DNA of 64,000 nt from a bacterium (GTDB lineage: Bacteria; Elusimicrobiota; Elusimicrobia; Elusimicrobiales; UBA9959). The notes under the pieces were generated by a model, which was not told where the DNA came from, searched no databases, and saw nothing but the letters and a program-made list of their open reading frames with translations. Shown in pieces: positions 1-64,000 of this stretch; within the stretch, counting starts at the first letter, position 1; the number at the start of each line of letters is the position of its first letter. Location: contig JAJZPL010000003.1 of assembly GCA_021811185.1 (NCBI GenBank), forward strand, positions 1 to 64,000, in the 5' to 3' direction. The position numbers and the translations under genes are program-made.

Positions 1-83
1 TTTTTGTTTTATAGCTCTTTCTGTTTATTTTTGCCTTTCTCCCTTATCGGCTGTATACCAGCCGAATATCGAGTTCTGAAGTA

Positions 84-530
84 ATGCAAGAGCAGGATGG
101 ATTGTTGAAAGATGTTTCCAGTGAAATTGATGAAAAAAAGATTTCAAAGATTGAACTCTACTATGTGCCCTCATATATTCAAATGGGACTCGCTTTAACA
201 ACGCAGCGACTCTTTACTGGTAGACCTTTAGTGATAACACTCACAGATAATCATAAATTAAAAGATATTTCTTTGGCTTTGCGAAATACTACGCCAATTA
301 ATAAGGTTGTTAGGTCTGATATTAGAGTTGGGATTATTGTTTATGGTCAGAATGGGCAAAAAAGATTGATGGTTGCTGTTGGGCGTAATGGTGGGGCGGA
401 GATAAATTCAAGCGAATGCGTATTGAAGGGACGTCTATATCGTGTTCTCGTCTCTATTGCAGAGGGTGACGACTATTCGGGAATAAGCTTTAAACAAAAA
501 GTGCTTAAATTTTATTCGAAATACCTGTAA
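84..530 (+). CDS. Hypothetical protein, 148 aa
   Basis: Open frame of 148 codons from ATG at 84. No signal peptide or membrane segment is visible and no family is recognised. The sequence alternates hydrophobic beta-strand-like segments (around residues 25-55 and 75-125) with polar turns. It may be the body of the lipoprotein whose lipobox lies out of frame just upstream. No convincing ribosome-binding site precedes the ATG, which favours the decayed-gene reading over an intact gene. Confidence 0.5.
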   Translation: MQEQDGLLKDVSSEIDEKKISKIELYYVPSYIQMGLALTTQRLFTGRPLVITLTDNHKLKDISLALRNTTPINKVVRSDIRVGIIVYGQNGQKRLMVAVGRNGGAEINSSECVLKGRLYRVLVSIAEGDDYSGISFKQKVLKFYSKYL

Positions 531-557
531 AGCTGGGAACAATATCGATTTCGTGTT

Positions 558-671
558 ATGGATACGGTAGGTTTGTCTCCTTCGCGATGGCTGTTCATTG
601 AAAATGAAGTGCGCTGGATTACAATGCAAAAGGCTGTAGTGTTTCGCGACGGCAAGCATATTAATTTATGA
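558..671 (+). CDS. Small ORF, 37 aa, coupled to the next gene
   Basis: ATG at 558 opens a 37-codon frame whose stop overlaps the next gene's start as ATGA (668-671), the usual arrangement of translational coupling. It lies in the same frame as the 84-530 gene, separated from it by one stop codon, so it may simply be that gene's former C-terminus. The peptide is rich in Trp, Arg and Val; no function can be proposed. Confidence 0.25.
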   Translation: MDTVGLSPSRWLFIENEVRWITMQKAVVFRDGKHINL

Positions 672-1207
672 AGAAAATTGTTTTAACGTTAGTCTTGTTG
701 TTTCTGTTGCGTGGGGCGTCTATTGCAAGCGCACCGTTCACTCTTACTGTAATCGATTTTAAAATAGGTAAAAGCGGATTTTTTTCAAGTAATTATTCCA
801 TTGTTGCGAAATATAAAATTGAGAATAATTCCAAACAATCCGCATACTACTTAAAGGAACAGAATCCAACAGCCCATTTCTATTTGCAAGACACAAATTT
901 GGGCTTGGAATTAGTCCCAATTCAGTGTCCCGAAATAGTGGGAGAAGAACCTTTTTGGTCGATTGTATCTGAAATCCGTCTAGGGGAGAGCAAGTTTTTT
1001 ACTTATACGGGTAAGTTGGCGGGTGAATATCTCCAAAAGTATAAGCTCAAAGATATCTCCGGGATGGAAATTAAGGTCGCATATTATGTTGAGCCGCTTC
1101 GCGATGTTAAGTGCGTAGAAAAGACAAGCAACTCAGAACTTATTGTTAAATGTGCCTGCTTCCCAAAACTTGGGAAGTATTCCGTTCTTTCTGGCCGTAA
1201 TAAATAA
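668..1207 (+). CDS. Exported hypothetical protein, 179 aa
   Basis: Begins with a clear Sec-type signal peptide: two Lys, then a Leu/Val-rich core, with likely cleavage after residues about 19-21 (ASA). The mature part is about 155 residues with four Cys, two of them close together near the C-terminus (CAC). It looks beta-rich, but I recognise no family. The start overlaps the preceding small frame as ATGA. No strong ribosome-binding site is visible. Composition is AT-rich like the preceding gene, unlike the core chromosome. Confidence 0.6.
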   Translation: MKKIVLTLVLLFLLRGASIASAPFTLTVIDFKIGKSGFFSSNYSIVAKYKIENNSKQSAYYLKEQNPTAHFYLQDTNLGLELVPIQCPEIVGEEPFWSIVSEIRLGESKFFTYTGKLAGEYLQKYKLKDISGMEIKVAYYVEPLRDVKCVEKTSNSELIVKCACFPKLGKYSVLSGRNK

Positions 1208-1282
1208 AGAAGAGCTACCGATGTTTTTGTATGCAGAGTGCAGAGGAAAGTCTTGAGCCCCGACATTCTAGAGGCGCTTGAA

Positions 1283-2422
1283 ATGAAATTAGGAATACAG
1301 ATAATTTTGGGTTTATTGTTCACGGCGCATTTAAGTGCGGCGGGGGCGTTGTCGCAGAAGAGTGCTGTGTTGGTGCTTTCGCCAGATATGGGGACGGCGG
1401 AGGGGCGTGTTGCCGTTGAAAAGCTTAAGTCCGATCTGTCCGCACAGGGAGTAAGTCTGACCGAGATTTCAGCCGATGAATCGCAAGATATTGTACAAGC
1501 CGGACTGATAGCTGATGGCGGTCCGGTTATCACTACGGAGTCTCAGGCCGGGAAAATAGAATTTAAGATGCATGACGGAGTATCAGGCGCGGATATAACC
1601 AAGACTTTCAACGCTACGTCCGTCGCGTTAACCCCTGCGGTAAAGGCTGAGCCTGAAAAGGGGCCCGAGCCTGCAGTGGTCGTAAACCCCGAACTGGTGG
1701 AGCAGCCTAAGCCGGTTGAACGCCCTGTGTTTCAGCCTGTGCCGCGCGAGACCACGTCCTTTGCGTGGAATCATATTGGCCTTTCCCTGGGGCCGTCCAA
1801 CTTTACTAAGAATAAGGACAGCTTAGAGATGCTTCAGCAGTGGAATCCCGGTTCACAGATCACCTACACGAAGACGAGCGGGCGCTTCCAGTTATTCTAC
1901 GAGAGGGATCTGTCTAAAAACTACACGTTAGGCCTGTCTGGTGAGTTCGAGAAGGGCGGCGGCGCTAAATGGGACAATAACGGCACGCTTTCCGTAGAGC
2001 CGAAGCATAAAGCGGCGAATGTATACCTCCGGCGTAATTTCGGCAGGCATTTTGGACTTTATCTGGGCGGCGGGGCGGATATGGTGTCGCTCCATGTTGT
2101 CGACCTGGGTAATATGGCAGGTGTTGGCTATAATGTGCTGTTTAAAAGCGACGTAACCGTTCCCCATGCGGAAGCCGGGGTGGCGTTAAGCGCCGGCAAT
2201 TTATCTTTGCGGTTCTCTCTCCGTAAAATGCTGGCCGCCGAAAGCAGCGAATTGGCTACAACCGTTAATGGCTCCAAGACCAGGCTGATAATAAAGAACA
2301 GAAAAACGCTTAGCACTAAGGCCGTAGGTCAGCCCCTGGAAGCTAATGAACAGCTTTATAAGGCCGATCTCGGCGGTACAGCTGCCGCGGTATCGCTAAC
2401 ATACTCTTTCGCCAACTGGTAA
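1283..2422 (+). CDS. Probable outer-membrane beta-barrel protein, 379 aa
   Basis: ATG at 1283 is chosen over an in-frame GTG at 1238 because GAGG lies 8 bases upstream and the protein then opens with a good signal peptide (cleavage near residue 21). Residues about 24-105 form a small soluble domain with alternating strands and helices. Residues 115-150 are a Pro/Glu/Val-rich linker. From about 165 on, amphipathic strands with Gly and aromatic residues alternate, and the chain ends in a strand finishing Phe-Ala-Asn-Trp. A terminal aromatic residue is the usual signal for the BAM outer-membrane insertion machine. Family unknown; the barrel assignment is inference from pattern. Confidence 0.6.
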   Translation: MKLGIQIILGLLFTAHLSAAGALSQKSAVLVLSPDMGTAEGRVAVEKLKSDLSAQGVSLTEISADESQDIVQAGLIADGGPVITTESQAGKIEFKMHDGVSGADITKTFNATSVALTPAVKAEPEKGPEPAVVVNPELVEQPKPVERPVFQPVPRETTSFAWNHIGLSLGPSNFTKNKDSLEMLQQWNPGSQITYTKTSGRFQLFYERDLSKNYTLGLSGEFEKGGGAKWDNNGTLSVEPKHKAANVYLRRNFGRHFGLYLGGGADMVSLHVVDLGNMAGVGYNVLFKSDVTVPHAEAGVALSAGNLSLRFSLRKMLAAESSELATTVNGSKTRLIIKNRKTLSTKAVGQPLEANEQLYKADLGGTAAAVSLTYSFANW

Positions 2423-2498
2423 AGGCGCAATATCCGCACTGATATGGCGCGGTGTCATCCGTGTTCCCGCCTGCGACTTGGGGGGAATTGCCTCGTTT

Positions 2499-5400
2499 AT
2501 GAATTTAAATGCTATTCTCACCGACCAGCGCTTGGCGCGTGTTCTTAATGAAAACACTGAAGAAAGTGTTAAGCTTCAGTTTTGGATATTGCAAAGCGGA
2601 TCAGCTCAAAACTTAAAGTTAGATCTGATCTATGGTTGGGTAATTCCAGCACAGAATCAAAAGCAAGGCGTATGGGATGTTCAGCTTCAAGCGTCTCTCT
2701 TGTCGGAACTAAAGAAGTCGACGGAAATCTTCCGACTTTGGCGGCTTTCTCTAAGTCAAAGCGGTGCTGTGCTTTTTCGACTAATTGAAGCTCTCTGCCA
2801 GGACAAGTCCCTTGCAGAGGCGGCAAGTGCCGCGTCAATATCTGCCCCCGACGCCAAATTCTCCGGACTACATTTGGTCAATTCGCCTCTCTCTGTTGAG
2901 AAAGTGTTTGCCCCTCGTCCAACAGTATTCTTAACTGCAAAAATAGTGACGGATTCTTCGTTCGGAGGAGGCGCGAGCCCGCTAGTGGAGATCCCCGCGT
3001 GGCTTGCGTCCTTGTTCAGGCTAGAAAAACTCTCATTTTGGCAGCCTATCGGAGGGGAACGCAATCCAAACGTGTCCGAACTTATTGCGGAGGCACTTGG
3101 TGTTTTATCTCACGAGACTGGATTTAAATTCTTAGATACGGATTCCCAACGTCTTGGCAATATTGAATGGATTACATTCCCGACTCTAAATGAACAGCGT
3201 AATCCTTTAGTCCGATTTGACTCGGTCAGAGAGAAAACAACTACTGTTAACGGTGATAAGAAGATCACTGCGGAATCTGCATCTGTTCGTATCGATGAAG
3301 GAGCCTTTGTTGCAGGTACGGAGTTGTTGGTGCGTTGCCGACTGTTAAACGGCGAAGAGATCATATCTGATCTATGTGAGTCTTTAACCTTTTCCGGGCA
3401 GGCCAAAACACTCGTATTTCATGCCGTCGAGCCCATTAGTGCGATGCTGGTCGGCGTGTGGGCAAAAACAACCAAGGGAGCACAGTTTGAACTGGTATAT
3501 GAGAATGGTGCGCATCTTATTCGTTCTATTAGTGTCGACGTAAGGCTTCTAAATTCCTATGCCATCCAACGGTCCAAGTGGCTTGATAGACTGATTGGTA
3601 AATCTAGCGCCGCGACTCTTCCACCAGTATCACCTTCTTGGACGCGTGACTACATGGACGATCCATGGGTGCCATCAGGCCGAGAGATTCGTTCTCTTAT
3701 AAAGAAACTTATTCCCAAAGTTTCAGAGGGCGCATTTTTTATTAAAGGTCAGGGCAAGGAGTCTGATAGAATTACCGAGCTAGCAGACTGGATTAATGCG
3801 ATACTAAACAATTACGCTACAGTTACAACCGCTGTAATATTTGACCCGTACTTCGGGACCACTGGGATCGATCTCGTTGCTGCTCTGAAGCGGCCCAGTG
3901 TAGAATTTATTGCAGTAACTACGACAACATTGTTGTCTGATGATTCTGAACCACGGCGTACGCGCGTGGATGGAAGTGGTTTATGGCGCGAAATACGCTG
4001 GATTATTTCATGCCTAAGAACATCATTAAACCGCCTTCATGGGAAAGCTCCAGTTGAACCGGCACGGGCAATCCAAATCAAGGAGTATTGTTTAAAGATC
4101 GCTCCCAGCCTGGAAACTATTGCGTTACGCATATTAGATTTTCGACACAGCGGTTTGGTTCCCAAACAACTTTTTCATGATCGCTACCTCTTGTTGTTTG
4201 ATCAGGATGGAGGGATGCTGTCTGGATACCATTTCTCTAATTCAATTCAAAGAGCAATGGTCAATTTTCCGTTGCTAATTACGCCAATACCTTCCGACCT
4301 GTATAAACCGTTTGAAAGGTATATTGACGATATTGTTAAAAAGGCTGGAACCGACAGGGCTCCCGCCTGGGAAATTAAGACGCTGTTCTCATCGCATGAG
4401 CTCCGGGATGAGAAGCGAAAGCAGGCCAGGCCAAGTTCCACAACCGCGCCCGCAATCGATTCCGTACTCCTAGCGTCCCCAGTTAGTTATTCTAATGCGC
4501 TGTGTAACGCGTCAGCGGCCGATTTGCCGAAGTTGCTAAAGGACTTGGCATCATGGGCTTGCGGCACAGCTGGCTCGGATACATTCTTGGATGGAGTTGT
4601 GGCGGCAGCGGCCCAAAGTCTAGGAGACAAACTCCTTTCTTGGCTGTTGACGACTACACAGCCCGGGAATATTTCAGTGGCAACTTTTGTGAAGGCTGCT
4701 GCTAATAGTGTGGACCACTATCAAGCCGATCCTGAAGGATGGCTGAAGATGACCTTCAAAGAGGCTCTTGAATTTAACCGCACCTTCTGGACGCATGGGT
4801 TTTATGTCACTATCGCCCCAACGAACGAAATAGATTTGGGGATTCAGTTTCTTGCTGGCCTTAACTCAAAAGTGTTTAGTGACTTTGCGGTAAATATCTA
4901 TAAAATGCAAAAGGATCCCAGCGAGGTGCGGAGTTATCTGTTTGGTCTGATTGTTGCCGAGTCTTTTAAGCGCCTGAAGTATCGAAAAGATGTCAAAATG
5001 CAAAATACCCTCCTAATGTGTGAGGTGCCTTTCTTGCGTGCTTTGGCTGCTCAGAGTGCTATGGCTCCATCATCTACGAACCTGCTAGTGCCACTCGAGA
5101 AGCTAGAGCAGGTACAGGCATTGGCTAATTGGGCATATGATCTCCGAGTGCAAGCCAATATCAAAGGGCGCACGGAGTCGCAGGAGATTCGGGATTTTAG
5201 GTTGGAAATATTCGCAGCTATGATTGCGGCATGGCCTGCAAATATTACACCTCTTTTGCTTAGGCAGATAATTTTCATGCTAAGTGGCCCGATAGAGGGC
5301 AGCTGGTCTCATTCCAACCAAGAGGATCTTTTGGATATACTTGAAGGGAAAGGATTACTTGGTAAAAATATTTCCGCTGAGTTGTGGTTAACATTGTTCT

Positions 5401-5804
5401 TGGAAAGACTTGAACGAGATATTAGGGAATTACATTTTTATGAGCCGGTGGATGTTGAGCTAACAAGAACCGCAGCAGCAGCCCTGGTGCGGATGGATGA
5501 AAATGTTCGCATGCAATGGTTAAGAAGAATTAAAAAGATAGATGGGGGAGCGGCCAAAACCTTAGAAGACTTTACCGCGCGGTCACGAGACTATAGTGTT
5601 TGGATATATGCGGTAGAAACTGTAGTCTGGCTCAATTCGTTTGAACTCTGTGTAGTCAGAGCCGGTTCGATTCCGGCGGAAGAAATCTCATATATTTCAT
5701 CTTATGGCAAACATTTTCTCCCAGGCCTATTGGATCCCAAAGGTGAGGAGTACGTGTCAGCGTTAGGTGACCTCATGGAGTTTTACAAGAGTTGTTTGAT
5801 ATAA
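2499..5804 (+). CDS. Large protein with PLD-like central domain, 1101 aa (possible defence protein)
   Basis: ATG at 2499 is preferred to a TTG at 2478; a G-rich stretch lies about 12 bases upstream. The N-terminal 350 residues are mixed alpha/beta with no recognised motif. Residues about 390-640 resemble half of a phospholipase-D-like fold: a strand reading AVIFDPYFG, then FHDRYLLLF with H560 and D561, then GYHFSNS. This HDR variant replaces the usual HxK. The C-terminal 450 residues are predominantly helical. The overall plan resembles the large VPA1262-type proteins of bacterial defence islands; that family link is from memory and tentative. No signal peptide, so cytoplasmic. GC is clearly below the core genes. 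It lies upstream of a repeat array and a mobile module. Exact activity unknown. Confidence 0.6.
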   Translation: MNLNAILTDQRLARVLNENTEESVKLQFWILQSGSAQNLKLDLIYGWVIPAQNQKQGVWDVQLQASLLSELKKSTEIFRLWRLSLSQSGAVLFRLIEALCQDKSLAEAASAASISAPDAKFSGLHLVNSPLSVEKVFAPRPTVFLTAKIVTDSSFGGGASPLVEIPAWLASLFRLEKLSFWQPIGGERNPNVSELIAEALGVLSHETGFKFLDTDSQRLGNIEWITFPTLNEQRNPLVRFDSVREKTTTVNGDKKITAESASVRIDEGAFVAGTELLVRCRLLNGEEIISDLCESLTFSGQAKTLVFHAVEPISAMLVGVWAKTTKGAQFELVYENGAHLIRSISVDVRLLNSYAIQRSKWLDRLIGKSSAATLPPVSPSWTRDYMDDPWVPSGREIRSLIKKLIPKVSEGAFFIKGQGKESDRITELADWINAILNNYATVTTAVIFDPYFGTTGIDLVAALKRPSVEFIAVTTTTLLSDDSEPRRTRVDGSGLWREIRWIISCLRTSLNRLHGKAPVEPARAIQIKEYCLKIAPSLETIALRILDFRHSGLVPKQLFHDRYLLLFDQDGGMLSGYHFSNSIQRAMVNFPLLITPIPSDLYKPFERYIDDIVKKAGTDRAPAWEIKTLFSSHELRDEKRKQARPSSTTAPAIDSVLLASPVSYSNALCNASAADLPKLLKDLASWACGTAGSDTFLDGVVAAAAQSLGDKLLSWLLTTTQPGNISVATFVKAAANSVDHYQADPEGWLKMTFKEALEFNRTFWTHGFYVTIAPTNEIDLGIQFLAGLNSKVFSDFAVNIYKMQKDPSEVRSYLFGLIVAESFKRLKYRKDVKMQNTLLMCEVPFLRALAAQSAMAPSSTNLLVPLEKLEQVQALANWAYDLRVQANIKGRTESQEIRDFRLEIFAAMIAAWPANITPLLLRQIIFMLSGPIEGSWSHSNQEDLLDILEGKGLLGKNISAELWLTLFLERLERDIRELHFYEPVDVELTRTAAAALVRMDENVRMQWLRRIKKIDGGAAKTLEDFTARSRDYSVWIYAVETVVWLNSFELCVVRAGSIPAEEISYISSYGKHFLPGLLDPKGEEYVSALGDLMEFYKSCLI

Positions 5805-5851
5805 CCGTTCCGAAATAGTGCTTTTGCGCTGCCAGTTGCGTAACTGTTTAA

Positions 5852-5948
5852 CCGTGATGACTACCGTGATGCTGCCGTGGCAGGCACCGTGGCTTTACCG
5901 TGATCCCACCGTGACCCGACCGTGATTGCACCGTGACTTCACCCGTGA
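5852..5948. repeat. Iteron-like array: nine CCGTG(A/G) repeats at 11-12 bp spacing
   Basis: CCGTG starts at 5852, 5864, 5875, 5887, 5898, 5909, 5920, 5931 and 5943. Successive spacings are 12, 11, 12, 11, 11, 11, 11 and 12 bases, close to one DNA helical turn, so all copies face the same side of the helix. Most copies read ACCGTGA. The array lies in the 269-base gap between the PLD-like gene and the HTH gene, about 125 bases before the latter. Helically phased arrays of this kind are typical of replication iterons, partition sites or cooperative operators. Which one applies here is not decided by sequence. Confidence 0.8.
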
Positions 5949-6031
5949 CTGTTTTTACACAATACCCAGCTTCTTACCTTCAAATCCAGTAGTAATTTCG
6001 CACTAAGTTGCGGCATTCCGTATTTAAAACC

Positions 6032-6061
6032 TTGGAATTTTGTTTTTATAAGTGATACAAT
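6032..6061 (+). promoter_or_regulatory. Promoter of the mobile module with overlapping operator palindrome
   Basis: TTGGAA at 6032-6037 and TACAAT at 6056-6061 are separated by 18 bases, a plausible sigma-70 promoter for the HTH gene at 6074. A perfect 7-base inverted repeat, ATAAGTG (6048-6054) and CACTTAT (6069-6075), brackets the -10 box and the start codon. A protein bound there would block initiation. The likeliest regulator is the HTH protein itself (autorepression), by inference. Confidence 0.55.
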
Positions 6062-6073
6062 AAGCGAACACTT

Positions 6074-6583
6074 ATGAAAACCACATCCGCTATCTACGAC
6101 CCGCATTCCGGTTCCGAAATGATGACCGCCGAGCAGTCGGCGGACTATCTGGGCTATCATTACGCTTCCATACGCCGTCTAGTGCGGGAGAAGGCGCTGA
6201 AACCGTATACGAGCATTGGTAAGGCCTTTTTATTCCTTAAGGCTGATATTGTGCGGTTCCAAGGCAACCATCCTTGGGCGGCTGGTAAGGCGGGGAGGGA
6301 AAAGCAGACTAATCCGTCTCCGGAACCACCGCGCAAACTGGAGGCCTCTGTTGTGGTTTCACGCCGCGACAAAATATTTGATGGCGTATGGAAGACCGAT
6401 CCTGACTTTACCTGGGATAAACTGCCTCTGATCAAGGCTGACGTTAACAGCGCGTTCGGCGACCAGGACTTCACTGTTAAGGTGACAAGCCCTGACGGCG
6501 GTAATTGGGCAATTCGTTACTTCCCGGTCTCTCCGCTGGATACAGCTATAAAGAAGGTAACTAATAAATTTAAAGGTAAATAG
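6074..6583 (+). CDS. HTH (excisionase-type) DNA-binding protein, 169 aa
   Basis: Residues about 20-62 match the helix-turn-helix_17 / excisionase pattern: MTAEQSADYLGYHYASIRRLVREKALKP written in short pieces as MTAEQSADYLG then YASIRRLV, followed by the wing and a KADIVRF helix. Residues 75-95 are a Pro/Lys-rich linker. The C-terminal 70 residues form a small unrecognised domain. Such proteins act as recombination directionality factors or small repressors. It heads a module ending in a tyrosine integrase, which supports an excisionase role; the palindrome over its own promoter supports a repressor role. The next gene starts 9 bases downstream. Confidence 0.7.
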   Translation: MKTTSAIYDPHSGSEMMTAEQSADYLGYHYASIRRLVREKALKPYTSIGKAFLFLKADIVRFQGNHPWAAGKAGREKQTNPSPEPPRKLEASVVVSRRDKIFDGVWKTDPDFTWDKLPLIKADVNSAFGDQDFTVKVTSPDGGNWAIRYFPVSPLDTAIKKVTNKFKGK

Positions 6584-6592
6584 CGGGGGGCT

Positions 6593-7117
6593 ATGCGTAA
6601 TATCTCGCAAATGACCTATAACGTGCCGCGAATCAAAAGCATTGCGGTGGAGAACGTCAACTGCTTTAAAAAGCTAACACTGAAGTTCTCGCCGGGGCTT
6701 AACATAGTTGCCGCGCACAAGGGTACTGGCAAAACCACGTTAATCAGCCTGCTGGCTGGCGCTCGTGAAGATGCCTTCATGCTCGTCGACGAAAATCTCC
6801 GGCGAGGTCAGAAAAAAGGAGCTGTTTCGGTGGTTTATGAGCCATTCCAACATTCCTTTACCGGCCGGAGGTATTCCTTGCCCTATGGCCCGCTGTGGGT
6901 AACGGACTTTACAACGTTGAAAAGCGTTATTAAGGGATTGCCGAAAGAGCATTGCCTATTGGTTGAACTCGACTGGCTTATTTACGGGCGTATTCAGGTG
7001 CCGCGTGAACAAATATTCACGGTGTTGTCTAAAGTGCGGTGCCAGGTAATAGCCACGGTCAGTCCTATCGGCTTGGACAGCCCGGCTTTAAAAGGATCAG
7101 AGATATTAAGGTTATGA
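6593..7117 (+). CDS. Miniature ABC/RecF-type ATPase, 174 aa
   Basis: The N-terminus resembles SMC/RecF/OLD heads: a strand pair ending in FSPGLNIV, then a Walker A P-loop (AAHKGTGKTT, about residues 37-46). A candidate Walker B follows (CLLVELD, about residues 121-127), and then a switch-like strand ending IATVSP, where related ATPases usually carry THSP. No LSGGQ-like signature and no coiled-coil arm are present. The protein is much shorter than normal heads (300 or more residues). It could be a degenerate regulatory ATPase or need a partner for activity. A G-rich ribosome-binding site precedes the ATG. Its stop overlaps the next gene as ATGA, so the two are translationally coupled and probably partners. 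Confidence 0.6.
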   Translation: MRNISQMTYNVPRIKSIAVENVNCFKKLTLKFSPGLNIVAAHKGTGKTTLISLLAGAREDAFMLVDENLRRGQKKGAVSVVYEPFQHSFTGRRYSLPYGPLWVTDFTTLKSVIKGLPKEHCLLVELDWLIYGRIQVPREQIFTVLSKVRCQVIATVSPIGLDSPALKGSEILRL

Positions 7118-8316
7118 AGAAACCGGAACTTAAACAGCGAGCGTGGGTGCGCAAGCACCGCAACAACCTGCCCCAACTCCATGTGCAGGTAAGCCGCCGC
7201 ATTCTTGTTTTGCGGGATAAACTCTGGCGCGGAGATCTTAAACCCTTCGTGTTTATATTGGAGGGGGTACTGGGGCTGAAACCTCCTACGGTAGCCTTAT
7301 TCAATGCCATGGTAGCCTGTTGGGAGCTTGATACCCCGAAGCTATGTTACGGGAACTATCTTAACCTGCTGGCGGTCGCCTCGGCTTTTAGCTATTTCAA
7401 CCGGCGGAATAAGAGCGGCTTCAATGTGTTGGCCTACGCCCCGCTTAACGGCGTTCCCTCGGACCACATCCACCTGCTGGACTTTACTCCGGTGGAGCTG
7501 GGCAGGCACTTGGATGCGGCAATACTGGCGCATGGGTTAGGGCGGGAATTCACATTGATATGTAACTGGTTGAAGGCCACTTCATTCAAGCCGGAGCCGC
7601 TTACCATCAACCCTTCCTATATGTATAAAGCGCAGTCACGACGGAACGATTTTCTGGAGAACCTTTACGCCCTGAACGGAAGCAAGGTTATTGCTAATAA
7701 GTCCGCGCTAAAATTGCACCTCATGGCAAATCACAACTTTACTCCTGACAGCGAAGCTTTTACTGAGAGACTCTCTCGTGAATTTGCGCAAGTCCGAGCA
7801 GCCCGCCTCCCATTAGCCCGGAAGTACGACGCAGCGCGGTTTGAAAGCTTGAAGGCGGGCGTAGGCGTACCTTGGGCAGCATCGGGAAATACGCTGGCGC
7901 AACTTTTTCTGAAATGGACACAGGGGGATAACAGTGTATTCGGGCTGAGCGTTTTGCAGGAACTCTTGGAGCAGGAGGCGCAGCCTGCACCCGAGAAAGG
8001 CACCCCGGACGAAATCTATATTGTGGTCAAGCAGGTGGCGGCCCGCCGTGAGCTTGTTCAAGACGTGAGAGAGCAGGAAAAATCGAATGTTGCGGCATTA
8101 GTGGAATGCCGGAAGAAATATCCGGGCATGACCTTGAAACAATTGGAGTCAGATTGCGATGGCAGTAATCAACATCTTGAAGCCGCGCTGGACGAAGCCA
8201 GCGAGAAACTTCACCGTGGTCCCGAGTTCGCCCGGAAGCTTTACAAACGGGCCAGCGCCAACGCCGCAATAAATATGGTCTGGTCGGAATATCTAAGGCG
8301 GTTCGCGTCATTTTGA
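7114..8316 (+). CDS. Unknown protein coupled to the mini-ATPase, 400 aa
   Basis: ATG at 7114 overlaps the previous stop (ATGA) and is chosen over earlier in-frame starts that would run inside the ATPase gene. The N-terminal 30 residues are strongly basic. Residues 30-200 are mixed helices with several aromatic residues. Residues about 300-370 are Glu/Lys-rich and may form a coiled coil. No catalytic motif or membrane segment is recognised. The basic N-terminus and its setting between an ATPase and a DNA methyltransferase suggest a DNA-associated role, by inference only. It has no recognised homologue, which makes it the least understood part of the module. Confidence 0.6.
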   Translation: MKKPELKQRAWVRKHRNNLPQLHVQVSRRILVLRDKLWRGDLKPFVFILEGVLGLKPPTVALFNAMVACWELDTPKLCYGNYLNLLAVASAFSYFNRRNKSGFNVLAYAPLNGVPSDHIHLLDFTPVELGRHLDAAILAHGLGREFTLICNWLKATSFKPEPLTINPSYMYKAQSRRNDFLENLYALNGSKVIANKSALKLHLMANHNFTPDSEAFTERLSREFAQVRAARLPLARKYDAARFESLKAGVGVPWAASGNTLAQLFLKWTQGDNSVFGLSVLQELLEQEAQPAPEKGTPDEIYIVVKQVAARRELVQDVREQEKSNVAALVECRKKYPGMTLKQLESDCDGSNQHLEAALDEASEKLHRGPEFARKLYKRASANAAINMVWSEYLRRFASF

Positions 8317-8458
8317 TTTGTTTTGCGCATTCTGGTCTTTGAAAAATATTTGCTCGGTTCATTGGGGAAGGGGATATTGTGCATTGGATGATGTCCCTAT
8401 CTCTATGATGGCAGAGGCCCTAAAATATTGGTGTGCGAACCAATACTCGGAGGCCACA

Positions 8459-9433
8459 ATGGAAACCTTTCTAAACCGCGTGTTCTGTAAGTCGTCAGCG
8501 GAGATGAGTGAGATCCCTGATGAAGCCGTAAACCTGGTATTTACTTCGCCGCCGTACGAGAAGTTAAAGCATTATTCCGACAACTCCGAAGATTTGGGCA
8601 ACTATCAAGGGGCGGAGTTCGTCGTGCGGCTTAAACCCGTGCTCGCCGAATGCTTCCGGGTGCTGAAGCCAGCCGGGAACCTGTTCCTTAACTTTCAAGC
8701 CCCGCATCTGGACGGTTTCGTTTCACCTTCGGAATACCTGATCCCGCGTATGGCTATTGAGGATATTGGTTTTTTTCATGTGCAGACCCACTACTGGTTT
8801 AAGCCGAACGTTATGCCAATGCCGGCAGCTAAGGTGGTTAAGGGCGCGGTGGAGCTGCTCTGGCACTTTGCGAAGTCGGCGGATTTTTACGTTGATAAGG
8901 CCGCGCTTAGAATTACTGCGGAACAGGCAGACATAGTCGACCAGCCTGATGAATCTATCCCAGCGGTAAAGGACTCAGGTAATGCGTTCTTCGAGCGCAC
9001 GGCCCAAGAGCGCCAAGGAGTGCATCCGGCGAAGATGCCTTTGCCGGTGGCCGAGCGTTTCATCCTTTATGGAAGCAGGCCGGGTATGGTGGTTTTGGAC
9101 CCATTCTGCGGCTCAGGTACAACGCTGGCGGCCGCGCGTAAGCACGGCAGGGGCTTTATCGGCTACGAACTTAACCCGGCATATGCCGAACTGGCCAAGG
9201 GGAATTACGAAGAAGTTCATACTATTCCTGACGTGCACTTATCCTTGCAGAACAAGAAATGGCTGACCATGGACGACATGGTGCTGTATTCGAGCGTAGC
9301 GAAGGCAACTCTATACAGCATGATCAGCAATGGCGAGATCCCTGTTCATAAGGCGGGGAGGCTTAACCGGTTCGACAAGGACGAAATTGACAGGTGGATG
9401 CGCGGCGAATGGAAAGCACCGGCGGAGAAATAA
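8459..9433 (+). CDS. DNA methyltransferase (beta class) fused to C-terminal HTH, 324 aa
   Basis: ATG at 8459 is chosen over longer in-frame starts because GGAGG lies 6-7 bases upstream. The catalytic motif TSPPY (residues 29-33) comes before the AdoMet-binding motif DPFCGSG (214-220), the order of beta-class amino-methyltransferases. An SPPY motif favours N4-cytosine but N6-adenine is possible. The region between should hold target recognition. Residues about 268-315 form an excisionase-type HTH (MDDMVLYSSVAKATLY, then GRLNRFDKDEIDRWM), an unusual extension. No restriction endonuclease lies beside it, so it may be an orphan or element-protecting methylase. The integrase follows 9 bases after its stop. 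Confidence 0.85.
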   Translation: METFLNRVFCKSSAEMSEIPDEAVNLVFTSPPYEKLKHYSDNSEDLGNYQGAEFVVRLKPVLAECFRVLKPAGNLFLNFQAPHLDGFVSPSEYLIPRMAIEDIGFFHVQTHYWFKPNVMPMPAAKVVKGAVELLWHFAKSADFYVDKAALRITAEQADIVDQPDESIPAVKDSGNAFFERTAQERQGVHPAKMPLPVAERFILYGSRPGMVVLDPFCGSGTTLAAARKHGRGFIGYELNPAYAELAKGNYEEVHTIPDVHLSLQNKKWLTMDDMVLYSSVAKATLYSMISNGEIPVHKAGRLNRFDKDEIDRWMRGEWKAPAEK

Positions 9434-9442
9434 GAATCAGCT

Positions 9443-10531
9443 ATGGCGCGAGGAATCTGGCGAAGACGAAAGGAGAAAGGGAAACCCGCCGAGCTCTATG
9501 TTGTATATAGGGACTCGAAAGGCCTGCGTCATCGCGAAAAAGTGGGCCCGGAGTCGCCAGAGAACCTTCGCCTTGCCAAAGAACTGCTGGCCCGAAAACA
9601 GTTGGAGTCCTTTGAGCCACCGCGTCAGCATAGACCGCTCAAGCGGCTTACCTTCCGTGACCTGGGCGAGAACTATTGGCGGTTGCTGGGCGCGCAGAAG
9701 TCCCGCACTTGGCGTTGCATGCTGGAGCTGCTGTACGAGGATTTAGGAGCGAGCCTTGCCGACGAGTTGACCACCAAGGATTTACAGGAGTTTTATAACC
9801 GTAAGATACAGACCCGCTCGGCTTCAACGGCCAACCGCTATCTGACGCTCATTAATACGGTCTATAATCGCGGTATAGAGTGGGGGGACATCAAAGGCTC
9901 AAATCCCGCCAGCGGCGTGCGCCGTAAGCCCGAGAGCCCCTCCCGGTTGCGTTATTTAAGCCTTCAGGAGTTGGAGACGTTTCTGACCGTGTGCCAGCAA
10001 CCCCGTTTTGCCAGGCTTTACCCCGTTGTGGTCTGTGCCCTGTTCACCGGCATGCGCAGGGGGGAGATAATGGCGTTGGACTGGCAGAATATAAACTTGG
10101 AACACGGGACCATTTATATACTGCATTCTAAATCCGGCAAACCACGAGAAATTCCGATAGCCGCCAAACTGCATGAGGTCCTTGTTTCTGTCGGCCCTAA
10201 AACCGCCGGTCCTGTGTTCGAGATTCCGGATATCACCTGCCGAAGGCTGTTTGATCTTGCCAAACTCCAGTCCAAGCTACCGCCTTTCCGCTTTCACGAC
10301 CTGCGCCACACCTTTGCCAGTCATTTTGCCATGAAGACCAATGACATGCTGGCCTTGCAGCGCATTCTCGGCCACGCCAGTCCCCAAATGACCCAGCGCT
10401 ACGCCCACCTCTCCCGAGGCCACCTGGACGCCGCCATCAAACAGTTCGACGCCTCCATGCCTGAGTTGGATATTGACTCTAGACCCAACCCTTTAGAAAT
10501 AAGAGCGAGCGTGACTATTAACACAATTTGA
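9443..10531 (+). CDS. Tyrosine recombinase / integrase, 362 aa
   Basis: Full-length phage-type integrase. The N-terminal 60 residues are a basic arm-binding-like domain. Residues about 70-165 are the SAM-like core-binding domain. The catalytic domain shows R205 (GMRRGE), a Lys in the SKSGK hairpin, H285 and R288 (HDLRH), H311 (LGHAS) and the nucleophile Y320 (QRYAHL). It would carry out site-specific integration and excision of the surrounding element. It is the last gene of the five-gene module. The tRNA-Thr gene at 14,597 is a plausible chromosomal target, although the STAND gene lies between. Confidence 0.93.
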   Translation: MARGIWRRRKEKGKPAELYVVYRDSKGLRHREKVGPESPENLRLAKELLARKQLESFEPPRQHRPLKRLTFRDLGENYWRLLGAQKSRTWRCMLELLYEDLGASLADELTTKDLQEFYNRKIQTRSASTANRYLTLINTVYNRGIEWGDIKGSNPASGVRRKPESPSRLRYLSLQELETFLTVCQQPRFARLYPVVVCALFTGMRRGEIMALDWQNINLEHGTIYILHSKSGKPREIPIAAKLHEVLVSVGPKTAGPVFEIPDITCRRLFDLAKLQSKLPPFRFHDLRHTFASHFAMKTNDMLALQRILGHASPQMTQRYAHLSRGHLDAAIKQFDASMPELDIDSRPNPLEIRASVTINTI

Positions 10532-10666
10532 ACAGGCGGATCCTAATACTTCAGTACAACTCCTTTGTAAGAATTTAATTAGTGCCTACCTCGGTCTTAT
10601 CTTATAAATAAGTTAGAATTTACCCAGTAGGGGCTCACATATTTCCATTAAAGGAAGCTGTATTCA

Positions 10667-13600
10667 ATGCTTACGCTTAAACCACTTGAAGTTGTTGCCC
10701 TTGGGCGAACTCCCGGCGGACATGAGTTCACGCAATTCGTCGATTCAATTATTCGCGCTCATGCATATGCTTGTGGCGTTACTCACGACAAGGTGAAGAC
10801 GAACCAGCGAACCAACCTGGCTGATGGCGGTGTTGACACTACTGTTGATGTTCTTCTTACTGGAGATGCGACAGGATGGTTTAGTAATCCTACGGTTTGG
10901 CAGTATAAAGCAACCGCCGAAGAGAACATCTCTCCTAGTGCCCTACATGACGAAGTAAATAAACCATTTGCGGCGGAACTAATAAAAAAAGGTTATGCCT
11001 ATAGATTATGTATCTGTTCGGAAATCACGCCCGAAAAAAAGACAGAGTTAAATGAAAAGCTTAAAACAGAAGTCGCTGCTTTGTCTTCTACCGCACCAAT
11101 CCCAAGAGTTCTGAGTGCCGGGGATCTGGCCGCCTTAGGCAGTCTATTCCCGGCTATAGTCATGCCGATGCATAGATTGACTGGCTTTGGTATCCCATAC
11201 AGCGCATGGCAGAAAAACGCCCTTGAGCGAATTCGGACATATGTGCCCGTGGAAGCATGGGCTTCAGTTATGGAAGCCATTAAACAACATGTAAAGTTTA
11301 CTAATTCCCCGAATAGCCCCGTTTTTTCAATTCAGGGTGAGCCGGGCGTAGGAAAAACAAGATTGGTTTTGGAAGCACTTGGTAGTGACCCTGGATTGAT
11401 ACCCCTAACCCTTTATACAGATGATGATGATGGTGCCCGCCAACTCGCACGGGCCTTAGCTAGCGATCAAAACTCGAGGGCAATTATAGTGGTGGACGAA
11501 TGTTCGGTAACGCAGCGGATACAATTAAGTGAAATACTGCTTGGACATAAACAGCGTGCCAGAGTTATTGCGATTGATAATAGCGGAGAACGCCCTGCGA
11601 CAGGGGCTCCTGAACATTGGTTAACCCGGATGGATCAGAGCGTAGTGGAAAAGGTGCTTGAGAAAAATTTTCCTGAAGTTCCCGCTGATAGGCGGCACGC
11701 ATATGCTGATAAGTCCGGAGGCTTTATCCGGATGGCTGCTGATTTATGTCTCCACGATGTTGAAATTGAGGCCGCAGGGAATCTCGCCCCTATCCTCTCG
11801 AACATTAATGACTATTACTTCCAACGCAGGTTAACACCCGAGGAGCGGACCACACTGGCTGCTTTATCCCTGGTGACTAGAGTAGGATACAAAGGGGACT
11901 TGCAAGGTGAATTGGACGACCTGTGTCGTCTTACTTCGCTTCAAATCGCACAGGTTAAGGAAACCGCAAATAGACTTCATGACACCATTGGCTTTGTTGG
12001 TCGGGGGGGAAGATTTTTCTATGCGACCCCGGCAATTATTGCGCAAGTGGGGTTTGCCGAGGCATGGAGGCGCTGGGCTAGTCCAGATATCTCCACGTTC
12101 TTAAGTAATATTCCGCAGTCACTTATGGAAAAGTTCAACCGACGTGTTAAAGATAGCGCTTCTCCGGAGGTGCGCGCCTCTGTGGGCGAATTTTTTTGGG
12201 ACTGGGCCAGCAATCTGACTGCTGCTAATCTTTCAGACTCAAATGCCGTTGCAAGGTTGGGGACTCTCACCGAGATGTCTCCCATACGTTTCTTGCCCTT
12301 AATTCGGAGATTAATCGAAACAGCTACGGAAGCTGAATTATTAGCGATAATCGGTACAGTTCCCACCACGGGCAAATGGGGATCAAGAAGAACTTTGGTG
12401 TGGCTTATTGAAAAGCTGGTTCGCTTTCCTGAACATTTTTCGGACTGTGAACGCATATTGCTTCGGTTGGCTAGTGCGGAGTCCGAGCCCAATATCGCAA
12501 ACAACGCGTCTGGAATATGGTGTCAGATATTTCACGTGTTTCTTTCTGGGACGGCTGTTCCATTCCTTGATCGATTAAGCATTGTTAAGGAACGTGTTTT
12601 AGATCCAGATCCACGGGTTTCAGAATTAGCTGTAAAGGCATTTGACTCCTTATTCGATTCGCATTTTACTCGTATGGGAACGGCCTCTGTGGTGGGAGGG
12701 AGGCTGCCTCCCGAGGACTGGCGACCCCGCACAGCAGCTGAGCAGAATGCTTGTCTCGACGGAATAATCAGTCTGCTAGGCTTCTTGTTGAGCCATGAAA
12801 ATCCCAAATGCAAAGAGGCGGGGCAAAGAATCGCTATTGGCAACTTGCGAGTGATCTTAGGTTGGGGATACCTAGACACAATCATGCCCGGGTTGACGGG
12901 GGCTAAGCTTTCTGAACCTGCACGCATAAGCCTGATTTCCAAAATACAGGAATACGTGCGTTATGACTGTTCTCCGGAACATAAGGGCGGAGATCTTGAG
13001 TATGAGGCCAAGGTTCATGCGTGGCTCAAATCGTTGAAGCCGATAGATTTTCATGGCAGACTGATTACTGCAATTGGGGTGGAGCCATGGAGCCATGCCG
13101 TATTACAGGATGAGGATGCATGGAAGGCGGATATTGCGGCTTTGGCTCATGAAATCGTAACTGATCCCGAAGCGCTTAAAATGGAAACTGCATGGCTGTT
13201 TTCCGACGCTGCGAAAAGCGCCGCCGTGCTGGGGGTTAACATCGGTCGTCAAGACCCCGAAGGAAAACTGTTGCAGTTTATTGTCGAGGCGACCTTGCAG
13301 TTCAAGACAGCATTGCTTGCGAAAGGCTATGTGTCAGGATTATTGCAGGGGGGGGCTGGAATGGCGCCTGAAATTAATCTGGCAATTGACCATATTCAAG
13401 AGGTCGCCCCTAATCTTGCCTATGAAATATTTGTCGCCGAGCCTGGGGCAACGCACGGTTTCTCCCGGCTAATTTCCCTATATGATGCAGGTAAGCTGTC
13501 TGTTTCCGCGTTTCATAGTTTTATTTATGGGGGAATGCGGCGTACATTATCCTTTGATGAGTTTGAGCTGGCTTTGGAACGCTTATTGGCTTGTGCAAAG

Positions 13601-14389
13601 AGCGACCTGACTGCATTTAGGATCGCACTTCAACTTATAGCATTTGAGTTGAAAGACGAAAAAACCGCAGGTGAAGGACAAACTCGCCAAACGCCTATCC
13701 TGGAACGCCCTAAGATTCGGAAGGCAGCGTGGGAATTGTTAAATATCGCGGCAACCACTGACGGAACGGATGTCGACTCATATTGGTGGGCAGAAATATT
13801 GAAAGTCTTGCTCCCAACTGACCCCGAGCAGGCGGTAGTTGTGTGTGTCGCGGGGCTGTCTTCCCACGATACACACCTGCGGGACAACGCGTCTGCATTT
13901 CTTGCACAACTTTCCGCAACATGTCCAGAGCATGTTATGAGGTGTTTTGGTGAAGCTCTGCTGGATAAAACAAAAGGGCACTATATGTGGGTGGCTCATG
14001 CGCCAATTATGTCTAGTCTCCCGATTGAAACGGTAAAAGCTTGGTTAGATGTTTCAGGGGTTGAGGGGGCGAGGGCTATCGCAAGGCATTTGCCTGCTCC
14101 GGCATTGGATGGTAATGGTCAGCCCTACTTGCCGCCTCTTACTGAATTCGTTCTGACGAAGTATGAAGACGATGATAAAGTATTTCGATCTTTTCTTCTT
14201 GGGCTCCACGGTTTACGTTTCTACTCAGGGGATATTGCCAGCCAACATGACGCGGAGGCGAATTTGGCTGAAAAATTCTTAAATCATCCTCTTCGCCGGA
14301 TAAGAGAATGGGCAAGGGATGAGCGGGATGGAGCAAGACAACAGGCAGAGCGATGGCGGCAAAATGATGAGGAAGATAAAATTGATTGA
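10667..14389 (+). CDS. STAND-type NTPase with N-terminal PD-(D/E)xK-like nuclease, 1240 aa (Avs-like)
   Basis: The N-terminal 180 residues show a restriction-nuclease-like pattern: DGGVD with D57, then Q79-x-K81 in WQYKA, as in Mrr/Cap4-type nucleases. Residues about 195-480 form a P-loop NTPase with Walker A GEPGVGKTR (224-232) and Walker B VVDE (D277, E278), followed by a helical region. Residues 480-1240 are helical and repeat-like, as expected for a ligand-sensing solenoid. Nuclease-STAND-sensor is the architecture of antiviral Avs proteins, which recognise phage proteins, oligomerise and cut DNA. The assignment to a known Avs type is not made. An AGGA precedes the ATG by about 11 bases. 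Its GC is below that of the core, and it lies alone between the integrase and tRNA-Thr as cargo. Confidence 0.75.
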   Translation: MLTLKPLEVVALGRTPGGHEFTQFVDSIIRAHAYACGVTHDKVKTNQRTNLADGGVDTTVDVLLTGDATGWFSNPTVWQYKATAEENISPSALHDEVNKPFAAELIKKGYAYRLCICSEITPEKKTELNEKLKTEVAALSSTAPIPRVLSAGDLAALGSLFPAIVMPMHRLTGFGIPYSAWQKNALERIRTYVPVEAWASVMEAIKQHVKFTNSPNSPVFSIQGEPGVGKTRLVLEALGSDPGLIPLTLYTDDDDGARQLARALASDQNSRAIIVVDECSVTQRIQLSEILLGHKQRARVIAIDNSGERPATGAPEHWLTRMDQSVVEKVLEKNFPEVPADRRHAYADKSGGFIRMAADLCLHDVEIEAAGNLAPILSNINDYYFQRRLTPEERTTLAALSLVTRVGYKGDLQGELDDLCRLTSLQIAQVKETANRLHDTIGFVGRGGRFFYATPAIIAQVGFAEAWRRWASPDISTFLSNIPQSLMEKFNRRVKDSASPEVRASVGEFFWDWASNLTAANLSDSNAVARLGTLTEMSPIRFLPLIRRLIETATEAELLAIIGTVPTTGKWGSRRTLVWLIEKLVRFPEHFSDCERILLRLASAESEPNIANNASGIWCQIFHVFLSGTAVPFLDRLSIVKERVLDPDPRVSELAVKAFDSLFDSHFTRMGTASVVGGRLPPEDWRPRTAAEQNACLDGIISLLGFLLSHENPKCKEAGQRIAIGNLRVILGWGYLDTIMPGLTGAKLSEPARISLISKIQEYVRYDCSPEHKGGDLEYEAKVHAWLKSLKPIDFHGRLITAIGVEPWSHAVLQDEDAWKADIAALAHEIVTDPEALKMETAWLFSDAAKSAAVLGVNIGRQDPEGKLLQFIVEATLQFKTALLAKGYVSGLLQGGAGMAPEINLAIDHIQEVAPNLAYEIFVAEPGATHGFSRLISLYDAGKLSVSAFHSFIYGGMRRTLSFDEFELALERLLACAKSDLTAFRIALQLIAFELKDEKTAGEGQTRQTPILERPKIRKAAWELLNIAATTDGTDVDSYWWAEILKVLLPTDPEQAVVVCVAGLSSHDTHLRDNASAFLAQLSATCPEHVMRCFGEALLDKTKGHYMWVAHAPIMSSLPIETVKAWLDVSGVEGARAIARHLPAPALDGNGQPYLPPLTEFVLTKYEDDDKVFRSFLLGLHGLRFYSGDIASQHDAEANLAEKFLNHPLRRIREWARDERDGARQQAERWRQNDEEDKID

Positions 14390-14482
14390 CTTGTTGCGTG
14401 CCTTGTACGGTAAATCAAAACAGGTTTTTTGTCCTAATTTTGTTCTGTTTTGTTGTGTTTTGTTTGGCTTGCTTTAGGGCTT

Positions 14483-14516
14483 GGTGGCTAGAAAGTAGCC
14501 ACCAAAACTAGCCACC
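14483..14516. repeat. Hairpin and direct repeat beside the tRNA (terminator or recombination site)
   Basis: GGTGGCTA (14483-14490) and TAGCCACC (14496-14503) form a perfect 8-bp stem with a 5-base loop. A second copy of TAGCCACC follows at 14509-14516. No U-tract follows, so a terminator is not certain. Repeated inverted octamers about 80 bases before a tRNA gene, next to an island with an integrase, could also be recombinase arm sites. A TTTTGT-rich stretch (about 14,420-14,470) precedes it. Confidence 0.45.
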
Positions 14517-14596
14517 TGGACCTTTTGCCGCCTGCCTCTTCATTAGGGAGATTTTGTAAATACTCCTGAATTTACTAATATATAGTGTAGTTATTC

Positions 14597-14669
14597 GCCG
14601 AGGTAGCTCAACTGGTAGAGCGTTCGCTTCGTAAGCGACAGGTTGTGGGTTCAAGTCCCATCCTCGGCT
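14597..14669 (+). tRNA. tRNA-Thr (anticodon CGT)
   Basis: A complete 73-base cloverleaf is visible. The acceptor stem is GCCGAGG paired with CCTCGGC, the D-arm GCTC/GAGC, the T-arm contains GGTTCAAGTCC, and the anticodon loop reads TTCGTAA, giving anticodon CGT (reads ACG, Thr). The anticodon stem has one mismatch at its outer pair. CCA is not encoded. It marks the boundary between the low-GC island and the GC-rich core and is a likely integration site. Confidence 0.93.
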
Positions 14670-14735
14670 GAACAATTTTTTTAGGGTATGGGGCACAAGG
14701 CGGTTCGCCCGCGCTTTCTTCTTTCAAAACTGGTT

Positions 14736-17132
14736 ATGGCCAAGAAAACTAATCTGCCCGTTTCCGATTTCGAAGACATTAATTTCGCTCCCGGCGTCAG
14801 TTTCGCGCGCAAAGCCATCTGGTGGTGGCTGCCCATCCTCTACCTCCTCATCTCCGATACTTTCTACCTGCGCACCTACGATTCCGCGCAGGTCAAGATC
14901 ACCCTGCTGCAGATGGGCGGCATCGGCATGCTCGGGCTGTGGGTCTCCCTGCTTATCCTCGAGGGCCGCAAGGCCTTCCGCCGCGAGGATTTCGTCTTCA
15001 TGGCGCCGTTCTTCGCTTACCTGCTGTACGTGCTCGTCTCTTTTACCCATGTGCCGTACAAAGGCGCCAGCGTCGACGATTTTGTCCGGTATATCATCTA
15101 CATGTCGGTCACGCTCATCGTTATAAGGGAGTTCACTTCCGAGGCGGTGGACAGGCTGACGAAGATCCTTATCATTACGGCGTACATCGCCATCCTCTAC
15201 GGCGTAGTACAGTTCCTGGACACGCGCTTCTTCCCGCCCAAGGACCAGGGCCCGGGCCTGGACCCGTTCGTCTGGCGCTGGGCCTTCGGCCTGAGGGTCT
15301 TCTCCACCTTCGGCAATCCCAACTTCTTCGGCAATTTCCTGGTGTTGATCCTGCCCATAATCGTCACGCAGTTTCTCAAGCGCAAGTCCGTCTTCCTGGT
15401 GCCGCTCATCCTTATGGACCTGCTCTGCCTTTACGCCACGGCCACCAAAGGCGCCTGGCTGGGTTTCGGCATCTCGTCTTTCATCTTTGCGGTCTTCTAC
15501 GGCTATTTCTTTTTGGGCGACAGCCTTAAGATAAGCCGGAAGGCATTCCTCGGCCTGGCTTCTGTCATCCCCATTACCGCGTTCTTCGTCATCTACCTGC
15601 TGGGAAACCCTACTTCGTATACTTTCCGGATCAGCACCTGGCTGTCCACCTGGGAGATGATAGAGTCGCGCCCGCTCACCGGCATAGGCGTAGGCAGTTT
15701 TAAGGTCATCTATCCGGCTTACCGCCGTCCGGTGATTTTCCATATAGAGGGGAAACATAATACCGAGACCGACCACGCCGAAGAGGAGCACCTCGAACAG
15801 TGGATGGACAACGGTATTATCGGCTTCGGGCTTTATATCTGGCTGATCGCTTTTGTTACGATCGTGGGGCTGCGGGGGCTGGGCGCCATGACCGAGAACT
15901 TAAAGGGCTCCCGCCCGCCGCCCGTGGCTTACGATCTGCTCGGCTACCTTACCGCCCTGCTGGCCATGCTCGCGCATAATTTTACCGACGTCAGCATGCG
16001 CTTCGTGTCTTCCGGCATCTTCCTGGGCCTGCTGCCGGGCGTGATAGTTAACCTTGCCCGCGGGCACGCCCTGTGGGAACTGCATTATAAAGAAGAGGCC
16101 AAGCCCGCCGCCAAAGAAACCCCGGAACACTCCGCGCTTTTCACCTGGGCCATGTGGCTGGCGCGCCTGGCCGGCATGGTCGGGCTGCTCTACGCCGCTT
16201 TCCTGGTAGTCACCGAATTTGCCGAACTGCAGGGCCCTCTTAACAACTATGTGGCCGGCGGCGAGATCCTGCAGTGGTACATTTCCTGGGCGCTGCTGCT
16301 GGGCTGCGTGGGCTTCTTCGTCTACGCCTTCGCCGGCGTAATGCTCAAGGGCGTTTCCGTGGCGGTGCCGGCGGTGGTGCTGCTCACGCTGCTGCCGATG
16401 TATTACTTCTGGGGCTGGTTCAAGGGCGACGTGAACCACAACATGGCCATCTTCTTCTCCAAGCAGGGCAAGTGGGAAGAAGCCATCACTTACTACCAGA
16501 AAGTGAACAAACTCAATAAATATTTCATTATGCCGTATTATTTTACCGGCAACGTGTTCAACGACCGGTTCAATATGGAAAAGTCCTACCACCCCGAGTG
16601 GGGGGACAAGGCGAACGAACCGCGGAACGATTTCGAGCGCGCTATGGCCGCCTACGAGGCGGTGCGCTCCATGGCCCCTAATTACGTGCAGATGCACCAC
16701 CAGGTGGGCACGCTTTACATCAAAATGTACGACTACCTGATGCGCGCCGGCAAACCGCAGGAGGCCGCCGTTTACCTGGACAAGGCCATGGCCAGGTTCA
16801 ACCTGTACGAGAAGCTGGACCCGGTCTACCCGCTTAACTATTACCGCAAGGCGCAGATCGACATCCAGCGCAAGGATTTTGCCGCGGCCGAACGGGAATA
16901 CCAGCACGACCTCTACGCCTGGAAGTGCTTCATCCCCGGCCACCTGCACGCTACGCCCGAGGCGTACACCAACCTGGCCAACGCGGAGTTCGCGCTGGGC
17001 AAGTACGCCGAGGCCGCGGGAAATTACCGCAAAGCGCTGGAGCTGAACCCGGCCTTCGAACAGGCCAGGCGCAACCTCGCCATCGTGCAGAGCCGGGTCC
17101 CCGCCTCCCGGACCGCGCCGGGCAAAAGGTAG
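14736..17132 (+). CDS. O-antigen-ligase-like membrane protein with C-terminal TPRs, 798 aa
   Basis: About twelve transmembrane segments fill residues 25-570. They include the GNPNFFGNF loop and the long periplasmic segment before RPLTGIGVGSFK that typify the Wzy/WaaL/PglL superfamily. From about residue 575 a soluble tail carries TPR-like repeats, the last reading YTNLANAEFALGKYAEAAGNYRKALEL. Superfamily members polymerise or transfer lipid-linked glycans onto lipid A core or proteins at the periplasmic face. The start at 14736 is preferred to ATG 14688, which begins 19 bases after the tRNA; neither has a strong ribosome-binding site. A paralogue follows 5 bases later. Substrate unknown. Confidence 0.82.
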   Translation: MAKKTNLPVSDFEDINFAPGVSFARKAIWWWLPILYLLISDTFYLRTYDSAQVKITLLQMGGIGMLGLWVSLLILEGRKAFRREDFVFMAPFFAYLLYVLVSFTHVPYKGASVDDFVRYIIYMSVTLIVIREFTSEAVDRLTKILIITAYIAILYGVVQFLDTRFFPPKDQGPGLDPFVWRWAFGLRVFSTFGNPNFFGNFLVLILPIIVTQFLKRKSVFLVPLILMDLLCLYATATKGAWLGFGISSFIFAVFYGYFFLGDSLKISRKAFLGLASVIPITAFFVIYLLGNPTSYTFRISTWLSTWEMIESRPLTGIGVGSFKVIYPAYRRPVIFHIEGKHNTETDHAEEEHLEQWMDNGIIGFGLYIWLIAFVTIVGLRGLGAMTENLKGSRPPPVAYDLLGYLTALLAMLAHNFTDVSMRFVSSGIFLGLLPGVIVNLARGHALWELHYKEEAKPAAKETPEHSALFTWAMWLARLAGMVGLLYAAFLVVTEFAELQGPLNNYVAGGEILQWYISWALLLGCVGFFVYAFAGVMLKGVSVAVPAVVLLTLLPMYYFWGWFKGDVNHNMAIFFSKQGKWEEAITYYQKVNKLNKYFIMPYYFTGNVFNDRFNMEKSYHPEWGDKANEPRNDFERAMAAYEAVRSMAPNYVQMHHQVGTLYIKMYDYLMRAGKPQEAAVYLDKAMARFNLYEKLDPVYPLNYYRKAQIDIQRKDFAAAEREYQHDLYAWKCFIPGHLHATPEAYTNLANAEFALGKYAEAAGNYRKALELNPAFEQARRNLAIVQSRVPASRTAPGKR

Positions 17133-17137
17133 GCGGG

Positions 17138-19741
17138 ATGCCAGACCTGGATAAAAAAATCCCGGTACCGCGCGGCCCGCTGGCGCTTTTGCTAACGGCG
17201 GTTTTTTTCGTTTCGCCGCTCATTTTTTTCACCGGGCTTACCCGCAACCCCTATTACTTCCAGATCACGCTGCTGAATATTTCCCTGCTCGGCGCCGCAG
17301 GGCTGTTTATTTACGGTTCGCTCAGGAACGGCAGGTGGCTGCTGCCGCGCACGGCGCTTTCGAAGCCGCTCGGCGCGCTGGGAGCGGTCTACGCGCTTTC
17401 CTTCGCCTGGTCCTGGGCGGGGCACGCCTCGTTCTTCCACCCCGCCATGGCCTCCGAGGGCCTTAAGGCGGGGGTGTTCTTCCTCGTTAACTGCCTGGCG
17501 GTATTCTATCTTTCGCTCAGCCTGCCTTTTTCCGAGGACGGGGAGATCCCGGCGGGAAAGTGGCTGGCCCTCATGATCTGCTGGGGCCTGCTGTGGCTGC
17601 TTTTCCCCGTCCTGCGCGCCCAGCCCGCGGGCGACGGGCTGCTCGACCGCATGCTCGATCCCTACGGGCTGCTGCTCTGGTCGTCCGGCTTCACCGCGGC
17701 TTTCCTGCTGGTGCGGCGCTGCCGCCAGGAGGATATCCTCCACCTCGCCCTTTCCGCCGGGGCCGTAGCCTCGCTGTACGGTATCCTCGAGTATTTTCAC
17801 GTCGAGATGATCTGGGCCAAGCTGGTGAACCCCTACGGCAACCGCTCCGTTTCCACTTTCGGCAACCCCAACTTCATCTCCTCCTATGCAGTGCTTTTTC
17901 TGCCGCTGGCCGCTTCGCTGCTGATGAAGGCGGAAACCCGCGTTAGGCGCTATTTCTACGGGCTGGTTTTCCTTTCTTACGGCGGCATGCTGATGTGCAG
18001 CCTCACCCGGTCGTCGTGGCTCGGGGCGGGGGCGGCTTTCGCTTTTCTCTTCGCCTTCGCTTCCCACCGGGACAAGCTTAAAGCCAACAGGAAGTTCCTC
18101 TACCCGTTCTTTGGCGCGGCGCTGCTTCTGATGGTCCTCTGGCCGGCGGACAACCTGAAGCCTTTCAGTTCGGGCATCGTCGAGCGCGTTACGGAGGCGG
18201 CGTCCGGGATACGGTCCCCGTCGGCTGTAAGCCTTTCGGGGGACTCCGGCAGGGTGTACGCCTCTTTTCACCAGCGCCTGCTGATGTGGAGCAGCGCCTG
18301 GCAGATGGGCCTGGAAAACCCGCTGCTGGGCAAGGGCTGGGGGCAGTTCGAACTGTTCTACCCGTTCTACCAGGGCCGGCTCATGCTTAATTTCCCGGCG
18401 ATGCGCGGCCTGCGCACGCACGCCAACAACGCGCACAACGAACTGCTGGAGCAGTGGTCGCAGGCCGGGCTGCTGGGGCTGGGGGTCTTCCTGTGGTTCC
18501 TTACCGTCCTTTTCTACGGTTTCCTGCGCTTTTACCGCTCCGCTAATCCGGCGGCCCGTTACGAGGCCGTACCGCTGGCCGCGGGGCTGGCCGGTATGCT
18601 CGTGGACAACATGCTGAACGTCTCGCTTCATTTCGCCGTGCCCGCGCTGGCTTTCTGGTGGCTGGCCGGTTCGCTGGCGCTCAAGACCTCCGGCGCGGAT
18701 GCATACCCGCCGTGGAAACGCCCGCGCGCCGCCGCCGCGGCCGCCTGGGCGCTGCTCGCCTGCTGCCTTGCCTGCGGCTGGTTCTGGCAGCGGCAGTTCA
18801 TGCGCGAGTTCCACTATTTCAACGGCTTCAGGATCATGCGGACCGGCAATTCCGCCGCCGCCGCCGAAGAACTGCTCGCCGCCTGGAAGTCTCAGCCGCG
18901 CGAGGTCAACAGCAACTATGAGATGGGCAACGCATATGTGCGGTCCGGCGAACTTGAAAAAGGCGTTTGGGCTTACCGGGAGGCGCTGAACTCCAACGCC
19001 GGTTACGACGAGATCTACTTCAACCTGGCGATAGTCCTGCGCCGCCTGGGACGCAACGACGAGGCGCTGAAATACCTGCAGGCTTCCTCGCTTATAAACC
19101 CGCTCAGCCGCACTACCTGGCAGGCTATAGCGGAAGTTTACTTCGCGGCCCCGGACAAGGCCGCCGTCGCCCCGGCGGCCGCCGCCGACCTTTCGGAAGC
19201 CGCGAAGGTGTTCCCTTACGACGGGAACGTCTGGAACGCGCTCGGATATTTTTACATGCTCGGGAAAAACCTTAAAGCCGCCCGCGCCGCCTATGCCAGC
19301 GGCGTAAAGGCGGCGCCCGAGAACGCCATGCTGGCCGCCAACCTGGCCGGTATCGCGCATCAACTTGGCATCGTGAACGAGCCGACCCTTGCCTGGCTGG
19401 CCGCCTACACCGCGTTGGCGCGCTCGCTCGAGGGACCGGCGCTGCCTCAGGGCGCGCTCGAGGCCGCCGACGCCCTGGTGGCCATGGACCCGGGGAGCGA
19501 AAAGGCGCTTGCGCTGCGGGCCAGGCTGCTGTTCAAGGCCGGGCGGCTGGACGAGGCGCGGACGGACCTGCTTTCGGCGCTGCGGAAGAACCCCGAGGAT
19601 AACCAGGCGCGCTACGGGCTAGCCGTAATTTACGAGAAGCAGGGCAACCTGCCCGCCGCCCGGGAAGAGTGGGGGACTTTCCTGCAGTATGAGCCGGCGA
19701 ACGCCGCGGTGGCCGCCCGGCTGAAAGCGCTCGGAAATTAG
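17138..19741 (+). CDS. Second O-antigen-ligase-like membrane protein with TPRs, 867 aa
   Basis: ATG at 17138 lies 5 bases after the previous stop and a G-rich stretch precedes it. Residues 15-600 contain multiple transmembrane segments with the same GNPNF loop and a GKGWGQFELFYP segment as in Wzy/WaaL-type enzymes. Residues about 610-867 are TPR repeats (for example ALNSNAGYDEIYFNLAIVLRR, shortened here as AGYDEIYFNLAIVLRR). It is a paralogue of the preceding gene, so the two probably form a tandem duplication with diverged specificity. The position directly before the OmpA-family and pilus genes raises the possibility of pilin or surface-protein glycosylation; LPS ligation is the other option. 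Confidence 0.8.
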   Translation: MPDLDKKIPVPRGPLALLLTAVFFVSPLIFFTGLTRNPYYFQITLLNISLLGAAGLFIYGSLRNGRWLLPRTALSKPLGALGAVYALSFAWSWAGHASFFHPAMASEGLKAGVFFLVNCLAVFYLSLSLPFSEDGEIPAGKWLALMICWGLLWLLFPVLRAQPAGDGLLDRMLDPYGLLLWSSGFTAAFLLVRRCRQEDILHLALSAGAVASLYGILEYFHVEMIWAKLVNPYGNRSVSTFGNPNFISSYAVLFLPLAASLLMKAETRVRRYFYGLVFLSYGGMLMCSLTRSSWLGAGAAFAFLFAFASHRDKLKANRKFLYPFFGAALLLMVLWPADNLKPFSSGIVERVTEAASGIRSPSAVSLSGDSGRVYASFHQRLLMWSSAWQMGLENPLLGKGWGQFELFYPFYQGRLMLNFPAMRGLRTHANNAHNELLEQWSQAGLLGLGVFLWFLTVLFYGFLRFYRSANPAARYEAVPLAAGLAGMLVDNMLNVSLHFAVPALAFWWLAGSLALKTSGADAYPPWKRPRAAAAAAWALLACCLACGWFWQRQFMREFHYFNGFRIMRTGNSAAAAEELLAAWKSQPREVNSNYEMGNAYVRSGELEKGVWAYREALNSNAGYDEIYFNLAIVLRRLGRNDEALKYLQASSLINPLSRTTWQAIAEVYFAAPDKAAVAPAAAADLSEAAKVFPYDGNVWNALGYFYMLGKNLKAARAAYASGVKAAPENAMLAANLAGIAHQLGIVNEPTLAWLAAYTALARSLEGPALPQGALEAADALVAMDPGSEKALALRARLLFKAGRLDEARTDLLSALRKNPEDNQARYGLAVIYEKQGNLPAAREEWGTFLQYEPANAAVAARLKALGN

Positions 19742-19787
19742 CGTCCCGGCGCGGCGGGGGACGAACAGCCTTTTTGCCGTTTCATGG

Positions 19788-19912
19788 CCATAGGCCTTGG
19801 CCGTCTGAGGCGCATAGCGCTTGTTACGGCATGACCATAGGTCTAATACGGCACAAACATGGTTTTGGCCGTCTGTTGACCATAGGCCTTGATACGGCAC
19901 AAACATGGTTTT
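19788..19912. repeat. Modular tandem repeats, about 46 bp period
   Basis: CCATAGG(C/T)CT occurs at 19788, 19835 and 19880 (spacings 47 and 45). A 21-base word beginning ATACGGCACAAAC is identical at 19846-19866 and 19892-19912. GGCCGTCTG occurs twice between them. The 254-base gap between the ligase/TPR gene and the OmpA-family gene is mostly made of these shuffled modules. There is no CRISPR organisation (no unique spacers of fixed length) and no coding frame I trust. Confidence 0.7.
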
Positions 19913-19995
19913 GTAACAATCCTGCAATATTTAAGCAAACAGGAAAGTGTTAAATATACGGGCGGTAGACTAAACGGATTTTGCGGAGATCTGAG

Positions 19996-21849
19996 ATGAA
20001 AAACTTGAACGCGGTAAAAATTACGCTGCCTGGGCTGCTGTTGCTGCTGGCCCTGGTTTCCGCCGGGCCGCTGTCCGGGCCGCTTTCCGCGCAGGCCGCC
20101 AGGAGCGGGATCAGCCGGTCTATGGAGCAGGCTATCCGCCTCTACCACGAGGGGCAGGACAGCGAGGCCATGGACCGTTTCATGGACATCCTTGTCAAGG
20201 GTACGCCTGCCGAGAAAGCGCTGGCGAACGAATACATTTCCAAGATAACCCTCCGCATGAACACCGGCGTCAATACCGTCAAGGGCGGCGCCGCCGGACC
20301 GGATACTCTTAACGAGGTTTCGGGGCCCAAGACCGAGACCGACGAGCGCCCAAGACCTAAAGCCGCCCAGCGCGACGAAGGGCCTGTGGACGAGGAGACC
20401 GCCGACCAGGACAGCCTGGACGACGCGCAGGCGCAGAGGGAGAGGGTCAGCGACAAGATAGCCGCCAAGATAGCGCAGATGCGGCGCGACCTGCTGCTCG
20501 AACTCGGGCGCGGGGATGCCGTAAAGGTCTACATGGCCGGTTCCATGCCCCGGGCTCTCACGCTGGACCCCAAGTTCTTTTTCGCTTCCGACAGTTCGTT
20601 CAGGCCCGGCAGCGAAAAAACCCTGGCGGCGCTTTCAGGGCTGCTGTTCACGCTCGGCAAGGCCAATTGCCTGCTGCTGCCGGAAGGCTCGGCTGAAGGC
20701 GACGTGAAGATCACCAGTATCCGGCGCGCCATTGCCATGAACTCCTACCTGGAGCAGCGCGGCATTTCCAAGGCCCGACTGGAAGTGAACTTGACCGGCG
20801 CCGACGCCCGGTTCCCGAAAGAACTTACGAACATTAAAGGGATGATAATTATTTTCGATTACGATAAGGCGCCGCGGCTCAAGGACCTGGAGGATATGCA
20901 GACCAAGGGGCCAAAGGTCTCGCTGGGGATATATCCCACCGCCATTTCCGTGCAGAAGAACGAGGGCGCCATCGTAGAATTCGCGGCTTTCGAATCTCCG
21001 GTGGGCCCGCCCTCCTGGAAGTTCCAGATCTACGAGGTGCAAGCCGACGGCAGCCGCCTGCTGCTGCAGGATATTTCCGGTTCCGGCCCGCAGTACAACC
21101 AGAGTTTCTGGAACGGGCGCAAAAAGTTCTTCGGCGCGCCGTATCCTTCCGGCCGGTATATGTTCACCGTGACAGCCACTGACCTGGAAGGCCGCGAGAC
21201 CTCGCTGAGCCGCTTCCTGCTTGTCCGCCCGAGCCCAGCCGAGGAAAAAGCCGCGCTGGCCAGGCCCCCTCAGCAAAAAGCCCAGCAGAAAGAGACCGTT
21301 ACCGCCTCCGGCATCAAGGCCAGGACAGTAGGCGCCAAGGGCGCGGGCGCGTCCTCCGGCAGGCTCCTGAATAAAGCGGCGGCGCTTAAAAAGGCCAAAG
21401 CCAGGGCGCTGGCCGCCAGGAAGGCGGCGCTTAAAAAATCCCGGGCGGCCAAGAAAAAAGCTCCCGAAGCCGCGGCGGACGGAGAGGTGGGCGGCGCGCC
21501 CGCCGGGCCTTCCAAGAGCGAGGCGGCCGCGGCCGGGGAATTCTCCTCGCAGGTGAGCTACAAGATATATTTCAAGGAAAACACCGCCACCATCACGGCC
21601 AACAGCGAGAAGAAACTCGCGCAGGTGGCCGAGACCCTCGGCTATTATCCCATGGCGAATATTTCCCTTATCGGCTACGCTTACTCCGGCGAGGCCAACG
21701 CGGACGCGATGGCCGAGAACAGGGTCAACTACGTAGCCGCGCGCCTGGCGGATAAGTACAAGATCGACAGGGCGCGGATGGACGTGCAGTCGAAGGTGTC
21801 GGAGACCCCGAAGAGCATCGTGGAGATAAAAATGTCCGGTAAAGAGTAG
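19996..21849 (+). CDS. OmpA-family periplasmic protein with FlgD-like domain, 617 aa
   Basis: ATG at 19996 follows GGAGAT. A signal peptide covers residues 1-33. Residues 35-150 are helical. Residues about 180-290 resemble an OmpA-like fold without the full peptidoglycan-binding pattern. Residues 310-410 resemble a FlgD/Ig-like domain. A Lys/Ala-rich helix (about 440-500) links to a C-terminal OmpA-like domain with IYFKENTATI and a final GYAYSGEANADAMAENRV segment, the usual peptidoglycan-anchoring region. It probably bridges envelope layers near the pilus. Its place directly before the pilM-like gene suggests a pilus-alignment role like that of FimV or TsaP, by inference. Confidence 0.65.
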   Translation: MKNLNAVKITLPGLLLLLALVSAGPLSGPLSAQAARSGISRSMEQAIRLYHEGQDSEAMDRFMDILVKGTPAEKALANEYISKITLRMNTGVNTVKGGAAGPDTLNEVSGPKTETDERPRPKAAQRDEGPVDEETADQDSLDDAQAQRERVSDKIAAKIAQMRRDLLLELGRGDAVKVYMAGSMPRALTLDPKFFFASDSSFRPGSEKTLAALSGLLFTLGKANCLLLPEGSAEGDVKITSIRRAIAMNSYLEQRGISKARLEVNLTGADARFPKELTNIKGMIIIFDYDKAPRLKDLEDMQTKGPKVSLGIYPTAISVQKNEGAIVEFAAFESPVGPPSWKFQIYEVQADGSRLLLQDISGSGPQYNQSFWNGRKKFFGAPYPSGRYMFTVTATDLEGRETSLSRFLLVRPSPAEEKAALARPPQQKAQQKETVTASGIKARTVGAKGAGASSGRLLNKAAALKKAKARALAARKAALKKSRAAKKKAPEAAADGEVGGAPAGPSKSEAAAAGEFSSQVSYKIYFKENTATITANSEKKLAQVAETLGYYPMANISLIGYAYSGEANADAMAENRVNYVAARLADKYKIDRARMDVQSKVSETPKSIVEIKMSGKE

Positions 21850-21869
21850 AGAACGCCCTATTATTATTG

Positions 21870-21875
21870 TAAAAT
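21870..21875 (+). promoter_or_regulatory. -10-like box 9 bases before the PilM-N start
   Basis: TAAAAT lies 9 bases upstream of the ATG at 21885, and no Shine-Dalgarno sequence is present. A transcript started there would have almost no leader. A -35 box is not convincing. Confidence 0.3.
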
Positions 21876-21884
21876 TAAAAAGTT

Positions 21885-23459
21885 ATGGCTACAACAGTCG
21901 GAAAAAGTCTGCTGGGCATTTACATCTCCCCTAAGGAGATCTGTATCGCCCAAGCCAAGATCGGCAAGAATTCCAAGCCGGAATCCGAGCATCTTGTAAA
22001 GTTCCCTACCGGTTTCGAGGTGAAGGAGGGGATGCTGCGCCCGCTTTCCCTCAATAACGATTTTTTCAACGAAAAGGCGTCCTGGATAGCGCCGTTGAAA
22101 CAGGCCGTCAAAAAAGTCAGCTGGGGTTCCTCTTCCGTGGTTGTCACGCTTTCCCCGCAGTTCTCTATCCTGCGTTATTTCCTCATGCCCTCCGTAGAAC
22201 GCCGTTTCTGGAGCCGGTCCATCCCCCTTGAATCCAAGAAATATATCCCGGTGTCATTCGAAGAAGTGGTTTACGATTATAACGTAGTCCCCGCCGAAGG
22301 CGGCAAGAAAATGGGCGTGCTGTTCGGCCTTACCCAGCGCAAGAGCGTGGAGTTCGTCATCAACACGCTGAAGTCGATCGGGCTGGAACTCGCTGCCGTT
22401 GAGGTAAATTCGGTGTCCATGGAACGGCTCTTCGGCTTCCTGGACCAGACGGACCACGATTCCAAGGGCTATATACATTTTTCCGGCAGCACCACCCTGA
22501 TGCTCTTTTCTCACGGCGGCTACCCGGTGCTCTACCGCGAGACCGACTCGGACGCTTCCGGCACGATGAGCGAGCGCCGCCGCCTGGACGTGAAAGGCGC
22601 GGTGCAGTTCGTGGACCGCTACGTGGGCGGAAAGGATTACAAGAGCATCATGCTCTCCGGAGACGGTTCGGACGTCTGGAAACCTCTGGCCGAAAAAGAG
22701 GCGGCCCCTATAAACGTGGCGTTATGGGACGCGGCCGGCGCCTGCGCGCTCAAGGAAAACGATTCCTCGGCCCTGTTCGCGATGGGCGCTGCGCTGCGCG
22801 GCCGCGTGCCGGGCAAGATGCTGCTGGATATTTCCGGGATAAGCACGGCCATCGGCCTTGAAAAACAGGTGCAGTCCTACGTCTGGAACATCACTTTCAT
22901 CCTCGGGGGCTTCTTATTGCTGGCCTCCCTGATAACCCAGGTGCGTCTTTCCCTGGTGAACTCCACCGTAAACTCCCTTAACGCCAAGGTGGGCAACGTG
23001 ACAGACCTGCAGGGCAATGACGCCGAAGCCATAAACGCCAAGATCACCCGGCTGCAGGATAACGTCAAGGTGCTTTCCACGCTCGTCTCCGACACGGATA
23101 CGCTGGCGCCCAAACTGTCCGCCATCTCTGAGCGTATCCCCACTGACCTCTGGCTGGGTGAACTGCAGTATTCCAACCCTTTTTCTATGGCCGACATCCA
23201 GGGCGGCGCCAAAGACCTCCGGCTTAACGGAGAGACCATGCTCAAGGGCGAACTCAAGATCCGCGTGGTGGATTCCTTCACCAAGGGGCTCAAGGCCGCC
23301 CCTGAGTTCAAGGTTTTCTATCCACCCGCCGGAAGCATAGACGCAACTACGGATTCCGAAGGTAGTTCGTCTTCGTCGGGGTTCCAGGCCGGAGGCTATG
23401 AAAACAATATTGTGAAGCCCAGCGGTTTTTCCATAATGTGCACCTCAAAAAGGAAATGA
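21885..23459 (+). CDS. PilM-PilN fusion (GspL-like) assembly platform protein, 524 aa
   Basis: Residues 1-320 carry the actin-like PilM fold: an early LLGIYISPKEICIAQ strand pair and a later SIMLSGDG phosphate-loop-like motif. One transmembrane segment (about residues 335-355, VWNITFILGGFLLLASL) is followed by a PilN-like periplasmic coiled coil and a ferredoxin-like domain. PilM and PilN are usually separate proteins; in type II secretion GspL joins cytoplasmic and membrane parts in this way. The protein should link the inner-membrane alignment complex to the PilB ATPase. PilO, PilP and secretin genes follow in order, which confirms the context. Confidence 0.82.
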   Translation: MATTVGKSLLGIYISPKEICIAQAKIGKNSKPESEHLVKFPTGFEVKEGMLRPLSLNNDFFNEKASWIAPLKQAVKKVSWGSSSVVVTLSPQFSILRYFLMPSVERRFWSRSIPLESKKYIPVSFEEVVYDYNVVPAEGGKKMGVLFGLTQRKSVEFVINTLKSIGLELAAVEVNSVSMERLFGFLDQTDHDSKGYIHFSGSTTLMLFSHGGYPVLYRETDSDASGTMSERRRLDVKGAVQFVDRYVGGKDYKSIMLSGDGSDVWKPLAEKEAAPINVALWDAAGACALKENDSSALFAMGAALRGRVPGKMLLDISGISTAIGLEKQVQSYVWNITFILGGFLLLASLITQVRLSLVNSTVNSLNAKVGNVTDLQGNDAEAINAKITRLQDNVKVLSTLVSDTDTLAPKLSAISERIPTDLWLGELQYSNPFSMADIQGGAKDLRLNGETMLKGELKIRVVDSFTKGLKAAPEFKVFYPPAGSIDATTDSEGSSSSSGFQAGGYENNIVKPSGFSIMCTSKRK

Positions 23460-23463
23460 CGAT

Positions 23464-24063
23464 ATGCCTCCGCCCCTAGCGGTCCTCGCTCAAAAACTGC
23501 AGTCCTTTTTTAAGGACATGCTTGATAATACAAGGATGATCTACTCCGAGAAGGGGATAGAGCCCTTCAAAAAGCCGCTCCTGGTGGCGGTGCCTACGCT
23601 GATAATCCTTTACGCCGCCGTGTACAGCCCGCTCGGCTCCAAACTCAGTTCGGCAAAAAAGGATATGCAAAGTCTGCAGATCATAGCCCAGCACGCTGGC
23701 GAATACGAGGACGCTAAAACCCGGCTTATGGCCTTTCAGCGCCGCCTGCCGCTTATTAAGGATAAGGACGAGTGGCTTAATTTCCTTATAACCAATTCGG
23801 CCAGGGCGTACGGCATCTCTTTCGAGGGCATGGGAGCGCAGAGAGAGACCGAGGTCGGCAACTTCGTGCTGGTCTCGCGCGACGTTACCGTGACCACCAA
23901 TTACGCCACGCTGGGCAAATGGATAGCCGACATCGAGAACTCGCCCATCCTGATCCGGGTGACGGAACTAAATATGCGCCGCGACGCCGCGTCTCCCGGC
24001 CTGATAAAGGTTAACTTCAAACTTTCCACTATTTTCCCGAAATTTTCCGGGGGAGGGTCCTGA
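23464..24063 (+). CDS. PilO-like inner-membrane alignment protein, 199 aa
   Basis: A single transmembrane helix (about residues 42-58) follows a short cytoplasmic part. A coiled coil (60-100) and a ferredoxin-like domain with the strand YATLGKWIADIENSP follow, the usual plan of PilO/GspM. It should pair with the PilN half of the preceding protein. AAGGAA provides a ribosome-binding site inside the end of that gene, and the gap is only 4 bases. Confidence 0.75.
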   Translation: MPPPLAVLAQKLQSFFKDMLDNTRMIYSEKGIEPFKKPLLVAVPTLIILYAAVYSPLGSKLSSAKKDMQSLQIIAQHAGEYEDAKTRLMAFQRRLPLIKDKDEWLNFLITNSARAYGISFEGMGAQRETEVGNFVLVSRDVTVTTNYATLGKWIADIENSPILIRVTELNMRRDAASPGLIKVNFKLSTIFPKFSGGGS

Positions 24064-24064
24064 C

Positions 24065-24739
24065 ATGAAAAGCCTTTCCTCCCTGCTGGGCTGGCTGCTG
24101 CTCGTCGCGGTCCTCGCCGTGCCGTCTTTCCTCTTTTATAACTGGTGGACGAAGAGCAGGCAGCAGGCTTCCTCCGAGCTGGCGCAGTCGCCGGCTCCCG
24201 CGAATATCTTCCCCGCGGCCGACAAGAATTCCGCGACCGCCCAGGTACTAATCTCTACTCCCGCTGCCGCCGCGCCCCAACCCGCGGCCGCTCCCGCCCG
24301 GCCGGCGGCGAATCCCGCCGTGCAGGACGCTCCCGGTCCCGCGGCCGCAGTTTCCACTGCCGTCGTGACGGCCGCGCCGGTTTCGACCGGCGCCGTCCGG
24401 GGGGTGGTCGTTTCCACCCAGCCCCAAAAGGCGTCCTATTTCAGTCCCAAGGGCGACCGCGACCCGACCCTTTCCCCCGACGATTACCGCCGCATTAAAG
24501 AGGCGGAAAGGGCCAGGAGAGATGCGGAACTGGAGCAGCAGCGGAAAGACCGCATGGTGCAAAAAAAGGAATCCTGCGAGTCAAAACTGAAACTGCAGGG
24601 CATAGTCGGCACCGCGGTAATAATCAACGGCGATATGTATTACGCCGGGCAGACCATTTACGGGGCCAAGATCCTCAAGGTGGGGCCCGACTATATAATC
24701 GGGGAATGCAAAGGCAAGAAGTTCAAGAAGGGGATGTAG
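24065..24739 (+). CDS. PilP/GspC-like protein, 224 aa
   Basis: Residues 5-27 are a membrane anchor. Residues 35-140 are an Ala/Pro-rich spacer long enough to cross the periplasm. The C-terminal 60 residues form a small beta domain (LKLQGIVGTAVIINGDMYYAG) like the PilP or GspC HR domain that docks on the secretin. PilP is normally a lipoprotein, whereas this one has a transmembrane anchor, which is more GspC-like. GGAGGG precedes the start; one base separates it from the pilO-like gene. Confidence 0.7.
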   Translation: MKSLSSLLGWLLLVAVLAVPSFLFYNWWTKSRQQASSELAQSPAPANIFPAADKNSATAQVLISTPAAAAPQPAAAPARPAANPAVQDAPGPAAAVSTAVVTAAPVSTGAVRGVVVSTQPQKASYFSPKGDRDPTLSPDDYRRIKEAERARRDAELEQQRKDRMVQKKESCESKLKLQGIVGTAVIINGDMYYAGQTIYGAKILKVGPDYIIGECKGKKFKKGM

Positions 24740-24800
24740 CGGGCGCTTCCGGCGGGCCCCGCATTTAGTATCATAGAGTAAGAGCAGGTACGGAGGAGTT

Positions 24801-26504
24801 ATGAAATTTCTGAAAATCTGTCTGACCTTGACGCTGACTTTCGAACAGCTGTTGTTCCCCGTGGCCGGGCTATTCGCCCAGGATGCGCCGGCGGCCGACA
24901 GGAATTTCGCCCAGGACCTGCAGGGGCCCGGCGGAGAGGAAGGGGGACCCATACTGGAGAGTTCCCAAAGCTCCGACGCGCCGCCTCCGTCCACGATGCC
25001 GCAGGGCCAGACGCCCGGCTCCCCTATCGAATCGGTACAAATCTCAGGCGCCCCGAAGGACGCCCCGATGTACGAGGAGGCGGAAAGCAGCTCGCCTCTG
25101 GACAGAAAGATCGGGCCCATAAGGCTGAAAGGCGCCCCTCTTTCCACTTTCCTGGACGTTGTTTCCGCCCAGTCGAAGGTTAATTTCATTATCACCGAAG
25201 GCCTGGAGGCAAAGACTATAACGGTTTTCCTTCGCAAGACCACCGTACGCGAGGCGCTGGAACTGCTGCTGCGCGTGAAGGGCCTGACCTACCAGCGCAT
25301 CGGCAAGAGCCAGACCTATGTAGTACAGAAGCGTTCCGCGGATATGCCCAACCTGATCACCAAGATCTACACATTGAACTATATACCCCTTATTCCCATA
25401 GGTTCGATCGGAGAGGAAATCGCCGCCATCACTTCCCAGGACGTGTCATCGTCGGATAGCGGCAGCAGCAACTCGACTTCCGGCGGCAACAACTCAGGAA
25501 AGGACCCGGATAACGGCATCGCCATCATAAATATAGTGCGCAGTGTGCTCTCCAAGCGGAACGGCAAGCTGGCCACCGACCCTCGCACCAACACCCTGAT
25601 CATCACCGACGTTCCCGAAGTCTTTCCGCAGGTGGAACAGATCATAGCCGAACTGGATAAGAAGGCCCCGCAGATCCTGATCGAGGCGCAGATCGTGGAA
25701 ATCAATACCGACCGCGTCAACGAACTGGGTATAGAATGGGGCGGTTCACGCGGAGAAATGGCCTACTTCGCGGGCCCCGCGCGCCTCACCGATTACGGTC
25801 TGCGCCCCGGCTTTTACTCCGGGGACTCATGGAAACAGTTCTTCCCTTCCACTTCGGATATATCGAAGGCCGCCAGCAGCGGCGGCAGCGCCAGCAGCGT
25901 GGACGCCATCTTCGCCACCGGCCAGCAGAGCTCCAAAGGCGTATATTACGGCGTGTTCAGCCTCGCCCAATTGCAGGCCATTTTCCGCGCGCTGATCTCC
26001 CGTGGCGAGGCCCGCTACCTGGGTAAGCCCAAGATCGTGGCCATGAACAACAAGACCGCCTTGATAGCCATTTCCCAGGATGCGGCCATGGGCACCCAGA
26101 GCGTGGTGGCCTCCGCCGGCGGCTCCGCCGGTTCCAGCTCTACCGGTGTAGAACGCCGCCGTATCGGCCTTATCCTAAAGGTCACCCCGCAGGTCAACAA
26201 GGAAGGCTTCATCACTATGATCGTGCAGCCTTCGTACTCCAACGCCCAGGTCTCGGCCATCACGGTCAACGGGGCCACGGTCTACGACCCGGTCTCCCGC
26301 GGCGCTTCGACCATGGTGCGCGTTAAGAACGGCCAGACCGTGGTGATCGGCGGCATGCTCTCCTCCAACGAGAGCAAGACCGTCCGCAAGGTCCCGCTGC
26401 TGGGCTATATCCCTATAATCGGCTGGCTGTTCACCAGCGTCAGCTCCAAGCGCTCGAACACCGACCTGGTGATATTCATAACGCCGACAATACTGGTCGA
26501 CTAA
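24801..26504 (+). CDS. Secretin (PilQ/GspD family), 567 aa
   Basis: GGAGGAG precedes the ATG. After a signal peptide and a Pro/Gly-rich stretch, residues about 108-180 form an STN/N1-type domain (IRLKGAPLSTFLDVVSAQ). Next is a Ser/Gly-rich loop (about 214-235), an N-type ring-building domain, and the conserved secretin pore region ending LGYIPIIGWLFTS and VIFITPTIL. It should form the outer-membrane ring for pilus or substrate passage. At 567 residues it is shorter than most PilQ proteins and lacks AMIN domains. Confidence 0.92.
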   Translation: MKFLKICLTLTLTFEQLLFPVAGLFAQDAPAADRNFAQDLQGPGGEEGGPILESSQSSDAPPPSTMPQGQTPGSPIESVQISGAPKDAPMYEEAESSSPLDRKIGPIRLKGAPLSTFLDVVSAQSKVNFIITEGLEAKTITVFLRKTTVREALELLLRVKGLTYQRIGKSQTYVVQKRSADMPNLITKIYTLNYIPLIPIGSIGEEIAAITSQDVSSSDSGSSNSTSGGNNSGKDPDNGIAIINIVRSVLSKRNGKLATDPRTNTLIITDVPEVFPQVEQIIAELDKKAPQILIEAQIVEINTDRVNELGIEWGGSRGEMAYFAGPARLTDYGLRPGFYSGDSWKQFFPSTSDISKAASSGGSASSVDAIFATGQQSSKGVYYGVFSLAQLQAIFRALISRGEARYLGKPKIVAMNNKTALIAISQDAAMGTQSVVASAGGSAGSSSTGVERRRIGLILKVTPQVNKEGFITMIVQPSYSNAQVSAITVNGATVYDPVSRGASTMVRVKNGQTVVIGGMLSSNESKTVRKVPLLGYIPIIGWLFTSVSSKRSNTDLVIFITPTILVD

Positions 26505-26517
26505 AGGCGGCGGCAGC

Positions 26518-26555
26518 GGCCGGCGGATGGGGGATACAGTCCCCGGGCGCCGGCC
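26518..26555 (+). other. Strong hairpin between secretin and ATPase genes
   Basis: GGCCGGC (26518-26524) pairs with GCCGGCC (26549-26555), and inside it GGGGA (26530-26534) pairs with TCCCC (26540-26544). No U-tract follows, so it is more likely an mRNA-processing or stability element, or a weak attenuator, than a terminator. Confidence 0.45.
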
Positions 26556-26573
26556 TCAGGTCCGTGGATATTT

Positions 26574-28325
26574 ATGGCACACAAACTTTTAGGCGAGATC
26601 ATGATCCAGGCGGGCTGGATCGACGAGGAAAAACTCAACAAGGCGCTGAAGTTCCAGCAGCAGCAGGGCTGCCTTATAGGCGAGTCCCTGGTAAAACTGC
26701 ATTACGCCACCGAGGAGCAGGTGGCCATGGCGCTGGGCAAGCAGCTCAGCATTCCCTACGCCTCCAAAGAGAACCAGATCCTGAACCCCGAAAAAAGCCA
26801 GGGTCTGGAAAAGGTCATTCCCGAAAAATTCGCGCGCGAGAACGCCGTGATCCCGCTGTTCATCGAGAACAACGTGCTGGCGGTGGCCATGACCGACCCC
26901 ACCAACATCATGATGATAGACAACATCAAACTGGTGTGCGGCATGGAGATCCAGCCTTTTATTTCCACCAGGGCGCAGATCCTCAAGGTCATCGACGCTT
27001 TTTTTCAAGGCCAGACCAACCTTATCGACCGGGTGCTGGACAAGGGCAGGGAAGCAGGGGGGAAGAACGAGACCTCCGACGCCGACGTTATAACGCCCGA
27101 CGGCAAACTGGACCTGGACAAGGTCATCATCGGCGAATCCAAAGGCGCGCAGTCCATCAAGCTGGTCAACGCCATCATGAAGCAGGCCATCTCCGAGCGC
27201 ACCTCGGATATTCACCTGGAAAAGTTCGACGAGAAGGTCTCGCTCCGGCTTCGCATCGACGGTGTGCTGTATGAGCGCAGCGCCCCGCCTACGGACCTCG
27301 TCGAAGCCATGATCTCCCGCGTGAAGATACTCTCCAAGCTGGATATCTCCGAGCGGCGCCTCCCGCAGGACGGCAGTTTCTCCATAAAATACCAGAACCG
27401 CATCATCGAGATCCGCGTAAGCGTCTGCCCCACCGTATTCGGCGAAAAGCTGGTCATGCGTATCCTGGACAGAGGCTCGGTGGAACTCAACGTCAAGATC
27501 ATAGGCTTCGAGCAGCGCCAGATGGACGACTTCCTCAAGGCGGCCTCCGCCCCCAACGGCCTGATCTTCCTGACCGGCCCCACCGGTTCCGGTAAGACTA
27601 CCACGCTGAACGCCGTGCTGAACACCATCAAGTCGCCGGAACTGAATATCATGACGCTGGAAGACCCCGTAGAAATCAAGATGGAGGGCATCAGCCAGGT
27701 GCAGGTAAAGCCCGCGATAGGACTTACCATGGCTTCCGGCCTGCGCTCTTTCCTCCGCCAGGACCCCGACGTTATCCTGGTCGGCGAGGTCCGCGACAAC
27801 GAAACCGCCGAGGCATGCCTTAAGGCCGCCATGACCGGCCACCTCGTGCTTTCCACGCTGCATACCAACAGCGCCCTTGAGGCTATTCCGCGCCTTATCG
27901 ACATGGGCATCGAGAAGTACCTGCTGGCGAGCACGCTGCTCTGCCTGGCGGCCCAGCGCCTGGTGCGCCAGCTCTGCCCTTCCTGCAAGGTCCCTTACCG
28001 GCCTTCCCAGGCGGAAATAGACCAGTTCGCGGCGGAATCCATGCTGGACCCGCTGCCGGACCTGACCAAGATGACTTTTTATAAGGCCGCCGGCTGCCCC
28101 AAGTGCAACAATATGGGCTACAAGGGCCGCAAGGCCATCTACGAAGTGTATTTCAATACCGAGGCGATGAAGCGCATAATCTACAAGGACGCCGACGTCC
28201 AGAAAATAGCGGTGGAGGCGGCGAAGAGCGGGGCCTGGAACCTGAGGGCCAGCGGCTGGCGCAAAGTGTTCGCCGGGATAACTTCGGTGGACGATATGAT
28301 GTCGGTCACGGTGACCGAACGGTAG
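26574..28325 (+). CDS. pilB: PilB/GspE-family pilus assembly ATPase, 583 aa
   Basis: Residues 1-150 are an MshEN-type N-terminal domain. Walker A is GPTGSGKTT (from 335). An Asp-box (EDPVEI), Walker B (DPDVILVGEVRD) and the His-box (STLHTNSA) follow, then paired CxxC motifs (CPSC and CPKC) that bind zinc in extension ATPases. It powers pilin polymerisation or pseudopilus assembly on the cytoplasmic side. The zinc motif and MshEN domain mark it as PilB/GspE, not the retraction ATPase PilT; no pilT lies in the window. No clear ribosome-binding site precedes the ATG. Confidence 0.95.
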   Translation: MAHKLLGEIMIQAGWIDEEKLNKALKFQQQQGCLIGESLVKLHYATEEQVAMALGKQLSIPYASKENQILNPEKSQGLEKVIPEKFARENAVIPLFIENNVLAVAMTDPTNIMMIDNIKLVCGMEIQPFISTRAQILKVIDAFFQGQTNLIDRVLDKGREAGGKNETSDADVITPDGKLDLDKVIIGESKGAQSIKLVNAIMKQAISERTSDIHLEKFDEKVSLRLRIDGVLYERSAPPTDLVEAMISRVKILSKLDISERRLPQDGSFSIKYQNRIIEIRVSVCPTVFGEKLVMRILDRGSVELNVKIIGFEQRQMDDFLKAASAPNGLIFLTGPTGSGKTTTLNAVLNTIKSPELNIMTLEDPVEIKMEGISQVQVKPAIGLTMASGLRSFLRQDPDVILVGEVRDNETAEACLKAAMTGHLVLSTLHTNSALEAIPRLIDMGIEKYLLASTLLCLAAQRLVRQLCPSCKVPYRPSQAEIDQFAAESMLDPLPDLTKMTFYKAAGCPKCNNMGYKGRKAIYEVYFNTEAMKRIIYKDADVQKIAVEAAKSGAWNLRASGWRKVFAGITSVDDMMSVTVTER

Positions 28326-28328
28326 CCA

Positions 28329-28357
28329 TTGAAAATACGGGGTTTATCTGTTAGGCT
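28329..28357 (+). promoter_or_regulatory. Promoter of pilC-like gene, twin of the one at 31353
   Basis: TTGAAA (28329-28334), a 17-base spacer, then TAGGCT (28352-28357). The 34-base block 28326-28359 matches 31350-31383 at 30 positions, including the spacer GGGGTTT. Conservation of spacer bases suggests a shared regulator site in addition to sigma factor contacts. Confidence 0.6.
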
Positions 28358-28371
28358 ATTATCGGGGAACT

Positions 28372-29595
28372 ATGGGAAGATACATATACACAGTACAGGA
28401 CGCCCAGGGGACAGTGACCACCGGGGCCACCGACGCCGATGACGAAGACGGCGCGGTACAGTCTTTACAGACCAAGGGCCTCTTCATTCTCTCCATCCAG
28501 TCAGAGGACGTAAAGTCCAAGGGCGTTCTGAACATCAAGAAACTCGGCGGCGGCAGCGTTTCCGGCCGCGAGATGGTGTTCTTCGGCGAACAGATGGCCA
28601 CGCTGATAGGCGGCGGCATTCCGCTGGTGCGCGCGCTGTCGCTCTTGAGCGAACACGCCGAGAATAAGAACCTTGGGATAGTGCTGTCCGCCATCACCAA
28701 AGAGGTTTCCGCCGGCGGCGCCTTCCACAAGGCCTTGGAAAAGCATCCGAAGGTCTTCGACGAGATCTGGGTTTCCCTGGTGCAAGCCGGCGAAGTTTCC
28801 GGCCAGCTGCCCGCCGTGCTGCGCCAGATCACCGCCTACAGCGAATCCCAGGAGAACGTGAAGTCCAAGATCATCACGGCCGTCTCCTACCCCGCCGTGC
28901 TGATGACGATGTCCGTGGGCGTACTGTTCTACTTCGTGCTCTACATCGTGCCGGTCTTCGCCGACATCTTCCGGGACTTCAACCTGCAGCTCCCGTTCAT
29001 CACGCGCATCATCGTGATGATCTCCGCGGTGCTGACCAAGTACATCGTTTACATGATAGTGCTAGGGATCGGCGGCTTCTTCGCCGCGCGGGCCTATATC
29101 GCCACGCCTCCGGGCCGCCTGACCTGGAACCATATCCAGTTCAATATGCCGCTGGTCGGCGGGCTGATACGCAGCATGGCTACCGAGCGCATGCTCACTA
29201 CCATGTCCACGCTGATCCGCTCCGGCGTCAGTATTCTTAACGCTGTGTCAGTGCTGGAGGGCTCTTTCAAGAAGAACCTGATCTTCCAGAACGCGCTGAA
29301 AAAGGCAAAGAACGACATCGCCAGCGGCCGCTCCATTTCGGAATCGTTCAAGAAGACCGGGATCTTCCCGCCGATGGTGACCGAGATGATGTGGATGGGC
29401 GAGGAGTCGGGCAAGCTCCCCGACATCATCGTGGTGCTTTCCAAGTATTACCAGGAACAGATAGACCAGTTCCTGCGACGGTTCTCCGCCATGATCGACC
29501 CGATCCTGGTGGTGGGCGTCGGCGGGCTCGTCGGCGTTATCGTCATGAGCATCTTCATGCCCATCTTCCAGCTGTCGCAGATAGGCGCGCATTAG
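28372..29595 (+). CDS. pilC: PilC/GspF-family inner-membrane platform protein, 407 aa
   Basis: Two repeated GspF domains: the first has MVFFGEQMATLIGGGIPLVRAL and the second ERMLTTMSTLIRSGVSIL. Each is followed by transmembrane segments (about 170-190, 220-240 and 375-400). It forms the membrane platform on which PilB turns. Length is normal for the family. A GGGGAA lies just before the ATG. Confidence 0.95.
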   Translation: MGRYIYTVQDAQGTVTTGATDADDEDGAVQSLQTKGLFILSIQSEDVKSKGVLNIKKLGGGSVSGREMVFFGEQMATLIGGGIPLVRALSLLSEHAENKNLGIVLSAITKEVSAGGAFHKALEKHPKVFDEIWVSLVQAGEVSGQLPAVLRQITAYSESQENVKSKIITAVSYPAVLMTMSVGVLFYFVLYIVPVFADIFRDFNLQLPFITRIIVMISAVLTKYIVYMIVLGIGGFFAARAYIATPPGRLTWNHIQFNMPLVGGLIRSMATERMLTTMSTLIRSGVSILNAVSVLEGSFKKNLIFQNALKKAKNDIASGRSISESFKKTGIFPPMVTEMMWMGEESGKLPDIIVVLSKYYQEQIDQFLRRFSAMIDPILVVGVGGLVGVIVMSIFMPIFQLSQIGAH

Positions 29596-29618
29596 CGTCG
29601 CGTGCGAGGAGACCCTTT

Positions 29619-30149
29619 ATGCTTAAAAACAGGCGCGGATTTACCCTTATGGAACTGGTCGTAGTGGTGCTTATTATGGGGATCCTGGCCTCCATGGGCG
29701 TGCCGTATTACTATAAGACCATCGAGACCTCCAAGGCTACAGATGCCGTGGCTATAGCCCACCTGATCGGCAGCGCAAACCGCATGTACCTAGTGGACAA
29801 CCCTGGCGCCACAATATCCGGCCTGATCGACAACTCTTGCAACAATCCGGCTTTAACCTGCGCCACGGCTCCCGGCGCCTGCAAGCTGGTGGCCTGCAAT
29901 TACGTGGCGAAGCAGGACTGGGCCAGTTCCGCGTATAATTTTTACGCCTGCTCCAACGGCGGGGGCGCGCCCTGCTGCGCCAACGGCCCGGCGCCCTACA
30001 ACCCTAAAGGCGTAGCCTGCGTAGCGCGCAAGGCCGGCGCTCCGGTGGCCTACGCCAATTGGGGCTACAGGTTCTTCGACGACGGGTCCTGCCAGAACAT
30101 CGCGCCTTTGACCGGGCTCTATAACCAGCCTCCTTGCCCCAAGTTTTAA
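29619..30149 (+). CDS. Type IV pilin / GspG-like major pilin, 176 aa
   Basis: ATG at 29619 with GAGGAG upstream. The leader MLKNRRG is cut before Phe (G7/F8) and Glu is at +5 (FTLMEL), followed by the hydrophobic N-terminal helix. The C-terminal half is unusually Cys-rich, with about ten Cys, including two CC- or CxxxxC-type clusters, suggesting several disulfides. It is the first of four pilin genes and the likely main subunit. Confidence 0.9.
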   Translation: MLKNRRGFTLMELVVVVLIMGILASMGVPYYYKTIETSKATDAVAIAHLIGSANRMYLVDNPGATISGLIDNSCNNPALTCATAPGACKLVACNYVAKQDWASSAYNFYACSNGGGAPCCANGPAPYNPKGVACVARKAGAPVAYANWGYRFFDDGSCQNIAPLTGLYNQPPCPKF

Positions 30150-30154
30150 GATTT

Positions 30155-30613
30155 ATGAGAACAGGAAAACGGCCCGGCCAGACCCTCGTGGAAGTATGTA
30201 TGGCCACCATAGTGGCGGCCATGACCACTACCGCCATGTTTTCCGTCATGCTCTCGGGTTTCACGTCCCAGGCCAAGGCCGACAAGAGGGAGGCCGCCGC
30301 CATGGTGCTGAAACTGGCGCAGGAAACCCTTAAAAGTTACGTAAGTTCGGTGCCTACCGAGGGCTTATATGAGCCGACCGGTCCCGGAGGCGTCGGCCGT
30401 TGGGCCTCTGACTTGTCCGGCAACTGGGCGCTTGCGGACGGGTTGCATACCATCACGCCCCTGCTGCAGGGCACGGTCCTTCAGCCCGGAGGTACGCTGA
30501 CCTATACCGTAACCAGCTCTCCCTGCCTCGGCGCCGGCATAGCAGGCACCGCGCCGAACAATGAACTGTCGTGCAAGACCGTGAATTTCTCGCTGGTCTA
30601 TCCGGATAACTGA
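30155..30613 (+). CDS. Minor pilin, GspI-like, 152 aa
   Basis: The prepilin motif is RPGQTLVEV: cleavage after G8, Glu at +5, but Gln instead of Phe at +1. A hydrophobic helix follows, then a small soluble domain. It sits between the main pilin and a GspJ-like pilin, the usual place of GspI in pseudopilin operons. It starts 5 bases after the preceding stop. Confidence 0.75.
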   Translation: MRTGKRPGQTLVEVCMATIVAAMTTTAMFSVMLSGFTSQAKADKREAAAMVLKLAQETLKSYVSSVPTEGLYEPTGPGGVGRWASDLSGNWALADGLHTITPLLQGTVLQPGGTLTYTVTSSPCLGAGIAGTAPNNELSCKTVNFSLVYPDN

Positions 30614-30615
30614 TC

Positions 30616-31320
30616 ATGATAAAACGTCCCGGCTTTACCCTGATTGAACTTCTGATAGCCGTGCTTATCTTCGGCTACATGTCCCTTTCCATGGCCACCA
30701 TCTACTCGACCGCCAACCGGCATATGTTCCAGAATTACCGCAACAATATGATAAAGAGCAACGTGGCGCTTGCCATGCGCGACATCCGGCGGAACCTCTC
30801 CCAGGCCACACGCATTGACTTGCCGTTATACAATAACCCCACCGGGAGCGAACTAAAATTCGCTATCAATGTGGACCAGACTACAGGGTGTTACCCCATA
30901 AATCAGTACGCGCCGGTGACCTGGCACTATTTCTGCACCGCGCCCGACCCTGGCGACCCGACCTTTACCGACCTTTTCCACTATACGGGTACCGTCGCGA
31001 CGGATACCACCTGGTGCGGCAGCGCCCCCGACAAGTTCTGGGACCCACTTACCCAATACGCCGTGCCTGCCTGCGGAGCCGGCGGGGGGACCATCATTAT
31101 GCAGTATTCTGTGCCCGCCGACGCCCCTAACAGCAGCGTGATGTTTTCCCGCAGGCCCGCGGCCCCTGACAACGTTTACGAGGCTGACTCCGTGCTGGTC
31201 ACGCTGCGCTCCCGCTGGGTAGCAACGGCGCGCTTTGGCGGCGTCGCGAAAGCCAGCCAGCGCGACGTGGATTTCACTTTGAGTTCCAAGGTCAAGCTCC
31301 TGACTCCCCCTGCTCCCTGA
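30616..31320 (+). CDS. Minor pilin, GspJ/PilW-like, 234 aa
   Basis: The leader MIKRPG precedes FTLIELLIAVLIFGYMS, a standard class III signal with Glu at +5. The soluble part is longer than in the neighbours (about 200 residues) and Pro-rich, as usual in GspJ. It starts 2 bases after the previous stop. It probably forms part of the pilus-tip initiating complex with the flanking minor pilins. Confidence 0.82.
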   Translation: MIKRPGFTLIELLIAVLIFGYMSLSMATIYSTANRHMFQNYRNNMIKSNVALAMRDIRRNLSQATRIDLPLYNNPTGSELKFAINVDQTTGCYPINQYAPVTWHYFCTAPDPGDPTFTDLFHYTGTVATDTTWCGSAPDKFWDPLTQYAVPACGAGGGTIIMQYSVPADAPNSSVMFSRRPAAPDNVYEADSVLVTLRSRWVATARFGGVAKASQRDVDFTLSSKVKLLTPPAP

Positions 31321-31352
31321 GCAGCGCTGCCGCCGTTCCGCTTATCCTCCCA

Positions 31353-31381
31353 TTGAAAATGCGGGGTTTCTCTGCTAGACT
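31353..31381 (+). promoter_or_regulatory. Promoter of GspK-like gene, twin of the one at 28329
   Basis: TTGAAA (31353-31358), a 17-base spacer, then TAGACT (31376-31381). The ATG at 31388 lies 6 bases after the -10 box, so transcription would begin at or next to the start codon. Confidence 0.6.
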
Positions 31382-31387
31382 ATCAAG

Positions 31388-31708
31388 ATGACCATGCGCC
31401 GCCGTAAAGGAGTTATCCTGCTGCAGACCCTGGTAATGTCTGTGGTGCTTTCTTTTATGGCCGTGATGGTGCTGCAGTGGGTGCTCGGGCGCTATATGCT
31501 CGCGGCGCGGGCCTACAAGGGCGCCAAGTCCTTTTCCCATTCGGAAGGTTATTCCGACATGTTCTCCTCCACCTGGAACTTCGGCTCCACCCCGGGCAAC
31601 GGCAGCGCCACCGTAGAAACGCAGCCTATAAGTTACGAGATAAATCTTCAGCCGAACGGAATGTTTTATAAGGTCGATTATAAGTCCGACGAAGAACTCG
31701 CGAATTAG
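31388..31708 (+). CDS. Minor pilin, GspK/PilX-like, 106 aa
   Basis: The leader MTMRRRKG precedes VILLQTLVMSVVLSF. The residue at +5 is Gln, not Glu; loss of Glu5 is characteristic of the tip pseudopilin GspK. The soluble part is only about 75 residues, much shorter than GspK and closer to a truncated PilX. No ribosome-binding site is visible, consistent with a leaderless transcript from the promoter immediately upstream. Confidence 0.65.
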   Translation: MTMRRRKGVILLQTLVMSVVLSFMAVMVLQWVLGRYMLAARAYKGAKSFSHSEGYSDMFSSTWNFGSTPGNGSATVETQPISYEINLQPNGMFYKVDYKSDEELAN

Positions 31709-31713
31709 TCCAT

Positions 31714-32664
31714 ATGCCTAAAAAGGCCGTTCCTGCCGCGCTGCTTATGCTTCTCCTCCTGGCCGCCCGCGGGGCCGAAGTACTTTGCGCCGAGGAAGCG
31801 CCGCCGCTGCCCCCCGCGCCCCGGCCGGCAGCCGTTTCGTCCCAGGCCTGGCACGTGAAGTCCGCTCCCCATTTCGAGATCATGCACGAATCCGCCTGGT
31901 CGCCCGCTTCGATCTCGCTCGAGATGGAGAAGATGTACGCTGCCATGCGCCTTAACCTGGCCATGTTCGCGCCGTGGATGGTGAAGGAGAAGACCAAGGT
32001 CTACATCTACTCCTCCCAGCAGTCCTACCTGGCGGGCGAGTTCAACCCGCCGCGCTGGTCCAAGGGCCTGGCGTATTCCGCTAAAAAGACCATCGTGGTC
32101 TACGATACCGGGGATATGCAAAAGCTGAAGGCCGTAATAGCCCACGAACTCACGCACCTCTACCTGGAAAGTTACTTCGGGGAGAAATTGAAATACCCAC
32201 CGCAATGGCTTAACGAGGGACTAGCCGTTTACATGGAGGATTCCGTATTCCCGGAGGGAGGGCCCTGGGGCGGCGCGCTGGCTTACTTTCCTCCGGAACG
32301 CCGTATCCCCTTCTCCAGGTTCTTCGGCGTGAAGATCGACCAATTGGACTCCGACAACGCCATTGCGGACTGGTATCTTCAGGCTTTCGGTACGGTGATG
32401 TACCTTTACTCTCCGCGGACCCGCCTGCAGTTCAAGAGCCTTTGCGAGTCTGTGCGGGCGGGGACGCCCGTGGACGACGCGCTGTGGAGCGTGTACCGGA
32501 TCAGGGAAGGGGGGGATTTTACGCGCAAATGGGAAACCTGGCTGCAGGATTACAGCCGCCAGGATAAAGCCGGCCCCGCCTCTGGTACCCGCTCGGCCAG
32601 TTTTAATTTCAAGCCCGTACGGATGTCCTCGTTTACCTTCACCAACTTCGGCTCTAAAAAATAA
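31714..32664 (+). CDS. Secreted gluzincin metalloprotease (peptidase MA-like), 316 aa
   Basis: Signal peptide (residues 1-25), then a Pro-rich linker. The catalytic zinc motif HELTH is followed about 19 residues later by the third ligand Glu in WLNEGLAVYME, the gluzincin arrangement of the MA-like family. The C-terminal part is helical. It lies 5 bases after the last pilin gene and may process pili or other surface proteins; its substrate is unknown. Confidence 0.8.
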   Translation: MPKKAVPAALLMLLLLAARGAEVLCAEEAPPLPPAPRPAAVSSQAWHVKSAPHFEIMHESAWSPASISLEMEKMYAAMRLNLAMFAPWMVKEKTKVYIYSSQQSYLAGEFNPPRWSKGLAYSAKKTIVVYDTGDMQKLKAVIAHELTHLYLESYFGEKLKYPPQWLNEGLAVYMEDSVFPEGGPWGGALAYFPPERRIPFSRFFGVKIDQLDSDNAIADWYLQAFGTVMYLYSPRTRLQFKSLCESVRAGTPVDDALWSVYRIREGGDFTRKWETWLQDYSRQDKAGPASGTRSASFNFKPVRMSSFTFTNFGSKK

Positions 32665-32667
32665 CTT

Positions 32668-35478
<2,811 letters not shown>

Positions 35479-35482
35479 ACGG

Positions 35483-37075
35483 CTACCTCGCGTATCTGTG
35501 CACGGCTTTAGGCTTAAGGAACCTGTCGGATGTTTTGGGGTAATCAACGGTATAGTGGAGCCCGCGGCTTTCCTTCCTGCGGCGGGCGGCGCGTATGATG
35601 ACGTCCGCGAGGCACGCTATATTCCTGAGTTCCAGCAGGTCGCGGGTCAGGAAGAAATCCCAGTAGTACATAGCGATCTCTTCGGAAATGATCTTTACCC
35701 GGGCGCCGGCGCGGGCCAGGCGTTTGTCGCTGCGCACGATGCCCACGTAGTTCCACATCAGCGTGCGGATCTCGTCCCAGTTGTGGGTGATGATCACGGC
35801 CTCGTCGGGCGGCCTGGCGTTGCCGGTGGACCAGTGCGCCGGGCGTGCCTCGCCGCGCAGCCGGGGCTCGGCCTTTATGGCCTCCGCGGCGCGGTGCGAA
35901 AAAACGCACGCTTCAAGGAGCGAGTTCGAGGCCAGACGGTTGGCCCCGTGCAGGCCGGTGTGGGAGACCTCGCCTATGGCGTACAGGCCGGGCATGGCGG
36001 TGCGCCCGTGCTCGTCCACCTGGACGCCTCCGCAGAAGAAGTGGGCGGCGGGCACTACGGGGATGGGCTTTTTGGTGATATCGATGCCGAGGCCCAGGCA
36101 CTTGGCGTAAATGTTAGGGAACCGCTTTTTCAGGAAAGCGGCCTTCAGGTGCGTCATGTCCAGGTACACGCATTCGGCGCCGGTGCGTTTGAGTTCCGAG
36201 TCTATAGCCCTTGCCACCACGTCCCTGGGCGCCAGTTCCTGGTACTTTGAGTAATTCTTCATGAAGGCCTCGCCGTCCTCGCCGCGGAGGATCCCGCCTT
36301 CGCCGCGCAGGGCTTCGGAGATAAGGAAGGACTTTTCCTGCGGGTGGTAGAGGCAGGTGGGGTGGAACTGCACGAATTCCATGTTGACCAGCCCGAGCCC
36401 GGCGCGGTAGGCCATGGCCATGCCGTCGCCGGTGGCTACGTCGGGGTTGGTGGTGTATTTGTACACCTTTCCGGCGCCGCCGGAGGCCAGCAGAGTGGTG
36501 GAGGCCAGGAAGCTGTGCACCTTCCCGGTGCTCTCCTCCAGCGCGTAGGCGCCAAGGCAGGAGTTCCTGGCGGGGCGGGTCCTCGCCGGGCGGCCCTTCA
36601 GGATCAGGTCCACGGCTGAAAAATAGGGGAAGAAGGTTATGTTCTTGTCCGCCCTGCAGGCTTCCAGCAGGGCTCTTTCTATCTCGCGGCCGGTGGCGTC
36701 GGCGGCGTGCAGCACCCGTCTGCGGGAGTGTCCGCCTTCGAGGCCCAGTTCGAATACGCCGTTCTTCAGCGAGAAACGGGCGCCCAGGGCCACCAGTTCC
36801 TGGATGCGGGCGGGGGCCTCGCTTATGGTCAGCCTGACTATCCGGGGGTCCGAGAGGCCCGCGCCGGTGCGCAGCGTGTCCGCTATATGGAGGTCGAAGT
36901 TGTCTTCGGCGGAAGTGACGGCGGCTATGCCGCCCTGCGCCAGGTTGCTGTTGGAGATCTCGGGGGAACGCTTGGTGAGCACGGCCACGCGGCCCGAGGC
37001 TGCCAGCCGGTGGGCGGCCAGCAGGCCGGCGGCGCCGCTGCCTATTATCAGGAAATCGTATTTATGTATGGTCAT
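35483..37075 (-). CDS. nadB: L-aspartate oxidase
   Basis: Flavoprotein that oxidises L-aspartate to iminoaspartate, the first step of de novo NAD synthesis. The N-terminus has the FAD-binding GSGAAGLLAA motif (residues about 12-21). Conserved segments SNSNLAQGGIAAV, the substrate loop EGGHSRRRV, and HGANRLASNSLLE are present. Its 530 residues are normal. nadA and nadC are not in the window. It is divergent from the membrane protein gene at 37239. Confidence 0.96.
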   Translation of the reverse strand: MTIHKYDFLIIGSGAAGLLAAHRLAASGRVAVLTKRSPEISNSNLAQGGIAAVTSAEDNFDLHIADTLRTGAGLSDPRIVRLTISEAPARIQELVALGARFSLKNGVFELGLEGGHSRRRVLHAADATGREIERALLEACRADKNITFFPYFSAVDLILKGRPARTRPARNSCLGAYALEESTGKVHSFLASTTLLASGGAGKVYKYTTNPDVATGDGMAMAYRAGLGLVNMEFVQFHPTCLYHPQEKSFLISEALRGEGGILRGEDGEAFMKNYSKYQELAPRDVVARAIDSELKRTGAECVYLDMTHLKAAFLKKRFPNIYAKCLGLGIDITKKPIPVVPAAHFFCGGVQVDEHGRTAMPGLYAIGEVSHTGLHGANRLASNSLLEACVFSHRAAEAIKAEPRLRGEARPAHWSTGNARPPDEAVIITHNWDEIRTLMWNYVGIVRSDKRLARAGARVKIISEEIAMYYWDFFLTRDLLELRNIACLADVIIRAARRRKESRGLHYTVDYPKTSDRFLKPKAVHRYAR

Positions 37076-37238
37076 TTTATATATCCGGGCGCGCGGCCCT
37101 GCCGGCGTAAGCTGCGGCCCCGGGCGGGCGGAGGTCCTGAAAAACCCTCTTTTATTGGCCGTCCTAAAGTTTTACAATACCTATGTGGTTCAGCGCAGGG
37201 GCCGGCGGCTGGTAGTCGATGTATATATTTTAACAAAT

Positions 37239-38318
37239 ATGACGCGCAAGCTAGACTATAAGAAAAAATTGCTCATCTACGGGCCTATCGCCGTATCGAT
37301 GGTCATCTTGGCCGCCCTGGTCTACCCCAACCTGGACGACCTGCTGGTCACCATGAAGACCGCCAGGTTCTTTCACCTTTTCATGGCGCTGTTCTTCTCT
37401 TTCACCAGCTACCTTTTTATGGGCATGTCCCTGTGGGAAGTGCTCAAGATCCTGGGCCACCGGCTGCCTTTCTGGGAAGCCTCGGGCGTGTCCTTCGTCT
37501 CCACCACGGTCAACTATTTCGTCTCTTCCGGCGGGGTCAGCGGCTTCGCCACCCGGGCCCACCTGCTGAGCAAGCGGCATATCCCCTACGGCATCAGCGT
37601 CACTTCCTCCGTGGTCATCAGCGTGTTCATCTACCTGGTGCTCTCCGTCATCATCGTGGAGGGGATGGTCCTGCAGATGCTCAAGTCCAGCAGCTACGGG
37701 ATCAGCGTGTTCCAGGGCGTGATCGGCGTGCTGTTCGTGCTGGCTTTCGCCTTTTTCCTGATCCTGATGTTCTTCCACCAGGACCTGCGCTACGCCTGGT
37801 CCCGCAAGTTGTACAAGCTCGGCAACCACCTGCTTTACTTCTTCTCCAAGAAGGAGATCCCCGAAGAGACCTTTCTCCAGTTCGAGGCCCAGCTCACGGA
37901 CGGGATCCGCACGATACAGTCGCGCAAGTACGAACTGCCCCTGGTGCTGGCCTACGTTTGCCTGGACTGGGTCAGCAATATCCTGATCCTGCATTTCGCT
38001 TTCAAGGCCGTAGGCGCCCACATGCACACCAGCACGCTGATCATCGGCTTCGCGCTCGGCCAGCTGATGACGGTGATCCCGATCCTCCCCGGCGGCCTGG
38101 GGGCCATGGAGGCCGCCATGACCGCCGCCTATTCCGGTATGGGCATTCCCGTCGGCAAGGCCCTCGCCGCCAGCCTGATCTTCAGGTTCCTGTATTACAT
38201 CATCCCCGCCTTCGGCAGCATCTTCATCTACTGGGGCCTCAGGATGTCCGAACCGCGCTACGATTTCTCGAAGCACTCGCTAAACTCGCATAGAAACGGG
38301 GCCGGCCATGATGCTTGA
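37239..38318 (+). CDS. Flippase-like membrane protein (YbhN / lysylphosphatidylglycerol synthase TM family), 359 aa
   Basis: ATG at 37239. About eight transmembrane segments, with the family's SSGGVSGFATRAHLL and PGGLGAMEA motifs. Family members include the membrane half of MprF and glycolipid flippase candidates, so lipid flipping or export is likely; the substrate is unknown. TATATT lies 9 bases before the start and no ribosome-binding site is visible. It overlaps the next gene by 11 bases and heads an operon running to 40947. Confidence 0.8.
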   Translation: MTRKLDYKKKLLIYGPIAVSMVILAALVYPNLDDLLVTMKTARFFHLFMALFFSFTSYLFMGMSLWEVLKILGHRLPFWEASGVSFVSTTVNYFVSSGGVSGFATRAHLLSKRHIPYGISVTSSVVISVFIYLVLSVIIVEGMVLQMLKSSSYGISVFQGVIGVLFVLAFAFFLILMFFHQDLRYAWSRKLYKLGNHLLYFFSKKEIPEETFLQFEAQLTDGIRTIQSRKYELPLVLAYVCLDWVSNILILHFAFKAVGAHMHTSTLIIGFALGQLMTVIPILPGGLGAMEAAMTAAYSGMGIPVGKALAASLIFRFLYYIIPAFGSIFIYWGLRMSEPRYDFSKHSLNSHRNGAGHDA

Positions 38319-38823
38319 AAAATTCATGGACAAGGCGCCCGAAGTGGCCCCCGGGGCCTGGGTCCACCCTTCGGCCTGCCTTATCGGCGCCGTTAAAATT
38401 TCCGAAGAAGCCTCGGTCTGGCCGGGCGCGGTGCTCCGCGCCGACGTGGACCGTATCGAAGTGGGCCGCGGCTCCAACATCCAGGACCTGGCGGTGCTGC
38501 ATCCTAACCGCAACCGGCCGGTGCTCATCGGCGAAGGCGTGACCGTGGGTCATTCGGCCATCGTCCACGGCTCGGTAGTAGGCGGCCATTGCCTCATAGG
38601 CATGGGCGCGGTGGTGATGGATTGCGAGATCGGTGAGTATTGTCTTATCGCCGGCGGCGCCGTGGTCACTCCCGGTTCAAAAATACCGCCCCGCAGTATG
38701 GTAATGGGCGCTCCCGGCAAAGTGAAGCGGTCCCTTACAGACGAGGAATGCGCCGGGCTGGTCCGCTCGGAGAAAGAATATATAGAACTGGCCGGCTATT
38801 ACCGCACCGGGGGGGCAAGATGA
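38308..38823 (+). CDS. Gamma carbonic anhydrase family / hexapeptide-repeat protein, 171 aa
   Basis: Left-handed beta-helix repeats (LIGEGVTVGHSAIVHG) run through residues 15-130. The three metal-binding His positions of the gamma class (LH..., then GHSAIVHG) are present. Members may hydrate CO2 or have lost that activity; YrdA/PaaY-type proteins are close in length. Its stop overlaps the next start as ATGA. Confidence 0.85.
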   Translation: MMLEKFMDKAPEVAPGAWVHPSACLIGAVKISEEASVWPGAVLRADVDRIEVGRGSNIQDLAVLHPNRNRPVLIGEGVTVGHSAIVHGSVVGGHCLIGMGAVVMDCEIGEYCLIAGGAVVTPGSKIPPRSMVMGAPGKVKRSLTDEECAGLVRSEKEYIELAGYYRTGGAR

Positions 38824-39194
38824 CCGGCCGCCGGATAGTTATGATAGAGGACAGCAAGGCCGCCTCGACCGTGCTGAAAGAGGTGCTGGAGTCCGAGGGG
38901 CATACCGTGCTGCTGGCCGGCGACGGCGTGGCCGGCCTGGCGCTGGCGCGCCGCGAGAAGCCCGACCTGATCCTGCTCGACCTGCTGCTCCCGAAGCTGA
39001 ACGGCTACGACGTGTGCAACGCGCTGATGCGCGACAACCTCACGCGCCACGTGCCCATCCTTATAATTTCCACGCTGGACAAGCCTGAAAGCATAGAGAA
39101 GGCGAAATTATGCGGCGCGCGCAACTTCATGAAAAAGCCGTACAACCTGGAAGACCTGCTCCGGGAGATAAACCGGCTGCTTCCCCAGAAATAA
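38820..39194 (+). CDS. Single-domain response regulator, 124 aa
   Basis: A lone CheY-like receiver domain. The acidic pair is at E10/D11, the phosphorylated Asp is D54 (LLDLLLP), the switch Thr is T85 and the conserved Lys is K106 (KKPYN). No output domain, so it acts by protein contact like CheY, or in a phosphorelay. No histidine kinase lies nearby. The ATG overlaps the previous stop. The following gene may start inside it. Confidence 0.9.
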   Translation: MTGRRIVMIEDSKAASTVLKEVLESEGHTVLLAGDGVAGLALARREKPDLILLDLLLPKLNGYDVCNALMRDNLTRHVPILIISTLDKPESIEKAKLCGARNFMKKPYNLEDLLREINRLLPQK

Positions 39195-39910
39195 TCAAAA
39201 TTTACCGGCTGCTGCTGGAGGCCTTCGGCCCCCAGGGCTGGTGGCCCGTTTCCTCCGCCGCGGGGAAGCCTCCCGTTTATTCGCCCGGCTCTTATGGACC
39301 CATGAAGGAAGCAGCCGTCTTCGAGATCTGCGCCGGGGCCATCCTGACCCAGAACACGGCCTGGGCCAACGTCGAGAAAGCCCTGTCCGGGCTGTTCTCG
39401 GCGGGCGTCAATTCACCGGCTAAGCTCGTCTCCTGCCCGCTGCCCCGACTGGCCGGGCTGATAAGGTCCAGCGGCTATTACAAGCAAAAGGCCGCCAGGC
39501 TGAAGGATTTTTTTCGGGGGACGCTCCGCAGGCATCCGGAGGGGCTGGGAAAGTGGTTCGCCTCCGCCCCGGCCGGAGAACTTCGCGTCGAACTGCTTTC
39601 GTATAAAGGAGTGGGGCCGGAGACCGCGGATTGCATGGCGCTTTACGGCGGGGGCAAACTCTCTTTCGTGATAGACGCCTATAGCCGCCGGGCCGGCGAA
39701 CGCCTGGGCCTTGAGGGGGGCGCGGATTACGCTTCATGGAAAGCGCTGTTCGAGCGGAACCTGCCGCCCGACGTAAAGATGTATAATGAGTATCACGCCC
39801 TGCTGGTAAGGCTGGGCAAGGATTTTTGCAGAAAGACAAAACCTCTCTGCGGAAGCTGCCCTTTGCGGCGGGTCTGCGAAAAAGGAAGATCATGGAAATC
39901 GAAAACATAG
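39110..39910 (+). CDS. Endonuclease III-like HhH-GPD DNA glycosylase, 266 aa
   Basis: The HhH-GPD fold is clear: GVGPETAD at 167-174 is the hairpin, D189 (VIDAYSRR) matches the catalytic Asp, and C240, C247, C250 and C256 form the C-x6-C-x2-C-x5-C iron-sulfur loop. At the place of the catalytic Lys of Nth there is Glu (E171), so it is probably a monofunctional glycosylase without lyase activity, as in other members lacking that residue. No later canonical start precedes the conserved region, so the gene overlaps the response regulator by 85 bases; a rare start near 39,195 is possible. Confidence 0.8.
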   Translation: MRRAQLHEKAVQPGRPAPGDKPAASPEIIKIYRLLLEAFGPQGWWPVSSAAGKPPVYSPGSYGPMKEAAVFEICAGAILTQNTAWANVEKALSGLFSAGVNSPAKLVSCPLPRLAGLIRSSGYYKQKAARLKDFFRGTLRRHPEGLGKWFASAPAGELRVELLSYKGVGPETADCMALYGGGKLSFVIDAYSRRAGERLGLEGGADYASWKALFERNLPPDVKMYNEYHALLVRLGKDFCRKTKPLCGSCPLRRVCEKGRSWKSKT

Positions 39911-40947
39911 AACTGCTGCTCGACGGCGGCAAATTCGCCAAGGCGCTGGCCGCCGTAAAGAAGGTCAAGCCCGGCCACGGCAAAGCCAGGCTGCTTTTTC
40001 TGAAAGGCGAGGCCCTGCGCGGCCTGGGCCTGTTCGCCCGGGCCCTTAAGGAATATTCCCTGGCCCGCAAAGCGGCCGGGGGCGACGAGGAACTGGAGTT
40101 GGAGATCCTGCTGAGCGTGGCCCGCTGCGCCCGCGCGCTGGGCGAGGAGAAATTGGCGCTGGATTCGGCCAAACACGCCGTGACGATCTCCAAGAGGCTG
40201 GGCCTCTACGCCGAAGACGCCTCCCTGGAATGGGCCCTGGCGCTGCGGCTGACCGGGAGGCTGGCCGAGGCTGCCCGCCTGCTGGAAGGGCTGCTGAAAG
40301 GCTACCGCAAGGCCGGGGACCTCTCCGGCGCGGCTTTCGCACTGTGGGCGCTGGGCGGACTTTACCGCCTGCAAGGCCGCTATAAGGACGGGATAAAAGC
40401 CTTCGAGGAATCGCTAGCGGCCGCCAACAAGGACGGAGACGAGATCGAGGCCGGCTACGCCCTGTTCGGGCTGGGCGGCATCCTGCGGGTGGCCGGCTTT
40501 ATGGGCCGCGCGCTGGACTGCTACGTGCGGGCCAGGAAGCTCTTCGCCGCCACCGACGACACTTTCGCCAAGGCTTACGCCGAATGCGGCACCGCCAACG
40601 TGCTGCGCCAACTGGGCCGCCTGGAAGAGGCCTACGCCGGCTACGTGCGCGCCCATAAGCTGTATTCCGGGCTCGCCGACTGGGCGGACCTGGGCTTCGT
40701 GGAGTGGGGGATGGGGGAGATCAGGAAGAAGAACGGGGATTTCGTCACGGCGCTCAGGCATTACCGCAAGGCGGCCGAACTGTTCAAGGGCCGCTCCGAG
40801 CCGCGCGGCGAGGCGCTTACAATGCTTTCGCTCGCCGCCCTCTATTACCTCATGGGCCAGACCGCCGGCGCCGAACGCCAGCACGACGCGGCCATGAAGT
40901 TCATCCGCCTGCACGGCCTGCACACGCACCTCGAGGTCTTTACTTGA
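39892..40947 (+). CDS. TPR-repeat protein, 351 aa
   Basis: ATG at 39892 has AAGGA 6 bases upstream and overlaps the previous gene by 19 bases. Almost the whole length is tetratricopeptide-like helix pairs (for example KDGIKAFEESLAAANKDG and FVTALRHYRKAAELF). No signal peptide; cytoplasmic. Probably a scaffold, perhaps for the response regulator encoded two genes earlier. It is the last gene of the operon. Confidence 0.75.
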   Translation: MEIENIELLLDGGKFAKALAAVKKVKPGHGKARLLFLKGEALRGLGLFARALKEYSLARKAAGGDEELELEILLSVARCARALGEEKLALDSAKHAVTISKRLGLYAEDASLEWALALRLTGRLAEAARLLEGLLKGYRKAGDLSGAAFALWALGGLYRLQGRYKDGIKAFEESLAAANKDGDEIEAGYALFGLGGILRVAGFMGRALDCYVRARKLFAATDDTFAKAYAECGTANVLRQLGRLEEAYAGYVRAHKLYSGLADWADLGFVEWGMGEIRKKNGDFVTALRHYRKAAELFKGRSEPRGEALTMLSLAALYYLMGQTAGAERQHDAAMKFIRLHGLHTHLEVFT

Positions 40948-40975
40948 AAACAGGCTCAAGCCGGATATTTAGGTA

Positions 40976-41003
40976 TTGACAGATTAAATCACTCTGCTAT
41001 AAT
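40976..41003 (+). promoter_or_regulatory. Consensus sigma-70 promoter
   Basis: TTGACA (40976-40981) and TATAAT (40998-41003) both match the consensus perfectly, with a 16-base spacer. Transcription should start near 41010. No protein gene on this strand follows within the next 250 bases, so the product is probably RNA. Confidence 0.85.
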
Positions 41004-41009
41004 ATCCAT

Positions 41010-41055
41010 GAACCCGCGGCCTTCTATAAACAAGGACTCGCGGGTTCTTCTTTTT
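41010..41055 (+). terminator. Hairpin terminator directly after the promoter (possible tiny RNA)
   Basis: GAACCCGCG (41010-41018) pairs perfectly with CGCGGGTTC (41039-41047). Inside the loop CCTT/AAGG gives four more pairs. TTCTTTTT (41048-41055) follows. This is a textbook intrinsic terminator whose stem begins at the predicted transcription start. The transcript would be a 45-base hairpin RNA unless read through. A leaderless 27-codon frame from 41008 also spans it. Confidence 0.7.
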
Positions 41056-41096
41056 ATCCACGTACAAAACTATAAAACCTTAGGAGTGTAATTTTT

Positions 41097-41238
41097 GCCC
41101 GTGTAAACGGGCGTGGCAAGGGTATGGGTTCGGCGGACCGTCACGGAGGCCCGAGTTTACGTAAGCGCGAGGGCCGAGTGACGAGGCGCGGGCACGGTGT
41201 GTCCCGACGCCGTGTCCGACGGGCCCATACCCTTGCCA
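41097..41238 (+). ncRNA. Candidate structured RNA: hairpin plus three-way junction
   Basis: A 6-bp hairpin (GCCCGT/ACGGGC, 41097-41112) precedes a larger fold. The closing helix pairs 41114-41132 with 41220-41238: 15 perfect pairs continued by G-U and G-C pairs. Inside, arm 2 pairs CGTCAC (41139-41144) with GTGACG (41178-41183) and GGCCC (41148-41152) with GGGCC (41171-41175). Arm 3 pairs 41189-41197 with 41210-41218. Only a few bases are unpaired at the junction. It does not match tRNA, 5S, SRP, RNase P, tmRNA or 6S landmarks. The fold works from either strand; plus is favoured by the upstream promoter. A repetitive palindromic element is the main alternative. Confidence 0.5.
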
Positions 41239-41259
41239 TGTCCCCCGGGGAGGGCGGGT

Positions 41260-41979
41260 TTACAATTTGAAGTCCCAGCCGAGGTAGAACTCGCGGGCTT
41301 TGGGGTCGTTCAGCAGCGTATTGGCGTCCCCGTCGATGAGGATCTGGCCGTTGTAGATGAGGTAGGAGCGGTCGGTGATGGAAAGCGTTTCGCGCACGTT
41401 GTGGTCGGTGATCAGCACGCCTATGCCTTTCTCCTTCAGCTGAAGGATGATCTTCTTCAGGTCGCTGACCGTGATGGGGTCGATCCCCACGAAAGGCTCG
41501 TCTAGTAAAATTATCTTCGGGTTGTTGATCATCACCCGCGCCACTTCCAGGCGCCGTTTCTCGCCGCCGGAGAGCGTCCACGCCTTCTGGTCCTTCAGCT
41601 TCATCAGCCCGAACTCGGTCAGCAGCGCTTCCACCCGGGCCAGCATGGCTTTCCGGTCGGGGGTAGTGCGCTCCAGGATGGCCTCCAGGTTCTCGGCCAC
41701 GGTAAGGCCGCGGAACACCGTAGGCTCCTGCGCCAGGTAGCCTATGCCGCCGCGGGCGCGCTGGTACATAGGTTCTTTAGTGACGTCCCGGCCGTCGATC
41801 AGGACCCTGCCGCCGTTAGGTTCGAGGAAGCCGACCAGCATGTGGAAAGTAGTGGTTTTGCCGGCGCCGTTGGGGCCCAGCAGGCCGCAGACCTCGCCGG
41901 AGGTGACGTTGAGCGAGATGCCGTTCACCACCTGGCGGCGGCCGAAGGATTTTTCCAGGAGTTCACATTCGAGTTTCAT
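41260..41979 (-). CDS. lptB: LPS export ABC transporter ATP-binding protein
   Basis: ATPase of the LptB2FG transporter that extracts LPS from the inner membrane. Walker A GPNGAGKTT, Q-loop YLAQEP, signature LSGGEKRR, Walker B KIILLDEPF and the H-loop ITDHNV are all present in 239 residues, the usual length. The YLAQEP and FVGIDP stretches are typical of LptB. It is last in the lptC-lptA-lptB order, 10 bases after lptA. lptF and lptG are not in the window. Confidence 0.96.
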   Translation of the reverse strand: MKLECELLEKSFGRRQVVNGISLNVTSGEVCGLLGPNGAGKTTTFHMLVGFLEPNGGRVLIDGRDVTKEPMYQRARGGIGYLAQEPTVFRGLTVAENLEAILERTTPDRKAMLARVEALLTEFGLMKLKDQKAWTLSGGEKRRLEVARVMINNPKIILLDEPFVGIDPITVSDLKKIILQLKEKGIGVLITDHNVRETLSITDRSYLIYNGQILIDGDANTLLNDPKAREFYLGWDFKL

Positions 41980-41989
41980 AAGAAAGCGG

Positions 41990-42667
41990 TTATTTCCTGA
42001 CGCCGTCCGGCGGGTCTTTCACCCAGCCGGAAACGTTATTATAGAACTTTATGTCGCGGCTGTCCCTGAAGAACTTGATCCGCTCGGAATTTATGGCGAA
42101 ATTGTAGCCTTCCCTTGTACCGACGGCCAGCGGCGTTGACTCTTCGATCAGGAAGGACCGCTCTTTGTTGTCGTACATGCCTTTGCGGGAATAAATATCC
42201 AGGTTGTCCGTGGAGAGGGCGAAATTATCGTCGAAGTACATCAGGCCTTTCTTGTTCTCGGCCCGGGCGCGGTCGGAGCGGCCCCTCAGTTTTTTTCCGT
42301 CGGCGCCCGTATAGAGCATCCTGACCGGGAGTTTGCCGCGCTCCATGAAGGCCGTTTCATCGGTTTCGAGATAGCGCGCTTTATGGCAGTAAGCCTCTAC
42401 CTGGGAACCGTCGTCCAGCCTGCGCAGCGTGTAGACCGAGCCGGAGATGTCCCAGGATTTATCCTTCCGCTTGTAAAGCGCGTGGTCGGCGGTCAGGGTA
42501 TAATGGGGGTTCCGGAACGAGACGTTCCCGTCGAAGATCTCCTCGTCCCGGGTCCGGTCCATCTTCCATTTGTCGCTCTTGACCACCGAGCCCATCATGA
42601 AATTCTCCTGTTCCGCGGCCAGGCACAGGGCGGGAAGGAACAGGAGGGGGAGGATAAGTTTGTTCAT
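41990..42667 (-). CDS. lptA: LptA/OstA-like periplasmic LPS-bridge protein, 225 aa
   Basis: Signal peptide ends near residue 18. The mature part is a run of beta-jellyroll strands typical of the OstA domain (FDGNVSFRNPHYTLTADHALY and similar). LptA forms the periplasmic bridge that carries LPS to the outer membrane. Identification rests on the fold pattern and on lptC upstream (ATGA overlap) and lptB downstream. It is longer than E. coli LptA. Confidence 0.8.
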   Translation of the reverse strand: MNKLILPLLFLPALCLAAEQENFMMGSVVKSDKWKMDRTRDEEIFDGNVSFRNPHYTLTADHALYKRKDKSWDISGSVYTLRRLDDGSQVEAYCHKARYLETDETAFMERGKLPVRMLYTGADGKKLRGRSDRARAENKKGLMYFDDNFALSTDNLDIYSRKGMYDNKERSFLIEESTPLAVGTREGYNFAINSERIKFFRDSRDIKFYNNVSGWVKDPPDGVRK

Positions 42668-43167
42668 TTTCCGCTCAGCCTGGTTTCCTGGTGCTCTATC
42701 TCTATCTCCGACATATCGGGGTTGGCCGTGAAGCCGCGGCCTTTGATGACCGTGCGGTCCTTGTAAATGGTCACCGGCTCTTCGGTCCAGATCTTGCCCC
42801 GGGCCGAACTGTAATAAAGTTTCGTGGTCGTAAGCCGCATGCCGTCTTTGCGGGAGTTGACCGCTACTTCGCCGGTAAGCTCCGTCGCCTTTTCCCGTGT
42901 GCGCATAAGGCCGAACTTGGAGGTTATCTCGGAGGAAACCGCGTCCCCGTCGTAAAATTTGATGCGCGGGGCGATGAAGCGCATCAGCCCTTCTTTATCC
43001 AGCAGCACGGCGCTTTCGGCGTCCAGCCGCCAATGCGAGGAGACCGCGTCGGACTCCGCTACTGAAAAATCCTTGACCAGACTGACGCCTGGCGCGGCTA
43101 CGCCCTGCTCCTTGCCGGAACAGGCGGCCAGCGCCGCCAGCAGCAGGAGGGCCCCGGGGATTTTCAC
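42664..43167 (-). CDS. lptC: LPS export system protein LptC, 167 aa
   Basis: An N-terminal hydrophobic segment ends in LAACSG, a lipobox-like motif, so it may be a lipoprotein, whereas enterobacterial LptC has a transmembrane anchor. The rest is OstA/LptC-type beta strands (HWRLDAESAVLLDKEGLMRF in part: LDAESAVLLDKEG). It receives LPS from the membrane transporter and passes it to LptA. It overlaps kdsD by 4 bases and lptA by 4 bases. Confidence 0.78.
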   Translation of the reverse strand: MKIPGALLLLAALAACSGKEQGVAAPGVSLVKDFSVAESDAVSSHWRLDAESAVLLDKEGLMRFIAPRIKFYDGDAVSSEITSKFGLMRTREKATELTGEVAVNSRKDGMRLTTTKLYYSSARGKIWTEEPVTIYKDRTVIKGRGFTANPDMSEIEIEHQETRLSGK

Positions 43168-44144
43168 CCCAGCCCCTCTTTGAGCAGGTCGCGCTCGTCT
43201 ATGATCCCGACGGGGCGGCCGGTCAGTCGGTCGGTTACCGGCAGGTTGTCTATCTTCTTCTCGGAAATAAGGCGGGCGGCGTCCATGGCCATGGTCTCCG
43301 GATGCACCGTAAGCGGCCCCTTGGTCATTACGTTCCCTACCGGCAGGGCCAGGTCGCTCAGCCCGTTCTGCAGGCAGCGGCGCAGGTCCCCGTCGGTAAA
43401 ATAGCCGGTTAGCCTGCCTTTGGCGTTGGTCACGGAAACGGCGCCGGCGCGGGTGGCGGTCATAACCCTGAGCGCGGCGGCTATGGCGGCGGTTTCCTTC
43501 ACAACCGGGTTGGCGCGGCCCTTGTGCATAAGGTCAGAGACTTTGAGGTTAAGGAGCTTGCCCAGGTTGCCGCCGGGGTGCAGCCGCGCGAAGCGGGTCT
43601 TGTCGAAGCCCTTCAGCGTCATCAGCGTGACCGCCAGCGCGTCTCCCAGCGCCAGCATGGCGGTGGTGGACGAGGTCGGCACGATATCCATCGGGCAGGC
43701 CTCGGCTTTTACGTGCAGGCGGAGCACCACGTCGGAGTTCCTGGCCATGCGGGAGCCGGGGTTGTTGGTGATGGAGATCACGGGCAAGCCCTGCTTCTTC
43801 AGGATCGGCAGCAGCTTGGCCGTCTCCTCGGTCTCGCCCGAGTAGGAAAAGGCCACGGCCACGTCGTCGGCGGCTATCATCCCCAGGTCCCCGTGCAGGG
43901 ATTCCACCGGGTGCAGGTAGACGCTGCGGGTGCCGGTGGAGGCCAGCGTGGCGGCTATTTTCCTGGCGATATGCCCGGATTTGCCCACGCCCAGCAGCAC
44001 CGCTTTGCCCTGGCAGCCGGCCAGCAGTTTGACCGCTTTGAGGAAAGAGACGTCCAGCGTCTTTGCCAGGCCGCTTACCGCCCGGCTTTCGGCCAGGATC
44101 ACCTCCCTGGCGGTTTTAAGGATAAACTTTTCTTTGGAGGTCAT
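43164..44144 (-). CDS. kdsD: Arabinose-5-phosphate isomerase
   Basis: Converts ribulose 5-phosphate to arabinose 5-phosphate, the first committed precursor of KDO. The SIS domain carries LLGVGKSGHIARKIAATLASTG (in part GVGKSGHIARK) and HGDLGMI; the C-terminal half has two CBS domains. Its 326 residues are standard. It sits at the head of the lpt genes and just after the zinc-ribbon gene. Confidence 0.95.
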   Translation of the reverse strand: MTSKEKFILKTAREVILAESRAVSGLAKTLDVSFLKAVKLLAGCQGKAVLLGVGKSGHIARKIAATLASTGTRSVYLHPVESLHGDLGMIAADDVAVAFSYSGETEETAKLLPILKKQGLPVISITNNPGSRMARNSDVVLRLHVKAEACPMDIVPTSSTTAMLALGDALAVTLMTLKGFDKTRFARLHPGGNLGKLLNLKVSDLMHKGRANPVVKETAAIAAALRVMTATRAGAVSVTNAKGRLTGYFTDGDLRRCLQNGLSDLALPVGNVMTKGPLTVHPETMAMDAARLISEKKIDNLPVTDRLTGRPVGIIDERDLLKEGLG

Positions 44145-44408
44145 TTAAGGGGCCGGGACCACGTGCGGGTTGAGCCACGGGGTCATCTCCGGGGAGATCT
44201 TCCGCTGGTCATAAGGCGGGGGGAGCTTATGCAGCAGGTAGCTCAGCCCGAAGAAGACCACGATCAGCGTCAGGTAGATCCAGGAGAGCGCCTTCAGATG
44301 CCACTTCCAGCCGGGGAACCACGCCGGCGGCAGCGTGAGGTCGGCTCCGCATTTCTTGCAGATTTTAAGGGCGGCTCTGTTTTCCTGTCCGCAGTTTGTG
44401 CATTTCAT
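44145..44408 (-). CDS. Small zinc-ribbon membrane protein, 87 aa
   Basis: The N-terminus has CTNC and CKKC pairs (residues 3-6 and 18-21), a zinc-ribbon of the double-CxxC type. One transmembrane helix follows (about residues 40-60), then a Pro-rich tail. Function unknown. It is tightly packed between kdsA and kdsD (10- and 0-base gaps), so it is co-expressed with KDO synthesis. Confidence 0.7.
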   Translation of the reverse strand: MKCTNCGQENRAALKICKKCGADLTLPPAWFPGWKWHLKALSWIYLTLIVVFFGLSYLLHKLPPPYDQRKISPEMTPWLNPHVVPAP

Positions 44409-44418
44409 ATTAAATCCC

Positions 44419-45264
44419 CTATTTAAAAGTTAGGCCGGAAATTTCCAGCGCCAGCCTGTCCACGCGGTTCAGGGCGGCCACCAGGCTCTTGACCGAACTA
44501 AGCTTGAGCGAATTTGGCCCGTCGGAAAGGGCCTTGGCGGGGTTCGGGTGCGCCTCGAAGAACAGGCCCGCTATCTTGAGCGCCGCCGCGGCCTTGGCCA
44601 GCGGCAGGATGAAGCGCCGGTCTCCGCCGGTGGCGGTGCCCAGCCCGCCGGGCTTCTGCACCGAGTGGGTGCAGTCGAAGATCACGGGATAGCCGAATTC
44701 CTTCATGATCTCAAGCGAGCGCATGTCCACCACCAGGTTGCCGTAGCCGAAGGAGGAGCCGCGCTCGGTCAGCATGATGCTCTTCGCGCCGCGGCTCTCC
44801 AGCTTCTTGACTATATTCTCGGCTTCCCACGGGGAGAGGAATTGCCCCTTCTTCACGTTCACCGCGCGGCCGGTGTCGGCGCAGGCGAAAAGCAGGTCGG
44901 TCTGGCGGCACATGAAGGCCGGGATCTGCAGGATGTCGGCCGCTTCCGCCACGCGGGCCGCCTGGGCGGGCTCGTGCACGTCCACCAGCAGGGGCACGTC
45001 GAGCCTGTTCTTCAGGTCCTTCAGGAAATCCAGCGCGGTCTCCATGTCCATGCCGCGGTAGGACTTGTGCGAGGTGCGGTTGGCCTTGTCGAAGGAAGCC
45101 TTCAGCACGAAGGGCGTCTTCAGCGCGGCGAAAGTCTTCTTCAGCTCCCGGGCCTCGGCCGCGTAGCCGCGTTCGGACTCTATCACGCAGGGCCCGGCGA
45201 TATACGCCAGCGGCCTGTCGTTGGCGAAGACCACGTTCTTTACCTTTACTTCTTTCTGTTTCAC
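44419..45264 (-). CDS. kdsA: 3-deoxy-8-phosphooctulonate synthase
   Basis: Condenses phosphoenolpyruvate with arabinose 5-phosphate to KDO 8-phosphate. The start is GTG at 45264, with AGGAG 7 bases upstream, overlapping the pyrG stop as GTGA; an upstream in-frame extension would lie inside pyrG. Motifs: AGPCVIESE, KASFDKANRTS, DVHEP, LTERGSSFGYGNLVVD and FEAHPNPAKALSDGPN (each shown in part). It has 281 residues, the normal length. Confidence 0.96.
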   Translation of the reverse strand: MKQKEVKVKNVVFANDRPLAYIAGPCVIESERGYAAEARELKKTFAALKTPFVLKASFDKANRTSHKSYRGMDMETALDFLKDLKNRLDVPLLVDVHEPAQAARVAEAADILQIPAFMCRQTDLLFACADTGRAVNVKKGQFLSPWEAENIVKKLESRGAKSIMLTERGSSFGYGNLVVDMRSLEIMKEFGYPVIFDCTHSVQKPGGLGTATGGDRRFILPLAKAAAALKIAGLFFEAHPNPAKALSDGPNSLKLSSVKSLVAALNRVDRLALEISGLTFK

Positions 45265-46865
45265 GCGAGCTCCTTCTTCTTGTTCTTTACCGCCGCGGCG
45301 ACGAAGCTGAAGAACAGCGGGTGCGGCATCAGCGGCCTGGACTTGAATTCCGGGTGGAACTGCACTCCGACGAACCAGGGGTGGCCTTTCAGCTCCACTA
45401 TCTCGGGCAGGTTTATGCTCTTGTTCATGCCGCTGACGCGGAGGCCCTTCTTTTCGCAGAGCGGCGCGTATTTGGGGTTGAACTCGTAGCGGTGGCGGTG
45501 GCGCTCGGAGATCTGCGTGCCGCCATAGATCTTGTGCGCCAGCGTGCCGGGCTTTATGGAGCAGGGCCAGGCGCCCAGGCGCATGGTGCCGCCTTTGTTC
45601 TTCACGTTCTTCTGCTCGGCCATCAGGTCCACCACCGGGTGCTTGGTCCTGGGGTTGAACTCGGTGGAGTGCGCGCCCCTGAGCCCCAGCACGTTCCTGG
45701 CGAATTCGATGGTGGTGCACTGCATGCCCAGGCAGATGCCGAGGAAGGGGAGGTTGTGCTCGCGGGCGTAGCGCACCGCCTCGATCTTGCCCTCGATGCC
45801 CCGGTCGCCGAAGCCGCCGGGCACTATCAGGCCGTCGGCTTTGGCCAGGCGCTCTTTGCAGTCCTTCTCCTCTACGTCCACGTAGTCGAACTCCGCTTTT
45901 ACGCCGTTGGCGATGGCGCCGTGTTCCACGGCCTCCACCAGGGATTTGTACGAGTCCTTAAGCTTGGTGTATTTGCCGGCGATGGCTATGCGCACCGGCT
46001 GGGCCGAGGCGGCCTTCCTGCGGCGCTGGGTGAAGTCGGTCCACTCGTCGAAATCCCACTTGGCGCTGCGGAGCCGCAGCAGCATCATGATCTGCTCGTC
46101 CAGGCCCTGCTTCTTGAGCTCGAACGGCACGTCGTAAATGGAGGGGGAGTCCGGCGCGTCGATCACGGCCTCTTTCGGGACGCTGGTGAAAAGGGCGATC
46201 TTGTTCCTGATGTCCTTGGCCAGCGGTTTCTCGGCGCGGCAGACGATGATGTCCGGGTCGATGCCGATCTCGCGCAGCTTGTTCACCGAGTGCTGCGTGG
46301 GCTTGGTCTTAAGCTCGTCGGAGGCGGAGAGGTAGGGCACCAGCGTGACGTGGAGGTAAAGCACGTCGTTCCTCATGCGGTCGGGCCGCATCTGGCGCGC
46401 GGCTTCCAGGAACGGCAGGCTCTCGATGTCGCCCACGGTGCCGCCGATCTCGATGATGGTAATATCGTAGCCTTCGCCGGCTTTCACGAAGCGGCGCTTG
46501 ATCTCGTCGGTAATGTGGGGGATCACCTGCACGGTCTGGCCCAGGTAACCGCCCTGGCGTTCGCAGGCTATCACGGTCTGGTAGATCTGCCCGGCCGTCA
46601 TGATGTTCACGCGGCCGGTGTCGATGCCGAGGAAGCGTTCGTAGTAGCCCAGGTCCAGATCGGTCTCGGCGCCGTCGTCGGTGACGAACACCTCGCCGTG
46701 CTGCAGCGGGGCCATGGTGCCGGCGTCCACGTTTATGTACGGGTCGCATTTTATAATGGTGACGGAGAGCCCGTGCGCTTTAAGCAGGCGGCCTATGGAA
46801 GCCGCGGTTATACCCTTGCCGAGGGAGCTGACTACGCCGCCGGTCACGAATATGTATCTGGTCAT
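45261..46865 (-). CDS. pyrG: CTP synthase
   Basis: Amidates UTP to CTP with glutamine. The start at 46865 (MTRYIFVTGGVVSSLGKG) gives 534 residues, the usual length. The synthase domain has the P-loop GGVVSSLGKG. The glutaminase domain has GICLGMQ (nucleophile Cys) and the closing VQFHPEF. Its place between kdsB and kdsA makes sense because KdsB uses CTP to activate KDO. Confidence 0.97.
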   Translation of the reverse strand: MTRYIFVTGGVVSSLGKGITAASIGRLLKAHGLSVTIIKCDPYINVDAGTMAPLQHGEVFVTDDGAETDLDLGYYERFLGIDTGRVNIMTAGQIYQTVIACERQGGYLGQTVQVIPHITDEIKRRFVKAGEGYDITIIEIGGTVGDIESLPFLEAARQMRPDRMRNDVLYLHVTLVPYLSASDELKTKPTQHSVNKLREIGIDPDIIVCRAEKPLAKDIRNKIALFTSVPKEAVIDAPDSPSIYDVPFELKKQGLDEQIMMLLRLRSAKWDFDEWTDFTQRRRKAASAQPVRIAIAGKYTKLKDSYKSLVEAVEHGAIANGVKAEFDYVDVEEKDCKERLAKADGLIVPGGFGDRGIEGKIEAVRYAREHNLPFLGICLGMQCTTIEFARNVLGLRGAHSTEFNPRTKHPVVDLMAEQKNVKNKGGTMRLGAWPCSIKPGTLAHKIYGGTQISERHRHRYEFNPKYAPLCEKKGLRVSGMNKSINLPEIVELKGHPWFVGVQFHPEFKSRPLMPHPLFFSFVAAAVKNKKKELA

Positions 46866-46891
46866 TGGCTTTAAGGTCTCCAAGTCCGTCT

Positions 46892-47632
46892 TCAGGCCTT
46901 TCTCTTTTTGAGAAAGGCAGCCGCGGCTTTCAGGTCCGCGGGCACGTCGATGGCGGGGCCCAGCGCCGGCACTTCGGCCACGCAAATGTTCATACCGTTC
47001 TCGAGCGCGCGTAGCTGCTCCAGCCTTTCGAGGCGCTCTAGCGGGCTGGGCTTAAGACTAACGAATTTTTCCAGGGCTGCCCGGCGGTAGATGTAGAAGC
47101 CGCAGTGCTTGTAGTAAGGGTAGCCTTTAAGGTCGGACAGCGCGTGGTGGAAAGGGACCGGGCAGCGCGAGAAGTACAGCGCGCGGCCGGCGGCGTTCAT
47201 GGCCACCTTGACGCAGTTGGGGTTTTCTATGTCTTTAACATCGTCGATGCGCGAACAGGCCGTGCCCACCTGGCAATCCGGGGAAGCCTCAAGTTTGGCG
47301 AACGCTTTCTTAAGCGCCGCGGCGGTCATGAAGGGCTCGTCGCCCTGCATATTGAGGATCAGCCTGGCTTCGGAGCCGCGGGCGGCTTCGTGCACCCTGT
47401 CGGTGCCGGACTGGCAGCGCGGGCTGGTCATTACGGCCCTGGCGCCGATGGAGCGGGCGAACTTCAGCACGGCTTCGTGCTCGGTAGCTATTACGACCTC
47501 GCCGAGGCGGGCTTTTACGGCGGCTTCCCAGCACCACTGGATGACGGGCTTGCCGGCCAGGGGCGCGAGCACCTTGCCGGGGAAACGCTGGGACCCGTAG
47601 CGGGCCGGGATGACGATCAGGCAGTTATCCAT
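46892..47632 (-). CDS. kdsB: CMP-KDO synthetase
   Basis: 3-deoxy-manno-octulosonate cytidylyltransferase, which makes CMP-KDO for WaaA. Motifs: VIPARYGSQRFPGK at the N-terminus, SGTDRVHEA, NMQGDEPFM, and CGFYIYRRAAL near the sugar site. Its 246 residues are standard. It starts within the end of the preceding rfaE1 gene (16-base overlap), and pyrG follows after 26 bases. Confidence 0.96.
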   Translation of the reverse strand: MDNCLIVIPARYGSQRFPGKVLAPLAGKPVIQWCWEAAVKARLGEVVIATEHEAVLKFARSIGARAVMTSPRCQSGTDRVHEAARGSEARLILNMQGDEPFMTAAALKKAFAKLEASPDCQVGTACSRIDDVKDIENPNCVKVAMNAAGRALYFSRCPVPFHHALSDLKGYPYYKHCGFYIYRRAALEKFVSLKPSPLERLERLEQLRALENGMNICVAEVPALGPAIDVPADLKAAAAFLKKRKA

Positions 47633-48630
47633 GATTTGGCGCTCTCCAGCAGTTCTTCCACCGTGGCCGAGGCCGTGCCCAGCTTGGCCACTACGATGCC
47701 GGCGGCGAAATTGGCCGCCGCGGCGGCTTCTTCCGGCGTGGCGCCCGCCGCCCAGGTCAGGGCCAGCGTCGAGATCACGGTGTCGCCGGCGCCGGTCACG
47801 TCGAAAACTTCGCGCGCGCGGGTGGGGATATGGGTAGTGCGCAGGCCTTTGCCCGCGCGGTTGAAAAGGGTCATGCCGTGTTCGCCCTGGGTTACCAGCA
47901 GCGAGCGGCAGGCGAGCTTCGCGAGGATCGCGCGGCCGAGTTTCTCTATCTCTTCCTGGCCGTCGCGCTGGGTGAGGCGCATCCCGCCGAAAGCTTCCAT
48001 GGTGTTGGGGGTAATGCCCGAGACGCCGCGGTAAAGCTGAAAATGCTCCACCTTCGGGTCAACGAAAACCGGCACCTTTTTCTTCAGGGACATCGATATA
48101 GCCGCCTTGATGGTGCCCGGCTCCAGAAGGCCTTTGCCGTAGTCGGAAAGGATCACCGCCTGGCAACCGGCCTTGAGCGCGTTCTCCAGGGCGGCCAGGG
48201 CGGCCTTGCGGGCGGCGTGCGACATGTTGGCCGGGGTCTCCCGGTCGAAGCGCACCACCTGCTGGTGCTCCGCTATCACGCGGGTCTTCTCGATGGTCGG
48301 GAAATTCTCGTCGCGCACCAGGGAAGCGGGGCTTACGCCGGACCTGGAGAGCAGCGCGCGGAACTCTTCGGCTGCGGCGTCCTTACCGGTGACGGAGATA
48401 AGCACCGGGACGGCGCCGAGGGAGGCTATGTTCACGGCCACGTTGGCGGAGCCGCCGCAGACCGTGGACTCGGAAGTGACCCTTACGATGGGCACCGGCG
48501 CTTCGGGGGAGATCCGGCGCACGGTCCCCTTAACGTAGCGGTCCAGCATCATGTCGCCGAACACCGCGATCTTCCGGCCCTTGAAGCCGGCCGTAATAGC
48601 GCAAAGCCGCCTGAATCCAGCCTTTGTCAT
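47617..48630 (-). CDS. rfaE1: D-glycero-beta-D-manno-heptose-7-phosphate kinase (RfaE1)
   Basis: PfkB-family sugar kinase that phosphorylates heptose 7-phosphate at C1. The N-terminus has GDMMLDRYVKG, the middle has GGSANVA, and the catalytic anion hole is VTGAGDTV. Its 337 residues correspond to the kinase half of HldE only; no adenylyltransferase half (RfaE2) lies in the window. TATAAT lies 9 bases before the ATG and no ribosome-binding site is visible. It heads the kdsB-pyrG-kdsA-kdsD-lpt operon. Confidence 0.9.
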   Translation of the reverse strand: MTKAGFRRLCAITAGFKGRKIAVFGDMMLDRYVKGTVRRISPEAPVPIVRVTSESTVCGGSANVAVNIASLGAVPVLISVTGKDAAAEEFRALLSRSGVSPASLVRDENFPTIEKTRVIAEHQQVVRFDRETPANMSHAARKAALAALENALKAGCQAVILSDYGKGLLEPGTIKAAISMSLKKKVPVFVDPKVEHFQLYRGVSGITPNTMEAFGGMRLTQRDGQEEIEKLGRAILAKLACRSLLVTQGEHGMTLFNRAGKGLRTTHIPTRAREVFDVTGAGDTVISTLALTWAAGATPEEAAAAANFAAGIVVAKLGTASATVEELLESAKSWITA

Positions 48631-48639
48631 AATATAGAT

Positions 48640-48645
48640 ATTATA
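48640..48645 (-). promoter_or_regulatory. -10 box of the rfaE1-kds-lpt operon
   Basis: A perfect TATAAT on the minus strand ends 9 bases before the ATG at 48630. Transcription would start about 3 bases before the start codon. No clear -35 is visible. Confidence 0.4.
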
Positions 48646-48692
48646 ACAAAAAGCGGTCGGGGGCCAGGAAATAGGGGAGGAACCCCGGGCTT

Positions 48693-49508
48693 CTATTGTT
48701 TTATGGTGCGGCGGACCAGTTTCGCCGTTACGGAGCCGATGAAGATCTCGGCCCGGAGCATCATGGGGAGTTTAAGTTCGTCGTCGGTGATCCAGACCAG
48801 CATGCGGCGGCCTGCCTTGGCCACGAAAAGCCCTTCTTCGCCGGCCATCGGTTCCAGCAGGATGCACTGTTTTTTGCCGTAACCGGTCTTGATCTTTTCG
48901 CGCTTGCCGGCCTTGATGGCGAGGCGCCAGTTCTTCCGGCTGTTCACGTCCATCTCCACTTTGGAGCCGGGCGCCACGGTCATGGCGCGCAGGCGGTAGA
49001 CCGCCGAAAAAATATCGTTGACGGGCTTCTCCAACGGGCCTTCGAACGCCGAGACCTGGCGCTTGCGGTTCATTTTTTCGCCGTAATAGCGCTTGGCGGC
49101 CCAGTCGAAGACAGCCCATTCGTTAGTGAAGAACTTACCTTCCGAAACCCGCTTGTAGTAACCGTAGGAATACAGATCGGCGGCGTCCATCCAGGCCTCG
49201 TTCCTGTCGTCCACGCGGTAGAAATTATTAATAAAGGAGCCCGAATGCGCTTCCGAAACGATATGCCAGGCGGGGCGGGAGTCGATCAGGACCGCGTCGG
49301 GAACGCTGATAAATGAATGCCCCACGAGGACTACGCCCCAGTAGATGTCGTATTCCAGCGTTTCGCCCTTGACTAGCCCGGGCAGCCGGCTGGTGACGGT
49401 TTCTGTGGACGGGGCCAGGCCCCAGAACGGGTGAGTTAAAACCTTTTCCCCGGCGGAAGCCGCGGCGGAGAAGGCCAGGAGCAGCAGCGCGGCGGTTTTA
49501 AAAGCCAT
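48693..49508 (-). CDS. DUF3108-like periplasmic protein, 271 aa
   Basis: The start at 49508 (MAFKTAALLLLAFSAAASAG) gives a clean signal peptide; an earlier start would spoil it. The mature protein is beta-rich with repeated strands (GETLEYDIYWGVVLVGHS) as in DUF3108 proteins, whose function is not established. It overlaps the methyltransferase gene by 11 bases. Position among LPS genes hints at a role in the envelope. Confidence 0.65.
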   Translation of the reverse strand: MAFKTAALLLLAFSAAASAGEKVLTHPFWGLAPSTETVTSRLPGLVKGETLEYDIYWGVVLVGHSFISVPDAVLIDSRPAWHIVSEAHSGSFINNFYRVDDRNEAWMDAADLYSYGYYKRVSEGKFFTNEWAVFDWAAKRYYGEKMNRKRQVSAFEGPLEKPVNDIFSAVYRLRAMTVAPGSKVEMDVNSRKNWRLAIKAGKREKIKTGYGKKQCILLEPMAGEEGLFVAKAGRRMLVWITDDELKLPMMLRAEIFIGSVTAKLVRRTIKQ

Positions 49509-50049
49509 ATTTGATGCGCGCCGCCACAAAAACCGCAAGGGCCAGGGCCGCGCTCATGCCGCGCCATTCCTTGTTCTTTACGAAAACTTCCTTTGAATAG
49601 GCGCTCGTGTCGAAGAAGCCGGCCAGGCCGCGCGGGCAGGGGAGGATGGCCGGGGCGGCGGCTTTATACGCCTCGAAGTCCTTGCCGTAAGTGGCCTGCA
49701 GGAAAACTTCCTCGGCTTTTATCGTAACGTAGTAGACCCAGCCGAAAGCGGCTATGGCCGCCGCCCAGATGCCGGCGGTGAGCAGCGGGCGGGAGGGGGA
49801 GGAAAGCATGACCATCAGCCCGATCGTCATGAGCATCGTGCCCAAATAAAGGGGATTGCGCACGGCGGAGTAAGGCCCGGTGGTGGTGAGCGTTTTTGAC
49901 TTTACGATAGCCGCGCTGGCGGCCAGGCGTACCGCCTGGCCGAGGGCCATCAGCGCCAGGCCGGCCAGGAACAGCGTCCAGCTCTCCGGTCGGGCGGCTA
50001 TTAAAAGGGCGAGGGTGATTAGCTGCGTGATCAATATGCGTTTTTTCAT
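49498..50049 (-). CDS. Isoprenylcysteine-methyltransferase-like membrane protein, 183 aa
   Basis: The start at 50049 has AGGAAG upstream. Four to five transmembrane segments, with the ICMT/PEMT core TTGPYSAVRNPLYLGTMLM and a later EEVFLQATYGKDFEAYK. Such proteins methylate lipids or unknown membrane substrates with AdoMet; protein prenylation is not expected here. It overlaps gmhB as ATGA. Confidence 0.75.
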   Translation of the reverse strand: MKKRILITQLITLALLIAARPESWTLFLAGLALMALGQAVRLAASAAIVKSKTLTTTGPYSAVRNPLYLGTMLMTIGLMVMLSSPSRPLLTAGIWAAAIAAFGWVYYVTIKAEEVFLQATYGKDFEAYKAAAPAILPCPRGLAGFFDTSAYSKEVFVKNKEWRGMSAALALAVFVAARIKYGF

Positions 50050-50627
50050 TTCATCTTCCTTTCGCTGTAGTCGGGCAGCGCCCGCGCCAGCGCCAGCAGG
50101 TCCTTGTATCCGCGTTTGGCGGCGGCGGCGCCGGCCGAGCGCCACTGCCCGGTAAGGACTAAATTTCCTTTCAGCCCCGCCCGGCGGGCGAAGTCCAGGT
50201 CGGAACGTTTGTCGCCGGCCATGAAGGAGCGCTTCAGGTCCGCCGGGTTGTCCTTTAAAGCCTCTTTTACCAGGCCGGGGGCGGGCTTGCGGCAGGGGCA
50301 GCCCTCGCCGGGCCCGTGCGGGCAGAAATAGACGGCGTCTATCACCGCGCCCGAGCGCCGCAGCTCCCGCACCAGCTTAAGGTTTATCGCCCGGGAGCGG
50401 GCCAGCGTCATATAGCCGCGGGCCACGCCGGACTGGTTGGTAAGCACTACTACCCTGTAGCCTTTGCGGTTGAGCAGGGCCACCGCCTTTGCGGCGAAAG
50501 CGTAGATCTTCAGGGCGGCCGGGCTGGTTACGTAGGCCTTGCTGTCCCGGTTCAGCGTGCCGTCCCTGTCGAGAAAGGCCGTGGGCGCGGCGGGGCCGGG
50601 TTTTATCCTCTTGGGCCAGGCGCGCAT
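50046..50627 (-). CDS. gmhB: Heptose-1,7-bisphosphate 7-phosphatase
   Basis: HAD-family phosphatase of the ADP-heptose pathway. Catalytic FLDRDGTLN at the N-terminus, TNQSG, the Cys/His zinc loop (CPHGPGEGCPCRKP) and the motif GDKRSDLDFA. The start at 50627 overlaps the lpxK stop as TGATG and gives 193 residues, near the usual 190. It acts after RfaE1, encoded 3 kb downstream. Confidence 0.88.
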   Translation of the reverse strand: MRAWPKRIKPGPAAPTAFLDRDGTLNRDSKAYVTSPAALKIYAFAAKAVALLNRKGYRVVVLTNQSGVARGYMTLARSRAINLKLVRELRRSGAVIDAVYFCPHGPGEGCPCRKPAPGLVKEALKDNPADLKRSFMAGDKRSDLDFARRAGLKGNLVLTGQWRSAGAAAAKRGYKDLLALARALPDYSERKMK

Positions 50628-51733
50628 CAGGCTTTGCCTTTGCCGGCTTCGCGCATCACGGCCGTAAGCTTTTTCCAGCCGTCGCACAGGAAGACTATCT
50701 TGACGGAAAGGATAAGCACGCCGCCTTTGAGGATCTCCTGCCAGCCTTCCGGGAAGCGGGCGAAATCCTTGTAGGTGGTGATCAGCGGCAGGTCCCCGCG
50801 CGCCTGCTGCGCCGAAGCCAGTTCCGCGGCGGTAAAAGTATGGTGGTCCGGGTAGCGCCAGATCTGCTTGAGGTCTATCTTCATCGCCTTGAGCGCGGCC
50901 TCGAAGGAATCGGGATCGCCTATGCCCGAAAGCGCCGCGGCGGGCCGGCCCTTGAGCATGTTCAGATCGACCGTGCGCGCGGTGGCGGGGTCGAGGAAGG
51001 ACTCCGGCGTATGCATGCTTTCTATGACCTCGGCGGCGGGATTGAGTTCCTTTATGCGCGCGCCGAGCGCGTCCACGTCGGCCTGCCGGGCTTGCTCGCA
51101 GTGGGAAATTATTACCGCCCTGGCCCGGCGCAGGCCGGAGGCGGGTTCGCGCAGGTCGCCATAGGGCAGCACGCTGTCCGTATCGAAGGGGGCCGTGGCG
51201 TTAACTAGCACGATATCGGCGTCGCGCTTGAGCGCGAAGTGCTGAAAGCCGTCGTCCATCAGCAGGATGTCCGCGCCGAGCTCTTTTATGGCTATGGCGC
51301 CGGAGGCGAAGCGGTCGCCTGAGACCAGCACCGGCACGCCGTCCGGTTCCAGCATGCGGTAAAGCATCAGGGCTTCGTCTCCGGCTTCGTCGAGGGTGAA
51401 CTTTCGGCCGCGGGCCAGCACCGCCACTTTTCCGGCGGAGCGGCGCTTGTAGCCCCTTATGAGAATGGCGGGTTTGCGCCCCGAGCGGGCCAGTTCCTGC
51501 GCGGCGGCGACCACGGTGGAAGTTTTTCCCGTTCCGCCCGAGGAGATGTTGCCGAAGCAGATAACCGGCACGGGCAGCGCTTGCGAGCGGAGGACCCCGG
51601 CGGAGTATAGCCCGCGCCTGGCGGCGATGGCGGCGGAATAGGGAAGGGAGAGGGTTTTCAGCGCGAGCCTGCCGGCCGCGTTCCGCTTAAGGCCGTCGCG
51701 CAGGGCTTTCGGGGAGAAAGGGCTGCCGGTCAC
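50627..51733 (-). CDS. lpxK: Tetraacyldisaccharide 4'-kinase
   Basis: Phosphorylates the lipid A precursor at the 4' position. An N-terminal membrane-associated helix precedes the Walker A GNISSGGTGKTSTV. ILIRGYKRRS and LLMDDGFQH are further family landmarks. Its 368 residues are slightly longer than in E. coli. It overlaps the heptosyltransferase gene by 4 bases and gmhB by 1. Confidence 0.93.
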   Translation of the reverse strand: MTGSPFSPKALRDGLKRNAAGRLALKTLSLPYSAAIAARRGLYSAGVLRSQALPVPVICFGNISSGGTGKTSTVVAAAQELARSGRKPAILIRGYKRRSAGKVAVLARGRKFTLDEAGDEALMLYRMLEPDGVPVLVSGDRFASGAIAIKELGADILLMDDGFQHFALKRDADIVLVNATAPFDTDSVLPYGDLREPASGLRRARAVIISHCEQARQADVDALGARIKELNPAAEVIESMHTPESFLDPATARTVDLNMLKGRPAAALSGIGDPDSFEAALKAMKIDLKQIWRYPDHHTFTAAELASAQQARGDLPLITTYKDFARFPEGWQEILKGGVLILSVKIVFLCDGWKKLTAVMREAGKGKA

Positions 51734-52764
51734 GCGGCCCCCGTCATCTTTTTTATCGCAGGCATGGCTACTAGTTTAGCAAAAACGGCGTCGGGGGATA
51801 ACTCCCTGAGGCATTTGACGCCTATGCCGCAGTCGTTGCGGCGGCAGCCGATGCAGGCGAGCGTTTCGTTCCTGACGACCTGGTGGTCCGGGTCCGCGGG
51901 CGGCGTCCAGTTCTCGGGCCGGCTGGAGCCGTAGATCCCCAGCGTCGGTACGCCGGAGGCCTGGGCTACGTGCTTGGTGCCGCTGCAGTTGGAAACGAGC
52001 AGCGCGGTCTTTTTCAGCAGGGCCGAAAGGCGGCGGAGCGTGGCGGTTTCCGGCGCCGGTTTTACGTCGGGGGAGCCAGACAGGGCCGCTATCTTTTCCG
52101 CCAGGGCCTTTTCGCCGGGGCCCCAGAGCAGGAGTACGTTAACGTCCAGCTTCCCCGCGGCTTCGGCGGCCAGGCGCGCGTAATGCTCGGCCGGCCATTG
52201 CCGGGTTACGCGCCTGGAGGCGGGGGAAAAAGCGAGGGTGTTCTTTTTTTTCAGGGCGAGCCCGGCCAGGGCGGAGCCGGCCCAGGCCTCGTCTTCCGGC
52301 GCCGGATAGATCCTGGGGTAGGGGTAGAACACTTTCTTAAGGCCCAGCCCGGCGAGGAAATCCACTTTCTGGAAGGCGGCGTACGGCTCGGTCCCGGTTT
52401 CGGAGACGAATTTGCGGTTGTAGGCCCAGGCCGACGCCGTGTGCGAAGGTCCCGCGGTCACGGGCGCGCCGCTGAACCAGGCCAGCAGCGCCGAGCGCGG
52501 GTTGGACATGAAGTCCGCCACCAGGCTGTATTTCGCGGCGCGGACCTTCAGCAGCCACTTGAGCGGGCTTCGCCTGTCGTAGACGAGGACGTTGTCGATG
52601 AAGGGGTTTCCTTTAAGCACCTGGTCGGCCGGCGGCTCGGTCAGGAAATCCAGCCTGGCTTCCGGGAAGTTCGTCTTCAGCACTTCTGCGGCCGGGGTAG
52701 TGAGCAGCACGTCCCCGATCTGGCGGAGCTGGATGACGAGGATGCTGCCGGGGTTAATGTCCAT
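51730..52764 (-). CDS. Heptosyltransferase-family glycosyltransferase (GT9), 344 aa
   Basis: N-terminal IQLRQIGDVLLTTPAAEVLK and C-terminal VSNCSGTKHVAQASGVPTLGIYG (each in part) are the two halves of a GT9 fold. GT9 enzymes add heptose to the KDO-lipid A core. The His/Gly pattern at the donor site is present. The exact acceptor (HepI or HepII position) cannot be told. The deacetylase gene ends 3 bases before the start. Confidence 0.88.
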   Translation of the reverse strand: MDINPGSILVIQLRQIGDVLLTTPAAEVLKTNFPEARLDFLTEPPADQVLKGNPFIDNVLVYDRRSPLKWLLKVRAAKYSLVADFMSNPRSALLAWFSGAPVTAGPSHTASAWAYNRKFVSETGTEPYAAFQKVDFLAGLGLKKVFYPYPRIYPAPEDEAWAGSALAGLALKKKNTLAFSPASRRVTRQWPAEHYARLAAEAAGKLDVNVLLLWGPGEKALAEKIAALSGSPDVKPAPETATLRRLSALLKKTALLVSNCSGTKHVAQASGVPTLGIYGSSRPENWTPPADPDHQVVRNETLACIGCRRNDCGIGVKCLRELSPDAVFAKLVAMPAIKKMTGAA

Positions 52765-52767
52765 TTC

Positions 52768-53577
52768 TTAAAGGCGCGAAGCTCCCCGGCTCAGGTGCAG
52801 GGCCAGGTCCCAGTTGTTGTCGCCGCCGCGGACGAAGAGGCGGTCCAGCGTGGACGCTTTACGGTCCCAGGGCCAGGGGGTCTTCCCCTGGCGGAAGCTG
52901 AAATCGAACAGGTAGCCGCATTCGAGCGCTTTTTCCCTGATAGCGGGGATGTAAGCCCCGTCGCCGTAGGGGTAGGCGAAAGCGCACATTTCCCCGCCGA
53001 AAGCGGCCTCGAGCTGCCGCTTGGATTCCGCCATCTCCCAGACCGCGTCTTCGAGTTTCAGCGCGGAAAGGTGCGGGTGGTTCATGGTGTGGGAGCCGTA
53101 TTCCATAACCCCGCTGTCCTGCATTTCTTTAAGCTGGGCCAGCGTAGCCATGTTCACCCAGGGTTCGGAAGCCGGGTTATGCCACAGGTTAACCTTGCCT
53201 ATGGTATTGTAGACCACGAAGATGTTGCCCTTGGCGCCGAGTTCCTTAAGGATAGGCCAGGCGTGCAGGTAATTGTTCTCGTACCCGTCGTCGAAGGTGA
53301 TCAGCACGGTCTTTTCGGGCAGCGGGGCGCCGGAGTCGTAAGCTTTCTTCAGGTCCGAGAAGAAAATGGTGGAGTAGCCGTTATCCAGAAGGTATTTGAC
53401 CTGCGCGCGGAATTTCTCGGGGCTGACCCACAGGTCCCTGAGCTTAGAGCCCTTCGGCGGGCGGCCGACCTTGTGGTAACAGAGAACTTTAAGTCCGGGG
53501 GTGGATCTGCGCCACCAGGCCCAGCGGGCGCTGACCGCCAGAATTATGAACACCAGAACTGCCGCTGTTAATCCCAT
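52768..53577 (-). CDS. Membrane-anchored polysaccharide deacetylase, 269 aa
   Basis: An N-terminal transmembrane anchor (residues 1-20) is followed by a NodB-type domain: LITFDDGYENN carries the metal-binding Asp pair, and SHTMNHPHLS carries the two metal His. AFAYPYGDG is a further conserved segment. It removes acetyl groups from a surface sugar; the substrate is unknown. AAGGAG lies 8 bases upstream of the ATG, which supports this start although the gene overlaps its neighbour by 89 bases. Confidence 0.88.
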   Translation of the reverse strand: MGLTAAVLVFIILAVSARWAWWRRSTPGLKVLCYHKVGRPPKGSKLRDLWVSPEKFRAQVKYLLDNGYSTIFFSDLKKAYDSGAPLPEKTVLITFDDGYENNYLHAWPILKELGAKGNIFVVYNTIGKVNLWHNPASEPWVNMATLAQLKEMQDSGVMEYGSHTMNHPHLSALKLEDAVWEMAESKRQLEAAFGGEMCAFAYPYGDGAYIPAIREKALECGYLFDFSFRQGKTPWPWDRKASTLDRLFVRGGDNNWDLALHLSRGASRL

Positions 53578-55144
53578 AATGTCGCTCCTTGCCGCCCTCT
53601 AACAGTTCTTTAGCCGCCCCGAACACTTCGCCTACGGTGAGCAGGCGCATGCACAGAAAATGGGCGTGCGGGCATTTTTTCGAGCCGTGCAGCGCGCAGG
53701 GACGGCAGGCCAGCGGGGTCTCGATCACCCGGTTGCCGCGGCCGTAGGGAAAGAAGCCGAGTTCGCGCGTGGTGGGCCCGAAGATCCCTACGGCGGGCAC
53801 GCCGAGCGCCGCGGCGATGTGCATGGGGCCGGAATCGTTGGAGATGAAAACTTTCAGCGGGCGGATGGCTTCCATAAGCTCCGGCATGGTGGTTTTACCG
53901 GTCAGGTTGAGGCAGTGTTCCGGGCCGGCCAGCTTTTCTATGGCGCCGTTCCAGGCCGCTTCGCCGGGGCCGCCCACCAGCAGCACCTTGCCGCCGTAAG
54001 CCGCGGCCAGTTTCCTGATAAGGCTGGCCCATTTTTCCGCGGGCCAGCGCTTGGTGGGCCAGGCGGAGCCCGCGTTTACGCCTATCTTTACGTTGTCCTT
54101 AGGAGAGAACGGGGCGGCGGCGCCGGCGGCGCCGGCCAGGCCGGGGAAAGCGGCTTTCAGGTTCTCGGCCAGCGGCGAAAGCAGCGCCAGGTTGCGCTCC
54201 ACGTCGTGGAGCAGCCACGAGAAGGGGACCTTGTGCGTAAGCAGGAAGCTGCCGACGCTTGAGGAAAAGCCCACCCGGACCGGGATGCCGGCGCGCCAGG
54301 CCAGCAGCGCGCTCCTGAGCGAGCGGTGCGGGATGATGACCGCGTCGAAATTGCGCGAGCGGAGCTCCCCGGCGAGGCGCCTGAATTCCGCCAGGCCGGA
54401 GGGCGCGGTCTTCTTGCGGTCCTCTATGATCTCGCGGGCCAGGCCGGAAGCCGCGAAGATGCCGGCGGTCTCGGGGCGGGTGACCACCGAGACGGCGGCG
54501 TCGGGAAAAAGTTCGCGCAGCCTTTTCAGCAGCGGCAGCGTCAGCACGCAGTCGCCGAGGAAAGCGGTCTGCAGCAGGCAGATCCTCAACGGTCCCGCTT
54601 TGAGGGGGGGCTTGTGCCCCGTAGCGTTCCATTGCTTCCGGAGGTCCTTCAGCAGCGGCCGGCGGCTGTCGGACGACCAGTCGCCGAGTTCCGGTCCGGA
54701 ATGCAGCGCGGGCACGCCCAGCTCAGCGAGGACCTCCAGGTAGCGCTCCATGGTGTGCTTCTCCAGCGCGGGGCTGGGGATGCGGAAATTCACGAACAGC
54801 CGGCGCGCCAGAGAGGCCTTGCGGTAGCGGAGCTTGGCCTGCGCGCGCGCGAACAGGGAAAGCAGGCGGCTGCGCGGGGTGTCGTGCAGGTCGATGATGG
54901 CGTCGTATTGCGCCGCGTTGATGTCCCGGAGCGCGCGAAAAAAGCCGGTGAACGGCAGGATCCTGTCGATAAAAGCGTTCTTGGAGACCGCGCCCAGGAA
55001 CTGGGGCTTCACCATTATATCCAGGCGGGCTTTGGGCCACCTGGCCTTCAGGTTGCGGAAGACGGGAGCCGTCAGGATGATGTCCCCCAGCGAGGACATC
55101 CTGATGATGAGCAGTTTTGGATCCGGTTTCGTTATTTCCACCAT
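53489..55144 (-). CDS. Chimeric glycosyltransferase: extra GT9 N-domain fused to a full GT9, 551 aa
   Basis: Residues 10-150 look like the N-terminal Rossmann half of a GT9 enzyme (LLIIRMSSLGDIILTAP). A linker follows, then residues 186-530 form a complete GT9 enzyme (RICLLQTAFLGDCVLTLP, and later SNDSGPMHIAAALGVPAVG). The first enzyme's C-terminal donor-binding half is missing. The last 30 residues are encoded within the start of the deacetylase gene. It probably transfers heptose to the LPS core, with the extra domain serving for acceptor binding or dimer mimicry. TATAAT lies 9 bases before the ATG. Confidence 0.82.
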   Translation of the reverse strand: MVEITKPDPKLLIIRMSSLGDIILTAPVFRNLKARWPKARLDIMVKPQFLGAVSKNAFIDRILPFTGFFRALRDINAAQYDAIIDLHDTPRSRLLSLFARAQAKLRYRKASLARRLFVNFRIPSPALEKHTMERYLEVLAELGVPALHSGPELGDWSSDSRRPLLKDLRKQWNATGHKPPLKAGPLRICLLQTAFLGDCVLTLPLLKRLRELFPDAAVSVVTRPETAGIFAASGLAREIIEDRKKTAPSGLAEFRRLAGELRSRNFDAVIIPHRSLRSALLAWRAGIPVRVGFSSSVGSFLLTHKVPFSWLLHDVERNLALLSPLAENLKAAFPGLAGAAGAAAPFSPKDNVKIGVNAGSAWPTKRWPAEKWASLIRKLAAAYGGKVLLVGGPGEAAWNGAIEKLAGPEHCLNLTGKTTMPELMEAIRPLKVFISNDSGPMHIAAALGVPAVGIFGPTTRELGFFPYGRGNRVIETPLACRPCALHGSKKCPHAHFLCMRLLTVGEVFGAAKELLEGGKERHYGINSGSSGVHNSGGQRPLGLVAQIHPRT

Positions 55145-55153
55145 TGCAGAAAA

Positions 55154-55159
55154 ATTATA
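55154..55159 (-). promoter_or_regulatory. -10 box of the heptosyltransferase-lpxK-gmhB operon
   Basis: A perfect TATAAT on the minus strand lies 9 bases before the ATG at 55144. No Shine-Dalgarno sequence intervenes. Transcription would start about 3 bases before the start codon. Confidence 0.4.
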
Positions 55160-55240
55160 TCATTTATAAATTATCGGGAAGAGGCCGCTCCAGAGTTAAG
55201 GCTGTTATCCCCGCGCAATAAAAAGTTAATATAATTGTCG

Positions 55241-55269
55241 TTGACAAGACACTGGCTATAGACTATCTA
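55241..55269 (+). promoter_or_regulatory. Promoter of the surface-protein pair
   Basis: TTGACA (55241-55246), a 17-base spacer, then TATCTA (55264-55269), followed 6 bases later by the ATG at 55276. The -35 is perfect and the -10 is weak. Transcription would begin at the start codon, so the message would be leaderless. Confidence 0.5.
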
Positions 55270-55275
55270 TATAAT

Positions 55276-55809
55276 ATGAGGCTGAGAACGGGCTGGCAGA
55301 TTTTTATCCTTCTCCTGGCGGTGGGGGGCCTCTACAGTTACACCTCGGCCATCATAAGTTCACCTGCCTACAGGATCCTGATAAGCGAACAGACGACCAT
55401 AGGCAATACCGCTCCCAAGACCGGCGGTTCCTATTCCATGTTCGGCAGTACCGGGCAGGTCGGCTACGGCGCGCTGGCCGGCGGGGCGTATACGGTGAAC
55501 TGGGGGATAGTCAATTCCTGGCGGCCGCCGCAGGCCGACGTTTCCACCGCCCATGTCTACCCGAATCCCTGTTCGCTCAAGGTCGGCTGCAGAGGCGTAA
55601 CTTTTACGCGCCTGACGCTGAAAGCCACCATAACCATCTACACCGTTTCCGGCGAAAAGGTGCGCGTGATAGAAAAGAACAACAATATCGACAGCATGGG
55701 CTGGGACCTGCGCACCGACTCGGGCGCCCAGGTGGCCAGCGGGCTTTATCTTTACTTCATTAAGGGCGAGGGCTCTACCAAGCAAGGCAAAGTTATCGTG
55801 GTAAGGTGA
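55276..55809 (+). CDS. Exported protein with FlgD/sorting-like C-terminal domain, 177 aa
   Basis: An N-terminal hydrophobic helix serves as signal or anchor. Residues 28-85 are Gly/Ser/Thr-rich. The C-terminal 85 residues start with VYPNPC and run through TIYTVSGEKVRVIE, WDLRTDSGAQVASGLYLYFI to VIVVR. This resembles FlgD Ig-like and type IX secretion C-terminal domains. It precedes the fibre gene by 4 bases, so the two are probably co-expressed and perhaps interact. Confidence 0.68.
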   Translation: MRLRTGWQIFILLLAVGGLYSYTSAIISSPAYRILISEQTTIGNTAPKTGGSYSMFGSTGQVGYGALAGGAYTVNWGIVNSWRPPQADVSTAHVYPNPCSLKVGCRGVTFTRLTLKATITIYTVSGEKVRVIEKNNNIDSMGWDLRTDSGAQVASGLYLYFIKGEGSTKQGKVIVVR

Positions 55810-55813
55810 ACTT

Positions 55814-58800
55814 ATGAAAAACAAGATCTTGTTCGTTTTAGCCTTCCTGTGGCTCCCCCTGACGGCCGCGGCCGGCGACATCAAGCCCGGCACGGTTCCC
55901 GGCTCGATAAACTACCAGGGCCGCCTTGAACGCGACAACGCCCCGGTAACCGGTATCATCCATCTCTTCTTCAGGATCTACAACGCCGCTTCCGGCGGCA
56001 CGCTGCGCTGGCAGAGCGCTGAAATAATCGTCAACGCCGCGCAGGGCATCTTCAGCGCCAATATCACCCCGCCCTGGGACGTTTTTTCCAGGAGCGAAAC
56101 CCTTTACCTCGAAGTGCAGGTGGAAAGCGACGTGCTGGCCCCGCGCGAGCCGCTTAACAGCGTGGCCTACGCGCTGGTGGCAAAAAAACTGGAGGACGGT
56201 TCTTCCGTTTCCGTCTCCTCCCTGACGGCCGCCTACCAGGTGCTCCTGGCCACCACTCCCGGCTCGATGGTCGGGATCGGCACTAATTCCCCGGACTATA
56301 AGCTGACCGTCAACGGCGCGGTATGGCTTCACGGCAGCGAAGCCAAACTGTGTTTTGATACCGGGCACTGCCTGGTCGACGCCCTGGCAGCCACAGGGTC
56401 CGGCGGCATCAGCGCACCCGGCAACGCTGTACTGGAGTCCGGAAGCCTGGGAGACGGCTACCTGAGCGTTAATACCGGCAACGGCGGCTCAGGCAGCGGC
56501 ACCTCCGAAAGGATGCGGATCAACGACGGGAACAAGAGCGGCACTGTGGCGATAGGTCCGGCCGCCATACAAAATCCTCAGCCCGGCGCGCTGGACGTGG
56601 ACGGGCTTGTCTACGTCAGCACCTGGGGGGTGTCCGAGCGCAGCGGCGGGCCGGCGCCCTTTAACGGGAACATTCTGGTTAAAGGCGGGCGTGTCACGGG
56701 CAACAACGCAGACTACGTTTCGGTGGGCGAGGCCAACGACGTAATAGCCCTCGTAACGGGTGCGGGCGAAAGGCTGCGGGTCCACTCCAACGGCAGCGTA
56801 GGGGTGGGGACGAACAGCCCCGCGGCTGGGTATTTGCTGGATGTGGCCGGCAATATCCACACCAATACCGGCCTGCTGGCCGGCGCGGTCTCGGCCGGCG
56901 GCTATACCGGCTGGCTCTCGGCCGCCAACGAGGTGCGCGCCCAGAACGGCTCGCACCTGCTGCTGCAGTACAACAACCCTTTTAACGTCGGTATAGGCAC
57001 GGATACGCCCCGCGAAAAACTGCACGTGCACGGGAGCGTGCTGGCGGATTACGGCGTAATAGCGTCCACCGCCGGCTTTACCGGGGACGTGGGCGTGGGC
57101 GGGAATTTTACCGCCAACGGCCTTAACAGGGAGGTCTTCCTTACCAGTACCACCATCTACGGTACGCTGAAGGTCAGCGGCGGCATTGGCTCCATGGCCG
57201 GCTTTCCCGCTTATATCGCCTCCACCCAGACGCTGACCGGCCTGAACACCTTCGCCAACCAGGTGGTGGTTTCGAGCGACATCATGACGCCCAGCAGGCT
57301 GGGCGTGGCCATGAAAGATTTTAACTTCGGCCCCGGCAGGTACCTGCAGGTGGGAGATAACAAGTCCGAGTACTCTTCACAGGATACCCTCGCCTACCTG
57401 GTGGGCGGCGACTCAGCCAACGCGCGCCTGCTCTTCTACCGCGGCGCGGCGCTGTCCGGCAGCCTGGAAACCCAAGGCGGGGCCAATCTCGCGCTGGTGG
57501 TGGGGGGGCAGACCAAGACCCTTACCGACTCCGTTTACCACCGCATCCAGAACAGCGTGGTCTGGATCTCCACCGGGATGAACACCACTCCGGCCGTCTA
57601 CGTAAGTTCCAAAGACGGGAACGTGGGCATAGGTACTACGATAGCGGACCCGAACTACAAAATGACGCTTAACGGCGTGCTCCACATAGTAGGCACCGGG
57701 AACGGGATAGTCTTTCCTAACGGCTCATTCATTTCCAGCAATACCGTAGGCACTGCGGGTTCTATCTCCAACGCCGGGGATGCACTTGTAATGGCTAATA
57801 CCGGAGGGAGCGGCGGCAACGTAATACTGCGCAATAATTCCCTTGACGGACTTGTTGTGGATTCTTCCGGCCGGGTAGGCATCGGCACGCTCTACCCGGT
57901 TTCCAAGCTGAACGTGCGCGGCGGGGACCTGGTGCTGGGCAACCCGGTCAACCCCTATTCCGGCGGCCCTGAGAACCTGATAGTGGCCGGCAACATAGTT
58001 TTCGACGGGGCGCTTATCCAGCGCTCGCTTTCGGCCACGCAGCTGTCCGGCCTCCTGGTGGCCGGCGACGTCGCTCTTTCCACCGCCACCGGCGCCATGA
58101 CAGGCATCGGTACTATGACCCCCTTGCAGCGGCTGCAGGTAGCGGGCGATATAAACATCGAATCCGGTTACGGAATAAGGATAAACAATACTGCGGCCGG
58201 CGCCAATTACCTGCGCGGCGACGGCAGTCACTTCATAAGTTCCGCCATACTGGACGGGGATATCCCCGGTACCATAGTTAGAACTTCCCGGACCATCAGC
58301 ACCACCAGCCCGCTTTCCGGCGGCGGCGACCTTTCCGCCAACAGGACGTTCGCCGTGGGCGGTCTTAGTTCGCTCGGCGGCAGCAACCAGGTGGTGGGCG
58401 TCAATAACGGCGCCGGCGCCTGGGAATACAAAACCATAGCCGGTGTCGCCGGTGAAACCAATGTCGACACAACTGTGGCGGGGGTGATCACCATAGGGAT
58501 AGTTGACCCGCTGGCCGTGAATAAGGGCGGCACCGGCCTGGCGTCCTGGACGCAATACGCCCTGATATACGCTCCGACCACGGGGTCCCTCGGACAGTTG
58601 GGATTGGGAACGGTGAACCAGGTGCTGCACGGCAACGCCGGCGGCGCTCCCACCTGGGGCGCGGTCGACCTTACCGCGCATGTGAGCGGGGTGCTGCCCA
58701 TTGCTAACGGCGGCACGGGCAACAGCAGCGGCAATGCCGCGACGGTAACTACGAACGCCAATCTTACCGGGCCGGTCACCAGCGTTGGCAATGCGACCAC

Positions 58801-59191
58801 CATAGTTTCACCGCTGCCTGCCCTGAACGGTTCCAACCTGACGAGCCTTACCCCGGGCAATATTTCCGCCGGTACGGCGAACATCAGCATCTCGGGCAAC
58901 GCCGCCACGGTCACGACCAACGCCAATCTTACCGGGAACGTGACGAGCGTCGGCAACGCTACTACGATAGCCTCGCTGCCGGCCATCAGCGGCGCGAACC
59001 TGACGAGCCTTACCCCGGGCAATATTTCCGCCGGTACGGCGAACATCAGCATCTCGGGCAACGCCGCGACCTCCACTAAACCGGCAGGCGGCGGGTCTAC
59101 TAACCATGCTGTTTGTTGGAAGGCTGACGGAAGCCTGGGGTACTGTAGCGCTGTGGTTGATTCTAGCGGACTGTGCGGAACTTGCAATTAG
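55814..59191 (+). CDS. Large repetitive surface fibre-like protein, 1125 aa
   Basis: A signal peptide (about residues 1-20) precedes a domain reading INYQGRLERDNAPVTG that often starts such cell-surface proteins. Then come many GIGT(N/D)SP-type repeats, as in phage tail-fibre and trimeric surface proteins (for example VGIGTNSPDYKLTVNG). The last 160 residues hold nearly identical units with GNAATVTTNANLTG. The protein ends with a Cys-containing tail (CWKADG, CGTC). It may be a surface adhesin or stalk-like filament. No transporter is identified beside it. Confidence 0.72.
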   Translation: MKNKILFVLAFLWLPLTAAAGDIKPGTVPGSINYQGRLERDNAPVTGIIHLFFRIYNAASGGTLRWQSAEIIVNAAQGIFSANITPPWDVFSRSETLYLEVQVESDVLAPREPLNSVAYALVAKKLEDGSSVSVSSLTAAYQVLLATTPGSMVGIGTNSPDYKLTVNGAVWLHGSEAKLCFDTGHCLVDALAATGSGGISAPGNAVLESGSLGDGYLSVNTGNGGSGSGTSERMRINDGNKSGTVAIGPAAIQNPQPGALDVDGLVYVSTWGVSERSGGPAPFNGNILVKGGRVTGNNADYVSVGEANDVIALVTGAGERLRVHSNGSVGVGTNSPAAGYLLDVAGNIHTNTGLLAGAVSAGGYTGWLSAANEVRAQNGSHLLLQYNNPFNVGIGTDTPREKLHVHGSVLADYGVIASTAGFTGDVGVGGNFTANGLNREVFLTSTTIYGTLKVSGGIGSMAGFPAYIASTQTLTGLNTFANQVVVSSDIMTPSRLGVAMKDFNFGPGRYLQVGDNKSEYSSQDTLAYLVGGDSANARLLFYRGAALSGSLETQGGANLALVVGGQTKTLTDSVYHRIQNSVVWISTGMNTTPAVYVSSKDGNVGIGTTIADPNYKMTLNGVLHIVGTGNGIVFPNGSFISSNTVGTAGSISNAGDALVMANTGGSGGNVILRNNSLDGLVVDSSGRVGIGTLYPVSKLNVRGGDLVLGNPVNPYSGGPENLIVAGNIVFDGALIQRSLSATQLSGLLVAGDVALSTATGAMTGIGTMTPLQRLQVAGDINIESGYGIRINNTAAGANYLRGDGSHFISSAILDGDIPGTIVRTSRTISTTSPLSGGGDLSANRTFAVGGLSSLGGSNQVVGVNNGAGAWEYKTIAGVAGETNVDTTVAGVITIGIVDPLAVNKGGTGLASWTQYALIYAPTTGSLGQLGLGTVNQVLHGNAGGAPTWGAVDLTAHVSGVLPIANGGTGNSSGNAATVTTNANLTGPVTSVGNATTIVSPLPALNGSNLTSLTPGNISAGTANISISGNAATVTTNANLTGNVTSVGNATTIASLPAISGANLTSLTPGNISAGTANISISGNAATSTKPAGGGSTNHAVCWKADGSLGYCSAVVDSSGLCGTCN
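58835..59077 (+). repeat. 81-base perfect direct repeat inside the fibre gene
   Basis: Bases 58835-58915 and 58997-59077 are identical and lie 162 bases (54 codons) apart, so the repeat unit keeps the reading frame. The same unit is recognisable, more diverged, from about 58,735. Such exact repeats promote copy-number change by recombination and so variation in fibre length. Confidence 0.88.
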
Positions 59192-59196
59192 GCGGT

Positions 59197-60465
59197 TTAA
59201 CGAAGGGCTTCGGTTATTACTGCCATGGTTCTGGCAGTGGCGCCCTGCAAGGACGCGAGGACTTTTGAGGAGTTGAGTTGAGCCGCCGTCATGGCGGCCC
59301 GGTCGGTGAGGAGGGACGTCAGGATCTCGGCCAACTGAGGGGCGGTTTCCGCGAGGAAGCCGCCTTTTCCTTTTATAAGGGCGTCCCCGGCGTGGCGGGC
59401 GTTGCGGTAATTAGGCCCGAAGAGCGACGGCTTGGCGAAGAGCGCGGGCTCCAGGAGGTTGTGCCCGCCGGTGTCGTCCAGCGTGCCGCCCACGAAACAC
59501 ACGTCGGAAACGGCGTAGAAGGCCTGCAGCAGGCCCATCTCGTCCACCAGCAGGCAGTCGCTGCCGTAGTGAACTACGGGGGAGGACCAGCGCAGATAGG
59601 CGGCGGAGGCTTTCCTGAGGGCCGCTTCGGATTCCGATAGCCGCTCGGGATGGCGGGGGACCAGTACCAGTTTCAGATTCGATACCTTTTTCCTGGCCTC
59701 GAGCCAGGCTTCGATGATAACCGGCTCTTCCGCCGGGTGCGTGCTGCCGGCGGTAAAGACCGGGCAGCCGTGCCAATCGGAGGCTTCCAGGAATTCCCGC
59801 ACCTTGTCCTGCCCCGCCGCGGAAACCCCAAGCAGGTCGTGTTTCAGGTTGCCGGTCTCGGTTACCCGGCCCTCCAGCCCGGCCAGCAGCCTGAAGCGGC
59901 CGGCGTCGGCGGCCGTCTGGGCCAGCACCTGTTTTACGCCCGAGAAGGCCAGCCTGGTAAGCGGCCAGAGGGCGCGGTAAAGGGAGAAGGTCTTCTGCGA
60001 GATCCGCGCGTTCACCATGAACACCGGCACGCCGGCGCGCGCGGCGGCGTAGAGCGTAGCCGGCCAGATCTCGGTTTCCGCCACCACCAGCATGAGCGGC
60101 CGGCGCCTGCCGATGAACGAGTCAGCGCAGGGGTAGAAGTCCAGCGGGGCCAGCCTGGCCTCGCCGAGCTTCGAGGCTTCGGCCCGGCCGGAAGCGGTGG
60201 AGGACGTGAAAAGGAGGGGGGCGTTAAAAGCCTTCGCGAGTTCGGGGGCCAGCTTGGACACGGCCTTCACCTCGCCCAGGGAGGCTGCGTGGATCCACAC
60301 CGGGCGGGGGCCTTCCGCCGGTTCGCCCAGCCCCAGGCGCTCGCGCACCTCGCCGCCGAGGCTCTTCATCAGCGAGCGGCGGGGGGAAAGCAGGAAGAAA
60401 ACCGCATAAAGGGCGGCAATGAGGGGCGCCAGCAGGCTGTAAAGTAAAAGGAGTATGAATCCCAT
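59197..60465 (-). CDS. waaA: 3-deoxy-D-manno-octulosonic acid transferase
   Basis: GT30 family enzyme that adds KDO to lipid A precursor. N-terminal membrane segment, then IHAASLGEVKAV with the catalytic Glu, VVAETEIWPATLY, TGNLKHD, PVFTAGSTHPAEE and VGGTLDDTGGHNLLEPALF (each in part). Its 422 residues are normal. Whether it adds one or more KDO units cannot be told. It ends 5 bases from the convergent fibre gene. Confidence 0.95.
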   Translation of the reverse strand: MGFILLLLYSLLAPLIAALYAVFFLLSPRRSLMKSLGGEVRERLGLGEPAEGPRPVWIHAASLGEVKAVSKLAPELAKAFNAPLLFTSSTASGRAEASKLGEARLAPLDFYPCADSFIGRRRPLMLVVAETEIWPATLYAAARAGVPVFMVNARISQKTFSLYRALWPLTRLAFSGVKQVLAQTAADAGRFRLLAGLEGRVTETGNLKHDLLGVSAAGQDKVREFLEASDWHGCPVFTAGSTHPAEEPVIIEAWLEARKKVSNLKLVLVPRHPERLSESEAALRKASAAYLRWSSPVVHYGSDCLLVDEMGLLQAFYAVSDVCFVGGTLDDTGGHNLLEPALFAKPSLFGPNYRNARHAGDALIKGKGGFLAETAPQLAEILTSLLTDRAAMTAAQLNSSKVLASLQGATARTMAVITEALR

Positions 60466-60483
60466 AGGGACAGCGAAGGAACG

Positions 60484-61116
60484 TTACTTTTTGGAGGAGG
60501 CCGCCGCTTTCTTCTTTTTCTTGGAAAGCCAGGGCAGGGCGAACAGGGCCGAATATTTGGGGTTGAAAGCGCCGGTCTCGAACGAGACGCCTATCTTTTC
60601 GGCCTCGAGTCTGGCGCACAGGCCCTTGATGAGCTCGTTCTCGAACAGCGGCACGGCCGTGGTTTCCTGCGGGGGGAGTTCCGGCTCGGGGCAGGAAGCG
60701 ATGTAGATGGCGGGTCCGAGCTCGAAGCCTTCTGGTTCCGCCTCGCGCACGGCCAGTTCCGCCGTTACGCCTACCGCGGTATTAAGGAAGACCTGCGCGG
60801 CTATGCGGTCCAGGCGGCGCAGGGTCTCGTCCTGCTGGCTGGCAAGTTTCTCTTCGAAGCTCTTGCCCAGGGTGAGGATGCCGGCGGTCATGGGCTGCTT
60901 GCCGTCGCCGCTGATCCGGTGGGCGGCCTCGTCTTCGGCCGCCAGATACTCGAAGACGACTGCGGGTTCCAGCGCGGCCGCCAGGCCGGAGGCATGTTCC
61001 CTCACGGCCTGCTCGTCCGCCAGCCCTACGGAGGCGAGGTCCAGCTTGTGCTTGCGCGCCTTGCGCAGCACTTCGTAGGAGTAGACCGGGATCTTGAACC
61101 TCTTTATCTTTCTCAC
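60484..61116 (-). CDS. Unrecognised conserved-looking protein, 210 aa
   Basis: Soluble, no signal peptide, with a Lys/Ala-rich C-terminal tail. The central part (ITLG-like TAGILTLGKSFEEKL, then RLDRIAAQVFLNTAVGVTAELAVREAE) faintly resembles the activation domain of B12-dependent methionine synthase, but the match is weak and no catalytic residue supports it. It lies between secF and waaA with short gaps (30 and 18 bases), so it is probably co-transcribed. Function unknown. Confidence 0.55.
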   Translation of the reverse strand: MRKIKRFKIPVYSYEVLRKARKHKLDLASVGLADEQAVREHASGLAAALEPAVVFEYLAAEDEAAHRISGDGKQPMTAGILTLGKSFEEKLASQQDETLRRLDRIAAQVFLNTAVGVTAELAVREAEPEGFELGPAIYIASCPEPELPPQETTAVPLFENELIKGLCARLEAEKIGVSFETGAFNPKYSALFALPWLSKKKKKAAASSKK

Positions 61117-61146
61117 GGGGCTTTATCCTTGCCTTATAGGGACCGC

Positions 61147-62034
61147 TTACTTATGGCTTCTGCGCTCCCACTGGTACACCATGGGCGTGCACAGCGCCAC
61201 GGTGGAGTACACGCCGGTCACGGTGCCGATCAGCATGCAGAAGGCGAAGTTGTTGATCGCGATGCCGCCGAACAGGAACAGCACCAGCACGGTGATGAAC
61301 ACGGTCATGGTGGTGATGACCGTCCTGGACAGGCACTCGTTGACGCTGAGGTTGATCAGCTCGGCGAGGGCCATCTTGGGGAAGTTCCTCATGTTCTCGC
61401 GCATGCGGTCGAAGATCACGATGGTATCGTTGATGGAGTAGCCGGCTATCGTAAGGAAGGCGGCCACGATAACCAGGTCGATCTCGCGGTTGGTGATGGA
61501 CATCGCGGTCAGCGCCACGAACACGTCGTGCAGCAGGCCGATAACGCCGGCCGCGCCCCAGACGGGGTTAGAGAACCGGAAGGCGATGTAGACGATGATG
61601 CCGAACATCGACAGGACCATGGCGAACAGGGCTTTCTTGGCCAGGTCGCGGCCCACCACGGGGCCCACGTAGTCGCGCTTCTCCTCGACGAACGTGGTGC
61701 CGGGGATGGTCTTGAGGCCGGTTATGATCTGGTTAGCCTTCTCGTTCACGTTCTCCTGCGTGCCTTTCACCTTGATCGAGTAAGAGGCGTCGGAGAAGCT
61801 CTGGATGCTGGCTTCCACTTTGGCGGCGTCCAGCGCGGACCTGACCGTCTCTATTGCCACGGGTTTGTCGAACTTCACCTGCATCAGCGTGCCGCCGGTG
61901 AAGTCGAGGCCCAGGTTGACGCCCTTTACCGAAAGGGAGATTATCCCGGTAAGGACCACCAGCCCGGAGATGGAGAAGAACACATGGCGGAGTTTTACGA
62001 AGTTGATGTTGGTCTTATGGAGTATCCTTATCAT
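61147..62034 (-). CDS. secF: Protein translocase subunit SecF
   Basis: Six transmembrane segments, with the first periplasmic domain opening GLDFTGGTLMQVKFD and the conserved GYSINDTIVIFDRMRENMR in the later membrane region. With SecD it uses the proton-motive force to pull exported proteins out of SecYEG. Its 295 residues are normal. It overlaps secD by 4 bases. Confidence 0.97.
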   Translation of the reverse strand: MIRILHKTNINFVKLRHVFFSISGLVVLTGIISLSVKGVNLGLDFTGGTLMQVKFDKPVAIETVRSALDAAKVEASIQSFSDASYSIKVKGTQENVNEKANQIITGLKTIPGTTFVEEKRDYVGPVVGRDLAKKALFAMVLSMFGIIVYIAFRFSNPVWGAAGVIGLLHDVFVALTAMSITNREIDLVIVAAFLTIAGYSINDTIVIFDRMRENMRNFPKMALAELINLSVNECLSRTVITTMTVFITVLVLFLFGGIAINNFAFCMLIGTVTGVYSTVALCTPMVYQWERRSHK

Positions 62035-63464
62035 ATGCTGAGCTCCTTGGGGTTAGAGGTGAGCCAGAATTCGTAGATAGCCCTGGTCACGAAGACGGAA
62101 GTGAACATACCGATAAGAAGACCGATGGTCAGCGTCACGGCGAAGCCCTTTACCGGGCCGGAGCCGAACTGGAACAGGAAGATGGACGCTATCCAGGTGG
62201 TCACGTTGGAGTCCAGGATGGCGCTCCAGGCCTTGTCGTAGCCGGTGGGGATGATCATCGCCACGGGCTTGGACAGCGCCATTTCCTCGCGCATGCGCTC
62301 GAGGATCAGCACGTTCGCGTCGATGGCCATGGCCAGCGACAGGATCATGCCGGCGATGCCGGGCAGCGTGAGCGTGGCCGAGAAGTAGCTCATCGCCGCG
62401 ATCAGGAACACGAAGTTGAGCAGCAGGGCGGTGTCGGCGATGAAGCCGCCGCCTTTGTAGTAGATGGCCATGAAGACCAGTACCAGCAGCAGGCCGCCCA
62501 GCGCCGACATAAGGCCTTTGTGGATGGAGTCTTCGCCCAGACCGGGGCCTACCACGCGCTTCTCGATGATGTTCACCGGAGCGGGCAGGGAGCCGGCGCG
62601 CAGCACGATGGCCAGGTCGCGGGCTTCTTCCAGCGTGAAGGAGCCCTCGATCACGCCCGAGCCGCCGGAGATACGGGTCTTGATGACGGGGGCGGAGTGC
62701 ACGACGCCGTCGAGCACGATGGCCAGGTACTTGCCGACGTTGGCGCCGGTGAACTGGTCGAACAGCCTGCCGCCTTCCTTATTGAAGGTGAAGCCGATGC
62801 TGGGGGTGCCGAACTGGCGGTCGCTCTCGACGCGCGCGTTCTCGAGGTAGGCGCCGGTCACGGACACGGTGTCGTTAAGCACGTAGTAGCGCGTCCTGTC
62901 GCCTTCCTCGCCTGCCGCCGATTTGCAGAGGATCGTGCCTTTCGGCAGCAGTTTGGCGATCTCGGGGACGGGCGTGCCGTCCTTGTTCAGGGGGGAGCCG
63001 TCCATCAGCTCGGCCTTGGAGATCACGGTCTGCGCTTCCGGGGATTCGTTCACGAGGCGGAATTCCAGCAGCGCGGTCTTGCCGATGAGGTTCTCGGCTT
63101 CTTCGGTGTTGGAGATGCCGGGGAGGTCCACGGAGATCCAGCGTTCGCCCTGGCGTGAGATGGGGGTTTCGCCCACGCCGTACTGGTCGATGCGGTTGCG
63201 GATGATCTCGATGGCGCGGGCCATCGCGTCGTTAAGCTGCTCTTTTTTTCCGAGCTTGGCGACGTCCAGCTCCAGCAGCAGGTGCGTGCCGCCGCGCAGG
63301 TCGAGGCCCAGGTTCAGGATGCGCTTGGGGCGCATGCGCACGGCTTCGAGCTTGGCGCGCTCGCCCGGGGTCTTGGTGTACCACTCCACGGTGGGGTACA
63401 GCAGCCAGAATGAAAGGATCAGGAGGCCCAGGACGGTGCCTATTTTCCAGTGTAATTTTGTCAT
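62031..63464 (-). CDS. secD: Protein translocase subunit SecD
   Basis: N-terminal helix, then the periplasmic P1 domain (LGLDLRGGTHLLLELD, in part), WISVDLPGI, and a C-terminal six-helix region with SLAMAIDANVLILERMREE. Its 477 residues are shorter than the E. coli protein but normal in many phyla. It is encoded between yajC and secF. Confidence 0.97.
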   Translation of the reverse strand: MTKLHWKIGTVLGLLILSFWLLYPTVEWYTKTPGERAKLEAVRMRPKRILNLGLDLRGGTHLLLELDVAKLGKKEQLNDAMARAIEIIRNRIDQYGVGETPISRQGERWISVDLPGISNTEEAENLIGKTALLEFRLVNESPEAQTVISKAELMDGSPLNKDGTPVPEIAKLLPKGTILCKSAAGEEGDRTRYYVLNDTVSVTGAYLENARVESDRQFGTPSIGFTFNKEGGRLFDQFTGANVGKYLAIVLDGVVHSAPVIKTRISGGSGVIEGSFTLEEARDLAIVLRAGSLPAPVNIIEKRVVGPGLGEDSIHKGLMSALGGLLLVLVFMAIYYKGGGFIADTALLLNFVFLIAAMSYFSATLTLPGIAGMILSLAMAIDANVLILERMREEMALSKPVAMIIPTGYDKAWSAILDSNVTTWIASIFLFQFGSGPVKGFAVTLTIGLLIGMFTSVFVTRAIYEFWLTSNPKELSI

Positions 63465-63477
63465 TTCCGATCGCTCC

Positions 63478-63771
63478 TTAGTTTGCCTGCGTTACTTTGC
63501 CGTTCATTACCGCGCCGATGGCGCTGCGGGTGAAGGACGCTTTCACGCCCTTGGCTATTTCGAGCTCTATCTCGTCTTCTTTCACGGAGGTTATCACGCC
63601 TATCATGCCGCCGCGGGTTATCACCCTGTCGCCGGCCTTCAGGGCTTCCAGCATCAGCTTGGTCTCTTTAAGCTGCTTCTGCTGGGGGCGGATAAGCAGG
63701 AAATAGAAAATCACGGCTACGGCCGCAAAGGGGATAAGCTGCATCAGGGTCGCGTTCGCATTAGGGTTCAT
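63478..63771 (-). CDS. yajC: Preprotein translocase accessory subunit YajC
   Basis: A single transmembrane helix followed by FYFLLIRPQQKQLKE, then LKAGDRVITRGGMIGVI, the hallmark YajC segments. 97 residues. It associates with SecDF. GGAGGAACG upstream gives a strong ribosome-binding site. secD starts 13 bases after its stop. Confidence 0.95.
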   Translation of the reverse strand: MNPNANATLMQLIPFAAVAVIFYFLLIRPQQKQLKETKLMLEALKAGDRVITRGGMIGVITSVKEDEIELEIAKGVKASFTRSAIGAVMNGKVTQAN

Positions 63772-63826
63772 CGTTCCTCCGTCGTCAGTTGTACCGCTAT
63801 TATTGTAACAAATTTTATCCGGCTTG

Positions 63827-64000
63827 TTACTTGGCCGTCATATAGACATCCATAAAGGCTTTCTTCGCCTGCTTGAAGTTACCCGCCGCCACCGCCAGGC
63901 GCATGAGCTTGGTCTGGTTGATAAGGAAGCGCAGGTTGTGGATGGACATCAGCTGGCTGGCCAGGATCTCTTTGGACTTGTACAGGTGCGACAGGTAGCC
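63827..64000 (-). CDS. tgt: tRNA-guanine transglycosylase, C-terminal fragment (partial at window edge)
   Basis: The frame is open from the window end to a TAA at 63827-63829 and encodes 57 residues. The piece YLSHLYKSKEILASQLMS then IHNLRFL is the conserved C-terminal segment of bacterial Tgt, which inserts queuine precursor into tRNA. Its position before yajC-secD-secF is the classic operon order. The N-terminus lies outside the window. Confidence 0.85.
   Translation of the reverse strand, partial: GYLSHLYKSKEILASQLMSIHNLRFLINQTKLMRLAVAAGNFKQAKKAFMDVYMTAK

Follow-up and report, generated by a model that had tools for sequence, protein, structure and literature searches.

A probable tRNA-integrated defense island of Elusimicrobia with an unusual mobility core

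Results

A five-gene set probably marks one end of a genomic island

We analyzed a window of 64,000 nucleotides, the first part of contig C7 of an Elusimicrobia genome (79 contigs, 93.57% complete, 5.22% contaminated), and found what is probably a tRNA-integrated defense island with an unusual mobility core. Five genes in this window probably form the integrase-proximal end of the defense-carrying island, in which a DNA methyltransferase carries a fused excisionase-like helix-turn-helix (HTH) domain. A puzzling gene set is best explained as the mobility end of a defense island. A first-pass annotation had called these genes a mobile module of unknown type; it was right about a mobile segment, but the borders had been drawn too small. 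The features discussed below are as follows (window positions).

1..14589, no strand assigned: right-hand part of the island, which runs off the window; contig C3 from this genome holds the other end (GC content and att pair)
2478..5804, + strand: VPA1262-family protein, cargo (NCBIfam NF040699, E 7.4e-110, over the cut-off)
5851..5950, + strand: CCGTG array, nine repeats at 11-12 base spacing, upstream of the HTH gene
6074..6583, + strand: HTH_17 protein, 169 aa, accessory regulator (Pfam E 2.9e-8)
6593..7117, + strand: mini P-loop ATPase, 174 aa, accessory (AAA_23, E 8.3e-7)
7114..8316, + strand: 400-aa protein without known family, conserved core gene (3 of 340 genomes)
8459..9433 (ATG start proposed), + strand: DNA methyltransferase with C-terminal excisionase-like HTH_17, conserved core gene
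9443..10531, + strand: tyrosine integrase, conserved core gene (Phage_integrase, E 1.4e-26)
10667..14389, + strand: PD-Lambda-4 A-like protein, cargo between the integrase and attR (PADLOC E 1.3e-21)
14438..14523, no strand assigned: arm-type repeats near attR
14590..14638, + strand: att repeat (attR), 49/49 identical to C3:142992-143040
14597..14669, + strand: tRNA-Thr(CGT), restored target gene

The five open reading frames (6074-6583, 6593-7117, 7114-8316, 8318-9433 and 9443-10531) are real and intact, and the tight spacing ascribed to them, a 9-base gap, an ATGA overlap and a second 9-base gap, is correct. The 400-aa gene starts at ATG 7114; the ORF list begins the same frame at GTG 7039. 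For the methylase, the TTG start at 8318 should be replaced: the gene very probably starts at ATG 8459, just behind a GGAGG, so that 142 bases separate it from the 400-aa gene. In gene order, Pfam returned HTH_17, AAA_23, no family, N6_N4_Mtase (E 1.8e-39) together with HTH_17 (E 2.8e-9), and Phage_integrase. The tyrosine integrase is intact as described, a motif check having found all R/HxxRH/H/Y residues in place. Upstream of the first HTH gene, the nine-copy CCGTG array far exceeded Markov resampling (mean 0.63, most 5 in 5000). It is possibly a protein-binding array, which would suit the HTH protein or an initiator.

Three of the five genes form a conserved unit

When the syntenic set was looked for in other genomes, its order was found to be kept in part, with three genes in 3 of 340 phylum genomes. 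The conserved unit is not the five genes originally grouped, but the 400-aa protein, the methylase-HTH and the integrase. The 400-aa protein is present in 3 of the 32 genus genomes and 3 of the 340 phylum genomes, its own included, and at E ≤ 1e-50 the methylase occurs in the same three. Both other copies, in genomes G002 and G021, retain the order 400-aa protein, methylase-HTH, integrase within different surroundings. Compared with the window proteins, these copies are 31 and 29% identical in the 400-aa protein, 52 and 50% in the methylase and 53 and 53% in the integrase, the 400-aa protein being the fastest diverging of the three. All three diverged islands have retained the fusion, although they differ in cargo and in target tRNA (tRNA-Thr or tRNA-Val).

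The separate HTH gene at 6074 and the mini-ATPase are accessory: in the sequence inspected around the other two copies neither had a matching relative, and tandem-repeat runs found no 11-base array there. At E ≤ 1e-12 the mini-ATPase occurs in 2 of 340 genomes including its own, and the other relative, in G042, has an ORF that overlaps the end of a related integrase ORF.

The island probably occupies the 5' half of a tRNA gene

Rather than ending at the integrase, the element continues through the gene at 10667-14389 to an att repeat at 14590-14638, and also off the left edge of the window; its probable ends are an att repeat pair, one copy in the window and one on C3. The attR consists of the last 7 bases before tRNA-Thr and the 5' 42 bases of this tRNA. 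These sequences suggest that the island inserted in the 5' half of tRNA-Thr(CGT), with the tRNA restored and a 5' fragment left at the far end. In each of the three elements, the integrase is followed downstream by a tRNA whose 5' end points toward it; this is tRNA-Thr(CGT) for the window element and tRNA-Val(CAC) for the two others. In every case a different contig from the respective genome carries a second copy of the tRNA 5' half (49/49 bases for the window, 43/43 for G002 and 37/37 for G021), and the identity of the copies stops within the anticodon arm.

Further signatures are shared between the two ends. The window and C3 copies have a 16-base identical block just upstream of the repeat, as well as a common TTTTGTCCTAATT stretch. 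Close to attR lie TTTTGTTCTG decamers (14438-14465) and copies of TAGCCACC (about 14483-14518); arm repeats stand beside both tRNA copies, of the TAGCCACC type in the window and C3 and of the AAATTGGACACC type in G002 and G021. The GC content is 46.1% in the C3 part and 48.6% in the window part; the chromosome next to them has 63.3% and 61.4%, respectively. With 16,876 bases on C3 and 14,589 in the window, the island measures at least about 31.5 kb. The contigs bearing its two ends do not overlap, and none of the sister genomes compared has the two flanks directly joined. In sister genomes, homology upstream of tRNA-Thr breaks off some 50 bases away from the gene. G009 has the C3 flank about 8.8 kb upstream of tRNA-Thr, and G003 also carries a displaced tRNA-Thr 5' fragment.

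Related integrases are preceded by a stand-alone HTH gene

Integrase matches at E ≤ 1e-60 were found in 44 of the 340 phylum genomes, the three elements included. We took 30 best-match loci, 27 of which lie outside the three elements and which, being chosen as best matches, are a non-random sample. A small stand-alone HTH_17 gene precedes the integrase on the same strand in 24 of these 27 loci, at a distance of 924 bases in one locus and at most 329 in the other 23, including one HTH_17 gene that overlaps the long ORF call of its integrase. The small HTH is missing at L021, L024 and L045, the last of which has a truncated integrase. An excisionase HMM built from 10 of the 24 HTH loci found the HTH in 14 of the 17 loci outside the building set. 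This HMM also matched all three methylases at the C-terminus (E 1.4e-17, 1.6e-15 and 5e-12); the HTH protein at 6074 was unmatched (E 1e-3). Conversely, matches of the methylase profile in the 27 loci were limited to the small HTH ORFs.

A tRNA gene follows the integrase on the same strand in 16 of the 27 loci, with a gap of -20 to 558 bases and with tRNA types Val, Ala, Thr, Arg, Gly, Lys and Phe. Two of the remaining loci have a nearby tRNA on the opposite strand, and nine have none in the stretch examined. These arrangements suggest an Elusimicrobia integrase clade that targets many tRNA genes at their 5' side. The fusion elements form a single clade (support 100/99) in a phylogeny of 29 integrases, made up of the three elements and all related loci except L045, which was too short, leaving 26 of 27.

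The methyltransferase carries an excisionase-like domain

The description of the methylase as carrying an excisionase-like HTH was borne out by the HTH_17 match and by TIGR01764, at 35.3 bits over a curated cut-off of 28.8. The methylase-HTH gene ends 9 bases ahead of the integrase. Because its HTH occupies the place of the separate excisionase-like gene of relatives, we interpret the protein as a methylase-excisionase fusion. Members of the excisionase family of DNA-binding proteins (TIGR01764, HTH_17) thus have a counterpart here that is a domain of a DNA methyltransferase instead of a separate gene. The motifs TSPPY and DPFCGSGTT are invariant in the three copies, in the order typical of beta-class enzymes; N4-cytosine methylases usually have TSPPY. 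Among its sequence relatives in the PDB are the PvuII and CcrM methylases.

The methylase HTH also matched the MAD1 regulator (E 4.4e-13), with 49.2 bits against a cut-off of 80. As in MADS, the methylation-associated defense system to which MAD1 belongs, a MAD1-like HTH occurs together with a methylase, but here the two are a single fused protein adjoining an integrase. Among the PADLOC matches listed for seven window proteins (for the methylase the best 25 of 74 families, and for a second protein likewise the best 25), the only mad name was a weak mad1 match on gene 6074 (E 0.003). Methylase relatives in viral contigs (nine loci) were set aside, as they are without the island-type HTH or integrase, as was plasmid match H11, in whose annotation the methylase is a short gene of its own. 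Another plasmid match of the methylase, H12, is without annotation. In the titles and abstract openings searched, mostly outside subscription journals, we found no description of a methylase-excisionase fusion or of islands in Elusimicrobia.

The 400-aa protein is confined to the three elements

The 400-aa window protein matched no Pfam, NCBIfam, PADLOC or PHROG family, and a sequence search of the PDB gave nothing at E 10. Plasmids, phages and viral contigs yielded no match (the viral scans used short peptide patterns), and when 84,980 species, each represented by one genome, were scanned with a pattern, its two known relatives and nothing else came up; no relative was found outside the three elements. 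By crude patterns, PD-D/ExK is absent from the window protein, an HNH-like motif is absent from all three 400-aa proteins, and no simple nuclease pattern is common to the three. The AlphaFold model is mostly helical with a mean pLDDT of 45.6, too poor to use.

Several candidate matches were rejected. A DUF3226 match (E 2.8e-4, 21.2 bits against a cut-off of 27) covered the last half of the profile in one of three members, and PHROG matches at E 0.05-0.7 concerned single members of the family; both are probably due to chance. Weak partial matches from a single-protein search (G002:C221, G011:C3 and G066:C3, E about 0.005) were dropped, none being recovered by the 400-aa profile search; the first two loci had no 400-aa or methylase match at E 1e-3, just a 26%-identical recombinase. 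Four related proteins upstream of the HTH in other islands gave an hhalign probability of 0.3% with the 400-aa protein.

Four of ten scanned neighbors upstream of the HTH and integrase in related islands had a Pfam match (Prim-Pol in L036, IstB-like in L028, AAA in L023 and TraG-like in L037), and the other six (268-372 aa) had none. Since these four are of replication or transfer type, our best guess is that the 400-aa protein serves in replication or maintenance, a role favored over restriction; a cognate restriction enzyme is the main alternative.

The island carries defense-like genes

The earlier suggestion of a defense system carried by an integrative element fits the neighboring genes, which are Lamassu B/C-like and PD-Lambda-4 A-like. 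The C3 part of the island encodes HTH_3, TPR, RES, AAA_23 and NERD proteins, and PADLOC identified neighbors there as LmuB-like (E 1.5e-74), LmuC-like (E 1.3e-12) and, in a third case, RT-associated PDDEXK-like (E 5.3e-13). Genes for a BsuBI/PstI-type restriction enzyme, an HNH protein and a NERD-UvrD protein are present in the G002 sister island, and the first of these indicates that restriction-enzyme cargo occurs in such islands. No capsid, terminase, relaxase or secretion family was found among the scanned window and C3 island proteins, a subset of the ORFs that lies outside the island middle. So far, then, the segment has not turned out to be a fragment of a known prophage or conjugative element.

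Discussion

In our proposed mechanism, the C-terminal HTH of the methylase would most likely act as an excisionase and regulator at the arm repeats. The weakest step concerns the methylase domain, which may modify DNA near the att sites or island-wide, with methylation perhaps coupled to excision or the excised DNA perhaps protected. The 400-aa protein would be inherited together with the methylase-HTH fusion, at best guess as a replication or maintenance factor. Going further, we tentatively propose, as a rather improbable extension, that the directionality factor is itself a DNA methyltransferase that binds and marks the att arms, so that methylation sets or records integration versus excision, with the private 400-aa partner in replication or restriction. 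The fusion offers a concrete, testable route for DNA methylation to steer island mobility. In a prophage, reintegration is affected by Dam methylation of the integrase promoter (PMC12455584).

Two other readings of the methylase deserve attention. It may be ordinary protective or epigenetic cargo whose HTH targets DNA or represses the operon, the excisionase being another protein such as the HTH_17 protein at 6074. That protein has a weak TIGR01764 match (E 3.3e-4, under the cut-off) and a PHROG excisionase/regulator match, the repeat array lies just upstream of its gene, and the methylase HTH resembles MAD1 as well; yet it was the methylase HTH, not gene 6074, that the island excisionase HMM recognized, and the stretches around the other two copies yielded no relative of gene 6074. 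We consider this reading somewhat unlikely. Fairly unlikely, in our view, is that the 400-aa protein is a restriction endonuclease partnered by the methylase, with the HTH controlling just the transcription of the pair. Restriction enzymes are commonly without detectable family and fast diverging, which is how the 400-aa protein behaves; it also co-occurs strictly with the methylase (3/3), and the G002 sister island has its BsuBI/PstI-type enzyme. Judged as a type II restriction-modification system, the locus has intact methylase motifs, but Pfam, NCBIfam, PADLOC and PHROG revealed no recognizable endonuclease partner. The crude nuclease patterns were negative, the low-confidence model predicts a mostly helical fold, and the HTH sits where relatives have a stand-alone excisionase-like gene, all of which speak against a restriction pair.

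The remaining readings concern the element as a whole. The two ends could stem from separate or tandem insertions, with the tail of C3 and the start of C7 belonging to two islands in the same tRNA-Thr: C3 and C7 share no overlap, tandem islands at one tRNA are known (PMC4383910), and G003 too has the displaced fragment. Against this, both ends share the TAGCCACC-type arm repeats, the TTTTGTCCTAATT stretch and low GC, and we regard two islands as unlikely. That the segment is what remains of a prophage or conjugative element is very improbable. Its integrase and HTH do have matches in phage families, and at the related locus L037 the integrase neighbors a gene for a TraG/TraD-like coupling protein, but the scanned window and C3 proteins include no structural or transfer family, and the 400-aa protein is unmatched in phage, plasmid and viral collections.

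A single defense island in tRNA-Thr, our preferred reading, can be compared with two known systems. As in Islander-type islands, an integrase gene, a restored tRNA and a displaced tRNA fragment mark the ends; the differences are that the fragment here is a 5' half, a situation given for 159 of 3919 Islander islands (PMC4383910), and that a methylase carries the excisionase-like HTH as a fused domain. Archaeal pTN3-like elements resemble the present island in that the tRNA 5' half is targeted and the element supplies a new upstream region (PMC8371274). In contrast, the host here is bacterial, and the integrase gene is whole, 4 kb away from the tRNA and separated from it by cargo. That review describes a comparable situation, 5'-half sites with the tRNA expressed from the element, as "seldom met" in bacteria, and the Elusimicrobia 5'-side integrases would be of this type.

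Repeats and duplicated genes in the elements

In the window, the motif CCGTG occurs nine times at a spacing of 11-12 bases (5851-5950), 5' of the HTH_17 gene at 6074-6583, and this arrangement resembles an iteron or operator array. Decamer repeats of the TTTTGTTCTA type were found at about 7962-8096 of the fetched stretch L007 and at 4773-4796 of L008, which covers part of the G021 element, one of the three elements that combine the 400-aa protein, methylase-HTH and integrase. These decamers, placed between the methylase and integrase genes or at their end, are similar to repeats close to attR (the att repeat at window 14590-14638). The G021 element also carries two copies of a winged-HTH-like gene (L008 6231-6800 and L110 9089-9622), which share 80% identity and lie one near each att end.

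Related integrases and probable traces of further islands

The Elusimicrobia integrases at loci L021-L047 form a family whose genes frequently lead into various tRNA genes at the 5' end; in some cases the integrase and tRNA genes share about 20 bases. Genome G003 contains a truncated integrase (L045 1510-1986, equivalent to L129 9906-10382) that shares 77% identity with the G002 element's integrase across 151 aa and is probably the remnant of a relative. The same genome has a displaced tRNA-Thr 5' fragment (98% identity over 42 bases) on contig C89 (L112, about 10326-10367). This fragment and G003's own tRNA-Thr lie on separate contigs, and we regard the fragment as a sign of another island at tRNA-Thr.

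Lamassu-like genes

On C3, the contig carrying the island's far end in the window's own genome, an LmuB-like gene adjoins an LmuC-like gene (L108 16557-19078 and onward on C3). Because of its position adjoining this pair, the gene listed below may encode their effector:

C3tail 19075-20340, across L108/L116: gene beside the LmuB-like/LmuC-like pair, candidate effector
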